Below are positions 1-64,000 of a DNA stretch of 64,000 nt, in pieces. The stretch is from Owenia fusiformis (lineage: Eukaryota; Annelida; Polychaeta; Sabellida; Oweniidae): assembly GCA_903813345.2 (NCBI GenBank), contig CAIIXF020000001.1, positions 10,887,598 through 10,951,597 on the forward strand. Reading direction: 5' to 3'. The notes below the pieces were generated by a model, which was not told the origin of the DNA, did no database searches, and was given only the letters and a program-made list of their open reading frames with translations. A program made the translations under genes and the position numbers. Numbering within the stretch: the first letter of the stretch is position 1; each line of letters starts with the position of its first letter.

Positions 1-532
1 GTGTTTACACAAAATAACTATGATTGTGGCAAATCGGGCTCTTATAGTCCGTAACATATTTGTAGCTGAATAAAATTTAAACTTAGGTTACCATCTTCAC
101 AATTATTTATTTTTACAAAAAATGCTTATTTCTTCAACTTACAAAAAAATTTAAACTGAGAGTATTGAAAGAGGAGCTTTTGATTTTTATGGTTCTTAAA
201 TCCTAAATCATGCTTTCATAGAGTTATCACACTTTGCCTGTTTGGGTTCACTATTCACCTCCATGTGAATACTTTGAGGCAGGGCAAGGCTTGCATTCTC
301 GATGGGCAAAACAAACAGTTTTACAGCAAGATATCCCCCATCGCTAAAATTGATTAAAAATTTAATGCCCATATTTAGCCACAATGTGGCGAATGGTGAG
401 CCCACATGGCTAATGTGTCAGCAACTTAAGACATTAACTTGAATTTCATGAAAAATTGCATTTTGTCAAGGGCACATATATAACTCATAATATAATATAA
501 TATACATAACATAACAAAAGTTAGCCTTAAGT
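1..532. other. Intergenic, no gene seen
   Basis: This is AT-rich sequence without a convincing coding frame. The short open frame on the minus strand near 208-405 resembles no family I recognise and has no splice or start context to support it. Confidence 0.5.
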
Positions 533-862
533 GTCACAATGATCACTATGATGTCACTATGATAAACTTTGTGTCAATATGGTGTCACTATGATACACCT
601 TGTGTTGATATGATGTCAGTATGATACACTTTGTGTCAATATGATGTCACTATGATTCACCTTGTGTTGATAGGATGTCGCTTATAATGATACACTTTGT
701 GTCAATATGATGTCACTATGATACACCTTGTGTCAATATGATGTCACTATGATACACTTTGTGTTGATATGATGTCATTATGATACACCCAGTGTTGATA
801 TGATGTCACTATGATACACATTGTGTCGATATTATGTCACTATGATGAGCCTAGTGTCATTT
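533..862. repeat. 31-bp minisatellite, about 10 copies
   Basis: A unit of the form TGTCACTATGATACACYTTG followed by TGTYRATATGA recurs every 31 bp with scattered substitutions. An isolated, more diverged piece with the same GTGTCARTATGATG wording lies at about 961-1010. The array ends roughly 150 bp beyond the stop codon of the minus-strand LRR gene, so it lies in that gene's 3' flank. No coding function is suggested. Confidence 0.8.
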
Positions 863-1018
863 TTCTCATTCGGGAAAATGATGGGTTGTGTGTCCGATCC
901 CCACTGGGTTGAACTGATTTTTATTAGCGCAGAATTTCATTCTATATTTTTATTACCAACATAGTGTCAGTATGATGTTAGTATAATAATACTAGTGTCA
1001 ATATACTGTGTGCATGGT

Positions 1019-1804
1019 CTAAAGTGTAAACACGGATGTTTTACTTTTACCCTCACCATGATTAATAATCTCTGTTTTTTGTCGTCTCCTTATTGTTACA
1101 AATATTGCTATTATGCTGGATATGATTAAATACAGAAGAACTATTATGATTATCGCAATAACATAAGGAGCCAATAGATGACGGTGTTCTTTTTTGTCTT
1201 TGCATTGCATTTGTGCAGGAGTAATTTTCAATAGTTCGATCTTTGAAATTGAGCATTTGATTTGAGATTTGTTGGTCAATATGTTCTGAATTTCTCTAGT
1301 CCATTCAATGAACCACATTTTGTCGCAATTACAGTCCCATGGATTCGCATGCAGGCTGAGTTCTTCTAAATTTGTCAAGTTTCTTATTACTTTAGGCAAG
1401 CTTGCGAGCCTGTTATTCTGTATATGTAACTGTTGTATATCAACCATGGCAGCCACAGCCTCCTGTGTTACGTTACTCAGTGTATTATCACCCATGTTAA
1501 GGTACATTGTATTATGCAGATATGTGTGATAGACCAATGTATGAATTCTATTGTTATTGAGCAAGATGTGATATTTAATATCTGAATCCTGGCAGGGCAC
1601 AGAATGTGGCATCTCTGTGAGGCTGGTATTAGTGCAGTTTACCTGGAGTATTGTGTCATTAAAGCCAGTGTGTGTTAATGTATCACAGTGGCACTGAGCT
1701 GGGCAGTGTGTCGTTGTATTACACTGTGATGCATGATTGGTTGCGCCTGTTATATGTAGCACCATCAATAGCACATAGCCATCCACTTCCATGTACATCT
1801 TCAC
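1019..1804 (-). CDS. LRR single-pass membrane protein lacking a TIR domain
   Basis: This single-exon frame encodes 261 residues. It opens with a hydrophobic leader (GYVLLMVLHITGA), followed by a cysteine-rich LRRNT-like segment (CPAQCHCDT). Two or three leucine-rich repeats follow (YLNMGDNTLSNVT, LHIQNNRLASLP, LEELSLHANPW). An LRRCT cap begins at PWDCNCDKMWFIEW and closes with IKCSIS and MQCKD. A very hydrophobic helix at about residues 208-234 (YVIAIIIIVLLYLIISSII) is followed by a basic stop-transfer (TIRRRQK) and a tail of about 25 residues. The order LRRNT-LRR-LRRCT-TM matches the membrane-proximal half of an invertebrate Toll-like receptor, but the cytoplasmic TIR domain is absent and the stop follows directly. 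It could be a decoy or adhesion-type LRR receptor, or a TLR-derived remnant. Three in-frame Met codons lie close together at the start, so the exact start is uncertain. Confidence 0.75.
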   Translation of the reverse strand: MKMYMEVDGYVLLMVLHITGATNHASQCNTTTHCPAQCHCDTLTHTGFNDTILQVNCTNTSLTEMPHSVPCQDSDIKYHILLNNNRIHTLVYHTYLHNTMYLNMGDNTLSNVTQEAVAAMVDIQQLHIQNNRLASLPKVIRNLTNLEELSLHANPWDCNCDKMWFIEWTREIQNILTNKSQIKCSISKIELLKITPAQMQCKDKKEHRHLLAPYVIAIIIIVLLYLIISSIIAIFVTIRRRQKTEIINHGEGKSKTSVFTL

Positions 1805-3368
1805 TCCCCTCTCGTATCAATTCAAGGAAATCAATGTAGAATTGGAAACACAGATTATGATTTGTCCAGTGTTATATCTCACGAAATCAGCTGTTATCTG
1901 ATTTATCGCAAGCTTTCAAGTTCATCTGTATATATTGGCAGTCCTGACATTGACAAATTCTTAATGTGTTGTACATGTACATTATCATATACAGCAATTC
2001 TTCACTTGTGATGCATCATTGTCATCCTTCAATAGGCTTGCCTCTGTTCAGGTGAAGGTTAGGCTGGATGGAACAAAAATCCAGGGCTTCCTGAAAATTA
2101 CATAATAGTACTGGGTAAACTATAATGTGGTTATCTTGTATATGTGATAATGATTGCCATAATAGATCACATTGCTTTCACTCCTACCAGAGGAAATCAT
2201 GCATCATCTATTATGGGCTAACAGAGCTTAACAAGGACATAGTTAGGCATGTTGCGGAGTACAGAAAAATATTCACTCAGTTTCACAAGTTTATGTCTAA
2301 CAGGGGCGTAGCTAGCTATGAGGAGGGCTACAGAAAAATATTCACTCACAGTTTTTTCGAATGAAAATGTGAAGGTGACAGAATCCCAAAAATATTGCCT
2401 GTACTAAATGAAGGGATACCATTTATTCATAGAGATTTATCTCATCCACACTTGGAGAAATTTATCTGTTTATACTAGGTATTCTATTCATAGTACTATA
2501 TTCCGTGCATCATGGGAAGATGTATTTTTATCTTATGCAGGTTATTCAAGTTCAGAATTGTGAAATCGAAGTAAAGGTTAGATCACATTCAATATTTTTT
2601 TTTATCCAAATTGGAGCTAAAAGTCTAAAGTTTAATTTTATCAAATTAATTTCAAGTACATGTATAAACAATGTAACAATAGTTGTACATTGTGATATGC
2701 CTGATATGATACCTATTATATCTAGCATTGTCAAAGACCCTATGTCGATATGACCTAGTAGCTATAACAAGAGTGACAGTTAATTTTATCATTTATACCA
2801 GCAATATGTAAAGTGCTATATTCTGTTAAATATCATAAACCCTTTTCACAGAATCTGCAATGAATCTACAATTAATGAGATTTATGATATGTGTTTTTGC
2901 ATGTCATCACTATTAATATTTTCTTTAATTACCTCTCTTGTTTATCCATCTCTAGGCACAACATACTCCGGCTCAATAAATAGAATCCATCTTGAATAAA
3001 AAATATATCCTGGAGAACAGATTATCAATTAGCCAGTGGCTTGAAATACTGTGTATATAGCACTGTTCTGTCTTAGTATTGACTATACATTGTATACAGG
3101 TATGGGGCCTCAAATGGTTAAAATCAGTCCTTTGTGTGTATGATAATCAATATCAGTAAAAGACTCCATAGAGTATTATTTAATTTGTGTAAATGAGCAT
3201 TGGTAGCCTCATACACTATTGATTATAATATGCTCATATTAGCACGTCATCAGTACTACCCTTCTAAAGAATATATAATTCTGATATTTGTGTGAAGTGT
3301 TAGTTCCTAGAAATGAACTAATTATGAACATTTGTATTGGTTATTAATAGGTGAAATCTGTATAAATA
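1805..3368. other. Intergenic upstream of the LRR gene
   Basis: No gene is seen. A short phrase, ACAGAAAAATATTCACTCA, occurs twice at about 2262-2350, the two copies separated by a piece reading GGGGCGTAGCTAGC, which resembles the edge of a dispersed repeat. The promoter of the minus-strand LRR gene should lie in the first few hundred bases, but no motif is decisive. Confidence 0.4.
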
Positions 3369-3370
3369 TA

Positions 3371-4013
3371 CAGGGTGTCCCGAAAGTATGGGGCCCCCCT
3401 TACCAGTGTCGTCATAGTATGTGTCATATATCATTTTAAAGCTTATCCAAAGTTACATTGATTCAAGTATCATGGTTCAACTCTCAAATGTGAAAAAATT
3501 ACAGGCATTTAAAAACTTAGTGTTTGGTCAAAATTAAGTTCAATTTTACAATGGTCAAAATTAAGTTCAATTTTACACCAAATCACTAGTCAATGTGTCT
3601 TTCCGGGCCATCTTAACAGCAGCAATTCTTTTCGGGTAGGATGGATATTGAGTTGGAAAAAGAGAATGGTGAGGGTAGAAACTCTTCTAAAGTGCCTTAA
3701 CAGGTTTTAAGAGGGTTATAAAATTCCACACCCCTATTTGAAGGGCTTTTAAGGTCATATCTGAAAATAATTACTGCTGTTAACATGGCCAAGGGGGGAC
3801 TCATTGACTAGTAATTTGGAGTAAAATTGAACTTTATTTTGACAAAACACTAACTTTTAAAATGACTGTAACTTTTTCCCATTTGGGAGTTAAACCATGA
3901 TACTTGGCAAATCAATGTAACTTTGGATAAGCTTTAAAATGATATATGACACATACTATGGGGACAGTGGAATATATCTGCCTAGGGGGGCCCCATACTT
4001 TCGGGACACTCTG
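3371..4013. mobile_element. Non-autonomous Tc1/mariner-type inverted-repeat element
   Basis: The ends are CAGGGTGTCCCGAAAGTATG and its inverted partner, with only small differences, and each is flanked by TA. Beyond the first 30 bases the inverted similarity continues for some 250 bp on each side (the CATATATCATTTTAAAGCTT region and its mirror), so most of the element can fold on itself. It contains no transposase frame. The TA target site and the CAGGGTGTCC terminus fit the Tc1/mariner superfamily. Confidence 0.8.
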
Positions 4014-4118
4014 TATACTTGTAAATGATATCACTGTCACATTGATATAGAGGTACAGGGGTGACAAAATTGAAAGCATTATTTACCAAGTAAAGATCAA
4101 ATATAAACAAGGGACTTA

Positions 4119-4962
4119 GGGGAACATGGGGCAAAACGGCCCTCTGGGGCAAAGTGGCCCATCGAAATATCTTTTGAACTATAAAAAGATGGTTCTTCAA
4201 AAGTCACAAAATTGAATTTTGAAATATCTGCCACCTTCTCGAGCGTCCATTTTTAACCAAGCAGCGTCTCGCTTTACGTAAGAGGTAATTCTACTTTTCA
4301 CCCTCTTTTTTGGAAATTACCCCTCTCACGAGAATCTCTAAAAAATCCGGCAACAATAGAATATCGTTTTGATTTAACATTTTACATAGAGTGTGCACAT
4401 TTATTATTTATTTGTAAAAATTTCGAGCTTCAAATATTAGGCAAATTAAAATGACGTCTATTTGAAAATTCACATGTCTTTGGGGCAAAACGGCCCACAC
4501 ATGTTATAACATACAAAAATCTTATTGTGCAAGAACAATTGGTTTTCAAATGTAACAATTTTAACATCTGGCTTGTGCCTAATTTCCTTCCGACACATAT
4601 CGAATGACTAGAATTATGGTAGGGGTTAAGAATACTTTATCTGTCAAAGGTTTGAACGTCTGAGATAAGATGTTTGTGGACGAGTCTTGTAATTGATTAA
4701 TTTTGGTTTCAAAACCCATGTAACAGAGGGTGGGCCGTTTTGCCCCACCCATGGGCCGTTTTGCCCCACTCTCGACAATATTTTTGACCATTGAAAAATC
4801 ACAGAAGATAGTCCTAGGAAAGTATAAAACACTCGAAAAATGTAAAGCACAAACCATTAATAAAGTGGAACATCAAAGTGCGCGATGATTGACAGATACG
4901 AAAATACCCCGTACAGTACAACTTAAAATTAAATTTTTTGGGCCGCTTTGCCCCATGTTCCC
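4119..4962. mobile_element. Inverted-repeat DNA element with GGGGCAAAACGG motifs
   Basis: The left end is GGGGAACATGGGGCAAAACGG and the right end is the inverse, CCGCTTTGCCCCATGTTCCC. Both are flanked by the trinucleotide TTA, consistent with a 3-bp target duplication as in PIF/Harbinger. Further GGGGCAAA or TTTGCCCC blocks recur inside (about 4130-4160, 4480 and 4730-4770). No transposase is recognisable, so it is most likely a MITE-type derivative. The family assignment is an inference from the target site only. Confidence 0.65.
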
Positions 4963-4965
4963 TTA

Positions 4966-5514
4966 CTCCATAATTAAAGAATGTATGGAAATATTTATAT
5001 TTTGATGGATGGTAATGTATTATTTTGGACATTTTTGAGGTTTTTGTAAAAGAAAAAAATATGACAAAAAATGAACAAACCAATGAATGGTGAATATTTA
5101 GAAATGATTTTTGATGAAACATATTTTATATATTTTCAGGATCCAAAGCGCCATCTAGAGGAGCATGTTGATGTTCTGATGTCATCCGATATTATACAAT
5201 GCCTTGGAGCTATGTTACATACAGTTGTCTTCAAATAAAATAACTCTCAATACAGACTAGTGGAATAGATGAACATAATATGTAGACCATCACATATTTC
5301 TTAAAACATCTCAGACAGAGAAATTGTACTGAAATGCCACATTTTGTCAAATCTGAACTATTGGATACTGTATACACAGATTGGTACTGTTCAAACCCTT
5401 TGTGACCTGCATCATTGCTAGTGAAAGGTCTGCAGAGTACCTGTATTGTCTCCACTGATGTAAACATGTTGAACTCAACATCCTTCAATGTGCTAGGAGG
5501 AGCATTTTGTTCAA
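4966..5514. other. Intergenic, no gene seen
   Basis: Nothing is recognisable here apart from AT-rich sequence. The open frames in it are short and resemble no known family. Confidence 0.4.
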
Positions 5515-7520
5515 ATTCTGATGCAAAATTAATCAGTCGCCTCTCTTAGATCTCCTTTAAGTACTAGAACTTAGTACAAAGTCAACTTAACGGCTTGTAT
5601 CATTTTGAATTGATTTTGCCTTAAACATCTTATATGGGGACCAGTCAATGCTATTTTGCATTTTCATATTTAGCTAAGTATTCTGTACATCTGACAGTAC
5701 ATGTTTTGAAGCTGACCTTTTCACTGAAACTGGTTTTCCATTAAATATGAGTCTCCAAATGATACCTTATTTGCTTTTGATTCCATAAGTTGAATATATT
5801 TCAAGGGTGATAAAATTCTCCATTGTGACTGAGATATTGCATAGACTCACACACTGTACATGTTACGACTGAAAAAGACAATAAACACAGGTGTAATATA
5901 TTATATAATACATGTTTTATTTATTCCTGTTATAATTTATATAATTACATACAAGTTTCACATGTGCCACATGGGAATAAGGTCTGAAATGACAAATAAA
6001 TTACTGTTGGCAAAAATAATGATTGTTATACTAAATTACCAGTACTTATTGATCACCCCTCGTATATTTTTGCTATTTTATAACTACACAATTGGTCAAA
6101 ATAAAAAAAATAGTGTTTTAAATGAGATTTTTTTTAAAATTATGATCATTTAAGTGCCTTCAATTTGCATAAATGGAAAATATTTGAAAATTGATGTGAA
6201 TTCCCCGTTTTTTCCAAGATACCTATTGAGAAACATAGTTTTAAATGATGAACATTTCTATGTGTAAAATCATCTCCCCATATATTTCCCATCAAATAAG
6301 AAATAATATTTAAGAAATTGCCTTCACTGACTAATGGATGGAACTTCATCTGTTGGAATAATCAAAATGTCAATAAGCAAGATTACTCATTCATTCCTGA
6401 AACATTAGTGTGATACATAACATACAGAAATTATATCCTATTATTTATAACACTGAATCTCAAGGCATTGTCATGGTTGTCTTAATTACTGTTACCTCCT
6501 AAGAGTAACTAGGAATCAAATTCATTTCCGGGAATAAGTAATTAATTAAAGTGAGAACACACACCCGAGTCCTTTTTCATATTTCTAGGAAATAATAGAT
6601 GATCTTTAACAAAAGTGGAATTAACAATTTTTCAATTTTCATTTTTTAATTATTGAAAGCCATGCATCATAAAAATAATATGGACATTTATGGCCCATCA
6701 GAATTTGGCTCAATTGTGAGGATAATGTATACATTGTACAATACTTTATGTAGTGTACTGGAATATTTTTATGTCTGATAATCGTTGTCTATGAATTAAT
6801 TTGTCTGCTGTATCCATATTTCACTTTCAAACTTTAAAGAACAAAGTGAGATGTTAACTAATAATTAAAGTCCAAATACTACGAAAAATTTTAAAATGAT
6901 CATCAATCATATGTATGATATAAATAAATGTGCATGACTTGTACAGATGTAACATTTAGATACACATCTGTAATTATAAATTACTGAAATAATTTGTTCA
7001 AAATAACCTCATAGATATTCTCATTTAAACCACATTATTGCTACCATGCTTGTGTAATTCAAACAAATGACACAATTTAATCACCCTATGCAGACAGAGC
7101 CTGTGGGAAATATTGGGTGCGGCGCAAATGAGCGGAGGGTGCGGAGCTAACGGTCATTTTTGAATTTAAAATTGGGATATTTCTGAAACTAAGCCGTTTT
7201 GGGACTTCAAATATACCAAGATATGTGTATTTGACACCAAATATCAATAAAATTGTGAAAATAGTAGTGCAATTCATTTTATAGCGACGCAGTATGCCTT
7301 AAACATTTCCCAGACCTATATATTTTGAGACTATCCTTTTAATACTGCGTCCCCAGCATTCATAAAAAATGGTGTTCAAGATACACTACCCATGCAAATT
7401 ATTTTTGCATCTTGGAAGCCAGGCAGTATCTGTGTGATTTTATAAAAATTCGGAAATGTTCTTCAGATATGAGCCCCTCTAAATATTGGGTGCGGAGCTA
7501 CGTTTATGGAGCTGCTCCGC
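5515..7520. repeat. First copy of a 2006-bp tandem duplication
   Basis: This block repeats immediately at 7521-9526, and I found no difference between the two on reading. It begins at ATTCTGATGCAAAATTAATC and ends in the middle of a palindromic element (GGAGCTGCTCCGC). It contains no credible gene; the 97-residue and 67-residue open frames occur twice only because the block is duplicated. From 7082 onward this copy holds just the left arm of the foldback element that is complete at 9088-9936. Confidence 0.9.
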
Positions 7521-9526
7521 ATTCTGATGCAAAATTAATCAGTCGCCTCTCTTAGATCTCCTTTAAGTACTAGAACTTAGTACAAAGTCAACTTAACGGC
7601 TTGTATCATTTTGAATTGATTTTGCCTTAAACATCTTATATGGGGACCAGTCAATGCTATTTTGCATTTTCATATTTAGCTAAGTATTCTGTACATCTGA
7701 CAGTACATGTTTTGAAGCTGACCTTTTCACTGAAACTGGTTTTCCATTAAATATGAGTCTCCAAATGATACCTTATTTGCTTTTGATTCCATAAGTTGAA
7801 TATATTTCAAGGGTGATAAAATTCTCCATTGTGACTGAGATATTGCATAGACTCACACACTGTACATGTTACGACTGAAAAAGACAATAAACACAGGTGT
7901 AATATATTATATAATACATGTTTTATTTATTCCTGTTATAATTTATATAATTACATACAAGTTTCACATGTGCCACATGGGAATAAGGTCTGAAATGACA
8001 AATAAATTACTGTTGGCAAAAATAATGATTGTTATACTAAATTACCAGTACTTATTGATCACCCCTCGTATATTTTTGCTATTTTATAACTACACAATTG
8101 GTCAAAATAAAAAAAATAGTGTTTTAAATGAGATTTTTTTTAAAATTATGATCATTTAAGTGCCTTCAATTTGCATAAATGGAAAATATTTGAAAATTGA
8201 TGTGAATTCCCCGTTTTTTCCAAGATACCTATTGAGAAACATAGTTTTAAATGATGAACATTTCTATGTGTAAAATCATCTCCCCATATATTTCCCATCA
8301 AATAAGAAATAATATTTAAGAAATTGCCTTCACTGACTAATGGATGGAACTTCATCTGTTGGAATAATCAAAATGTCAATAAGCAAGATTACTCATTCAT
8401 TCCTGAAACATTAGTGTGATACATAACATACAGAAATTATATCCTATTATTTATAACACTGAATCTCAAGGCATTGTCATGGTTGTCTTAATTACTGTTA
8501 CCTCCTAAGAGTAACTAGGAATCAAATTCATTTCCGGGAATAAGTAATTAATTAAAGTGAGAACACACACCCGAGTCCTTTTTCATATTTCTAGGAAATA
8601 ATAGATGATCTTTAACAAAAGTGGAATTAACAATTTTTCAATTTTCATTTTTTAATTATTGAAAGCCATGCATCATAAAAATAATATGGACATTTATGGC
8701 CCATCAGAATTTGGCTCAATTGTGAGGATAATGTATACATTGTACAATACTTTATGTAGTGTACTGGAATATTTTTATGTCTGATAATCGTTGTCTATGA
8801 ATTAATTTGTCTGCTGTATCCATATTTCACTTTCAAACTTTAAAGAACAAAGTGAGATGTTAACTAATAATTAAAGTCCAAATACTACGAAAAATTTTAA
8901 AATGATCATCAATCATATGTATGATATAAATAAATGTGCATGACTTGTACAGATGTAACATTTAGATACACATCTGTAATTATAAATTACTGAAATAATT
9001 TGTTCAAAATAACCTCATAGATATTCTCATTTAAACCACATTATTGCTACCATGCTTGTGTAATTCAAACAAATGACACAATTTAATCACCCTATGCAGA
9101 CAGAGCCTGTGGGAAATATTGGGTGCGGCGCAAATGAGCGGAGGGTGCGGAGCTAACGGTCATTTTTGAATTTAAAATTGGGATATTTCTGAAACTAAGC
9201 CGTTTTGGGACTTCAAATATACCAAGATATGTGTATTTGACACCAAATATCAATAAAATTGTGAAAATAGTAGTGCAATTCATTTTATAGCGACGCAGTA
9301 TGCCTTAAACATTTCCCAGACCTATATATTTTGAGACTATCCTTTTAATACTGCGTCCCCAGCATTCATAAAAAATGGTGTTCAAGATACACTACCCATG
9401 CAAATTATTTTTGCATCTTGGAAGCCAGGCAGTATCTGTGTGATTTTATAAAAATTCGGAAATGTTCTTCAGATATGAGCCCCTCTAAATATTGGGTGCG
9501 GAGCTACGTTTATGGAGCTGCTCCGC
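7521..9526. repeat. Second copy of the 2006-bp tandem duplication
   Basis: This copy starts with the same ATTCTGATGCAAAATT and runs through the same sequence. Here the sequence continues past the hairpin centre into the right arm of the palindromic element. The offset to the first copy is 2006 bp throughout. Identity this complete means a very recent event or an assembly duplication. Confidence 0.9.
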
Positions 9527-9936
9527 ACCCAATATTTAGAGGGGCTCATATCTGAAGAACATTTCCGAATTTTTATAAAATCACACAGATACTGCCTGGC
9601 TTCAAAGATGCAAAAATAATTTGTATAGATAGTGCACCTTGAACACCATTTTTTATGAATGCTGGGGACTCAGTATTAAAAGGATAATTTCAAAATATAT
9701 AGGTCTGGGAAAGGTTTAAGGCACACTGCGTCGCTATAGAATGAATTGCGCTACTATTTTCACAATTGTATTGATATTTGGTGTCAAATACACATATCTT
9801 GGTATATTTGAAGTCCCAAAACGGCTTAGTTTCAGAAATATCCCAAATTTAAATTCAAAAATAACCGTTAGCTCCGCACCCTCCGCTCATTTGCTCCGCA
9901 CCCAATATTTCCCACAGGCTCTGTCTGCATAGGGTG
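9088..9936. mobile_element. Palindromic foldback element, complete copy 1
   Basis: The two arms of about 415-420 bp are nearly perfect inverted copies of one another. The left end is CACCCTATGCAGACAGAGCC and the right end is its mirror, ending GCATAGGGTG, with a loop of about 15 bases near 9510 (TACGTTTATGG). It is flanked by TTAAT on both sides, a 5-bp target duplication. The 63-residue open frames in each arm are mirror products of the same DNA and are not genes. A second complete copy lies at 38212-39061. Confidence 0.85.
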
Positions 9937-9941
9937 TTAAT

Positions 9942-11180
9942 GGCAATTGTCAATACCCTATATGTATATGTACTGACAATTTACTATCATAAGTATACAT
10001 GCAGTAGGCACAAGTTTTATACAGAACATTATTGACCATAACATTAACATGTGACATAAACATATCTACAATTAAATCAAAATAAAACCTGCTTACAAGG
10101 TATATATGGTCCCAAGGGCTAAAGCTTTATAGTTGCATCTGAACACTGAATTATACTATAACCACATGATGGATAAAGCTTCAGTCACATTTGCTCTACA
10201 GTGGCCGTAGCTTCACAAAATAGATATAGAATATCTACATCGTACTGCTCATTCCTTTATTTTATGATGCATATTTCTGCTGATTTTAGAAGCTACGTCC
10301 ACTATTTACGACTGAGGCATAAACACGAACAAAATCCAACTCATCAGAAGCTATGACAGTATTTCACCTAGAGGGGATGGGGATATCCCAGAATTCATAG
10401 ATGAACCATGTAAATATGAATGTATATACTAGTATTTGTCTTTACATAGTGATATGAAGATCTAAGGATTCTGGGGTATTTCCTCCTCTTGTTTCACCGA
10501 AGCTAATTTTGATCATCAAATCCAACTAACTGCATGTTACTCTATCACAACTGCTTTGACCTATATGCTCTATAAAGCGAAAGCCCTTCTGGTTTACCTC
10601 AAACCATGTACCTCTGATCTCAGTTCAAACTGCACATTTATTGTTAAGAAGATAGTGGATGTATAAGGTGGTAGGATGATACCTTACACAACATTCTCCC
10701 ATCTTGTATAAGGTTGTATTTCTAGATGATACCTTATACAATATTCTCCCAAATGGATTTATCATCTCACCCATAAGCATTTCCCCAAGCAATAATTACA
10801 CCTAGCTATTGACTGATTCTTTCAAGTATTGTAAATTTACATAGCCCCTATCCAAAACCTTAATGGCTTCATAGGAGTGACAGTATGTCCAAATAAATCT
10901 GACTTGGAGACATTACAAAATGCTGGAGTGGGGATAATATTTTCAAAAAACATTATTCTTACTCTGAATACCTCTGATAATTAATTACATGTTGTAGTTG
11001 ACATAGTTTATTAGAAAAAATCTGGACTTTAATAGGGAAATATCTGAGATACCTGCAATATTTGCAGTTAATATCTATACTGGTACAAACTGGTTCCAAT
11101 GGGAAAATACGACATCATCACAAAATACATGCACAAATCCTCCTTATTCATCCTCTACCCTCAAGTGTCCTAATCTAGTC
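9942..11180. other. 3' flank and probable 3' UTR of STAM
   Basis: No coding frame of note is present. The 3' UTR of the minus-strand STAM transcript must lie in the upper part of this stretch. I could not single out its polyadenylation signal. Confidence 0.4.
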
Positions 11181-14100
11181 CTATAATAATGGCTGCTGTT
11201 GTTGCTGTTGCTGAACATACATCTGTTGTTGAGGAATAGTTGAAGGAATAAAGTTCTGAATCTGTTGTTGTGGTGCTTGCGTGTTTGTTAAATGAGGGGC
11301 CATTTCTTGCTGGTTACTATAGGTAGAGATTGTGGAGGCGGGAGTATAGCCGTTGCTGGGCATGGATGTATTCCTGGAAATAGTGGAAACATGCTTATTA
11401 TATAATTCATATGACAACTTCACTGGAGCTGAGAATATTTTTAAACGAAATTAGTTAGTTTGCTGGTATTTCATTGTTCAACACAGAAGCAAGAATTTAA
11501 TTAAAGTATTCAATGACTTGCTGTGTGCCATTCTTGTTTAAAGTTTTTAGCTAGAGTTTTGAGACATACATAACAAAATTTTACAAATAATATTTCATAG
11601 ATTTGAATACAAGGTCATCTTTTCCAGTTTATTGTTCAACATAGCATATCTATCTGTTCTGAATGGCCAGAAAGCAAAAAATTAAAAAAATTGTGAATAT
11701 TGTAAATATTGATATAAAATAACTCACTCTGTATACTGTGGTTGATTAGTTGGTGTAGGTGAATAACTTTGTTGTGCTGGTGCCATATGACCTTGAACCA
11801 TGGGTTGACCTTGAGCCATAGGTTGACCTTGGGTTATGGGTTGACCTTGACCCATACCGGCCTGGTTTTCTACAGGTCCATGCAGCGAGTTCATCTGAGG
11901 CTGGCCCATATTTGGGACCTGACCCTGGCCAGGGAGAAATTGCTGACCATTATACATCTACAAAAAACAAAAATTATATAATTTGTTGCTCACAATATTC
12001 AATATTAGGGGTTTCAACCAGAACAACGGCAACGCCAAAGCGTAGCGAATCCCATCGAACAGCCATGGATGGCATTTTTACAAACAAAGGATATAGCAAA
12101 AATGGCAGCCATTTTTCAAAATGGCCACCTTCTACCAAAAGTGCCATTAGACAGTGTGCCGTGCTTATAGTATTCACATACCAAATATAAACAAAATCAT
12201 TCCACTACTTTTCGAGTTATAGTAAAATATGTTAAAATGGCGGCCATTTTGAAAAATGACCGCCTTCTACCAAAAGTGTCATTAGACAGTGTGCCATGCT
12301 TACAGTATTCACATACCAAATATGAACAAAATCGCTTCACTACTTTTCGAGTTATAGTAAAATACGTTAAAATGGCGGCCATTTTTCAAATTTTTTTTCA
12401 AAATGGCCACCTTCTACCAAAAGTGTCATAGGACAGTGTGTCATGCTTATAGTATTCACATACCAAATATGAACAAAATCGCTCCACTACTTTTCGAGTA
12501 ATAGTAAAATACATTAAAATGGCAGCCATTTTGAAAAATGGCGGCCATGGCGGCCATTTTTCAAAATGGCCACCTTCTACTGAAAGTGTCTTTAGACAGT
12601 GTGCAATGTTTATAGTATTCACATACCAAATATGAACAAAACCGCTCCACTACTTTTCGAGTTACAGCAAAAATCGTAAAATAACGAGTAAAGACCGCCA
12701 TTTTTCAAGATGGCTGCCATGTGCTTCTTTAATATCTACATTTTTAGCTTTATTAATGTCCTATATAATTTTTTTACATCTAAAACATATTTCTATTACA
12801 GTTTTACATATTGCACCTAAATTACTGTAAATTCGGCACTAAAATGGCCGCCATTTTGAAATGAGCGGCCATTTTGAAAATCGGCTCTCGAGCAGAACTT
12901 CTACCCCCATAGGGTATATGTGTACAAAATATGAACAAAATCGGGCAGACGGTATTTGAGTTATTGCCCGGACGGACGGACGGACGGACGTACGGAAGGA
13001 CGGACGGAGGCGTTCCCTATATCCCTCCGAACTTCGTTCGATGGGATAATTAACTCTTTCAATGAGAATGGTTCCAATGGTTTTAGGTATTTTCAAAATA
13101 TTGATAATATGTACTGACACCTTGACATTTTCATTTATTTCAGCTTCATTTGTGAAGGATTTGTATTCTGTATTTGCAATCCCATCAGAATAAATTGGGA
13201 CAACTTTTACATCTGCATGACAAATACAGCATAGGCCTTTTAAAATGTCTAAGTCAAAATGCCCTGTTCTACTCGGACTACCATTTATAAAAGTACCATA
13301 TTCTCTCAAATTAGCGCACAGTTCCATTAAACACATGCAATTTTTATGATGAATATGGTCTCAAGAAAACACAAAGTGAATACATTAGTTTTTATTATTT
13401 ACACATCAATTGATGATTATAATGCAGAGAAAGAAATACAGGAACTGTAAAGTTAACCTTAGTGGTAACAACTAAAAAGATTAATGGCGGTAATTTTTCT
13501 TAATTTTGTATATGTGGCCTTATTGGAATATCTCAATGTCTTACCCCTTTAAGTTTCAATTTGGGAAGAGCACTGTGGGCTCATTAGAGAGAATACGGTA
13601 AATTAGATGTATTGTACACCAGAAAATTGACAATAGGTGATTCATACCTGGTTTGGAATAGGTTGTTGTTGCATGCCCATATTTGGATATCCACCGGGTG
13701 GTAGTGACATCTTTTGTGCTGATGGTAAGTAAAGACCCTCCTTCATTAAATTATTGTACATTTGTAGAGCATCTATCACTTGTTTGTTAATGTCACTTAA
13801 TCTGGCATGACTCCTGCAAAAATACATGAATTTTAATTACAAAGAAAAAAACACAACTTGTATTTCTCTCATACTTTATTAGAAAACCAAGAAATAACCA
13901 GAAATATGGTTTGGTAATGAAATAGAGTCTTTTATCATGTATGCAAAATCAAAAACATACATGTATTTTACATGATTTAAGTCAGGGAGGCATTGGAGGC
14001 AATGTTCTCTATGTAGGTAACTGCCATTTACAAAGTACAGCCATTTGTCAACTAATTTTCTTACATGATAAATATATATGCCTGGCTGTACTCTCATAAC

Positions 14101-17100
14101 ATCATGCTATCGCAAATACCAGAACATACATTACACCACAGCTAAATGTTGCCTTAAATAATGAAACCATTAAACATATTTTTTGATTTAAATATTTCAT
14201 AGAAAACAAGGAATTTTTACCTATCAATTTTTTCTAGCTCTTGGTCTATGAGGGGTCCCATTGCCTTGCATTCACTCTCAAGCCCCAACATCTCTGGGGT
14301 GTCTGGTCTAGTCTCTCCTGTAGGGTCGGCATTCTGAATCATCTCAAGGCAGTCATCTATCCGGCTCTACAAATAATGATTGGTTAAGTCAGAATTAATT
14401 AGTGTCCTAATAATGTACTCTGCAAATATACTGTTATCAGAAATTATCAGTGATCATCCCCAAACATGTCACATCATACAACTCTCAAGTACATACCTCG
14501 TCAATCCTAACTGTCTCAGGTAGCCTCTCAACCGTCTTCACTTCAACCTCCTCATTAAACTGAACAGATTTCTTCTCCTTTACTGAAACAATAGAGTTCT
14601 TGGTTTGGAATAATTACATTACATAACAGAACATTAATGACTACAAGGTGAATTATGAACAAGGCATTAACATGCAAAATGTCACCATTTGTAACAGAAG
14701 TGAACACCAACTCCTGAATGTCATCCACAAAAAAGTTGGAGACTATAACAATAATTAAACTTGTGGTGGTGACATAATAACCATTGATGACTCATTCATT
14801 GAAATTTCAAAAACAATAAATTATATACCAATAGAATTACAAAGAACATGCAATTTTTATTTGATTATTTATTTATTTATTTTATTACGAAATAATTACA
14901 TGCAAATTGATGTTATTTTGTTATCTTCTTGTGAAAATAGTTGATGATTGTAGTTTCTGAGTTTTCCAATCCTTTTTAATCAACATAGTTGTTCTGGTTT
15001 TCAAGTATGCAGCTAAGTCCACCTTTGTGGGCTATTTCACTTCCAGTTTACATTAATGAGTAACATATTTTATGTATAACATTTATTGATTATATTATTT
15101 TTGTCGGCAGGATTTACTTAAAAAATCCTAATTTAGCTATACAGGGTGTCCGGAAAGTAAAGATACAAATGCTCTAATTTCAATAGATTTACCTGTTGTG
15201 AGATGAAATTGCTACAGATTGTAGAATGACATTGTAACAATTTATCCTGCAAATATCATGACAAATAGTTTCAAAATAAAAAAGTTATGGTTGTTATGGT
15301 GACAGGAGTCGCGGGTATGTGGAGCAGCGTTACAATTATGTTTTATAAATCTTTTCTCCAGTTCATATCATCTTGACACTTTGTCATCTGTTGCTATTAT
15401 ATATCAAATTATGTACCGCAGCAGCAAAAGGATTAGTACTGTAACATTATTTAGTCATTTGGCATTACTTCTGGTATCTGGTATTATGTATTTCCCACCA
15501 TTATCTTAACATTCTTGGTGCATTTTGACTGGTGATTCCAAGATCTGACAAAACCGCCGCTGCCCATCTCTAGGATTGCTGCTAACATTGGTTTCCAGCC
15601 GAATCTCATTTTCATGTTGAACTTCTAAGAAATATTGCTTTAAGATATTCATTAATGTAGAAGTCCAACGGGACATTATCAGACCAAATATTGACCATTG
15701 TACAAAAAGGTTCAATGTTAAGACATTCATTTGTGAAATTTGTTTTCTTTGCTTTGTGAATTGGTGCATTTACTGTGGAGGTAGACTGTTGACTCTTCTA
15801 TTAATCCTGGGACCCTTTTCCTAAGCACATATACTTTTTCTTTGATTATACTGGTGACATTACATAGTTCTGATATGTATCAATGATATCATTAAACTAA
15901 AGAGAATACTATGGCAGCAAGAATACAATATTGAACAAAACAAAACATTGATAGGAAATACCAAAATAAGCACTGTTTCAAATGGTTATATTTTAGCAAT
16001 TTATCGCAATTTAGTGATATCCTGGAACTGCTCCACATACCCCTCACCACCGTAACCATGACAACCGTAACTTTAACACGTTTAGACTGTATGTTATAAA
16101 ATTTGGCAGATGTATTGTAATATGGTTCCTCTACAATCTGTAGCAATTTCATTACGAGAAACCTAAATCTCTTAAAATTAGAGTGTTTGTATCTTTACTT
16201 TCCGGACACCCTATATGTTGACATGTTATCATGCTGCAAGAGTCAAATAAATTCCTTATAATACCTGGTTCCTCTGGTTCAGCAGTTAGATCTGCTGTTA
16301 CAAAGTTGGCGGGAAATAGTCCTTCTCCACGGAAGTTTGAGCCTTTCCACCAGTTGACATCAGAGTCATCTATAACACCTATTATCTCACCAGCTTTAAA
16401 TGTTAATTCATTGTCTTCAGCTGCCTCAAAATCATAAATTGCACGAACCTGAAAAATATAATAACTTGAAATTGGCAAATCCACGAGTAGCAAATCACAA
16501 CGAACACTATATTCATGAATCTATATATGTCACAATGTAATATTTAACATCTACTGTACCCTTGATTAAATTAAATTATTGACAAATATTAAAAGACAAA
16601 ATCATGAACTGCATTGCAAAAACCTGAAAATAAAGTAATGAAAGACATCAGAGATTGATGTGTAGCCAATAACGATATCAGTATGAACATGAAAACGAGT
16701 GTATAAACTGAATGTCTCTCAAATGAAATTTTAAAATGGCAAGTAAATTAACTATCTGCATATATGTATCCATAATTAAAAACATATCAAACTCATCATA
16801 CTCTTTCCATGATCAATTTCACATCAAAATGAGCAAAATACAAGATTTCTAGGATTTCTGAAAACATTTATAGAGATGTTGAAAAGGTATCTTTAAACAC
16901 CTCATGATAAATAACTAAAACTTTACTTTCTTGTCTAAAACCAAACTTGTATTTCTTAGTTCTTATATTGCACATTTGTAATTCACTGTTACTACTACAG
17001 TGTCTCAATTCAACCCCCAAGTCCATATAATGACCTTTGGTCATGCATAAATAAATGTTTCACTCAACACATGAATAGAAATTAAACACTCAGGGTTCTT

Positions 17101-20100
17101 ATGCAATTAAGTGATGCATGAAACTCAAAGGGGTGAACCATTACATCATCACATCTTCCCCCTTTCTTTTGACTGTTCTTAATTTAGCAACATCTTTCAT
17201 TAAAACAGTCACACAAATCTATATAACTACTTGTAAAACTTAAAGTCAAAAACTTATGATTAAAATCCATATGTCACTTAAAATATATCACTTTAATTAA
17301 TGTAGTCTTGGTCCATCATACACAGGGAATAGATTAATTATCCATTTACAGTAGTTGTTGTAAGGTTTGGATTAGGTAATCCTGTCTAGGTTAAAGAGTT
17401 GGCGATCCTTTCTTCTTTAGAAATGGCTATCTTTGTCTTGTGGTCGGATCGGTCGGTATCCATTCTTCAGATTCCATGATCCTATCTTTGCACTTGAATA
17501 CTTGGTCTTATTCTTATATATGTAGAAAATCCTTTTTTGTGTAGTAGCACAATACGATTGCCGAATCCTTGCGATCAAACGTTGATCACTTTCTGGGATC
17601 AAAGTTATCTTCAACTTCAAATCCACCCTGAAGAATCATATGATGCTATAGTAAAACCTGTAGATATCCTCTTAAAGTGACGACTTTTCGTGCACCCGGA
17701 AACACAGCGTTAAACATGCTTAACTGCTTTTCTTTACAGTGTTCGCTTCAGCCTTAAATCATAGACTCTGTTTCACAAAATTGCACCAACATGTCAGTTT
17801 CGTCGACATTGCTGATATTCACCTTGCAATTTCTTCGATCGTTCATGCATTTCTCAAATAGTTCATTTTCGTACATATATTACTCACACTGATCTTTGCG
17901 TTCAGATCATGTGTTCGTTCCTTCATCGTTTCTAGGGTTCTTCTGGTTTGAGTCATCAGTGTTATCACTTGAGTGTTCATTTGACTTGAGATGCATTTGT
18001 TATTTGCATGGGCGTTACATCTTCCAGTAGGCCTTCATCAATTCTGTCAAAATCACATCCTCTAAAGTTAATTTCACTGGAAAGCGTATAGTTCGTTTCT
18101 TTTTCGCTGCCACCATGTAGAGATGTTGAAAAGGTATCTTTAAACACCTCATGATAAATAACTAAAACTTTACTTTCTTGTCTAAAACCAAACTTGTATT
18201 TCTTAGTTCTTATATTGCACATTTGTAATTCACTGTTACTACTACAGTGTCTCAATTCAACCCCCAAGTCCATATAATGACCTTTGGTCATGCATAAATA
18301 AATGTTTCACTCAACACATGAATAGAAATTAAACACTCAGGGTTCTTATGCAATTAAGTGATGCATGAAACTCAAAGGGGTGAACCATTACATCATCACA
18401 GTAGACAAGTTTTCTTTTAATCTTGTTCAATATATATTATGGCATTATAAAAACAGATCTCAAAACAGTTACTTACCACCCTTCTTTCTTTTTTCTCTGG
18501 AGTACTGTTAGAAGAAACTGTTGATATTGCACTGGCACCTCCCCCTCCCATACTTGGGTATAAACTTGATGTTGTTGTGGTTTTAGTTTTGCTGGACTGT
18601 TCTTCCTTCAAAGACAATGCTATGGCTGAAATGAAGTAAAATCATTAAATAACTTCTAGAAATAGGATATCTTCTCGATCTCTATTTCAAAAATGTTCAA
18701 AACAAAATGCAGTTTTTGAATTTTTATTTTTACACAAGCTTTTCTTGTATCATGTAGAAACTGTTTTTGTTGCTAACATAGAATTTCTTATTGATTCCTT
18801 AATTATTCCATCTGATGCAGAAGTACACCACAACGTAACATAAGAAGTGAGATTTTGAACAGAAATATACTTAGAAATTTATCCAAATGATTTCCTCAGA
18901 TATATAAAACTTTTTTATGTTGTCATTATTCTCAGATTCTGCTTCTTCTACAATACCTTTTGCAATATCATCTTCAAGAATTCCTTTTGCAATATTATCT
19001 TCTACAATACCTTTTGCAATATCATCTTCTACAATACCTTTTGCAATATCATCTTCTACAATACCTTTTGCAATATCATATTCTACGATACCTTTTGCAA
19101 TTTCATCTTCTACAATACCTTTTGCAATATCATCTTCTACAATACCTTTTGCAATATCATATTCTACGATACCTTTTGCAATTTCATCTTCTACAATACC
19201 TTTTGCAATATCATCTTCTACAATACCTTTTGCAATATCATCTTCTACAATACCTTTTGCAATGTCTTCTTCTACAATACCTTTTGCAATATCATATTCT
19301 ACAATACCTTTTGCAATATCAACTTCTACAATACCTTTTGCAATATCTTCCTCTACAATACCTTTTGCAATATCATCTTCTACAATACCTTTTGCAATAT
19401 CATCTTCTACAATACCTTTTGCAATGTCTTCTTCTACAATACCTTTTGCAATATCATATTCTACAATACCTTTTGCAATATCATCTTCTACAATACCTTT
19501 TGCAATATCTTCCTCTACAATACCTTTTGCAATATCATCTTCTACTATACCTTTTGCAATATCATCTTCTTCTTGCTGACTGTTGACCACATTAGGGTCT
19601 TTTGACAAAGTCTCCACTTTCGTACTGGTCTAAAACGTAATAAAATTCTACAATTAAGATAGATAAGTAGAAAAACATCTTGGGTTCGTTACAGATAAAG
19701 CTTAAAGTCCCACTAGGAGTAACTTAAAGTACTGTAATAACAGGTTACAGAGGTTTAACACAACCTTCATGTTGATATAAGACAGTTACACTCGGTGACT
19801 CAGTCTAGCACATTCTACTTGTATTGATGAAAAATCATGTGATTGCTACTTTTGGACATAACAAATTAGTAAACTAATCTTAATCGTTTAATCTTAAAAC
19901 GTCTTATAAGTATACACTTTTGAAAATAAAGTAATATGATAGCTTGGTATTTAAATTATATGAACTAAAATGTAAAGTTTGACTACACAAGTCTTTAGTT
20001 TTAAACAATTAGTATCATGACAGTTGCACAAAAATCATTCATACCTTTGTATCAGATGTACTAAAATCATATCCCTCCTTTTTAAGACTGTTATACAATG

Positions 20101-23100
20101 TTGGAATGAGACTGAAATTAAAAATGCAAAAGCAGTTATGGATAAATGTTTATAAACTTTGCTTCAAAGAGAGCAAATTTTTTAGTATTGGACAGATGGA
20201 ACTTTTTGTCGAATGAATTCTTTGAAATACTGTATATGGGATTGTACAGATTGAATTCAAAATATCTGGTAACACCTCTCTGAATCAATCCATAACTTTA
20301 CAAGTTTTGAACTTCTAAATCGATACATTATAATCCACCAAAATACATAAAGTCATTTTTCCATATGATCGATCAATAGATTAACTAAGAAAATGTAAGT
20401 CATAATTTGACAAAACTCAATGGTACCCTGATATGCCTTTTTAACAAGTGAAAATATAAGATAGTAAACACTGAACTTACTGAAGCGAGGCATCTGATTT
20501 GAATTCATTTTCTGCCCATTTCTTTACAAGTTGTGCTAGTTTCTCTGCTACCCTTGGATGTGCCTACAAAATGGTAGAACATTGTGATCAAAACTGACAA
20601 TATCGCTTCATGGTTTTGGGAGCTTTCCTTTTTCATCACAGGATCTTAGCAAGTGGTCAAAAAAGGACTACACTAGAATTAAAATTTCAAAGCTGAAATT
20701 GCTGAATAAAAATGTAGATATTGAAAGTAGGTCTCTGGACCAATACTATGATCATTTCACAAAAATGTTGATAGCCTGCACCTTTGTTGGACAACCAAGT
20801 AACTTTGGAAAACAAGACACACAGTGATAAATATCGCACTTTGAAGAGCAAACTGGCCACCATGCAATTTACCCAGCATGGCCAAAACCTAATCAGACCT
20901 TGGCACTAGTCTGCTCTTGCATCTGTAAACATTTCAAGTTGACAAGGTTAGCGGTTTTCCTGCAATTTTGATGAGAAGAATTTATTTGTAGTCTTGAACT
21001 TTGGGAAAATTTAGATAACATTGTTTGTGACCTAATTTGATGACCTTCGACCTTGAAAATTTCACTTTTTCAGACCTCAGTAGGTGTTTTGTAATTAGCT
21101 GACCTAAATTTAAATCCAAAATATCAATTTAGAAAATCAAATTTTTGATCTTTTCAAGGCCACTGAAGGTCAACGAAAGGTCAAATCTGAAATCTAAGGT
21201 CAGATTTGAACTTCTGAGAACTTGTAGATGTTTTTAAAAAAAAATTTGGTCAATTTGGAGCAAGTTGAAAAATTCAAAATGGCCGCCAAATTGAAAAATT
21301 CAAAATGGCCATCATGTAATTCAGCCAGCATATCCAAAACCCAATCAGATCTTGGCAATAGTCTGCTCTTGCATCTGTAAAAATTTCAAGTTGAACGGAT
21401 AAGTGGTTTTCCTGGAATTTTGATGACAAGATTTGTTGAAAAATTCAAAATGGCCGCCACATAGTTTACCCAGCATGCCCTTAACCTAATCAGATCTTGG
21501 TACTAGTCTGCTCTTGCATCTGTAAAAATTTCAAGTTGAACAGGTAAGCAGTTACTCTGGAAATTTGATGACAAGATTTGGTTTATGTCCCGCCCGCCCG
21601 CCCGCACGCCCGCACACCCAAACGCCCGCCCAACAGCACAAGACGACGACGATATAGCACTTTTTCAAAGTGCGATAAAAATTTGGTAGAAAATAATTTG
21701 TTTTATCATAGACATAAAAACAGAATCCAACCCCTACTTTTTTCAAAATGCACTCCTAGTGAGAGTACTGGACAGCTTAATCAACAGAGCGAGGAAAATA
21801 TTGTGAACATCTCTTTTTCAATTCAAAATTTCAAACTCAATAACCAGTCAAGTTAAAAGGCATGATTTAAGAATATAACAACAAGCACTTTCAAATAGTT
21901 AATCTTTCTGATTATGAGTTCTTTGTAATAATTGTCAAGAGTTCGGGACACGTTGATTAAGGTCAATTTATTCACTTATCAGCTAGTTATATTGACCCTT
22001 CACCACACTAACATGATCAGCCCTTTCAGTGAAGTAATGTATGTTTATACACATGCAGAGTTAAAATGGATATTTTTTGTTTTGGAAAGAAGAGGAAGAT
22101 AATATTTGAAAGAAGCTCAATTCACTTACAAGATTATAAAACAAAATACAGCATGAAACTTTGATTTTATTAAATAGAATGATGATAATTTATCCAAGGG
22201 TTGCTCAGTACTTACCTTACCACCTAATAAAACTCTGACTTCAGATATAAAATCTCTAGATGCCATTTCTAAATGAAATTGGTGTCCACAGTTGCTAACA
22301 CAGGCATCAAGCACCTAAAATTATATATGTATGAATTATACATAAATTTTGGGAATTTTTTACTTTTCTCTACATGTATTTGATATCTATGATCACCATT
22401 TCAAACTTCAGTTCATAATTGTTTTGAAAAAGTAATCATCACCATTGATTGGTTCTGTCAAATCTGACAAGTCTGACCCTGAAAAAGTGCAGCTATAGCA
22501 AAAAAGCTTTATATCTCTTATTGACTCTTTGATTAAATTACAGAATGTATAACTAAAGGTATAATAACTGCCCTCCCCAGGATTTTCTATCTGGAGATTT
22601 TGTCATTTTCTTGAGTGCAACATTTTAGGATCTTGTAGTTTTTGTGCTACATTTCACGAGTTCATATTTCTATTGTAACATATTTTAAGGCTCATTGAAT
22701 TAATAAAGGAGCATTTCTGGTGTTTTGAAACACATGGAGGTGCTGCACCTCAGATATTTCAATGTGGCAAACAGGACTCACTGTTAGTGACTGCATGGCA
22801 ACATGTGGTACTCTGTGGTTCATTCTTTTAATAATTGAAGTCAAACAATCTTTTGGTCTGGAAAAAAACAATAGATACATTATTGTACATCAAGTCATGC
22901 AGATTTTTTCAATTTGATATGCGAAGTTTACATTTGTGTAACAAGCTGGCTACTTTTTATGTCACACCAATAAGACTATAATTTTACAGATAGATAAATA
23001 CAAAGGCTAGAGGAAACAAAACAACTTTATATGGTCTTATTGCTGCAAATTACTGCATTAATATGTTTGGATTTTTCACAAAATATATGAATGACAAAAC

Positions 23101-26100
23101 ATAAAAAAGGCATCAACATGCAAAATGTCACTACTTGCCATTTGTTACAGATGCCGAATGCCAGCCACTTTTGGTGGTAATATAAAGATTAATCCATTAT
23201 TAAGAAAACTGCTACCAGCACATTAAAATCCTTTACATATTTTCTTTTTACATCTTTGTTGCTTTAAATAAAGAATTTATACATACCCATTTGAATTTCT
23301 GCCTACTTTGTCACATAATTCCATTATTAATGCCCAGTTTTCTGTCGTATTGAGCTCACTTGTGGCTTTTTCTGAAAAACAGATATGAAGATTTGAACTA
23401 ATTGGAATAACACTGAAGGAATTTACATGATCAATTGGGGGCAAATAGATTTTTAACAAAGTGTAAGAAATTCATATTTCCACTTTCAATTTGATGCACT
23501 GTATGGAACATAAATGCTGGAATAATGTTATTGAATTCTGATATAAAAATGTACAAATACAAATGAGCAACTTTAAAGAGTAGAAAATCCTAATAAACAT
23601 AATATGTTTCAATAATTTTTACTGGCTCCCTAGACTCCAAGGGTGATTTTAGGACTTTCAGCATGATGCCTACTCATAGATCTTGACTAGCCTTGCCTAA
23701 GTCGGTATTTCTTGATCTTCAATTGTAGTAATATAAAGAAACAAGACACTTTGTGAACAATATAACACCCTTGAAACCTGCAGACAAAATAGCCACCTTT
23801 ACATTTACCCAGAATTCCCGAAAACGAATCGGTTATAAACTTCAATATATGTAGAAACATTCCTGAAAATTTCAGATGAATCCCCCAAATGGTTTCACTG
23901 GAAACCTGTAGAATGGTTACTACCGACAGACTGACCTACCACCCACCCACCAGACAAACTGTATACAAATAACATTATAGCCCCCAAGGGTGATATAAAA
24001 AAATACACTGACTTAGGCAAGGCCAATTATTGACAGTGCCAAAGAATTTTGTAATAATTTTACTGCATCAAAAATTCTTGATTCGGGTAGTGATTTTTAC
24101 ATCGCATTGTAACAATTCAATCAGGAAGTGAAATGAGCCTTTGATGAACATAGCTTGCATCAATTGATACCTTTTAAGAATAAAGAGGTTTCACACAAAT
24201 TATAGCTAAAATGTATCCGTAATTGCATCTTATTTTAATTCAACTGATACATGTAAATCTGGTGAAACCTCACTACTATGATATCAAAGATGGATATGCA
24301 TTGAACATTTTGTAATTGAAAGTAAGTGGCTGATTTCAGTATCTGTTTAAGGTTTCATGACTTTAAGGGATTAACTTGAACTTTAAGGCTGAGAGTACAA
24401 AAGAGAGAACAGCCTTAGAACAAGGAAAATCCTTATTTTGAATATATATATTTGATTTTCCTGCAGTCTTATTGTCCCACAATCATTTTCTGAAGGCTAA
24501 GCCATTTGACTTTCAATTTTCTTATTTAGTAAAATTAAGAAGTGGCTCTGAACAACAAAGGCCAGGGTATAAATCATAGATACTAGTATTCCGTAATTCC
24601 GCGGCGTGGACGGAATTTGACAAAAAATTTTTGCAGAATCCCTGATTTTCATGAAAATCCCGTGGAATTACCAGAATTTCCAGAAATTACATATTTTACG
24701 ATCTCCTACCTTTGCGGGGTATTTGAAGAGTGTCTGTTTATGTCCAACAATCAATCATTATTGAGTACAAGTACGATTTTACCGTGAAATTCAACATTCT
24801 ATCACGTTTAAATTCGCTAAAGCGAGTTCGCTAATGACGCGCAGTTCTTACCTAGAAAGTAGCTGACTTCCGTTTCCGTTTTTCATCGTTTTAAAAGATT
24901 TCAGAATTTGGACTTTTTTTGAAAATTTGTGCAGAATTTCAATTTTCTCCTTGCAGAATTTGCTTTTTTTCTTGCAGAATTTTTTGCAGAATTTTGAACT
25001 AGTATCTGTGATAAATCAGTGGCATTTTCACATACAATCTTGACAAACGTATGCACCTGTCCACTTTTTGATTCTAAAATCAAAACAAACATCTTAGCAG
25101 GTATCAGGCAAAGTATAAACTACCCTCTCTGTGATGAACACGTACTTAGAGTAAACATATTCTTGTAGCTTCATAATAGGTGTTCACTATACACAGGTTT
25201 TACTGCATTTGGAAAATAGAGTCATCAAATGTGCTAGACTAATGAAAGCAATCATAGACTGACAATAGTTATAGCAGGTTTAATTGCTACATTATGAAGC
25301 ATTCTGACAAAATAGCTTCTTGCTAGCGCTAGGTTTCATTTCAACTTTTGGTCCTTTTCCTTTGGCACCTGTGCTTAGATATTTTGAAATGCAATCCTTT
25401 GAAATTTTTGCTACAATGCAATTTAACCCAACTGTATAACAGGTACCATTGTGTTAAGTCATCCTTGTAATTGCAGCGATGAAACCTCAGATTTTTATCA
25501 TAGAATAAAGAATGAGATAAGATTTTCATACCTACCTATCTCAAACCAAATTTGGAAATCAAAATTGTTCCTTAATTTAACCATTGGCCTGAGGTAGACT
25601 TCATGATTGATTCTTGATGAACTTCATCTAATCAAGACAAATATCATCACATTTGTCCAGTAGTGACCCTGGACATCTAAGGCTTAGAAAATCAGTCTAT
25701 ATAACAGTCAGTGGGTAGTTATGATTTGGGGCAAGACAAAATCATGATCTATACGAACTTCTCAAAGAAAGTAAAGATCATAATTTGGACTTGCCCCAAA
25801 TAATAACTGTACATTGACTGTGCTATATAAGATATTTCAAAACAGAATGAGAAATTGAATCAATGGCACCTAAAGTAAACTTACATGTACCTGGTTAAGA
25901 AGGTTAAGTACAATGGTTCGAAAATCAAACTATTCACAAAGGTAAACGAGAACAGTCTATTCAAAGAGTGCAAATGAGAAATTTTACAAGTAAATTTTCT
26001 ATTAATTACAATACAAACCTATTCCATGACATATGCTAATACCCCTAATTTGGAAAAATGGGCAAGTCCAAAAACAACAGGATAACCTGAATCCCTCTAG

Positions 26101-29100
26101 GTCAACTGACCTAACACCCCTTTATATGCTATATCTTCATAATTGTACGCAGTAAAACTTAAAAATACTGCGGGGAGGCCGGGTGGGCCTATGGTCATGG
26201 AATAGGTTTGTATTGTAATTAATAGAAAATTTACTTGTAAAATTTCTCAATTACATACAATCCAACCTATTCCATGACATATGCTGAATTCAAAGTAAAG
26301 GAGGTGGGACCCCGATTAAGCCAAAAGTATAATAAATATATATACACAAGTACTTATAATAAAAAGTAAATTCATATTACCAAAAAGTACTCTGATCTCA
26401 CAAACCATAGTGATCCCTAGTAGAACAACCACCGTCATCCATTGTAAGGCAGAGGCTGTGACACATCTGTATAACTGTTATTGTCCTATCATAGTGAGCA
26501 GTCTTAGCCATCTAAGGGTAATGACCAACTCCTATGAATAGAGACTGGTTAACCAAGGATGGGCCGTTTAACCAAACGAGGCAACCTTGCAGTTCTTCAA
26601 GGGTCCAGGTCACAAGCTAGTTGAGTTGAACCCTTCTGCAAAACAGTTCAGCTACACATCTGGGAGACTGTATGTCCTTTCACAGTGAGTATCCTTACCC
26701 ATCTAAGGGTTGCGAATAACTCCTATGAATAGAACTGGTTAGCCAAGGATGGGCCGTTTAACCAAACGAGGCAACCTTGTAGTTCTTCAAAGGTCCAGGT
26801 CACAAGCTGGTTGAGTTGAACCCTTCTGCAAAACAGTTCCACTTACACAAGAACTGGATAGACAAGGAATGGCTGTGTACAAGATAAAGACAAACCAAGT
26901 CCACCCAGTGTTACTTCCAATCACCAGACAACAGTGCAATACTGAGTTGGTAACAAGTTGCAGAGTACTTAAAGTTGTATATAGTTCTTGAAGCTGTAGA
27001 CCCACCTGCAGCTTGGATGAGATATACATGAGTTAATCCAAGCCATTGTTGTAGTTCTTGTCAGTGTAGACAAAGGCATCATCCTTTCATCCATTGGAAT
27101 TCTAGGAAACTGCCAAATAAATCAACTACCATGAGTCACAGCACAGGGTCCTAAAGGAACCAGTCTTGCATACAAAGTGAGGTGGTACACACTACAGCTT
27201 GTCTTGTATCTGCTGCGAGGTTGGTACAGTCACCAGATAACTACAAGGATAAGTCAAACCATCTTCTTTGTAGTACCAATTAGTATTCATCATAGAACAG
27301 ATCAACCATTACTGCTGACCTGGGCAAGAAGAGACATCTTCCATCTGGCCAAAACAAGTTGTTCAATGGACAAACTAGTGCATCTAGACAGTCTATCCAT
27401 CTGTATAAAACTGTAACACAGCTACCCTAGTAGACACAGTGGCACATCAAGCACAAAGTAGAACAGCATACAGGTCCATACTTATCTATGAAGGATTAGT
27501 ATGGAGATGAATCTAAAGGTGGTTGGAAACAAGCTTGCATTTGTTGGTAAACTTGTTAGACATCTTTAAGAAGGTGAGGATATCACTGATATGATTGTCT
27601 ATAGTGGCCATAGCATAACGGAAAGTATTCTACTGCCATCAAAGCACTGCTAAGTGTTGTTCCCACGAAGAGCTTGGCTTGGAATGCAACCTTCAATTGT
27701 TGTATTCGGCATTGTAGTTGAAAACTATTGGATTGTGGTTAGAACATCCATCTGTCCAGGTTGTAAACAGCAAACATCATAGCTAGTGCTGCATATTGAC
27801 AGAATACTGCAGAAGAATTCAGAACCTCACTGGATCAACAAAATTCTTGGCCTGGAACCAAAAACTTTTAAATGTTCTTCACAGGCTTGCAAAAGGCAGA
27901 CTAGTGGTATCTTCAATGGAAAGTACATCTATCTGTCTATAAGAGTACAAGTATAACAGTATTGAACGTAGATACTGCTACAAAAGGAAGCACTACTAGT
28001 ATAGTATGAGAGTATAGTAGTGCTAGATCCACCAAAATCTGTGTCCAAAAACGTAACCTTTAAATTCATCCAGGTTTGTAGTTGGCATCACTGGTTGACA
28101 AGAATAGTCCGCTTTTTCTCCCGGGTCTGTCTAAAGCTACCAAGAGCATACATCATGGATGTAGGTGTATAGGAACACTACTGCAGTATGTAGTAAGGTA
28201 GTGCTGGATCCACAAAGTTCTTGACTTGGAGCATAACCTTTGTAGATCAAACTTGGCTTGGAGTTGAAACTCTAGTATCAACAGCGTAAACATCAGGCCC
28301 GCATGGTCATCGAAGTACTACTGCATGTGTCTACCAGTCAAATGTTGGATCCATACAATGCTTGGTCCAAGAACATTACTTTTCAGTAGTCTTAAGCCAA
28401 ACTTGCAGTTGCTCAAGGGAAAAAACTATATCATAAAAAACATGATAAGTTTATCCAATTGGTTAAAACTTCCAGCCTTTTACTAGTTAAATAGTAGTAT
28501 TAGTACTATGAACATGAACTAGTAATAATATAAAAACCAAATGAAGTCTGGACTGAAGTGAAACCTTAAATCAATCCAGGCCCAAAAAGCCCAAGATTAA
28601 TTCCACAAATAAGGTGACTTGTAGTTTCTCAATGGAAAAAACAATATCATAAAACATGATTAGTTTATCCAATTGGTTAAATCTACCAGCCTGTTCTAGT
28701 TAAGTAGAAGTATACGTACTATGAACATGAACTAATAATAAAATAAGACCAAAAGGAGTCTGGAACTGGAGTGATACCTGAAGGCAATCCAGGCCCAAAG
28801 ACCACAAAGATGAATTCCACAATAAAAGTGACTTGCAGTTTCTCAGGGGAAAAAACTATATCCAAAAAAAAATGGTCAGTTTATCCAAGTGGTTAAAACT
28901 ACCAGCCTTTTACTAGTTAAATAGTAGTATTAGTACTATGAACATGAACTAGTAAAAAATATAAGACCAAATGAAGTCTGGGACTGGAGTGAAACCGTAA
29001 AGCAATCCAGGCCCGAAAACCACAAAGGCAACTTTCACAATCAAAGGGATGTGTTTTCAATATTAGATGAAAACCACCTTGTTTGAAAATAATAACCAAT

Positions 29101-31511
29101 CCACGAATGAATAAGTACTATGGTTATGAATAAAAACGAAAATGAAAGAAAACAGGCTCCAGATAATAAAAATGAGAGCCCATCACTTAGAAGCATGTTT
29201 AAACACAAGATTCATGGTATAAAGAACCTGAACCGATGTGTAGAATCCTCTCTTCTACTGTTGATTGAATAATATAAAAATATATTTCACTCAATAAACT
29301 CATGATATTATCAATTTAAGACAAGATTCAAACATGTGTGAAGGTACACCGCTTATAAAGAAACATATAGTTACTTAGAAAATATGCATGAAACCAATCA
29401 ATACCAGAAAAGGAGTGATTGATAAGTAGCTGTTAAAGAGTATGAAGCATATTTTAAGGTGAGCCACTCCTTAAAAAAACTGTGGTTAGGGTAAAACTAA
29501 CCAATAGATTCTAAGACACAGAGTGGACCTGAGATATGTAGATAAACAATAATGTAGATCTCCATAAAGAGACACAAAAGTACAAACAAAACAAACAAAA
29601 AAAACTTAGTAAAAATTATCCTTGTAAAATTAAAAATAATGAAACAAGATTTGAAAACCAAGATATCCAAAATGATTGTAGAACAAACATCCTATGCCCT
29701 GGTATAAATAAAGAATGAATACGTTGTGACCAGAAGGCATTAATGAGCCATTCAATGTATCTTAAAGTAAGGCTTCTGTAAACTAACTAATTTTACACGA
29801 ATGTAAAATTAGACCTAAAAATAGTTGATGAATAAGAAATACAAAAGTAAAAGCTGAGTGTATCTGTAAGCAGAAAACAAACAGAACATAGAAAACAAGT
29901 GATGTGAAGAGTAGCAAGTGAATGAAACGTTCACATCTCTTAAAATGTCAAAAAACTTTCACATCTCTTAAAATGTCAAAAAACTAATATTTTAAATTAA
30001 TTGACTGCTAAACCACACAATTCCATAAAGTGCTGCAACCAAGAACCCTACAAAGGGTGTAAAGTGATTGTGAATAAAGATGAGAATTAACTACATCTAT
30101 GAACAATGCAGATTCAATCCAACTGAAAAATATGTTATCTAGTCAAGCTAGTTACTAAACTAGAAACAAAGTTGAGACTAATTCTCGAGTAATAAAAAGT
30201 AAGACAAAGAAACAAGAAAGATCAGCAAAAAGATCTTTCAATACTAATAATTTACACTCATCAATAAGTAGAGTTCTTAGAAAAACTCCATCTATTCATA
30301 ATCCCTGAACACAACATTTCAAAAAAAGAAAACACTGTTCAGTGGATAAGCACAGCTTGAATGTAATGATTACTGAGTGAAAAACTAAGGAATAGTCATT
30401 CAAAACAATGAACTCCAACAAAGCTACTGTAGGTGCATGATAAAGGGGAATAACCTTATGAACCTAGAAGGCCATCATTACATAATATACTACACAATAG
30501 TATAGTCATGAACTCAAAGGATTAGAACCCTTGGGCTAGTAAAAGTATACTAGTATAGGGTTAAAGAGTAAAGGTCCCTTATAGAAAGGTTCAAGGTATG
30601 AGTGAAAAACCTTTACAAAAAAGATAATACAAGCCAGTAGGGGTCAAATAAAGTTCAACTGGGTCTGAACTTATTGTCCCAAAGACAAGCTAGGCTAACC
30701 TAAAGTTGACTGTTAGCTAAGCGTGTAGCTTGAAAATAAAATCCATGGAAGGATTACCTAAAAACTGACCTGTTTCTAGTGTTAGAAGTACACTAAAATA
30801 CAACCACAAATGAGCTCACTGCACTGAAGAATGACTTGTGACTCTGTCCAAGTACCTTCTGCTGCTGAGGAGGCCCTGCTGAGGTATAGTCTTGAAGATC
30901 TACCATGGGATGGTGGGCACCAACTCCCTCAGTAAACTGCTACTCAAGTTGTGCATGCTTCTAACAAGCACCTTGCTGTCATCTGTGCCAGTTCAGATTG
31001 TAGATTTTCCGACTTCTGTAGACTATCACGTTGACTAGGTTCCCGTAACAAGCTGGTAACCCCTAGTCCTGCATATATCTGCCATCAATTTACCAATTAT
31101 CTAAGAAACTTCTAGCAGATAGAGTAAAAAACTGGACTCTAAAATCTTTCCACTTTTCCATACATAGGCAAGTACAATTATGAAGATATAGCATATAAAG
31201 GGGTGTTAGGTCAGTTGACCTAGAGGGATTCAGGTTATCCTGTTGTTTTTGGACTTGCCCATTTTTCCAAATTAGGGGTATTAGCATATGTCATGGAATA
31301 GGTTGGATTGTATGTAATTGAATCATATGATCATGATGAAAATAAAAAATTCGGCGAAAATAAAAAATACACAGCTTTCAAACGTATATACCAGCTACAT
31401 TTCAACAATATTGTGACTTTAACTAGGGTCTTTCAAAGCTTTAGATATTAATTTATAGTTATCCTTACCTACATCACCGTCAAACGGTGTAGAACTAGAA
31501 AACAGAGGCAT
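11181..31511 (-). CDS. STAM: STAM, ESCRT-0 signal-transducing adaptor, 14 exons
   Basis: STAM pairs with HRS in ESCRT-0 and sorts ubiquitinated cargo on early endosomes. Rebuilt exons: 31511-31469, 23371-23287, 22857-22782, 22314-22216, 20563-20481, 20111-20045, 19629-(variable end), 18625-18477, 16448-16265, 14582-14497, 14366-14221, 13813-13648, 11957-11728, 11373-11181. All junctions are GT-AG and all phases agree. Exons 1-6 give the VHS domain ([20 protein letters not shown]-type core, SRDFISEVR). Exon 7 ends inside the UIM and exon 8 completes it ([10 protein letters not shown]). Exon 9 is the SH3 domain ([24 protein letters not shown]). Exons 10-12 form the coiled GAT-like core ([22 protein letters not shown]). 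Exons 13-14 are Gln/Pro-rich and end QQQPLL, as vertebrate STAM does. With the first donor in exon 7 the protein has 561 residues (human STAM is about 540); with the last it has 759. The 8-kb first intron is filled with transposons. Confidence 0.95.
12048..13050. repeat. ATGGCGGCCAT tandem-repeat element in STAM intron 12
   Basis: At least four degenerate units of about 135-153 bp follow one another. Each joins a palindromic core (AAAATGGCGGCCATTTT) to the phrase CCAAAAGTGTCATTAGACAG and then CATACCAAATATGAACAAAA. The right end holds a GGACGGACGGACGG run and the inverted phrase TTCGTTCGATGGGATAA. A matching CCCATCGAAC occurs at the left end. The same head phrase (CGAACGAAGTTYGAGGG) and the same core recur at 45290-46200 and 58590-59650, so this is one dispersed family. 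It has no coding capacity. Confidence 0.75.
13045..13336 (-). other. Unrecognised open frame beside the repeat, STAM intron 12
   Basis: About 95 residues of ordinary-looking protein ([47 protein letters not shown]) precede the repeat-derived tail of the same frame. The composition is less biased than that of the repeats, so this may be a fragment of a captured or processed gene. I do not recognise a family, and neither a start context nor splice partners were found. Confidence 0.2.
15142..16213. mobile_element. Tc1/mariner-type element, decayed, STAM intron 9
   Basis: The ends read CAGGGTGTCCGGAAAGTAAA and its inverse, with one terminal difference, and are flanked by TA. The inverted similarity extends inward to the phrase ATTGCTACAGATTGTAGA. 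At 1072 bp it is close to the length of a small mariner. A minus-strand open frame at 15506-15769 ([15 protein letters not shown]) might be a worn transposase piece, but I cannot see the catalytic D,D residues. Its terminus is related to but distinct from that of the element at 3371-4013. Confidence 0.75.
16869..18400 (-). mobile_element. Small non-autonomous LTR element (TRIM-like), STAM intron 8
   Basis: Two direct repeats of 285 bp (16869-17153 and 18116-18400) bound about 960 bp. In minus-strand reading each LTR opens TGTGATGATG. A possible primer-binding site (TGGTGGCAGCG) follows the 5' LTR directly, and a purine tract (AAAGAAAGGGGGAAGA) precedes the 3' LTR. The internal part is too short for a full gag-pol set and shows no reverse transcriptase. 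The two LTRs have equal length and look almost identical, which points to a young insertion. No target-site duplication was found. It is a non-functional relic that depends on another element's enzymes. Confidence 0.8.
18946..19566 (-). repeat. 27-bp minisatellite spanning the STAM exon-7 splice donor
   Basis: Twenty-three tandem units each encode a 9-residue word of the form DDIAKGIVE (first residues vary: DD, ED, YD, DE, VD, DN). The unit is GATGATATTGCAAAAG followed by GTATTGTAGAA, so it contains the sequence AAAG|GTATTG, a candidate 5' splice site. Exon 8 (18625) begins CC and needs a phase-1 donor ending in G, which each unit supplies. Joining gives [12 protein letters not shown], an intact UIM. 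Unit 22 reads GCAAAAGGAATTC and lacks the GT; the other 22 keep it. Past the last unit the frame meets a stop before any plausible donor of the right phase, so a donor inside the array has to be used. Confidence 0.9.
20780..21690. repeat. Dispersed tandem repeat with GCCCGCCC tract, STAM intron 4
   Basis: About three degenerate units carry the phrases AAATTCAAAATGGCCGCCA, ACCCAGCATG, TCTGCTCTTGCATCTGTAAA and TTTCAAGTTGA. The block ends in a CCCGCCCGCCCGCACGCCC tract and then ACGACGATATAGCACTTTTT. It resembles, in plan, the GGACGGACGG-bearing family elsewhere in the window: short tandem units plus a terminal simple-repeat tract. It is not coding. Confidence 0.6.
23687..24028. repeat. Foldback element in STAM intron 1
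   Basis: The outer phrase TAGCCTTGCCTAAGTC is mirrored by GACTTAGGCAAGGCCA. An inner pair, TATAACACCCTTG and CAAGGGTGATATA, frames a body with a CTACCACCCACCCACCAGAC tract. The nested inverted ends suggest one element inside another, or a single element with compound ends. No gene is present. Confidence 0.5.
25976..26248. mobile_element. MITE, 273 bp, STAM intron 1
   Basis: Arms of about 55 bp are inverted copies of one another, beginning GAGAAATTTTACAAGTAAAT and including ACAAACCTATTCCATGAC. Its left 150 bp (through TTCATAATTGTAC) match the right-hand end of the neighbouring 5-kb element in inverse orientation, so it looks like a deletion derivative of that family. It abuts the larger element directly. 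Confidence 0.75.
26249..31319. mobile_element. 5.07-kb non-coding element with terminal inverted repeats, STAM intron 1
   Basis: The left end begins AATTACATACAATCCAACCT and continues ATTCCATGACATATGCT; the right end is the exact inverse over about 38 bp. The right end shares a further ~110 bp with the adjacent 273-bp MITE. The interior has its own direct repeats: a ~113-bp phrase containing GGATGGGCCGTTTAACCAAA occurs twice (about 26538 and 26726), and one containing AGTTTATCCAATTGGTTAAA recurs three times at ~210-bp spacing near 28440-28920. No frame above about 80 residues and no transposase motif is seen. The element could be an oversized non-autonomous transposon or an old autonomous one whose gene has decayed. 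Confidence 0.65.
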
Positions 31512-32320
31512 TTTGTTTAAAATTTCGTCTTTTGTTGAATATGTTATGAAGTTTCAATATTGTTCACTGCGCATGACAGGAAACGCAAATGATATCATCA
31601 CTGAACGAAACTGTACTTCAATAATGTGATTCCCGGGAAGTGGGCAACAGCAGGTTGCTGTTGCTCCGAGTCTTGATGACAGAATATGAAGTTTTATAAA
31701 AGTTAAAATCTACCCTATTTTCAATAATGATGATGATGAGGCAGTTGTAACATTTGATGCAAATAGCATCTTAATGACCCCAAATGCATCTATGGAAGCC
31801 ATTGAATTAATGCACCATTCAGAGGTTTGCAGCATGAAACCCCCACATGGGGAGGATCGGGAATTTGACATTCAGTACTATCGCAGGGGCAGTTATCCCG
31901 AGAGTAGGGACCATGTTGGTAATCAGAATTTTGACCAGCCATTATTGCTCCTAAGGCGGGGAAACTCACTAGGTTTGCTCCCAGTGCAGTGCAGTGCAGT
32001 GCAGTGCCATGCCGTGCAGTGCCATGCCGTGCAATGGCATGCCGTGCCGTGCCGTGCCGTAACGTACAGTGCAAGCCTTTGAAAGTGGGGGGAAAGTTGA
32101 AAAGCTACACCTTTGAGATATTCCCCGGTGATGGCAAACTAAACGTACTAAACGAAAATTAAACTGGTATAGCTACCATTATTCACAGCTACCAAATGTT
32201 CTAATACAGAAAATAACATCCGGTTGAAAAGCGTGAACTCTTTTTTTAAACACTTTAAGCTCTCTATCATGATATAGATTGCTTATCATACCATACAAGT
32301 AGAAATACACTAGCTATACT
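31512..32320. promoter_or_regulatory. Shared divergent promoter region of STAM and DCAF13
   Basis: The two start codons face away from each other across 809 bp, so both promoters must lie here unless an unseen upstream exon exists. A TGCGCATG word at about 31568, 57 bp from the STAM start codon, resembles the core of an NRF-1 site, which is common in housekeeping divergent promoters. There is no clear TATA box. The STAM-proximal 200 bp are the least repetitive part. Confidence 0.5.
31983..32070. repeat. GTGCA/GTGCC pentanucleotide microsatellite
   Basis: About 17 pentamers alternate among GTGCA, GTGCC and close variants (CATGCC, GTGCAATGGC). The tract lies 250 bp upstream of the DCAF13 start codon, inside the divergent intergenic region. 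It creates overlapping open frames on both strands (31774-32082 and 31790-32074), which are repeat artefacts. Confidence 0.85.
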
Positions 32321-35300
32321 ATGAAAGTTAAATTACTGTGCAGGAATCCGGACGAATATATCCGAGAGACTAAAAAAGACATTCATAAAGGTATGAAACT
32401 TTTTTCTCAACTATTTAATTATTTATTAGATCTACAGAGTTACTCAAACTCCCATGTAGTATCTCGGAATAGACACTGCGGCGGGCAGATGAAGAAATAA
32501 TCCACATTTGAAATATATCCCCCTTTTCATCATAGACCATAGTCAATTTTCACACTACTTATTTTGCTAATTACTACAGTGCTCACCATAAATAAATGAC
32601 ACCTGGATTTGCTGAAGCAGTCAATGTGGTACAACGAAAATGGGACTTTTGCGCATGTTAAAATTTTTTTATCAAAACTCAACGTTTGTTCAAGTTGATA
32701 CGATTGTCTTTCGAACTGGAGACTTACCTCATTCGAAAGATCATAAAATACTTTATACTGAAAATCTTAGATCCCAGCATAGTAGAATACGCGTCGGTCC
32801 GTGCAAAATTGATTTATAAACGTTATTGGTCAGTTGGTTGATAGTTTTCTCGTGAGCATGCGTGAACCCTGATGAAAACTTATGAAGACCAGAGCAAACA
32901 TTACTAGCTCTCGAACGAAATTCCAAGATTCAGATCATTTCTCCGTGTTTGCTAAGCATGTATACGTGAATGACAAGTTGTTTTGAGTAGATCAGGTACC
33001 TGTTTTAAACACATCATTGATTTAGCTTGACATTGATGTGCACATTGGCACTTTTGAGCATGTTAATACAAGTTTTTACACTCTTAGCAGGAGACGGGTT
33101 TTCGAAAAATCTGTTATCTAATTCACTCGATTATCGTATGGATATGTATTTCCGCAGACATTTGAACACTACATCACATAGATTTACGATGCAGAATGAT
33201 AATAAAACACAAAACAACTACTAAATTCCACTTGTTATTTCCCAGGAGGTAAAAATGCACACTGTCTAGATTCTTTGAAAGGGTTGTCAGACATTGGATT
33301 GGTCGCCATATTTGAAATGAAAATATCACTAAATAGAGCTTTGTGCATGTCGTAACATATCGACTGGAAGTGAGGATTTCCCACGTTAAAAAGAAGAGAA
33401 TTTTCAAGAGACTTAATACATCAGTGGTTGAGAGTGTACAAAATGTAAAATATACAAAACTTAAGGGATGTGTATCTAGACATTATTGGAAAGTATGAAG
33501 TCTCAAATATCACCATGGTCCGGAAATGGTGATAGAAAATCCAGCAAAATTGAAGGATAGTGATCTGGCTAGGGATCTGTGTATAGTATAGTTATTAGTT
33601 ACACAGGATGATTAACTGGAGTCTCTATAGCCAAATTATTTAGCTAGACATCATGGCATGTGGAACTCCATAATCTTATGAAAGGTTTTCCTTGCTTCAA
33701 AGATTTAATTTCAATTAAATTCTAAAATCATTGTAAGAATACTAGAATAGTTCATGTATTGAAATTGAAACTTGTCCTTCATGCAATATTGCATGATGAT
33801 TCCGTCTATCTTATTGTATTAAATAAAACATGATAAATAAAAATAAAAAAATTCCGTCTAAAATTAGAGTAACGGCTCCGAGCAATGGCGGATATTTGAC
33901 AGCAACTATGAAAACTGGACGAAAATGTTGTTATGTCTGACATTATAACTGACTGTATATTCAAAGTACTAATCCAAAAAATTTGATTACAAATATGTTG
34001 ATCGCTTCTTGTGTGTTTTGAAATTTTTTGTAAAGTAAGACCATGGGCTTTCAGTAAGACCAAAACTCAGGCAATTCAAATTGTGAAGTTAAAAAATTGA
34101 AGCTGGTTTTATTTCAATTTTTTGACATGAGTCTTATATGGCAGAATAAAACATACAGGGATTTATGATTCGCGTAAGGCTGCTACACAGTGGAAGCCTT
34201 AGACGTAAGTAACACCGGATGCATATGGATTTATTGATATGCTGTGTCAACTTTGAGGAATCTGCTTCAGCCCTATATGTGAATTTTAAAAGCCAATAAT
34301 TTTTGGCACAAGCTTTACACCTATTTCTAAGCTAAATGAATTACAATATAGCATTCAGTCTCTTCTCATGACAGAAAAGTACACTGAGAAATCTTTTGCG
34401 GTCTATTATCTTAACTTTTTATTTTTTTTTATAGTTCCGAGAAACTATGATCCTGCACTACATCCATTTGAAGCTGCTAGGGAGTACACAAAGGCCCTGA
34501 ATGCATCCAAGTTAGACCGTGTATTTGCTAAGCCATTCCTCGGATCTCTTAATGGACACAGAGACGGCATTCATTGTATGTCATCACACCCCAGCAGTTT
34601 ATCTACTATACTCTCGGGGGCTTGTGATGGTGAGGTAAGAAATGAACTAACCTGTAAATAATGTAGGTTATCATCACCAACTATGCTTTTCTCTAGGTTT
34701 ATAAGTACATGTACACACTTGCTCATATAACCCTCTATCTGAAAATTCCTCTTCAATATATCTTATTTCCCATGAAAGGAACATGATGATACTTCACTAT
34801 GGCACATGCTGTTCTATACTTTACTTTATACATTTCAAAAGGACAGGTATATATAACTTTATATGTTTCTAGATTCGCCAGTGGGACTTGGCAAAGAGAA
34901 CTTGTACTCGTACAATCAATGCACATGAGGGCTTTGTGAGAGGTTTAACAGTAACACCATCTGCTGAATCTTTCTATTCGGTAAGAATACATATTGGCAA
35001 CATTCCATTGACTTTATATTTTTGAATATGTAAATAAGTTTCCTGTATAATATAATTGAATATGATTTGTAATAACATGCAACTTCTTGAAAATGTGTTG
35101 ACATAAAGAAAATAAAAATATGATACCCATACCTTTTAGTGTTGTCGCGATTAATTTTTCTGGGGGTGTTTCCTCCTGAAATTATTTATTATAGCACATC
35201 ACAACAACGTTTATTACCTATTACCTATATATGCATTTGATATGTTTAGCTTATGTTTTTCTTACAGTGTGGTGATGACAAAATAATTAAGCAATGGAGA

Positions 35301-38300
35301 ATGACACCAGAAAACCCCAGTGAAAAAGAGGAACCCACACATACAATAATAGGCAAAGTAAGGATCAATTATGTATCATATATTGGAAAAGTAATGGGCA
35401 ATGAGGCTCAATGAAATGAAAATTGATGCAAAATAATGGACGAAAAGGCTCAATGAAATGAATATTGACACATATGGGCAAAATAAGTTATGTAAATAGT
35501 CCACAATGTTAAACTGAAGACGGTATTTCTTCCAAGTTGATATGTAATGGACCAGACAAATGATAATTTTCAATGGTCATCAACAATCTTAACAATGGGT
35601 TGTCAGAAAATGTTCATCCATTCCATAATTCTCACATTGCAAGAGAGACAAAGTGTTATATGAGTACATATGTTTATCCCAGACTTTATAAGAATATATT
35701 TCACCTCATTAGTTGAAGCTTGGACAATATGTTGTATGTTTATTCCAGACTATATATGAAGGTATCTCACATCATTGGCGGGACAATGTGTTTGCTACAT
35801 GTGGCCAGCAGGTCGACATATGGAATGTAGACAGGGCTGAACCCGTGAGGACATTTACATGGGGGGTGGACAGTATTAGTCACATAAAGTATAATCACAT
35901 AGAGGTAGGAATTTTGGACAAATTGGATAGAACTCTTTGTTAAATTCAGTTCAGGTAAAATCATAAATGTAATTCTTGTGATCTGGAACCAGTTAATGAC
36001 ACTTAATATTATTACTGTATTGTGTAATTTTATTTAAAATTTGTTTAAAGTTGGAGTTAGAGTGCATCCTTTGTGCTGCTCATGTTTACATGTATTACAT
36101 CTAGCCTTGATGCGTTGATGTACATTTGTACTGTATTTTGAAATCATGCTATCCTGTTAATATTTGTTTAATTGTTTTATAATGTTCTGGCCAATATTAA
36201 GGTTACTTTTCATATTTTAGACACATTTACTAGCTGCCACAGCCTCAGACAGGAGTATCATGTTATATGATATGAGAGGATCAAATCCTCTTCGTAAAGT
36301 GATTTTAAAACTTCGCTCCAATGCAATAGCCTGGAACCCTATGGAGGCATTCATCTTTACAGTCGCTAATGAAGATTATAAGTAAGAATCCTACTACTTT
36401 CTTCAATCTAAATGTGTGTTTTTGGACCATTTTTGATTAAAAGATTAATAAACCAAGAAAAACGTTTGTTTGCCAAATTTTATCATAGATTGATTGAAAT
36501 ATGAATAGTCCTCGAAAGTTGTTGGTTGTGACCTCATTAGGACTACAGTTTGCAGTCGATCTATTATCAGCTAATATTAATACTGGATCCTTAAACATGA
36601 AAACATCATTTAAATTGATATTCAATTTTGAAATTATGTTTCACATAGAAAGAGATGTTTTTGTAAAAGGGAATTATGAGAAATGGTAAGTCTTCTCTTG
36701 TAACATATATTGTTACAGCCATCCTTTCTTTTGTTACCTGAGTTAGGCAGATAGTTACACTTTGGTAACCATTTGTTACTAGGTGATGTTGTCATGCCAA
36801 TTGCAGTGTTCGCGTTGACGCCGTTTTTTGCCATTTTTACGGAAATTTCAGAAGGTTGGACGTAAAAAGCAAAATCAACTTACGTCCCTAGGACGCAAAA
36901 ATTATAAACTGCTTCAAGATAACTTTTACTGCAGCACAGTAGCGGTGAAACATGATTTTCATCAAGATTTTCAAACTCACTACCTTATATGCGAGCAATG
37001 ATCCAGGTATATTTATATCGACAAATCTGATTGGCTATCATGACTACCGAAGATTAACAGAGTTTCCAGTATGAGACATGGATTTTGATTGGTTCCGATA
37101 TATTCCGGAAAATGCCGCAATCGAAATGGAGGATCAAAACATACAATATTGCAGAAATCCCCTGTGGTTCCCCACAAATTGAAGCGATTGTTTTTCACGA
37201 TTATTTTTATTATTTCCACTAGAAACCATTATATATCGATATAATGTTATACATCAAGATAATTGTTTAATGATAGATCGAGGTTTTTCAGAATAAGGAG
37301 AAATGCTAATAAAAAGAAGCAAAAGTTCACGACCTTGACATGACCTTCAAGATCGCAAGTTTGTAAAATGTGAAAACAAAACTCTTAATTTGAGCATTTC
37401 CTTTATTCATTTCGGACTATTTTGGTATAACATTACTTAAGAATTGTGTGAAAAGGACCCAGTGATAGATATTTATCGGGAGGATGCATCAAATTACAAT
37501 ATATGTCATTTTTATCCCATTTTAGTGTAAGCACTTTATTATCGCCCACTTTATTTTCACTTTCACAATATTTTCTTGAACTTTGTGAAGAAATAAGAGG
37601 GACGCAAAAAAATTAGATGGGGACTCAAATTTTTCAAATGGGTTGCGTCCCTGGGACTCAGAAATTTTAATGGCTAGCGCAAACACTGCAATTGTTATCT
37701 TTTATTTGCAGTTTATATACATTTGATATGAGGAACCTAAAAGAGCCCCTAAATCTTCACATGGACCATGTCTCTGCAGGTAAATATTATTTTCTATTCA
37801 CTTTTCAATTTATATTTTACAAACTGTGAATGATATAGTAAAGTACATTTAAATCCTGTAAAATAATTATTTTTGTCCAAGAATGTTATTTTTCCAGATA
37901 CCTTAAAACTTAGGTTTACTAATTCCTGTTAAAAGTTTATATACCACATTAAAAAGGCATATGTTAAAAAGGCAGCAACATTGAATGGCCCTTTTTACTG
38001 TGCTATTGTACTTTTATATATGATTTTTTTACATTCTATTGCAGTGCTTGATGTAGATTATTCCCCAACTGGTAAAGAGTTTGTCAGTGGAAGCTATGAT
38101 AAATCCATAAGAATTTTCCCAATTGAGAAAGGAAGGAGCAGGTAGTGATAGGATTATTTTATAGTAAAGGGAAGCGTGTGTATTTGAATACCTCTTTAAA
38201 CACCTCTCAATCACCCTATGCAGACAGAGCCTGTGGGAAATATTGGGTGCGGCGCAAATGAGCGGAGGGTGAGGAGCTAACGGTCATTTTTGAATTTAAA

Positions 38301-40543
38301 ATTGGGATATTTCTGAAACTAAGCCGTTTTGGGACTTCGAATATACCAAGATATGTGTATTTGACACCAAATATCAATAAAATTGTGAAAATAGTAGTGC
38401 AATTCATTTTATAGCGACGCAGTATGCCTTAAACATTTCCCAGACCTATATATTTTGAGACTATCCTTTTAATACTGCGTCCCCAGCATTCATAAAAAAT
38501 GGTGTTCAAGATACACTACCCATGCAAATTACTTTTGCATCTTGGAAGCCAGGCAGTATCTGTGTGATTTTATAAAAATTCGGAAATGTTCTTCAGATAT
38601 GAGCCCCCTCTAAATATTGGGTGCGGAGGTACGTTTATGGAGCTCCTCCGTACCCAATATTTAGAGGGGGCTCATATCTGAAAAACATTTCCGAATTTTT
38701 ATAAAATCACACAGATACTGCCTGGCTTCCAAGATGCAAAAATAATTTGTATAGATAGTGTACCTTGAACACCATTTTTATGAATGCTGAGGACTCAGTA
38801 TTAAAAGGATAATTTCAAAATATATAGGTCTGGGAAAGGTTTAAGGCACACTGCGTCGCTATAGAATGAATTGCGCTACTATTTTCACAATTGTATTGAT
38901 ATTTGGTGTCAAATACACATATCTTGGTATATTTGAAGTCCCAAAACAGCTTAGTTTCAGAAATATCCCAAATTTAAATTCAAAAATAACCGTTAGCTCC
39001 GCACCCTCCACTCATTTGCTCCGCACCCAATATTTCCCACGGGCTCTGTCTGCATAGGGTGTCAATATGGATACTTTTTTCAGATTTTTTTTAATCTGTC
39101 AATAGACTCGCCATGTTAAAAAAAAATTGAAATGAGAACACCTGCCAATCTGAACACTTTTGGCTAGTCTCAGTGTTGTAAAAATTAGACAGGTTTTACT
39201 GTATGTTGTATCCATTCAAAAATTACTTAGTTACAAATCAGTGGATATATCCAGCTTTTATTCAAAACGAAGATTCTCCACAGTGTACTTGATGCTGTTA
39301 TAGATCACTCAGTTTGTTTTTCTCAAATGTGTGGCAAAATCTTCTCATATTTCATAATACATGTCTTCTATTATTTTACAGGGAAGTGTACCATGCCAAG
39401 AGAATGCAACGGGTATCTTGCGTGAAATGGTCAAGGGATAACAAATACATTCTATCTGGATCTGACGAAACTAATATAAGAATCTGGAAAGCTAATGCTT
39501 CTGAAAAACTAGGCGTTGTAAGTTATTAATGACAATAATACAAGGTATTTTTCATTCAACTTGTGTATATAATTGTCTGTTAAATCTATATAAAAGGGTC
39601 AATTCAATAAATTTTTGATGTGAGTCTCCTGGAAACCATATAAGATGTCTTTTTGGGTTCTCACCTAGTTTTCAGCTTTCTTTCAATCCTTCTATAACAA
39701 TCTCGGAAAAATATTGATATTCTTGTTGTAGTCTCATTTCACTCTTAGTTGAACTTCATGTCATATGATGTATTTCCAAGCTATTTTCTATTTGTAGTAT
39801 GAGTACTGAGAACTCATTTTTCCTAAATTCACTCACTGTGGTCAAACGGAAAGCGCATTGCTTAGCTGTAGCAACTTAAAATGATAATTTCATTGTAGTT
39901 GAAACCAAGAGAAAGGGCAGCTTTCAATGAAGTCACTAAGTTGAAAGAAAAATTCGTTCATCATCCCAAAGTACGACGTATCATCAAACATCGCCATGTA
40001 CCTGGTATGATTTACTCAGCGAAGAAGGAGCATGCTATCATAAAGGAATCACGCAAGAGGAAGTGAGTAGAGTTATTCAGCTCATGTTATTTGCTCATGT
40101 ATCAAACATGTTGTGTACGATTTTCACAAAAATTTGATGTTTTCAACAGTGTTTGCTTGTGCAAAATTGATGGATTTAATTTTTTATAATCTATACATGT
40201 AATGTATATTCTAACAAAATGTGCAATAACAGGAAAAATCTTCAGTCATATTGGCTATTATACCAGAAAATCATAGAATCTCATCTTTATTCATCAAATA
40301 AAAGTAATTTTCACAAGTTTGAAATGTAAATCTTGTTCCATAGTGATGTGTGGTATTAATTGGCTATTCCAAATTTGCCAAAAAAACACTGTTTACTGCA
40401 GTAAGGTAGGATCACCTCTCTTGACTTTCTCCTAAATTATTTGTTCTTGTTTCAGGGAGCACAATAGACGAGTCCATAGCAAGCCTGGGGCTGTACCATT
40501 TGTGGCAGAGAAGAAGAAACATGTTGTGGCTGAGCTAGAATAA
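32321..40543 (+). CDS. DCAF13: DCAF13 (Sof1/WDSOF1), WD40 protein, 11 exons
   Basis: DCAF13/Sof1 is a nucleolar WD40 protein of the small-subunit processome and a substrate receptor for CUL4-DDB1 ligases. Exons: 32321-32390, 34435-34634, 34873-34980, 35268-35357, 35749-35904, 36221-36381, 37712-37779, 38045-38141, 39382-39517, 39899-40062, 40456-40543. All introns are GT-AG with matching phases, and the product is 445 residues, the same length as the human protein. The start reads MKVKLLCRNPDEYIRET and runs into VPRNYDPALHPFEAAREYTK. WD repeats follow (LNGHRDGIHCM, GACDGEIRQWDLAKRTC, INAHEGFVRG, FATCGQQVDIWN, VLDVDYSPTGKEFVSGSYDK, GSDETNIRIWKANASEK). The Sof1-like C-terminal domain ends KKKHVVAELE. 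Intron 6 carries an 885-bp DNA element and intron 8 a palindromic foldback. Confidence 0.95.
36804..37688. mobile_element. hAT-like inverted-repeat element, DCAF13 intron 6
   Basis: The left end is CAGTGTTCGCGTTGACGCC and the right end is GGCTAGCGCAAACACTG. Both sides are flanked by CAATTG, a 6-bp direct repeat. CAGTGTT ends are typical of hAT elements, which normally leave 8 bp, so the assignment is tentative. Internal blocks ACGTCCCTAGGACGC and GCGTCCCTGGGAC are also mirrored. No transposase frame is visible. Confidence 0.65.
38212..39061. mobile_element. Palindromic foldback element, complete copy 2, DCAF13 intron 8
   Basis: This is the same family as 9088-9936, with the same CACCCTATGCAGACAGAGCC end and GCATAGGGTG mirror and nearly the same length (850 against 849 bp). 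It is flanked by TCAAT on both sides, a 5-bp target duplication. The insertion sits 70 bp past the exon-8 donor of DCAF13. Its transcript would fold into a hairpin of about 415 bp. Confidence 0.85.
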
Positions 40544-41637
40544 GGTCAAAGGTCAGCATGTAGTTAAGTGGGGCTTCATGAATGGGCCTGCATGCGGGAG
40601 GCTCCATTTTGGAACTCCATGTTGGGGACTCCCTGAAGGGGGATTCCTCATTGGGGACCACTTTTTGGGCTCCATTTGGGGAAATTTCCTGACGGGGGAC
40701 TCTATGAAGGGAAACTCCATGAAGGGAGCTCTGAGTCATGATGTTGTGAACTAATGTATAATAGCATACATATGATATACAGCAAAGGACATTGGATATT
40801 ATATATCACATTCAACTTGTGTGATACATTGTTAAAAATATGGACTGCTAATTATAAAATTGAAAAGTGCAAATTGTTCTTTTAAAGTGAATCTTTAAAA
40901 GATGAACATGGGAAGAGGATATATTTAACTATAATAAAAGTACAAATGTCTGTGTAAATAATTGTAAAAATATACGGTTTTGTAATTGTTATTCCAAGCT
41001 AATGAAGTTTAGTTGGAATATTGAGAAGCTCTGTTATAAGCTTGTTATAATATTATCTTAGTATAAGAAATTTATTTCCATTATTACCACCTTGTCGAGC
41101 CTGTTCTAAGGGTATTAGTACTAGTTTGGAAGGCTTATATTTTACTATGTTGATCTGAGCAATATGTGATGTCATAGTGGCAGGCTGTAGTAGCGGGCCA
41201 AAATTGATATTTCAGCCTGGTAATGTTCCCCAGGAAATGAGATAACGTTCAGTGCGTATAATTTTTGTTCAGTTGCAGTCCATTCTTGAAGTTTTTAGCC
41301 CTGGGCATAAGGTGGTAATAATACTAATGACCTCATATCAGCGGGCAATATTTCACGATATTGCCTTTTGAAATGAGGTTATTTGTATATTGAAATTGGC
41401 TTATTTGAGGTTGTATTCTAAATCCAATTTTAATATTTCCCCAATATTTAATTGGAAGATTTGTTGTATCTTGGATTTGTATAAGGCCACAGGAATATTT
41501 CTGTCCATTTTCAGATAGTTTTGTTACTTTAGTGTACAGAAATTCATATTGTCAGTTTCAAATTTATTTATTTCTCATCAAAAAATAGGTAACATTTTAT
41601 TTCACTTTTATGTTCTACACTCTGCATCCTCACTTTC
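40544..41637. other. 3' UTR of DCAF13 and convergent intergenic region
   Basis: The DCAF13 3' UTR starts here. An AATAAA at 40933-40938 is a plausible polyadenylation signal, about 390 bp past the stop codon. On the minus strand, GAAATAAAATG just beyond the stop at 41638 is a good signal for the convergent vWA gene. The phrase GTCATAGTGGCAGGCTGTAGTA near 41170 recurs with changes at 43205 in that gene's intron, so a dispersed repeat is likely. Confidence 0.5.
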
Positions 41638-44600
41638 TTATTCATTATATTCGCAAGGTGTTGGTTTGTCTGAAATAAGAAATCAATTATGCACAATCAA
41701 TAAGTTAAATATAGTATATGAATATCATTGTATATGTGGCCTTCAGTGGTTTACATGATGTTGAATTTTTCCATATACCTTTGAATTTAAGCCTACAAGC
41801 TCAATCACCACACATTATTTATCAATTTAGAGAACATAAAATGCATGGAAGTAAAATATTACAGTAAAACCTGTCTTTGTGAACACCTGTCTCTAGTAGA
41901 CAACCTTCCTCCACACATACTCTACTGACTTCTGTATAAATTACCTTCTCTGTAGTGAACACCTACCAACATTTAACATTATTTCCTGACAAAAATGTTC
42001 AATATACACAGGTTTTATAGTAGATCTGTAGTTGTATATTTGAGGGTCATACCATGTATATTTACTTACCGGAGCATATCTGCTCAGTTAGATATAAATT
42101 GACCAAATCAAGGTCTTCAAATGATCCATTCTCAGATGGTCTCTGCATGTCTACAATGGTGCAACCAATTGGCTCTGAAGCCATGTGCTTCCATTCCCGC
42201 TCATATCCATCTATTATATTATTGTTATTTGGAAGTCCTATTTTGGAGGAAAAATGATATGAAGTCAAAATACACAACCAACTGTGAAAACAATATGAAA
42301 TAATTAAATATATGAAGAGAAATGGGGGAAAAGGATATTGGTTAACCTGGGATTGCTAATTATATGGTATTTTAAAACAGTTGTTTTGTAGAAATTGCAT
42401 TTAAAATAATGTTAAGTAGAATGTATGTTACAAATCACCTGTTTGGCATTTGGGTAACATTTTTTCTGTTACTTACTGAAGTATAATACAATGAAAAAAA
42501 AATTCTTGAAACGTTATCCTCCACAATGGTACTTTTTATTATATTATTTAAACAAAGTAACAGAAACACGATTTTTACCAACTATACGCAGTTCTGCTCC
42601 ATAATCCTTTAATTTCTTGGCCGCTTTTATGGTATCTTCTCCACTATCAACTGCCCTTTGCTTTGGTTTCCAAGTTCTGCCATCAGTTGCTATTACAACT
42701 GTTTTCTTGCATTCTCTTTTAGATGTTTTAAGTTGTTCTAGGGCTTTCTCTGTAATATGCAATACATAAATGTCGTTCTCAGGGTTTCATAATTGTTCTG
42801 TAAGAATTATTATATATCTAGCTGTTGGGCAACAATTTTGGCAGCTAATGTTTTATTGGTGTCTTTACTCAGTCTTAAGCTGCATTATCTAATTCACAAA
42901 ATGATCTAAGGCTCTATTTACTTACCTAGGGCAATATGGGTTGAAGTGAATTTTGTTGTTCTAGTTGAGATTTTTTTCACAATTTTGATGAGATCAGTCT
43001 TGCCATGCTGTCCTAGTTTGGAATGGATGGTTACTTTTCCCCCATATGTTAACAGTGCAATCTGAAGTAGATACAAATGGGGAATTTGTTGAACAGAATC
43101 TTGATCCCTTTATGAAACTGGAGCTTTGAATTGAATATAAACAGTGAACAAAGTCAATATTTCACCAGGTATTTATTTGTTGATAGAATACCTGGTAATA
43201 TGTGAAGTCATAGCGGCGGCCTGTAGTAATGACATTCCTTAAATATATATGTGGTACCTTGCCCCCTTTTCTAAGTGTAATACTTTTCTGTAATGAAATA
43301 AATATTTTACATACACCAAATATATACCTGCAGTCCTTCAGTCCTATTGAGCATAGCTGGTTCCAGTATTGTTTTTTGAACATTCAAATAGTTTTTGAAA
43401 AAATCAAGCAAAAGAACAATATCCTTTGTCTTGATACTGTTTGACTTGTCCAGAATAAACACCACATCGGCAGCTGCACAACAGGGCTGCCCTACAAAGT
43501 ATTTCAAGCATCTTATTTCCTACTTGGATTGAAGATATTGATTTTGAGTTAAAAGATTCATGGTCTAATGTACAAAATCTAGAAAAAATAATTTGTGCAA
43601 GTTACATTCATTATTTTGTATTTTGAGCTTTTTGTCTTCTTTTTTTATCTGCTGAAATTGTCCATCATTTTCACAGTAATCACTGACAAGTTCCATGACA
43701 GAACAAAAATAAGTTGATTGCAAACCATTTCAGCTCCTTAGGTGAATGGCAAAAAGGTATACTTGTTCATGACATTCTTACCTGTTCCATATAACAAATG
43801 AATATTTATTGTTTGATCCTTATTAACCCCAAGGTTCGAACATGGAATCAACTCTGGATGATAATCATGTTGTCCAACATGCGCAATTCTTGGCAAAATT
43901 GACCACTCATCTACCCCACTTGCATCTATTATATTACTTTTAGTTGGAGGAATCCTCACCACTTGGATGTTTATCGAGCCTTCTCTCTGTATTTCAAGTG
44001 CTGCATTCATAGTTTTGGTTTTTACTTCATTTATGTCAGTATAGAAATCTCCTCTAGTGATACCATCAGTGAAGATTATGATGTGATCGGAAAAGCCATT
44101 CTTATCTTTATTTTTGAAAAGTTTTCTACATGCGTCTAGTGCTTTATATGTTAGGGCTTGGCAGTCAGTACATTCTTCATTCTTTGTTTCTCCCCACACT
44201 TCTTTTATTTTCTCAACCTCTGAAGACCATGGCAGTATAACTTTTGCATCTTTGCTATATGTCACCAATGAAAAACTTGGATTTGCAGCTTTGTCAAGTA
44301 TTGTAAGGATGTCATCTTTTACACTTTTCAGAACCTCGGCTCGCCGTTCTTCAGTCTCACGGCAAGATGTCTGGACAATGAAGCAGTAATCATCAAAGGT
44401 TTCATCTAGAATATAATAAAATATGATATAGCAGCAAATGTCAATATCAAGAACCATAGGGTGAAGCCTGTAGGGTGTAGATTATGTAGTTTGTATTTAT
44501 ATTTATAAAGCCAGGAATTATTTTAAATCACTTACTTTTGCATCTTGGTGGGTATGTTTGTGGTGACAGACGAACACCATAGCGGTCTCGCAAACTCTGT

Positions 44601-44668
44601 ATACCCACTGCTTCACTCATGGGCAGACTACACAGCATTACCAGTGTTGTGATTATAAGAATCGACAT
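41638..44668 (-). CDS. Secreted protein with two von Willebrand factor A domains, 7 exons
   Basis: Exons: 44668-44536, 44405-43782, 43491-43328, 43061-42926, 42749-42579, 42237-42070, 41669-41638. All introns are GT-AG with phases that agree, giving 475 residues. A signal peptide (MSILIITTLVMLCSLPMSEA) leads. The first vWA domain lies wholly in exon 2, about residues 50-230. It keeps the TDG loop (HIIIFTDGITRG) and a Thr (CTDCQALT), but at the MIDAS site it reads FIVQTSCRE instead of DxSxS, so metal binding there is doubtful. The second vWA domain, in exons 3-6 (about 260-460), has a full MIDAS: DKSNS, the Thr of HGKTDL and TDG of IATDGRTW. The last exon is 32 nt and encodes KPTPCEYNE, then stop. 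Extracellular ligand binding is likely, but the ligand is unknown. A paralogue lies at 61887-63663. Confidence 0.85.
41865..42018. repeat. CAGTAAAACCTG inverted-repeat fragment, vWA gene intron 6
   Basis: ACAGTAAAACCTGTCTTTGTGAACACC at its left edge is mirrored loosely by AATATACACAGGTTTTATAGTA. The same wording recurs at about 25090-25212 (GTGTTCACTATACACAGGTTTTACTG, split across the repeat) and 39150-39200 (GACAGGTTTTACTG), so this is a dispersed MITE-like family. Confidence 0.45.
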
Positions 44669-45289
44669 TGTGGACAAATGCAGCTTGAAAAGTATGAAGA
44701 GCAGCAAATGAATTTCAAATTATATTAAATATTGACAATTGCATCTTCATTTACTGAATAGAGTATTGAATTGATCATTCAATGCAGCAACAAAACTATC
44801 AAGAATTCTTAATTTGACAATAGAAAAAAAAATTTCTTGTTTCTCTTATTTCAAATTCTGAAACATTTGTGACATGTAGAGATATTCTTTCCAAATGTAC
44901 ATAGATGTGTGTTTTAAATGTTTACATGCAAAGCCTATTTCATCCATAAACAGAATTAAATTAGTGTAACTAAGAAGCAGTTTTCAGTATATTTTGTCCA
45001 TCATTTCTTATCATTTCTGTTAAGTAAGTAATGAAAGAATATATACATTTATTTCTCAGCAAAGCCTTTTTTCTGAAATATTCAAAAATTCAATCTCACT
45101 AGGAAATAATGCGAATAGAAAAGAAATTAGTAAAAACTTACCTGTTGTTCACTGTGTAAAAGTGAATCCTTACATAAAAATATCTAGTTTTTATACATTT
45201 GGAAATAATAGAATAAATTACTTTTACCACATTATATTGTGGTTGATCAGATTAAAACTCCTCCCACTTACACTGACTGTTCAATCAGC
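44669..45289. other. 5' flank of the vWA gene
   Basis: No coding sequence is visible. A possible untranslated first exon may lie near 45140, because CAGGTAAGTTTTTACTAA occurs on the minus strand and makes a good splice donor. Its acceptor would then be just upstream of the start codon at 44668. Confidence 0.3.
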
Positions 45290-46200
45290 TATATTATTTT
45301 TTGTTATACCACTGAACGAAGTTTGAGGGGGATATAGGAAAGCTGTCTGTGCGTCCGTCCGTCTGTCTGGGCGATAACTCAAATACCGGTTGACTGATAT
45401 GACTCAAATTTTATAAGCTTATGCCTTATGGCGATAGAACCTCTGCTCGAAAAAGAATTTTCAATATGGCCGCTTAATTCAAAATGGTCACCATTTGGTT
45501 CAAATTTTATATGCTGATGCCTAGGGTCAAAGTAGGTACGCTTAATAGGAGATTTTCAAAATGGCTGCTAAATATTAAAATGGCGGCCATTTTTCATAAA
45601 GAATGTAATCTTTGATAACTCAAATACCAGTGAATGGATTTGGTTTAAATTTTATATGACGATGCTTAGGGACAAAGTAAAATTGTTCAAGAAACAATTT
45701 TTAAGATAGCGGCTGAATTTCAAAATTGCAGCCATTTTTCTTAAAAAACGTAATCTTTGATTGCTCAAATATTAGTTGAAATGGCCGCTAAATATCAAAA
45801 CAGCGGCCATTTTTCTTAAAAAACTCAAATATCAGTGAACAGATTTGGTTCAAATTTTATATGCTGATGCCTAGGGACAGAGGAGCTACCCTGAAGAAGA
45901 GATTTTCAAAATGGCTGCTAAATATCAAAATGGCAGCCATTTTTCATAAAAAAACAAATACTCAAATACTAGTTGACGGATTTGGTTCAAATTTTCAAGA
46001 AAGAATTTTCAAGATGGCGGCTGAATTTCAAAATGGCTGCCATTTTTCTTAAAAAATGTAATCTTTAATCAAATACTAGTTGAAGGATTTGGTTCAAATT
46101 GTATATGCTGATGCCTAAGGATAAAGGAGCTACGCTGAAGAAGAGATTTTTAGGATGGCTGCTAAATATCAAATTAGCAGCTATTTTTCATAAAAAAATC
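45290..46200. repeat. ATGGCGGCCAT tandem-repeat element, copy 2
   Basis: The head reads TATACCACTGAACGAAGTTTG and GAGGGGGATATAGG, followed by GTCCGTCCGTCTGTCTGG. It then has about six degenerate units with AAATGGCGGCCATTTTTC, TTTGGTTCAAATTTTATATG and CTGATGCCTAGGGAC. It is the same dispersed family as 12048-13050 and 58590-59650, in the opposite orientation to the first. Confidence 0.75.
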
Positions 46201-46689
46201 TACATCTGCTGAATTGAACACTTTAAATATTGAATGCATCCTTTGTATATACAAAATTTACATTGAAAGTTTAAGGTCATGACTTTGAAATTAATTTAAG
46301 AGATTTTTGAAAGTTTAACCTTTAACTTATTAATACAATTTTACACCCATTGGAAAGACTGTACTGTGACTGGTTGAACTGAGTTGTATCAATCATACAT
46401 TTAACTGCATGTTGCATGGCAAATAAGGTACAAATCATAAACAAGGAAGTGCAAAATAAGATAGGTAAATAGAATAAATGATAGTCAATAGAAGACTTAA
46501 TTTTCCCCCAAAATTTTGACAATATTTGGCTTCTGACAAAAGGCGAATTATCGAAAACAAACAGAGATTTTGGGCACTCGCCCCCTGCTATTGAAAGCCC
46601 AGCTCTTGGTTAAACCAGTTGAGAGGTGGACAACAATCCCGGGAGTGTTTTTTGTTTAGCACAGCAAAAAATGTGTACGAATACAACGA

Positions 46690-47115
46690 ATCCTGACGTC
46701 AGGATACATACAGGATATGCACCCAGTGTGCCAAACCTGTATGAATCCTGATGCCTGGATACATACAGGATTGGCACCGAATGTACATATCCTGTACATA
46801 TCCTGTGTCAGGATTTATACAGGATTGGCGTGTGTAGGAATCCAGTATGAATCCTGCATCTGGATTCATACAAGATACGCTCGCAGTGTGCCAATCCTGT
46901 ATGAATCCTGATGCCTGGATACATACAGGATTGGCACACAATGTACATATCCTGTACGTATCCAGGCGTCAGGATTTATACAGGATTGGCGCGTGTAGGA
47001 ATCCAGTATGAATCCTGCATCTGGATTCATACAGGATACGCTCGCAGTGTGCCAATCCTGTATGAATCCTGACGCTTGGATACATACAGGATTGGCACAC
47101 TGTGTGCATATCCCG
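46690..47115. repeat. Left subterminal repeat array of the CACTA-like element
   Basis: Tandem units are built on GGATWCATACAGGATTGGCA and its inverse, TCCTGTATGAATCCTG, joined by short spacers such as CACTGTGTGCATA. Adjacent inverted pairs can form hairpins. The two open frames on opposite strands here (rich in CINPDTG-like words) are repeat artefacts. Confidence 0.85.
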
Positions 47116-48056
47116 GATTACATATCCTGCACATAATTTACAAATTATTGATTGCTATTGTTACTAAAATTTATTACAAAATCCATGTTAATTTGATAAA
47201 AAAACAATATTTCAATTTTTTCAATCAAACAAATAATCTACTTTCAAAAGTACCTGTACTAGTATCCAAAAGTGAATTTCATTAAAATAAGAATGAACAT
47301 TTTGCCATTATTCACAATTATTTTTTCCCTGGACTATTGTGATTTGATATTTGATGCTTAAGAAGCTATAAGACAAATAGTATATATAAATAGCAATATG
47401 ACATACTTTTAAAGAGCCTAATGTCTGCAACCATTTTATAACAGACTTTCAATTAAAAGCCCATTATAACACATAGTCGCAATGGTGGAGGGATTTGGAT
47501 ATTTGGAATTCCCCTGGCGATTTATCATAACTTATCTGTTTTCGATATTGTTGGTATTTTGCAACCCTTTAATATTCAATTAGCGCTTCAAAAAAGTATT
47601 GTTTTTCAAAAGGTAGGTCAAAAGGGTCAAATCGAGGTCAACATGACATTTTGTGATAAATTGTTAATGTGCGAAAGTACGAAATACGTAGTACAGGTAT
47701 GTTCCAGGCGTGACGAGGCGTTTTTATTAATGTTCTACGAATCTAGATTTTATATCACTTGAAACAATGCATAGCCCTTGGTGAGAGGGGGAGGGGAATT
47801 ACAGACATCTAACATAGCGTTTTAGTTATGTATAATCATTAATCAAAACAAATAATACCAATTAGTCCACCTTTCTGATTACATTTTGTCCATGTATTTC
47901 TGGACTTATTTACTTAAGCATTTAGCCAATATGATACAATTAACTACACTTGCGTCAGCCCTTCATCTCCATGCAAATATAATTGTATTCATGTTCGACG
48001 GGGAATAAGAATTTGTTTACCGGCACCCCTGATCATTATCAAGCCCCCTCTAGATA

Positions 48057-48273
48057 TCAGGCCCGTCACAGGCACGTATCCAGGGGGGTTCGAGGGGTTC
48101 GATTTACCCCCCCCCCCGCAAATAAAATCTTTCAAAATCATGCGGTTTTTCACCATTCTGAACACTTTTTAAGTGATTTCGGCCATTTTTGGACCAACAT
48201 TGGCACAAGTAAACCCCCCTTTGGAATTGTTCAAGAAGTGAACCTCCCATGGCAAATCCTGGCTACGGGCCTG
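48057..48273. mobile_element. Short inverted-repeat element inside the CACTA-like element
   Basis: CAGGCCCGTCACAGGCACGT followed by ATCCAGG is mirrored by CCTGGCTACGGGCCTG. It holds a poly-C stretch and a CCCGCAAATAAAATCT phrase. This GGGCGTAGCCAGG wording is a common dispersed repeat type in invertebrate genomes. It is not coding despite a 123-residue open frame across it. Confidence 0.55.
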
Positions 48274-51200
48274 CGTCATACTGTATGGCTAAAACTCCGG
48301 GCTTTCGCTGGAGAGGCGTGCCTTAGACTACCCATGACCCGGAGGTTAACTTAAAAGTAACGCAAGGTAGATAAAACTGTATTTAAGGGAAAAGAACTAC
48401 TGTACAGTGGGCCCCTGGCTTAGTCAAAATAATGTACATTTATTGTTTACTCTGGAGTTCAGATGGTAAAATAAGCAACAGATGAACTCTCTTCTTTTGA
48501 TAAGCTAAAACTATTGAAAGGATAATTGCTATTGTTATAATCGCTATTACCAGTGAAAATTCAAATTCACTAATGATGATTGATAATTTAGCTACAAGCC
48601 CCGCCATGAGTGTGTGAATTTTGGCTGAAATAGAGGGGGATAGTCTGGAGGCAAGATTTTTTGATTGCATATACCGTACTTGTTTTCAGGCATCATACTA
48701 TTTCCATGAGTGAGTGTCAAATTTTAGGACTCATTTTCCTTCTTTTCCTTCTCATGCGAATTTCAAATACGATTTGCAAATGCATCCTAAAATCTGATTA
48801 CGTTAATGCTCATCCCCCCTCCTCCAATGTGATGCCTGTCTACTATAATTACAAATGCGCAAGGGAAACAGTTTAAATGGAATGAAATGTATCTCAAATC
48901 AGTCTCAAATGCTGAATGCTATGGCCGATATAATTATTTGGTTCTACACGCCTCTTCATCATTAACATGGTGACTCTTCGACCTAGACCGTGCTTTTGTG
49001 TATCAGTTGGAAGACTGGTTTGTCTCGTTTTCGTCGACTGGTGCCTAGATGCATTTGTAGACGCAACGCACATTCCAGGGCGCACATTTCAGTACTATGT
49101 CATTTATGAAAAAATTGAATTGAAAGGCATCACATAGAGTGGAGGGGGGGAATGATCATGATCAGAGTTGTGGCTAATACTTATTGTTAAGAATAAGATA
49201 TGTCTGAAAACAAATATATAATATATATTGTACCTGTTGTATATGTTATAATATCAAAGTAAATTGGATTATTTATATACATGTCGTCTAGTTCGGATGT
49301 TATTTTAACAAATACAGCAATCAGACGGCGTATTCGCAATGTAACTTATGATATCAGTTCTCACATTTGTAAAGCCAAGGGAAAATGAAATCTGAATTAA
49401 AAATGCTTTTTCTAGCATCTTGTCTCAGAGTAAATTATATTTTGAAAATCGTTTTGACTCATAATCTTTAAGTGTACATACTAAATGGCGACAATGACAT
49501 ACATAGAGTCTACATATGCATCACGCGAGGATGGATGATGAACATGTACTTTACATCTGCACGTTGTCAATATCTATATCGGCGGTTGATGTCTCATCTT
49601 CCCAAAATAATTAAAGTGATAATGTTCAAAAACAGAATATGATGTGTATTATTGTCTTGCATCACTATAGGAGTAATAATTTGATTAGAAACCCGGGATT
49701 AGAATAACTCTCCGAATCTGAATCATATATTTGAAATCGAAGTAATGCTCCGGGTACAATGACCCGTGTCTTCACCATTTACTCTCAATCCTGATTATCT
49801 ATCAATGTCTCCAGTGAGTTTGCTTCTGTGTGCCTCTCCAAGTAACATTTCTAAATGCATATTTTACACATATCGCCGAACGTGGGCCCGGGACTTGAAA
49901 AACAGACGTAGACTTCGACAGTGCAAGGGGGGGGGATTATAATGTTGTAACTTTTTGTTTTGTCAAATAGCTGAAATAGTTTGCCACAAATTAGAGGCAA
50001 GTTTAAGAAATGAGACTAGAGGCAAAGAATAATTATATTCATAAAATCTAAAGTAATTCCTCGATGATCTCTTCTGTAATCAAGGTGGTACACTTCCGCA
50101 GTTATAAAAACAAAGACATACACTAAGTAATTAATCTTTTGTTATCATTTAATATTAGTTACTTACAGCATTAATTTGTCTTGGATTTCCAAGGTATAAT
50201 GTTTTGATTGAAAATCAAACTGGGAAACGAGTATGCTCCTTACAGATGTGAATATCAAATCCTGTGAAGAGAATCAATTCAAACTCACCCCCCCCCCCCC
50301 CAATCTAGTGTCTCTTAATTACAATTATTTCGCAAATGAAACAATCCAAAAATGTTGATATGTCAACATAATTTTGCAGAACTGAACGAAACGAAAGGTG
50401 GGACAAATCAGATTAAATATTCTATTCTGGATATGCACAAAAGGCAACAGTTGAAGAACTAAACAAAACAATTCACGATCCTACAACAGATAGCCGTTTG
50501 AGAATTCTGCTTTATGGTCCGCTTCTATAGTGCCCCCATTGTCCCTGTTTGAGATACATATGCTACAAGGAAGAGACGCTGCAGTAGAAGAATAGTAAAT
50601 CCAAAATTAAGATCATATTTCATTGTCTTAACATTAATACTTTCATGTAGTGTCAAATATTTAAACCCTGAGCATTTTAACATGTTGCATATTCGTCATC
50701 AAATCTGATCATATACCCCCCCCCCCCCCATCTGCAATCATGATAGAAATCTGACTTCCGGTCTCAAAACTGAAAAATAAAATTATCGATACCCTAACCA
50801 ATTGACCAACCGACTGAACCACCCCCGGGGAACCACCTACCCATCGATTGACTAATCAAGCAAACTACAAAACATCCAAGCAACCAACTTTCAAAGGAAG
50901 CGACCAACTTTGCAATCACCAGTCAACAGAACGCAAGAAACTGACCAAGCAAAAACAAAGCAAGCAACCAAGCAAGTGTGCAACCATATAAGCAACAAAC
51001 AAAGCGAGGAACCAAGCAAGCAGCTAATTAAGTAACTTTACATGGAAATACACGTAAGAAAGCAAATGAACAACAAAAAATCCAAGTTGAGGCTGATATG
51101 GACATCAACTGCACACATTTGATTAATTTAATGCAAATTCCAAGTTCAAAATGAAGCACAAAGGTTGACATTTGAGAACATAACTGATACCAAAAGGACG

Positions 51201-51579
51201 CGTGAAGACAAAGCTACATTTTCTAATTCTAGATGCTCTTACTGGGTAATACTTTTCAGGGTTACTTAAAGAGAGAATCAGATCTACCGAGCAAGCCAAA
51301 ACGTTTCAATATGTCTGACTTATATCACTCATTGCCATGTCTAAAAATCTCCAAAGTATCTGTATATGCAATACATAATATACCCTTCAACCAAGCTCTG
51401 CATTCTAGCACTCGGATAGTTGGTTGATTGACAATATTGACTTACACGATATGTAATGGCTAAACTGAAGTGACGATCAACTCCCCCATCCCCGGGCCCC
51501 TATCCCAGGTGCCCCAAATGTACACTCATTTCTTGAAACGGTCCTATTTCAATTCTTTCCGGCCTAGGGAAAACCTTTT

Positions 51580-53170
51580 AAGATTTTTTTTGATTTTTTT
51601 TATTTTTTTTATTTTTTTTTTATTTCTCTATTCAAACAGTACAAGTACAATAATTAGAACAGTTCAGATATTTTTCACACCACCTCCATTCATTCAGACA
51701 TTTGCAGCAGTCATAATTTTAAGTTCAGGTACATAATAAAACATATTTTTTTCAAATTGCGCCTCATACAGATTGGTATTCACTTCGTCGAACTCTTTGA
51801 TAAAAATATAGTACTTAATTGCAAGGGTAAGTCTATCTGGTAAGATATTTTTCTTATTAGCTTGCCTTCCAAAAACCATGTCCTGGGCGTTAAAATCGAT
51901 ATCGACTTTAAATAAACGCTTTAAATTCCCTTTGATTGCTTTCAGAAATATTTGAATCCTTTTGCACTCCCAGAATTTGTGTTTTAACGTATCTCGAAAG
52001 GCACAATAGTTCCATTTAGAGTCATTTTTAATACCTATCTGCGCTAAAAAGGCATTTGTAGTGCAGATACCATGAAGTATTTTAAACTGAAGGTGTCGCT
52101 TTTTATTCTGTTTCGTGCACATATAAGGCATTTTAAAATAATCGATTCTCTTTAATTCACGATCATGTTTGTCTTTATATAACGGTTCCAAGAACTTGTT
52201 TCCATTTAATATTGTTTGAATTGATTTTACCGTTATACTAGAGATTGTCACCTGTTTTTCACCAAGTTTCAAATACACGAGTTCTTCCTGTATGCTGGGT
52301 TCAAAGGTCGAATTTAAATCTGATTTCAATAGAGATTTCCAATCATTTGGTATAGCCGATATGATTGAAAAATACTCAAGAAAGTTGATATTAATATTAT
52401 ACTTAGTCTTAAACTCATTGTACTGTAAAAAACCCCCATTCTCGTTAAGAAGGTCATTAATATAAATGACTCCCTTTTCCATGACATGTTGGTACATCAC
52501 CTCCTTATCATTAATTAGAATTGATTTGTTATTCCAAATTATTTCACCTTTAACCCCTGAACTGGTTCTAGGCGGCAACATATTTCTTAATTCTGAATAG
52601 TGTCGAAGCAAATTCATATAAAAGGTAGGAACACTGTGTGCCAGTGTTTTAATATCATAATTACACTGCAACAAAAAACTCAGTCCTCCAAGACGCTTGA
52701 AATAAACTTGAGGAATAAGCTTCCAGTGACTAGTTCGTGTGTCAAGTACACGTCTTAGCCACATTAATTTCAAGACCCCCATCCTCAAAATCCCCTATTA
52801 AAGTATTTCGCTTAATTTTCTCACCCTTTCCTCCCCATAAAAAAGAATAGACTAGTCGTTGAGCCTTCGTCAAGATATCATCAGGCGTATAGGTCATTGT
52901 CATCGAGTATATTAGCTTCGACACTGCCTGGGACTTAATTATGAGTACCTTTCCATAAAAAGTAAGATCTCGCTTTTAAGATGAATATATGTAAAGTGTT
53001 GATATTTTGCATTACACATATCAATTTTAAATTCAAGGTACAGAAAAACCAGTCGACGTTTTTTCGAAAAGGTAGAACTGTATATCCAAAACCCGGATCT
53101 AAAACAATATCTTATTGCTATTAATTTATTGTCCAGTTCTACCTTTGTTATTAATGCCAAATTCTGTTGT
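51580..53170 (-). mobile_element. 5'-truncated LINE, reverse-transcriptase C-terminal part
   Basis: In minus-strand order the sequence reads RDLTFYGKVLIIKSQAVSKL, then TKAQRLVYSFLWGGKGEKIK and DFEDGG. This is the thumb and connection region of an L1/Tx1-type reverse transcriptase. The frame shifts near 52785 and resumes as a 364-residue frame with HRELKRIDYFKMPYM, LKHKFWECKRIQIF and LAIKYYIFIKEF, the usual cysteine/histidine and tail region of such LINEs. An interrupted A-rich tail (51580-51625) follows the stop at 51694. The catalytic YxDD part and the endonuclease are missing. It is a dead copy that presumably inserted into the surrounding DNA transposon. Confidence 0.85.
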
Positions 53171-53739
53171 TTGTAAGAAACATGATGAGGATTGATTTCT
53201 ATATGGCAGGTTACTTTGATTTTAAAGGCCTATGGTAATATTTTTACATCAAATTTTAGTTGTTTATCTGTGATATCTAAAATGAGGATTTAAAAATAGT
53301 ACTTCATAAAACCTAATGCATAGACTGCAATCAAGGCCCGGAATCGAGGTCCCTTGAATATCATACCCGTGAAAAACCAAAAATGCAATCAAACAAATAT
53401 ATACGTAGAGTAGTATTGTGTGGTTAAGATCAATGATCAAGGAAACCCATTCGTGGGATTCATACTTATCTGCTTATTGTTGATTTTTTTGTTTACAAGA
53501 AAAGGTTTCGTACACGTATTGATATTGTCCTTCGTAATAAAACCCATATTGAGTCCCTACCAGTAAATAACCACTATACGTACATTTGCAAAATATGGCC
53601 GCCATAGAATATTTGGGAGTCTAGGCAAGATACATGTACCAATTGTCCCATCCTTTCATCATCAATCCCTTAATCGATTTATAATAGTGAGCTTAAACCG
53701 GATTAAACCATCTCCCTCAAACTTATACAAATCTTGACT

Positions 53740-54560
53740 TAGAGTACGTAAAGGATTGGTACACTCTGTGTGCATATCATTTGTATCCTGGCGTCAGGAT
53801 GCATACATGATTCGCGCACAGCGAGCCTATCCTGTGTGAATCTTGACTCAGGATACGTACAGGATTAGCACACTGTGCATATCCTGTATAAATCTAGGCA
53901 TCAGGATTCATACAGGATTGGCACACTGCGAGCGTATCCTGTATGAATCCAGGAGGCAGGATTCATACTGGATTCCTACACGCGCCAATCCTATATAAAT
54001 CCTGATACAGGATATGTTCAGGATATGCACACAGTGTGCCAATCCTGTATGTATCCAGGTGTCAGGATTCATACAGGATTCGCTCACAGCGAGCATATCC
54101 TGTATGAATCTTGACTCAGGATACGTACAGGATTGGCACACTGCGTGCATATCCTGTATGAATCCAGGTGTCAGGATTCATACAGGATTGGCACACTGCG
54201 AGCGTTTCCTGTGTGAATCTTGACTCAGGATACGTACAGGATTGGCACACTGCGTGCATATCCTGTATGAATCCAGGTGTCAGGATTCATACAGGATTGG
54301 CACACTGCGAGCGTTTCCTGTGTGAATCTTGACTCAGGATACGTACAGGATTGGCACACTGTGTGCATATCTTGTATGAATCCAGGCGTCAGGATTTATA
54401 CAGGTTTGGCACACTGCGAGCGTATCCTGTATAAATCTTGACTCAGGATACGTACAGGATTGGCACACCGTGTGCATATCTTGTATGAATCCAGGCGTCA
54501 GGATTTATACCGGTTTGGCACACTGCGTGCATATCCTGTATGAATCCTGATGTCAGGATT
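53740..54560. repeat. Right subterminal repeat array of the CACTA-like element
   Basis: About twelve half-units alternate TCCTGTATGAATCCAGGYGTC, AGGATTCATACAGGATTGGC and ACACTGCGAGCG. The longer repeating block (GACTCAGGATACGTACAGGA at each start) has a period of about 120 bp and is locally very homogeneous around 54110-54480. It mirrors the left array. Confidence 0.85.
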
Positions 54561-54899
54561 CATTGTATTCATACGCATTTTTTGCTGTGTAGTTCAATAC
54601 TAAACAAAACATGAACTCTCATGGAGAGGCCAACAAAACTGCAAGGGAAACTTTACATCCTCCTTTTGAAAACATTATTCACTATTATATTGTGAACCTC
54701 GTATATGTCAATAAAATAACTCAAGTAAATACATTACGCATAGAGAAAATAGAAGTTTGTTCATGTTTATGTGGAGGCCAAATACAAAGTTGGCATATTT
54801 AAACTTTGTTTGTCAAAAAGAGTACAGTACTTCTTATGTTGTCAGATTATTTCATAAGTCACTTTAACCATCGGAAAAGTGCAGTACAAATTAATGGCA

Positions 54900-55870
54900 T
54901 ACCAGTTTAATAACATTGCATACTGGTATTACCAGGGGATAAATGTATTACATACCTCTAACCAGTAGATAACTGTACTATACTATTGGATGATTGTATA
55001 ACATTCCATAGCCATTGGATAAGAGTATTACATACAAGAGAATAAATGTATTACAAACCAGCGGATATTTTTATTACATACCAGTGAACAACTGTATTAT
55101 ATACCTGTAGATAACTTTATCACATGGTTAGGAGTTTCTAAGCATTTTGATTGGTCAATTGTGACAACGTATATTCCATATCACATGACATGTGACTAAT
55201 TTTCATGTGATATGGTGGGCTGTATTACTACGGAGTGAATAGTAACAATATGACATCTCTGGTTATATCACTTCGTAGCTAAAGAAAACAGTATGACCTC
55301 ATATTATTTCACTATTAAGTATGAATACAACAGTGTCACTCATATTATTTCAAAGCGAACTTTCAAAACACACAAAATCATAATAGTTACCGAGAGTACA
55401 GAGTACAGAACACAATCATAATGATCAAATCAAAATGCTTCAATTCAAAATTCCAAGACATGTGATAAAATCGTCATCAAACGTTTCAGCTTTTGTGATA
55501 CAGGAAATATTCCACTCGGGTAAGAATATATCACCACTCAAGCTTCGCTTTCGTGGATGAAACAGTATTACCTTTCATGCTGAAACGTGTGATAACCGAT
55601 ATTATTACATACCAGTAGATAACAGTATTACATACCAGCACATAATTGTAATACATACCATAACCTTTGGATAACTGTATACCAGTGGACAATGGTATTA
55701 CATATAAGAGGATAAATGTATTTCACACCTGTAGAAACTGTATTATTTACCAGTGGATAACTGTATTACATACCATAACCATTGGATAACTATATACCAA
55801 TAGATAACTGTATTACATACCAGTGGATAACTCAGTATTACATATCAGCAGATAACGATTACTCATCCAT
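54900..55870. repeat. Degenerate TACCAGTGGATAACTGTATTACA repeats before the TLR, with an insertion
   Basis: Loose copies of ACCAGTRGATAACTGTATTA and CATAC fill 54900-55130 and 55605-55860. They are split by a 470-bp unrelated piece with inverted phrases (ATATCACATGACATGTGA and CATGTGATATGG) that looks like an inserted MITE. The repeats run to the TLR start and include its 5' untranslated sequence. The core promoter must lie in or among them. Confidence 0.6.
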
Positions 55871-55871
55871 A

Positions 55872-58190
55872 ATGGAAAGAACAACCTTGGTGCTGTTTTT
55901 TCTTGCTGTATGTTTCATGAATGTGAAAGGATTATTGGTAAACCAATCATGGGCTGAAGAGCTACATGAGATCAAATACAACAAAACAAGTGAAAACTCT
56001 GTGCTCCAAAATCATCAGTGTCAGGAGTGCAACTGTAGCTTGGAAATTGCAGACTGTAGTGCTAGGAACATAGATTCGCTACCTTTGGATCTCCCAGGAA
56101 ATATAACAATGCTGAATTTATCGAGAAATGATATCAAAAACCTAACCAACTTTTTCATCGGTAGAGATTATAAAGACTTACAGAGTTTGGACATAACATA
56201 CAACTCCCCAGTGTTGCATCTGCATGAAAATGTATTTGAAGGACTTGACAAACTGCAGAAACTTTACATTGGAAAATTTGCAATTGTACATCCTCTTGTA
56301 TTCAAACCTTTAAAGGAGATACGAATCATTGAGGTGAAAGGAGATGGTAGCCGCCTGTCAATTTTTTCTGTTGCAAGAGATGCTTGGCTCAGAGCACTTA
56401 GAGGACTACAAAATTCAACCATTGAGAAAATAACTTACGAACACATATCATCAATACCATTTATATTAAGAAAAAAACATTTCAAATATTTTACAAATTG
56501 CCAATTAAAAGAATTATATTTACCCCATAATATGATATCTGCAATAGAATCAGGCTTTCTAAACTATCTCCCAATGCTGGAAATACTAGATTTATCCAGA
56601 AACATGATAGCCACACTCATTCCTGTTTCAGTTACTTTTAATATGATTCAGTTATTTAAAATGACTCATTTGAGGGTATTAAGGTTAGATGATATGAACA
56701 ATAGGGTTGTTAAAGACCTTAACCGTCCTCATATCGAAAAATGTGTAGATACAGAATGGCCCTTACCAATGGGACTTGAGGAACTCAATTTTAAGTGGGC
56801 TTCATTTGATGATCAACCAGCATCATTTCCCTGTGAACTTAAGGTCCAACCAGAAAACAAGCTAAAGGTTCTTAATGCTGCTTACACAAATGCTGTGATC
56901 TACTTTGGGGGTCCTTTGAAAGGATTGGTAAATCTACAGCATTTAATTTACAACAACAATGATTGTAAAATTGAACCTGATTTTTTCACATGTGCAAGTG
57001 GCTATTTTGAAAGTTTACAAGTTCTAGATTTAGCCTACAACAAAGTCTTATTGACGAAATCAAGCTTGAATTTTTCTCTCTTTGAGAACTGTTCCAAGTT
57101 GGTACATTTAGACCTATCATACAATAACTTGGCAGACATTCCTTCTGATATGCTAAAGGACGCATCTTCCATAGAGACTGTGAACCTAAGTGGAAACAAG
57201 CTGGTCAAATTTAATTTAGACTTAAATGCACAAATCTCCCTGGAATTGCTGAACTTATCAAATAACAAACTTCATGGCCTCATTGAAGCTGCCAGAAATA
57301 GTATTGCCAATTCTGATGAGAGATCCAATGGCAGCCTCACCATTGACCTTAATGGCAACCCATTGATGTGCACCTGCGATGCATTCCCATTCATAAATTG
57401 GATAAAGGATCACATGGACGTCATCTTTCAAGGGTCTGATCTAGAATGTCAGTATATAAATGGGTCACAGATAAAGTTCACACACTTGGATGTATCTCAC
57501 ATGAAGATTGCGTGTTTGAAGAGTGCTTTTATAGCATCTGGGATATCAGTGGCATTCGTTCTGTTGATCGTTGGAGTTGTTATTTATGGATATAAGCGAA
57601 GGTATAAGATTATTTACATAGCTTTACATCTAAGGGCAGCGTTGAGGCGTAACAACTTGCCAGGCATAGACTATGACTTTGATGGTTTCCTAAGCTACAG
57701 TTCTTTGGATAAAACCTGGGCTATTAATAACATCTATGGTCAGTTAGCTGGTCAGTATGGATATAACATTTGCGTAGATGACCGCAACTTCAGACCTGGC
57801 ACATATTTATCTGATATTATCGTTGAGAGTATTAGCAAGAGCAACAAAATCATACTGGTTATCAGCCAGAACTTCCTAAGAAGTGGCTGGTGTAAATTTG
57901 AAATGAATCTTGCAAGGGGTGAGCTGGCCACAAGAGGACGCGACTGCTTGATCTTGATTCTCAAAGAGCCAAAAGAGTTGCTTCCCCAAGAGCTGATCAC
58001 ACCAACACTGCGCTCTCTACTAGATACAAGGGTGTACCTGGTGTGGAGTGAAGAAGAGGACAGAAAATTGCTGTTCTGGAGGAAGCTGCAGGATGCTCTA
58101 GGGGAACCTAGATTTAAGGGAGAAGAAGATACTCCCTTTCTCTATCAGAACAATGATGGAGATGAGGAGATGCTTCAAAACCTCATATGA
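55872..58190 (+). CDS. Toll-like receptor, single exon
   Basis: This is a transmembrane pattern-recognition receptor of 772 residues. I chose the Met at 55872 because it opens a good signal peptide (MERTTLVLFFLAVCFMNVKG); an earlier in-frame Met at 55782 lies in upstream repeat sequence. After a cysteine-rich N-terminal cap (CQECNCSLEIADC) come about a dozen LRRs (MLNLSRNDIKNL, EILDLSRNMIATL, HLDLSYNNLADIP, LLNLSNNKLHGL). One LRRCT cap starts at NPLMCTCDAFPFINWI (about 495-547). A TM helix at about 552-573 (GISVAFVLLIVGVVIYG) follows, then a TIR domain at about 601-745 with box 1 YDFDGFLSYSS, box 2 DDRNFRPGTYLSD and box 3 LLFWRKLQDAL. A single LRRCT next to the membrane is the vertebrate-like (sccTLR) plan. 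Being intronless fits expanded invertebrate TLR families. It should signal through MyD88-type TIR adaptors. Confidence 0.95.
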   Translation: MERTTLVLFFLAVCFMNVKGLLVNQSWAEELHEIKYNKTSENSVLQNHQCQECNCSLEIADCSARNIDSLPLDLPGNITMLNLSRNDIKNLTNFFIGRDYKDLQSLDITYNSPVLHLHENVFEGLDKLQKLYIGKFAIVHPLVFKPLKEIRIIEVKGDGSRLSIFSVARDAWLRALRGLQNSTIEKITYEHISSIPFILRKKHFKYFTNCQLKELYLPHNMISAIESGFLNYLPMLEILDLSRNMIATLIPVSVTFNMIQLFKMTHLRVLRLDDMNNRVVKDLNRPHIEKCVDTEWPLPMGLEELNFKWASFDDQPASFPCELKVQPENKLKVLNAAYTNAVIYFGGPLKGLVNLQHLIYNNNDCKIEPDFFTCASGYFESLQVLDLAYNKVLLTKSSLNFSLFENCSKLVHLDLSYNNLADIPSDMLKDASSIETVNLSGNKLVKFNLDLNAQISLELLNLSNNKLHGLIEAARNSIANSDERSNGSLTIDLNGNPLMCTCDAFPFINWIKDHMDVIFQGSDLECQYINGSQIKFTHLDVSHMKIACLKSAFIASGISVAFVLLIVGVVIYGYKRRYKIIYIALHLRAALRRNNLPGIDYDFDGFLSYSSLDKTWAINNIYGQLAGQYGYNICVDDRNFRPGTYLSDIIVESISKSNKIILVISQNFLRSGWCKFEMNLARGELATRGRDCLILILKEPKELLPQELITPTLRSLLDTRVYLVWSEEEDRKLLFWRKLQDALGEPRFKGEEDTPFLYQNNDGDEEMLQNLI

Positions 58191-58567
58191 TTACCACTTA
58201 GAGTTGATATCTATAGAGATAAGGAGATTCTTTAGACTTATAAAATTAACACTTAGACTTGATGTCTATAGAGATGAGGAGATACTAGACTTAAATAATT
58301 GGCACTAAGACTTGATGTGTTTAAATATGGCAAGATGCTTAGAAACCTCATATAGTTATTGGTTAGACTTGATGTGTATAAATGTGAGGATATCCATTAG
58401 ACTTTCATAGACTTGATGTTTATAGACGAGGAGATACTTTATGCTCTCATATAATTATAATTTATACTTGATGTGAGAGACAAGGAGATTCTTTAAACTA
58501 TCATATAATCACCACTCAGACTTGATATGTATAGAGATGAGGAGATAGTTTAGACTTATATAATTAT
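58153..58567 (+). repeat. ~55-bp minisatellite overlapping the TLR stop codon
   Basis: Eight degenerate units share GAGATGAGGAGATRCTT, then TCATATAATTA, then ACTTGATGTSTATA. The first unit contains the last codons of the TLR (DGDEEMLQNLI) and its TGA, so the C-terminal tail of the receptor is the founding or first copy of the array. The remaining seven units are untranslated. Confidence 0.75.
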
Positions 58568-58589
58568 CCCACAGAACAAAGTCTATCAT

Positions 58590-59650
58590 TGATAACTCAA
58601 ATTACTGCTAAATGCTGCTAAATATCAAAATGGCAGCCATTTTTCGTAAAAAAACTCAATCGCAGCAAACAGATTTGGTTCAAATTTTATATGATGATGC
58701 CTAGGGAAAAAGTAAATTTGTTCAAGAAAGAATTTTGAAGATGGTGGCTGAATTTCAAAATGGCTGCCATTTTTCATAAAAAAACGTAATCTTTGATAAC
58801 TCAAATACTAGTAATACTAATAATGCTAATGCCTAGGGATAATATGAGGTTATATAATGGTTCTTTCTGTATATCGTGTTTATACTCGAGTGAGTATATG
58901 ATATATTCACAAGTGAGCGTAGCGAACGAGTGAATATATTATATTCTCACGAGAGTATAAAATGCACGATATACAGAATGAACCATTATATAATCTTATT
59001 ATGCCACTCTAAGTTCAATTACAGTTGATTCGAACACAATCATAACAATTAAAAACCATAAAAATATCCCATTGACAGCCAACTCAATAATGCTGATGTT
59101 GATTTATGACGTCACTTGATTCTAGGAAATCATGATTTTTTTCATTATCTCCCAGAATGCACTTCTACAGTGGTATACGCTGGAGTGTATACGGAGGAGT
59201 TGTATACGATGACGATATACCACTCTCCACTGTATATCGTTGTTATAGACCCATGTTATACAACTGTAATTGGACTTAGAGTGGTATAAAGGAGCTTACG
59301 CTGAAGAAGAGATTTTTTGGCTGCTAAATATCAAATTGGATAAAGGATCTTTTAGAGTTATATAATTATCCAACCGAACGAAGTTCAAGGGGGATAGAGA
59401 AAAGTCCTCCGTCCGTATGTTTGTCCTGGCGATAACTCAAATACTGGTTAGTCGAAGGATTTGGTTCAAATTTTATATTCTGATGCCTACCATGATGAAA
59501 AGATTTTCAAAATGACTGCCATTTTTCGTAAAAAAGGAATGTATCTTTAATAACTCAAATGCTAATTGACGGATATGGTTTACATTTTATATGTTGATGC
59601 CTAGGGACAAACAAGCTCTCCTCAAGAAGGAATTTTGAAAATGGCCACTA
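58590..59650. repeat. ATGGCGGCCAT tandem-repeat element, copy 3, with nested palindromes
   Basis: Units carry AAAATGGCAGCCATTTTTC and CAAATTTTATATGATGATGC. A second head (AACCGAACGAAGTTCAAGGG, GGGATAGAG) with a GTCCGTCCGTATG-type tract lies at about 59378. Two palindromic inserts split a unit: 58848-58990 (TTATATAATGGTTC and mirror) and 58990-59287 (CCACTCTAAGTTCAATTACA and mirror). The interrupted phrase resumes as AAGGAGCTTACGCTGAAGAA. Confidence 0.65.
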
Positions 59651-61886
59651 ATAAGCAAAAAATGTTTTGTTCGGTGAGATTTGCTACTCTATGGTGTTGC
59701 TGTTTTTCTAGTTAACTTTGTAAACAAATGGGAAAGAAAAAATATAAATTACTCAAATTACAGATTAGACAGACCCATTAGGGAAACCTAATTTTCAAAA
59801 ATAGAATGAGTTTTGTTTTATTCCCCGCAATAATTTTCTACTGTTGTGTTTGGACACATGCCTTTAATTCTGACATGGGATGAGAATTTTGATGTGGCAT
59901 AAAAATAATATGTATTATTTATCATCAAAACCACACCCTGGTTCCAATAAACTATACCATTTATCAAACCATACCTCAGGAGATGCCTGCATGATACTTA
60001 ATATGCAGAGATACATTATGAGTGAACTTTTTTAACCATCCACTTGTTCGAGATTATTGTTTGTCAATAGCTTTCAACGGATAAAATTGAAAAAACTCTA
60101 AAGTTTGCTTGTTCAGTGTGTACCTTGTAACAGAAAAAATAATGTCTGTAGAGCCTAATGAGCAGAAAACTGTGAAAGAAAATATAGATGTCTGTGATTG
60201 TATGAAATGTCAGCCAAAGATCAATATTTTTCAAAACACTACCCAAAAAATCTCAATCAGTAATATACCCCCAACGTTTTAATAAAAGAAATCATGAACA
60301 GCAAAATTAAAATACTAAAAGATCTTGCCAGATTCCTCCTAGAGTGTGACAAAATAAGGACATTTTAATAGTTTGTAGCATAGTATGTATATAAGCCTAT
60401 TGTAGGTATTTTCATGTGTTTAACATCCATCTATTTTGTACCGTAATATGTATATAATGTAGCAATTTTTGTAAGTCTATGGTACCATTATGTTAATAAC
60501 ATATTTGGTGTTACTATTTTCATAGTTTAATTTACAACTGATGACCGTCTTATATACTGTAGACAAAAAAGCATGTAAAAACTGTATAGTGACCCATATG
60601 TCGGAGAAACTGACATGTTTCAAAGTAGATAAAAGATATACAGTGAAAATTCTCTTTTACAGCATGGGAAAATTATTTTCCTCAAATCACCAGGAGTTAT
60701 CATTCGTGTACTCATTTTGAACCATCCGATTCAAACTTTGTCTTACTTATTTCAAGATTGCCTCAATTACACTATACTAATTTTACACTAATTTTATGTT
60801 GTTATTTTTGGTTAGAACTGTTACCATTCCTCATGTCAATTTATATAGCAGTCTGCAAAACCTGAAAGCAATTGAGAAAAATTAACAGACCTTGTATTGA
60901 AAAAATTAATGGTAACTTACAAGGAAAAATTTAAATGCTGAACTGTTTCATCTATAAAATGAAACTAACGATTAAAAAAATAATTTTTTAAAACCTCCAG
61001 CATATTAGCAAAATTAAAATTGAATGTTATCATGACACTTGACACTTCTTTACTCTTAATTTTGAAAGAATCAATATTAAAGTTTCACTTTCCAAATTCA
61101 AATAATTAAAGGGTGTGTTTTCAGAAAAAAGTAGTTTAGAGCTTATTTTTATTTGTCTCATTGTGAAACCACCTACATGTATGTACATGCGTTGTATTAG
61201 GATCCCTTTTACATAAAAATACAATAAAATGGATATAACAAAGTATATTATTTGAATAACAATAGTTGTTTTTCAGTTACATCCTTGTTCAAGAGGTTAG
61301 CCACATCTGTATAAATAAAATGAAATGTTTTTTATTATCATTTTAATTTTGTTATAATATATTCAAAAACCTAAAAATGTCAATTTATTTATTTATAATT
61401 TTAATGCTAACCACATCCCACTTGTTTTATTCTAGTATTCAAAATAATTAAAGGTACTGGTACATGTTGGAGTTGAGAAATGTTTATTATTAATTTTTGT
61501 AACCAATCAGTTCTTCATTTGTGCCTGCCATTCAATGTTGACATTTAGTAATTCTTACATTTTCTAGGTGCTGACATTTTACCACATTAACATAGCCCCT
61601 ATTTTTATGTCACCATGAAGTACAGTAACCATGCACTGTTTTTCTACCCATGTTAGTGACCAAGCAGTGTCTTCATATGCCAATATGATATAGTACCAAT
61701 GGTACAGCAATATTTAAAAGACAAATAAGAACACCTTTTCAACTAATGTCATTTGAACTCAGCATATATTTTATTTCTACATATTTTACAGAATATGTTT
61801 CAATGATTATTATGAACTTAGATGTCACTTTTATGTTGTTGTTGTTGTTTTAACCAGGTTTGATGATTTCCACATAAATCTTTTCA
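59651..61886. other. Intergenic, no gene seen
   Basis: AT-rich sequence without a credible coding frame, splice-paired exon or RNA gene. TLR 3' sequence and the 3' UTR of the partial vWA gene border it. Confidence 0.5.
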
Positions 61887-63663
61887 TTATATTCCCCAAC
61901 GACAGCTCTTCTTCTTGTCTGAAAGTAGAAACCAATGAAACTAAAATTTTCCCAATTTAAAATCAAATAATGATCTGCATTATCAGTAGATTTCTCTTCC
62001 TGGAATTCCAAACCTTGAACATTTTGGTATTTTCCAAGTTTGTACATTTATCTGATGGTATTGTTGTTGTTGTTACATGTTTCCATGATTAATTTATGAT
62101 TACCTGGTTATGTCAATTATCAAAATGGTTTTGAATTAGTATGATATAATATTTATTTAAGACGACTGTCGCTTCATCAGCAATTAGCTTATGTTAAAGG
62201 AATATTCCTTGCCAGACCCTTTCTCTCTTGATATGGTAGCTTTAATCATATATATAGTTTCCATATTTAGCAAAACATGGGAAAATGTTTTAATATGGTC
62301 AATATTGATCATTTAAAAATCTAGTGCTTATTTCCAGTGAGCTGCTATCTTTTAAGATTTCTTGCAGGAAGTGATGTCATCAACTCTCAACTTCTATAAC
62401 CTTGCCCATAACAGTATAAGAAAGTAGCACAAAATCAATTCTAGACAAGTGATCATTACTTTCTGTGCAAAAATATTTTCAGGGCTTGTCAACTTAGAAT
62501 AAAAGAAGAGATTTTCAGAAGGATTAAATAAGATACAAAGTTGAAAAAGAATATTTAGCCGGTTTTGTAATTCTTAATAGCTCCTCACCTAATGCTATAT
62601 GCAAAGTTGAGAGTCGATGACATCACTTCCTGTGTGAAATTTTAAAAGATGGCAGCTTACTGGAATTGAGCATCACATTTCTAAGTGATCAAATTTGACC
62701 ATATCAAAACATTTTTGCGTGTTTTGCTTAACATGGCAAGCATATATATATGGTTATAGCTACCATATGAGGAGAGAGATGGTTTGGCAAGGAATATTCC
62801 TTTAAGAGTAGGTACAGTAATTAGTTTGAAAACAGGAAGAGTACAACTAAAATTGAACTTCCATTTGAGGAATTTAGGAAAGTGACCCAACTTGTATAAA
62901 AATTCCTGAAACTAAGCAATCAGTTTATGAAATTTAAGTTTTGAAAAGATTGCCTAGTTTAAAGGGCAACTAAGGACTGAAACTCTAAGATTTTGTGTTT
63001 ACTTACTATTAATACATATCTCCTCAGTAAGGTGAATTCCCACCCACTTCAGGTCCTCAAAAACTCCACCCTCAGATGGTCTCTGCATGTCTACAATGGT
63101 ACAGTTGATTGGTCTTGAGGCCATGTGCTTCCATTCCCGCTCATAGCCATCATTTTTGTCATTGTGATTTGGAAGCCCTTGTTTAACAAGAAATAAAATG
63201 AAGTCAAATGAAGCACATAGGGTAATCTTTTTATGAGTTAAGACAGAAATCAATTAATATAAAAACAGGAAATTAAACAACTAAAACTAAACAAAAAGGA
63301 AAGGACCAAGCTCCCCAAGAAAATAAATTGAAGATGTGTGGTTGCAATTGAAGGACTATTTCACCCTATAGTCTTCTCTTATTTGCATTCTACTATCTTC
63401 ACCAATACATTCATCATATCTTTCCTTCCCAGAAATTTACATCAAAAACTAATGCTTAGATTAGCTTTACTTTTACCCACCAATTATGTACACCTCTGCT
63501 CCATATTTCTTCAACTTCAGAGCTGCTTTAATGGTAGAAGCTCCACTATCGACTCTTTTTTTCTTAACCTTCCAAGTTCTACCATCTGTTGCTAATACCA
63601 CTATTTTCCTTACATGGTCATATTGTTTTCTGTTGGATGTCTTGAACTGCTTTAGTGCCATCT
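61887..63663 (-). CDS. vWA-domain protein, paralogue of 41638-44668, 3' part only
   Basis: Three exons match the last three of the other vWA gene in phase and nearly in length: 63663-63481 (183 nt against 171), 63177-63007 (171 against 168) and 61918-61887 (32 against 32). The first encodes the TDG strand of a vWA domain (KIVVLATDGRTWKVKKKRVD). The second encodes LPNHNDKNDGYEREWKHMAS and IVDMQRPSEGG, almost word for word the paralogue. The last encodes KKKSCRWGI and stops, keeping the lone Cys. No further exon is evident in 63664-64000, so the MIDAS-bearing exon and the signal peptide should lie beyond the window edge. The last intron (about 1.09 kb) holds a MITE. The terminal exon assignment rests on splice phase, length and the acceptor TTTCTACTTTCAG. 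Confidence 0.75.
62194..62805. mobile_element. MITE in the last intron of the partial vWA gene
   Basis: The ends are TTAAAGGAATATTCCTTGCC and its mirror, GGCAAGGAATATTCCTTTAA. The arms stay inverted-similar for about 230 bp (GTTGAGAGT-GATGACATCACTTCCTG wording on both sides). At about 610 bp it is non-coding. The terminal palindrome AAGGAATATTCCTT is strong enough to hide the exact target duplication. Confidence 0.75.
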
Positions 63664-64000
63664 CTGGAACATATAATGTATGTATATGTAGCGTTCAATA
63701 TATCAGTTCAATTAAAATATTGATCACTGTGTACTTGCATGTACAAATTTATTTCAATTGCTGTTAGTTGATATCCAGTTAATTTATATTCCTGGTATCT
63801 CATTAACATTTTAGCAAGAAGAGCCTATGGGACTGAGTAGGCATTGTCCATTGGTCCATTGGTCCATTGATGATCTTTCCATCAATCTTCATTTGTGCTT
63901 TTTTAAAACTGCTATTTGTCTAATAAGGTTGTGTGCAATTTATGTTATGTATTACAATTTCTCAAAGTATTCAAAGTTTTGAAAATTGCTAATATGATGT
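63664..64000. other. Intron of the partial vWA gene, runs off the window
   Basis: No exon is seen. A triple CATTGGTCCATTGGTCCATTG occurs near 63850. The upstream exons of the vWA paralogue are expected beyond 64000. Confidence 0.45.

Follow-up and report, generated by a model that had tools for sequence, protein, structure and literature searches.

A 27-bp minisatellite with repeated candidate 5' splice sites at the end of a STAM exon in Owenia fusiformis

In the annelid Owenia fusiformis, a minisatellite of 27-bp units lies across the end of exon 7 of STAM, and almost every unit of the array carries a candidate donor for the splice that completes the ubiquitin-interacting motif (UIM). On balance, and with modest confidence, we favour a translated array in which one late donor dominates and earlier donors give minor short forms. 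The window referred to below is the whole stretch of DNA that was analysed, 64 kb in length and with a GC content of 34%; neither an Rfam match at the gathering threshold nor a tRNA was found within it.

The STAM gene and its divided ubiquitin-interacting motif

The minus-strand gene is STAM, and its predicted coding region (11181..31511) is complete in 14 exons. The identification, which the initial annotation had already made, is borne out by matches to the VHS domain, UIM, SH3 domain and ESCRT-0 core in Pfam and PDB. The N-terminal VHS domain scored 126.4 bits in Pfam and, in an early hand-spliced model, matched PDB chains named STAM (1x5b, E 4.1e-52; 3ldz, E 3.2e-51). C-terminal to the UIM, an SH3 domain scored 58.9 bits (Pfam SH3_1) and matched the STAM SH3 chains 1x2q, 2l0a and 1uj0. 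The ESCRT-0 core was matched by chain S (STAM1) of PDB 3f1i (E 2.1e-20) and by no other PDB chain at E up to 0.001. A single UIM lies between VHS and SH3. The spliced product of exons 7 and 8 aligns there with EDEDIAKAIELSLQEQ of PDB 5ixf, and the end of exon 7 does fall within the UIM, as had been proposed. The Pfam score of this UIM is at threshold: the full 561-residue protein reaches 20.5 bits where the cut-off is 21, a partial model 21.4 bits and a 48-residue fragment 24.8 bits. For the longest form, scored over its first 494 residues, the value drops to 17.3 bits, which weighs against the explanation favoured here.

Exons 1 to 6 of the gene lie at 31511-31469, 23371-23287, 22857-22782, 22314-22216, 20563-20481 and 20111-20045, and exons 8 to 14 at 18625-18477, 16448-16265, 14582-14497, 14366-14221, 13813-13648, 11957-11728 and 11373-11181, all on the minus strand. 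At the exact coordinates of this 14-exon model, both GT and AG are present at all 12 introns other than intron 7. Exon 7 opens at the acceptor TTTTAG/ACC at 19629 (a slash marks the splice junction here and below). With the donor of unit 23 it would take its longest form, 673 nt (18957..19629), and with that of unit 1 its shortest array form, 79 nt (19551-19629); intron 7 would measure 331 nt with the last array donor versus 925 nt with the first. Exon 8 (18477..18625) encodes the second half of the UIM and was aligned with PDB 5ixf. Its start, CC ATA GCA at 18625, was seen where the initial annotation had placed it, behind an acceptor rich in pyrimidines (11 of 16 positions), and the junction G/CC ATA GCA reads Ala-Ile-Ala. 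The leave-one-out score of this acceptor, 0.04, is the second lowest of the gene's 13 (range -0.93 to 9.75). Skipping of exon 7 would shift the frame and bring a stop after residue 152, and was rejected as a reading.

Repeats are also found elsewhere in the gene. Exon 13 holds a second, smaller coding array (11788-11855) of 18-bp units encoding words of the QGQPMA type, which is wholly exonic. Intron 8 contains two identical direct repeats of 283 bp (16871-17153 and 18118-18400), about 1.2 kb apart, which resemble the termini of a short LTR-type element. In intron 4 (20909-21523, minus strand) there are three copies of a repeat containing ACAGATGCAAGAGCAGAC, for which no match was found in collections of plasmids, prokaryotic contigs and viral contigs.

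Structure of the array

The minisatellite (18946..19566, minus strand) has 23 units with the consensus GATGATATTGCAAAAG/GTATTGTAGAA, which encodes the word DDIAKGIVE. Every one of the 23 units is exactly 27 bp long, with no length change. TRF reports a single 27-bp array at 18944-19570 (627 bp, 23.2 copies, 92% matches, 0% indels); the 627 bp correspond to the 23 units and a further 6 bp, AGAAGA, a sequence that both opens and closes the array. Eighteen exact matches to the unit core GATATTGCAAAAGG were found on the minus strand and none on the plus strand, 18 being the number of units that hold the core. Counting unit by unit in the one open frame upheld the earlier figure of 23 in-frame units: this frame runs for 252 codons, from 19629 up to a TAA whose last base is 18871, and spans the whole array, while the remaining two sense frames have many stops across it. 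On the antisense strand, no stop interrupts any of the three frames within the array, which has no significance on its own. Unit 22 (18973..18999) is the sole unit with no donor; it reads AAG/GAATTC and encodes DNIAKGILE. Past the array, a tail (18871..18945) adds 24 further open codons before the TAA, the end of the read-through product.

Larger blocks can be recognised within the array. Units 2-7 equal units 8-13 (19216..19539) save for one difference, unit 10 versus unit 4, and the longest exact run at a lag of 162 bp (six units) is 132 bp, from 19483. Units 14-17 match units 17-20 (19022..19241); at a lag of 81 bp (three units) the sequence is identical over 139 bp, from 19241. Internal exact runs of this kind would fit an assembly error in the copy number or in part of the array. 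An exact tandem duplication elsewhere in the window points the same way: 5515-7521 and 7521-9527 stand head to tail with 100% identity over 2007 bp (among the matches listed, of at least 150 bp), and because of it a false duplication in the assembly is possible. That duplication is either genuine, a mobile element having been duplicated in tandem very recently, or an artefact of the assembly; part of the 2007-bp repeat recurs at 38209-39066, with about 98% identity, among the matches listed. For the array itself, however, an assembly error is very improbable, since 12 distinct changes are distributed among its units in the mosaic manner of a genuine minisatellite (unit 10, for example, departs from unit 4), and every unit keeps the 27-bp length and the frame.

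Candidate donors and their predicted products

The sequence AAAAG/GT is present in 22 of the 23 units, as AAG/GTATTG in 19, AAG/GTATCG in two and AAG/GTATAG in one. The first donor of the array, in unit 1 (19550..19551, exon end 19551), is TGCAAAAG/GTATAGTA and the last, in unit 23 (18956..18957, exon end 18957), is TGCAAAAG/GTATTGTA. Joining each of the 22 GT junctions to exon 8 gave a length divisible by 3 and no internal stops. The predicted proteins range from 561 to 759 residues, and translation of the junctions reproduced both of these previously given figures exactly. The UIM is rebuilt in each of them, in one sequence form, with a variant form after two of the units. A range of 0 to 22 repeats had been claimed; counts of 0-20 and 22 are indeed possible, and 21 never arises because unit 22 has no GT. 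Read-through of exon 7 would instead yield a product of 403 aa with VHS and repeats and without a complete UIM, SH3 or core.

The UIM motif is known for its core Ala, and its consensus core combines Ala with Ser. Here the codon for the core Ala is created by the splice (G/CC), and the unspliced units encode Gly at that place. Repeat words as additional UIMs were rejected, since no Pfam UIM match was obtained with the whole array ORF (E up to 1) or with a stretch holding units 1-5 (E up to 10). Where the motif has its core Ala and Ser, the repeat word has Gly and a residue that is acidic or of another kind; the initial annotation, too, had held that the repeat word by itself is no UIM. An AlphaFold2 model of the exon-7 ORF alone had a mean pLDDT of 35, too low to inform on any regular structure of the repeat protein.

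The strength of the donors was assessed with a gene profile made from STAM's 12 other donors, those being scored leave-one-out, and with a human donor profile. With the gene profile, 20 of the 22 array donors scored 1.91 bits and the other two 0.58; eight of the 12 other STAM donors lie above 1.91, and those of introns 3, 9, 11 and 13 lie below it. With the human profile the array donors fall between -0.53 and 0.43; of the other STAM donors, those of introns 9 and 11 alone score within this range or below it. Ranked among all 6836 GTs of the window, the array donors fall at percentiles 88-92 (human profile) and 91-95 (gene profile). Pairing of nine bases with U1 gave -5.7 kcal/mol for each GT-bearing array donor, versus -5.1 to -10.1 for the other donors. 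The array donors have no G at +5, and the intron 9 donor, CAG/GTATTA, is of the same type. Folding of exon 7 RNA was more stable than that of shuffled sequences (z -2.95, 20 shuffles), which lends no support to freely open donors; its centroid is nearly unpaired, however, and the two observations point in different directions.

It had also been stated that no other usable donor precedes the stop of the frame. No better one was found, but two further phase-1 GTs are present in exon 7 upstream of the array, CCA/GTACGA (exon end 19626) and ACA/GTCAGC (exon end 19581). Both score lower than the array donors (best 0.15) and their use would delete the first half of the UIM, and neither was retained as the real donor. 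A further site, TAA/GTATAT (exon end 18871, just past the in-frame stop), scores 1.16 with the gene profile, which is above two of the array donors, and -5.77 with the human profile; its use leaves the stop in the message. The array donors are modest, yet they are the best in-frame sites within exon 7, and very probably the true exon-7 donor is one of them.

Which donors are used, and is the array translated?

The sequence equally allows a single dominant donor, whether the first or the last. If the unit-1 donor were used, the other 22 units would be a harmless minisatellite of intron 7 and STAM would be an ordinary protein of 561 residues. The 79-nt exon so formed would fall inside the 43-230 nt range of the other STAM coding exons, and the unit-1 junction gave the top UIM score of six, 24.8 versus 17.9-21.2 bits, in fragments of 34-57 residues that are not strictly comparable. 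The donor score of unit 1 is, however, like that of most other array donors, and the frame is unbroken through 23 units. The changes within the array also speak against this reading, which we consider rather unlikely. Eight of the 12 distinct changes between units are at third codon positions (P 0.019; P = 0.0088 and 0.020 by two alternative ways of counting). Six of the 12 are synonymous, with P between 0.024 and 0.064 according to the transition bias assumed; read in the two remaining frames, whose expectations differ, the same changes would be synonymous in 0 of 12 and 1 of 12 cases. The longest unvarying run in the unit is 11 bp, ATTGCAAAAGG, on the exon side and leading into the donor (P 0.028). 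These tests overlap and draw on 12 changes only. In these small numbers, the pattern leans towards a translated array over a plain intron, and we hold it somewhat probable that the array is mostly translated.

Use of many donors at comparable rates would produce a broad ladder of isoforms in nine-residue steps between VHS and UIM. This overlaps with the preferred explanation, which has one dominant late donor. Nineteen donors share one nine-base sequence, and every array donor is in frame and modest, as a ladder would have it. Being identical, the nineteen can be discriminated by position and context alone, and as a rule position lets one site prevail among several equal ones. One study, by its title, is said to concern SF2 activating proximal splice sites. 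A broad ladder is possible but doubtful; whether two or more donors exceed 5% usage we regard as an even call.

The presence of AAAAG/GT in each of 22 units also suggests paired splice sites, with blocks of k x 27 nt being removed as small introns, as in intron gain by tandem duplication. When the 22 array AGs were tested as acceptors, they scored -11.5 to -14.1 versus -0.93 to 9.75 for the 13 real ones, and the best of them reached the 34th percentile of the AGs of the window. Pyrimidines occupy 4-6 of 16 positions before them (in the three units looked at) against 9-13 in real acceptors. Internal mini-introns are thus highly improbable, because the array AGs are poor acceptors.

Proposed explanation

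For the origin of the array, we infer a one-copy ancestor in which AGAAGA flanked the donor of exon 7. A segment reaching from the end of exon 7 into the start of intron 7 would have been tandemly duplicated between these short direct repeats at its two ends, probably by slippage or unequal exchange, the slip copying 16 exon and 11 intron bases. Later growth, partly by blocks of three and six units, may have led to the minisatellite of 23 units. With a unit of 27 bp, a multiple of 3, and no stop in frame, each copy would be a nine-residue word, DDIAKGIVE, and in 22 of 23 cases also a 5' splice site, AAAAG/GTAT. With coding word and donor in one unit, U1 snRNP could therefore set the exon end at any of the 22. 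The splice would always join G to CC, which would make the core Ala and restore the UIM, while the unspliced units with their Gly would be linker.

Purine-rich repeats can have an enhancer role. In the explanation with a dominant late donor, the array would be at least partly translated. The donor of unit 23 or 21 would be preferred, both for its nearness to the acceptor and for the greater amount of purine-rich repeat that precedes it, and the third-position bias also speaks for late donors; use of earlier donors would yield shorter forms in minor amounts. Between VHS and UIM, the two ubiquitin binders of STAM, the acidic spacer would then be longer, at up to 198 residues. More tentatively, and on present grounds unlikely, the 22-donor array could yield graded STAM isoforms whose acidic VHS-UIM spacer varies in nine-residue steps, with repeat copy number and splicing conditions tuning which ubiquitin chains or cargo ESCRT-0 holds.

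Other features of the window

Some 0.5 kb upstream of the STAM start, at 31984-32060, lies a GTGCC-type repeat of 5 bp and 15 bp; a plus-strand ORF of 130 aa around it had no Pfam match at E up to 1. Two tandem arrays, at 46688-47113 and 53752-54563, have a related unit of about 55 bp that matches in both orientations. At 55779-58190 (plus strand) there is a single-exon ORF of the Toll-like receptor type with leucine-rich repeats and TIR, 803 aa from stop to stop.

Comparison with known systems

No report of such an array in STAM was found in searches of the open-licence literature; the three papers that came up closest to the subject of STAM, minisatellites and splicing together deal, by title, with plant or crop markers (two) and gene editing (one). 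The repeat unit had no match among viral contigs, and a STAM peptide pattern matched 2 and 164 stretches in viral contigs and 194 in prokaryotic contigs, none of them confirmed relatives; animals were outside the scope of these collections. In other genes, repeats with splice sites have been described. In 1995 Turri, Cuin and Porter reportedly described, to go by the title, an interferon-induced transcript, that of human IFI6 (6-16, G1P3), in which a minisatellite provides multiple splice donors. IFI6 and STAM are alike in having a tandem minisatellite with donor-bearing units at an exon end, 22 of 23 units in STAM. They differ in that IFI6 is an interferon-induced gene with a repeat unit of 12 bp, whereas STAM is a conserved endosomal adaptor with units of 27 bp and 22 donors. 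According to the relevant passage of one paper, downstream repeat units of IFI6 serve as donors and three mRNA species with different isoforms result; the 130-residue form is called predominant there and two downstream units give the others (PMC4526556). This predominance speaks for the use of the unit-1 donor, suggesting that an early donor may dominate in STAM as well. Use of multiple donors has been reported for IFI6, whereas the STAM donors are candidates. A minisatellite supplying multiple donors is already published, and the STAM array is a larger example.

Fission yeasts are described as having 24-bp AGGT repeats with introns lying across copies (PMC4974935). As far as that description goes, these are like the STAM array in being short exonic repeats, a multiple of 3 in length, with an AGGT in the unit that serves the spliceosome; they differ in that the introns lie across copies, whereas the STAM acceptor is that of the next exon and the array AGs are poor acceptors. 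Human segmental duplications contain variable internal tandem repeats at exon-intron boundaries (PMC2812944), and there, in the part of the account concerned, boundary minisatellites shift exon versus intron status much as in STAM. Their units are of 30 bp, with four repeats on average, in recent paralogues, and arrays of 20-odd donors do not figure in that part of the account. Tandem 5' splice sites likewise place similar competing donors at one exon end, but the extensions described are of three to six nucleotides, unlike the STAM repeat array (PMC2423196).

The STAM array offers a natural competition test, in which 19 donors identical over nine bases are set at 27-nt steps before one acceptor and every outcome is in frame. 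It also indicates how a minisatellite can extend over the end of an exon within a conserved domain and leave the domain unbroken: an added unit maintains the frame and is able to supply a donor of its own. What is special in STAM is that the array is located between two ubiquitin-binding modules and that the split codon makes the essential core Ala of a ubiquitin-binding helix, an Ala created by the splice.
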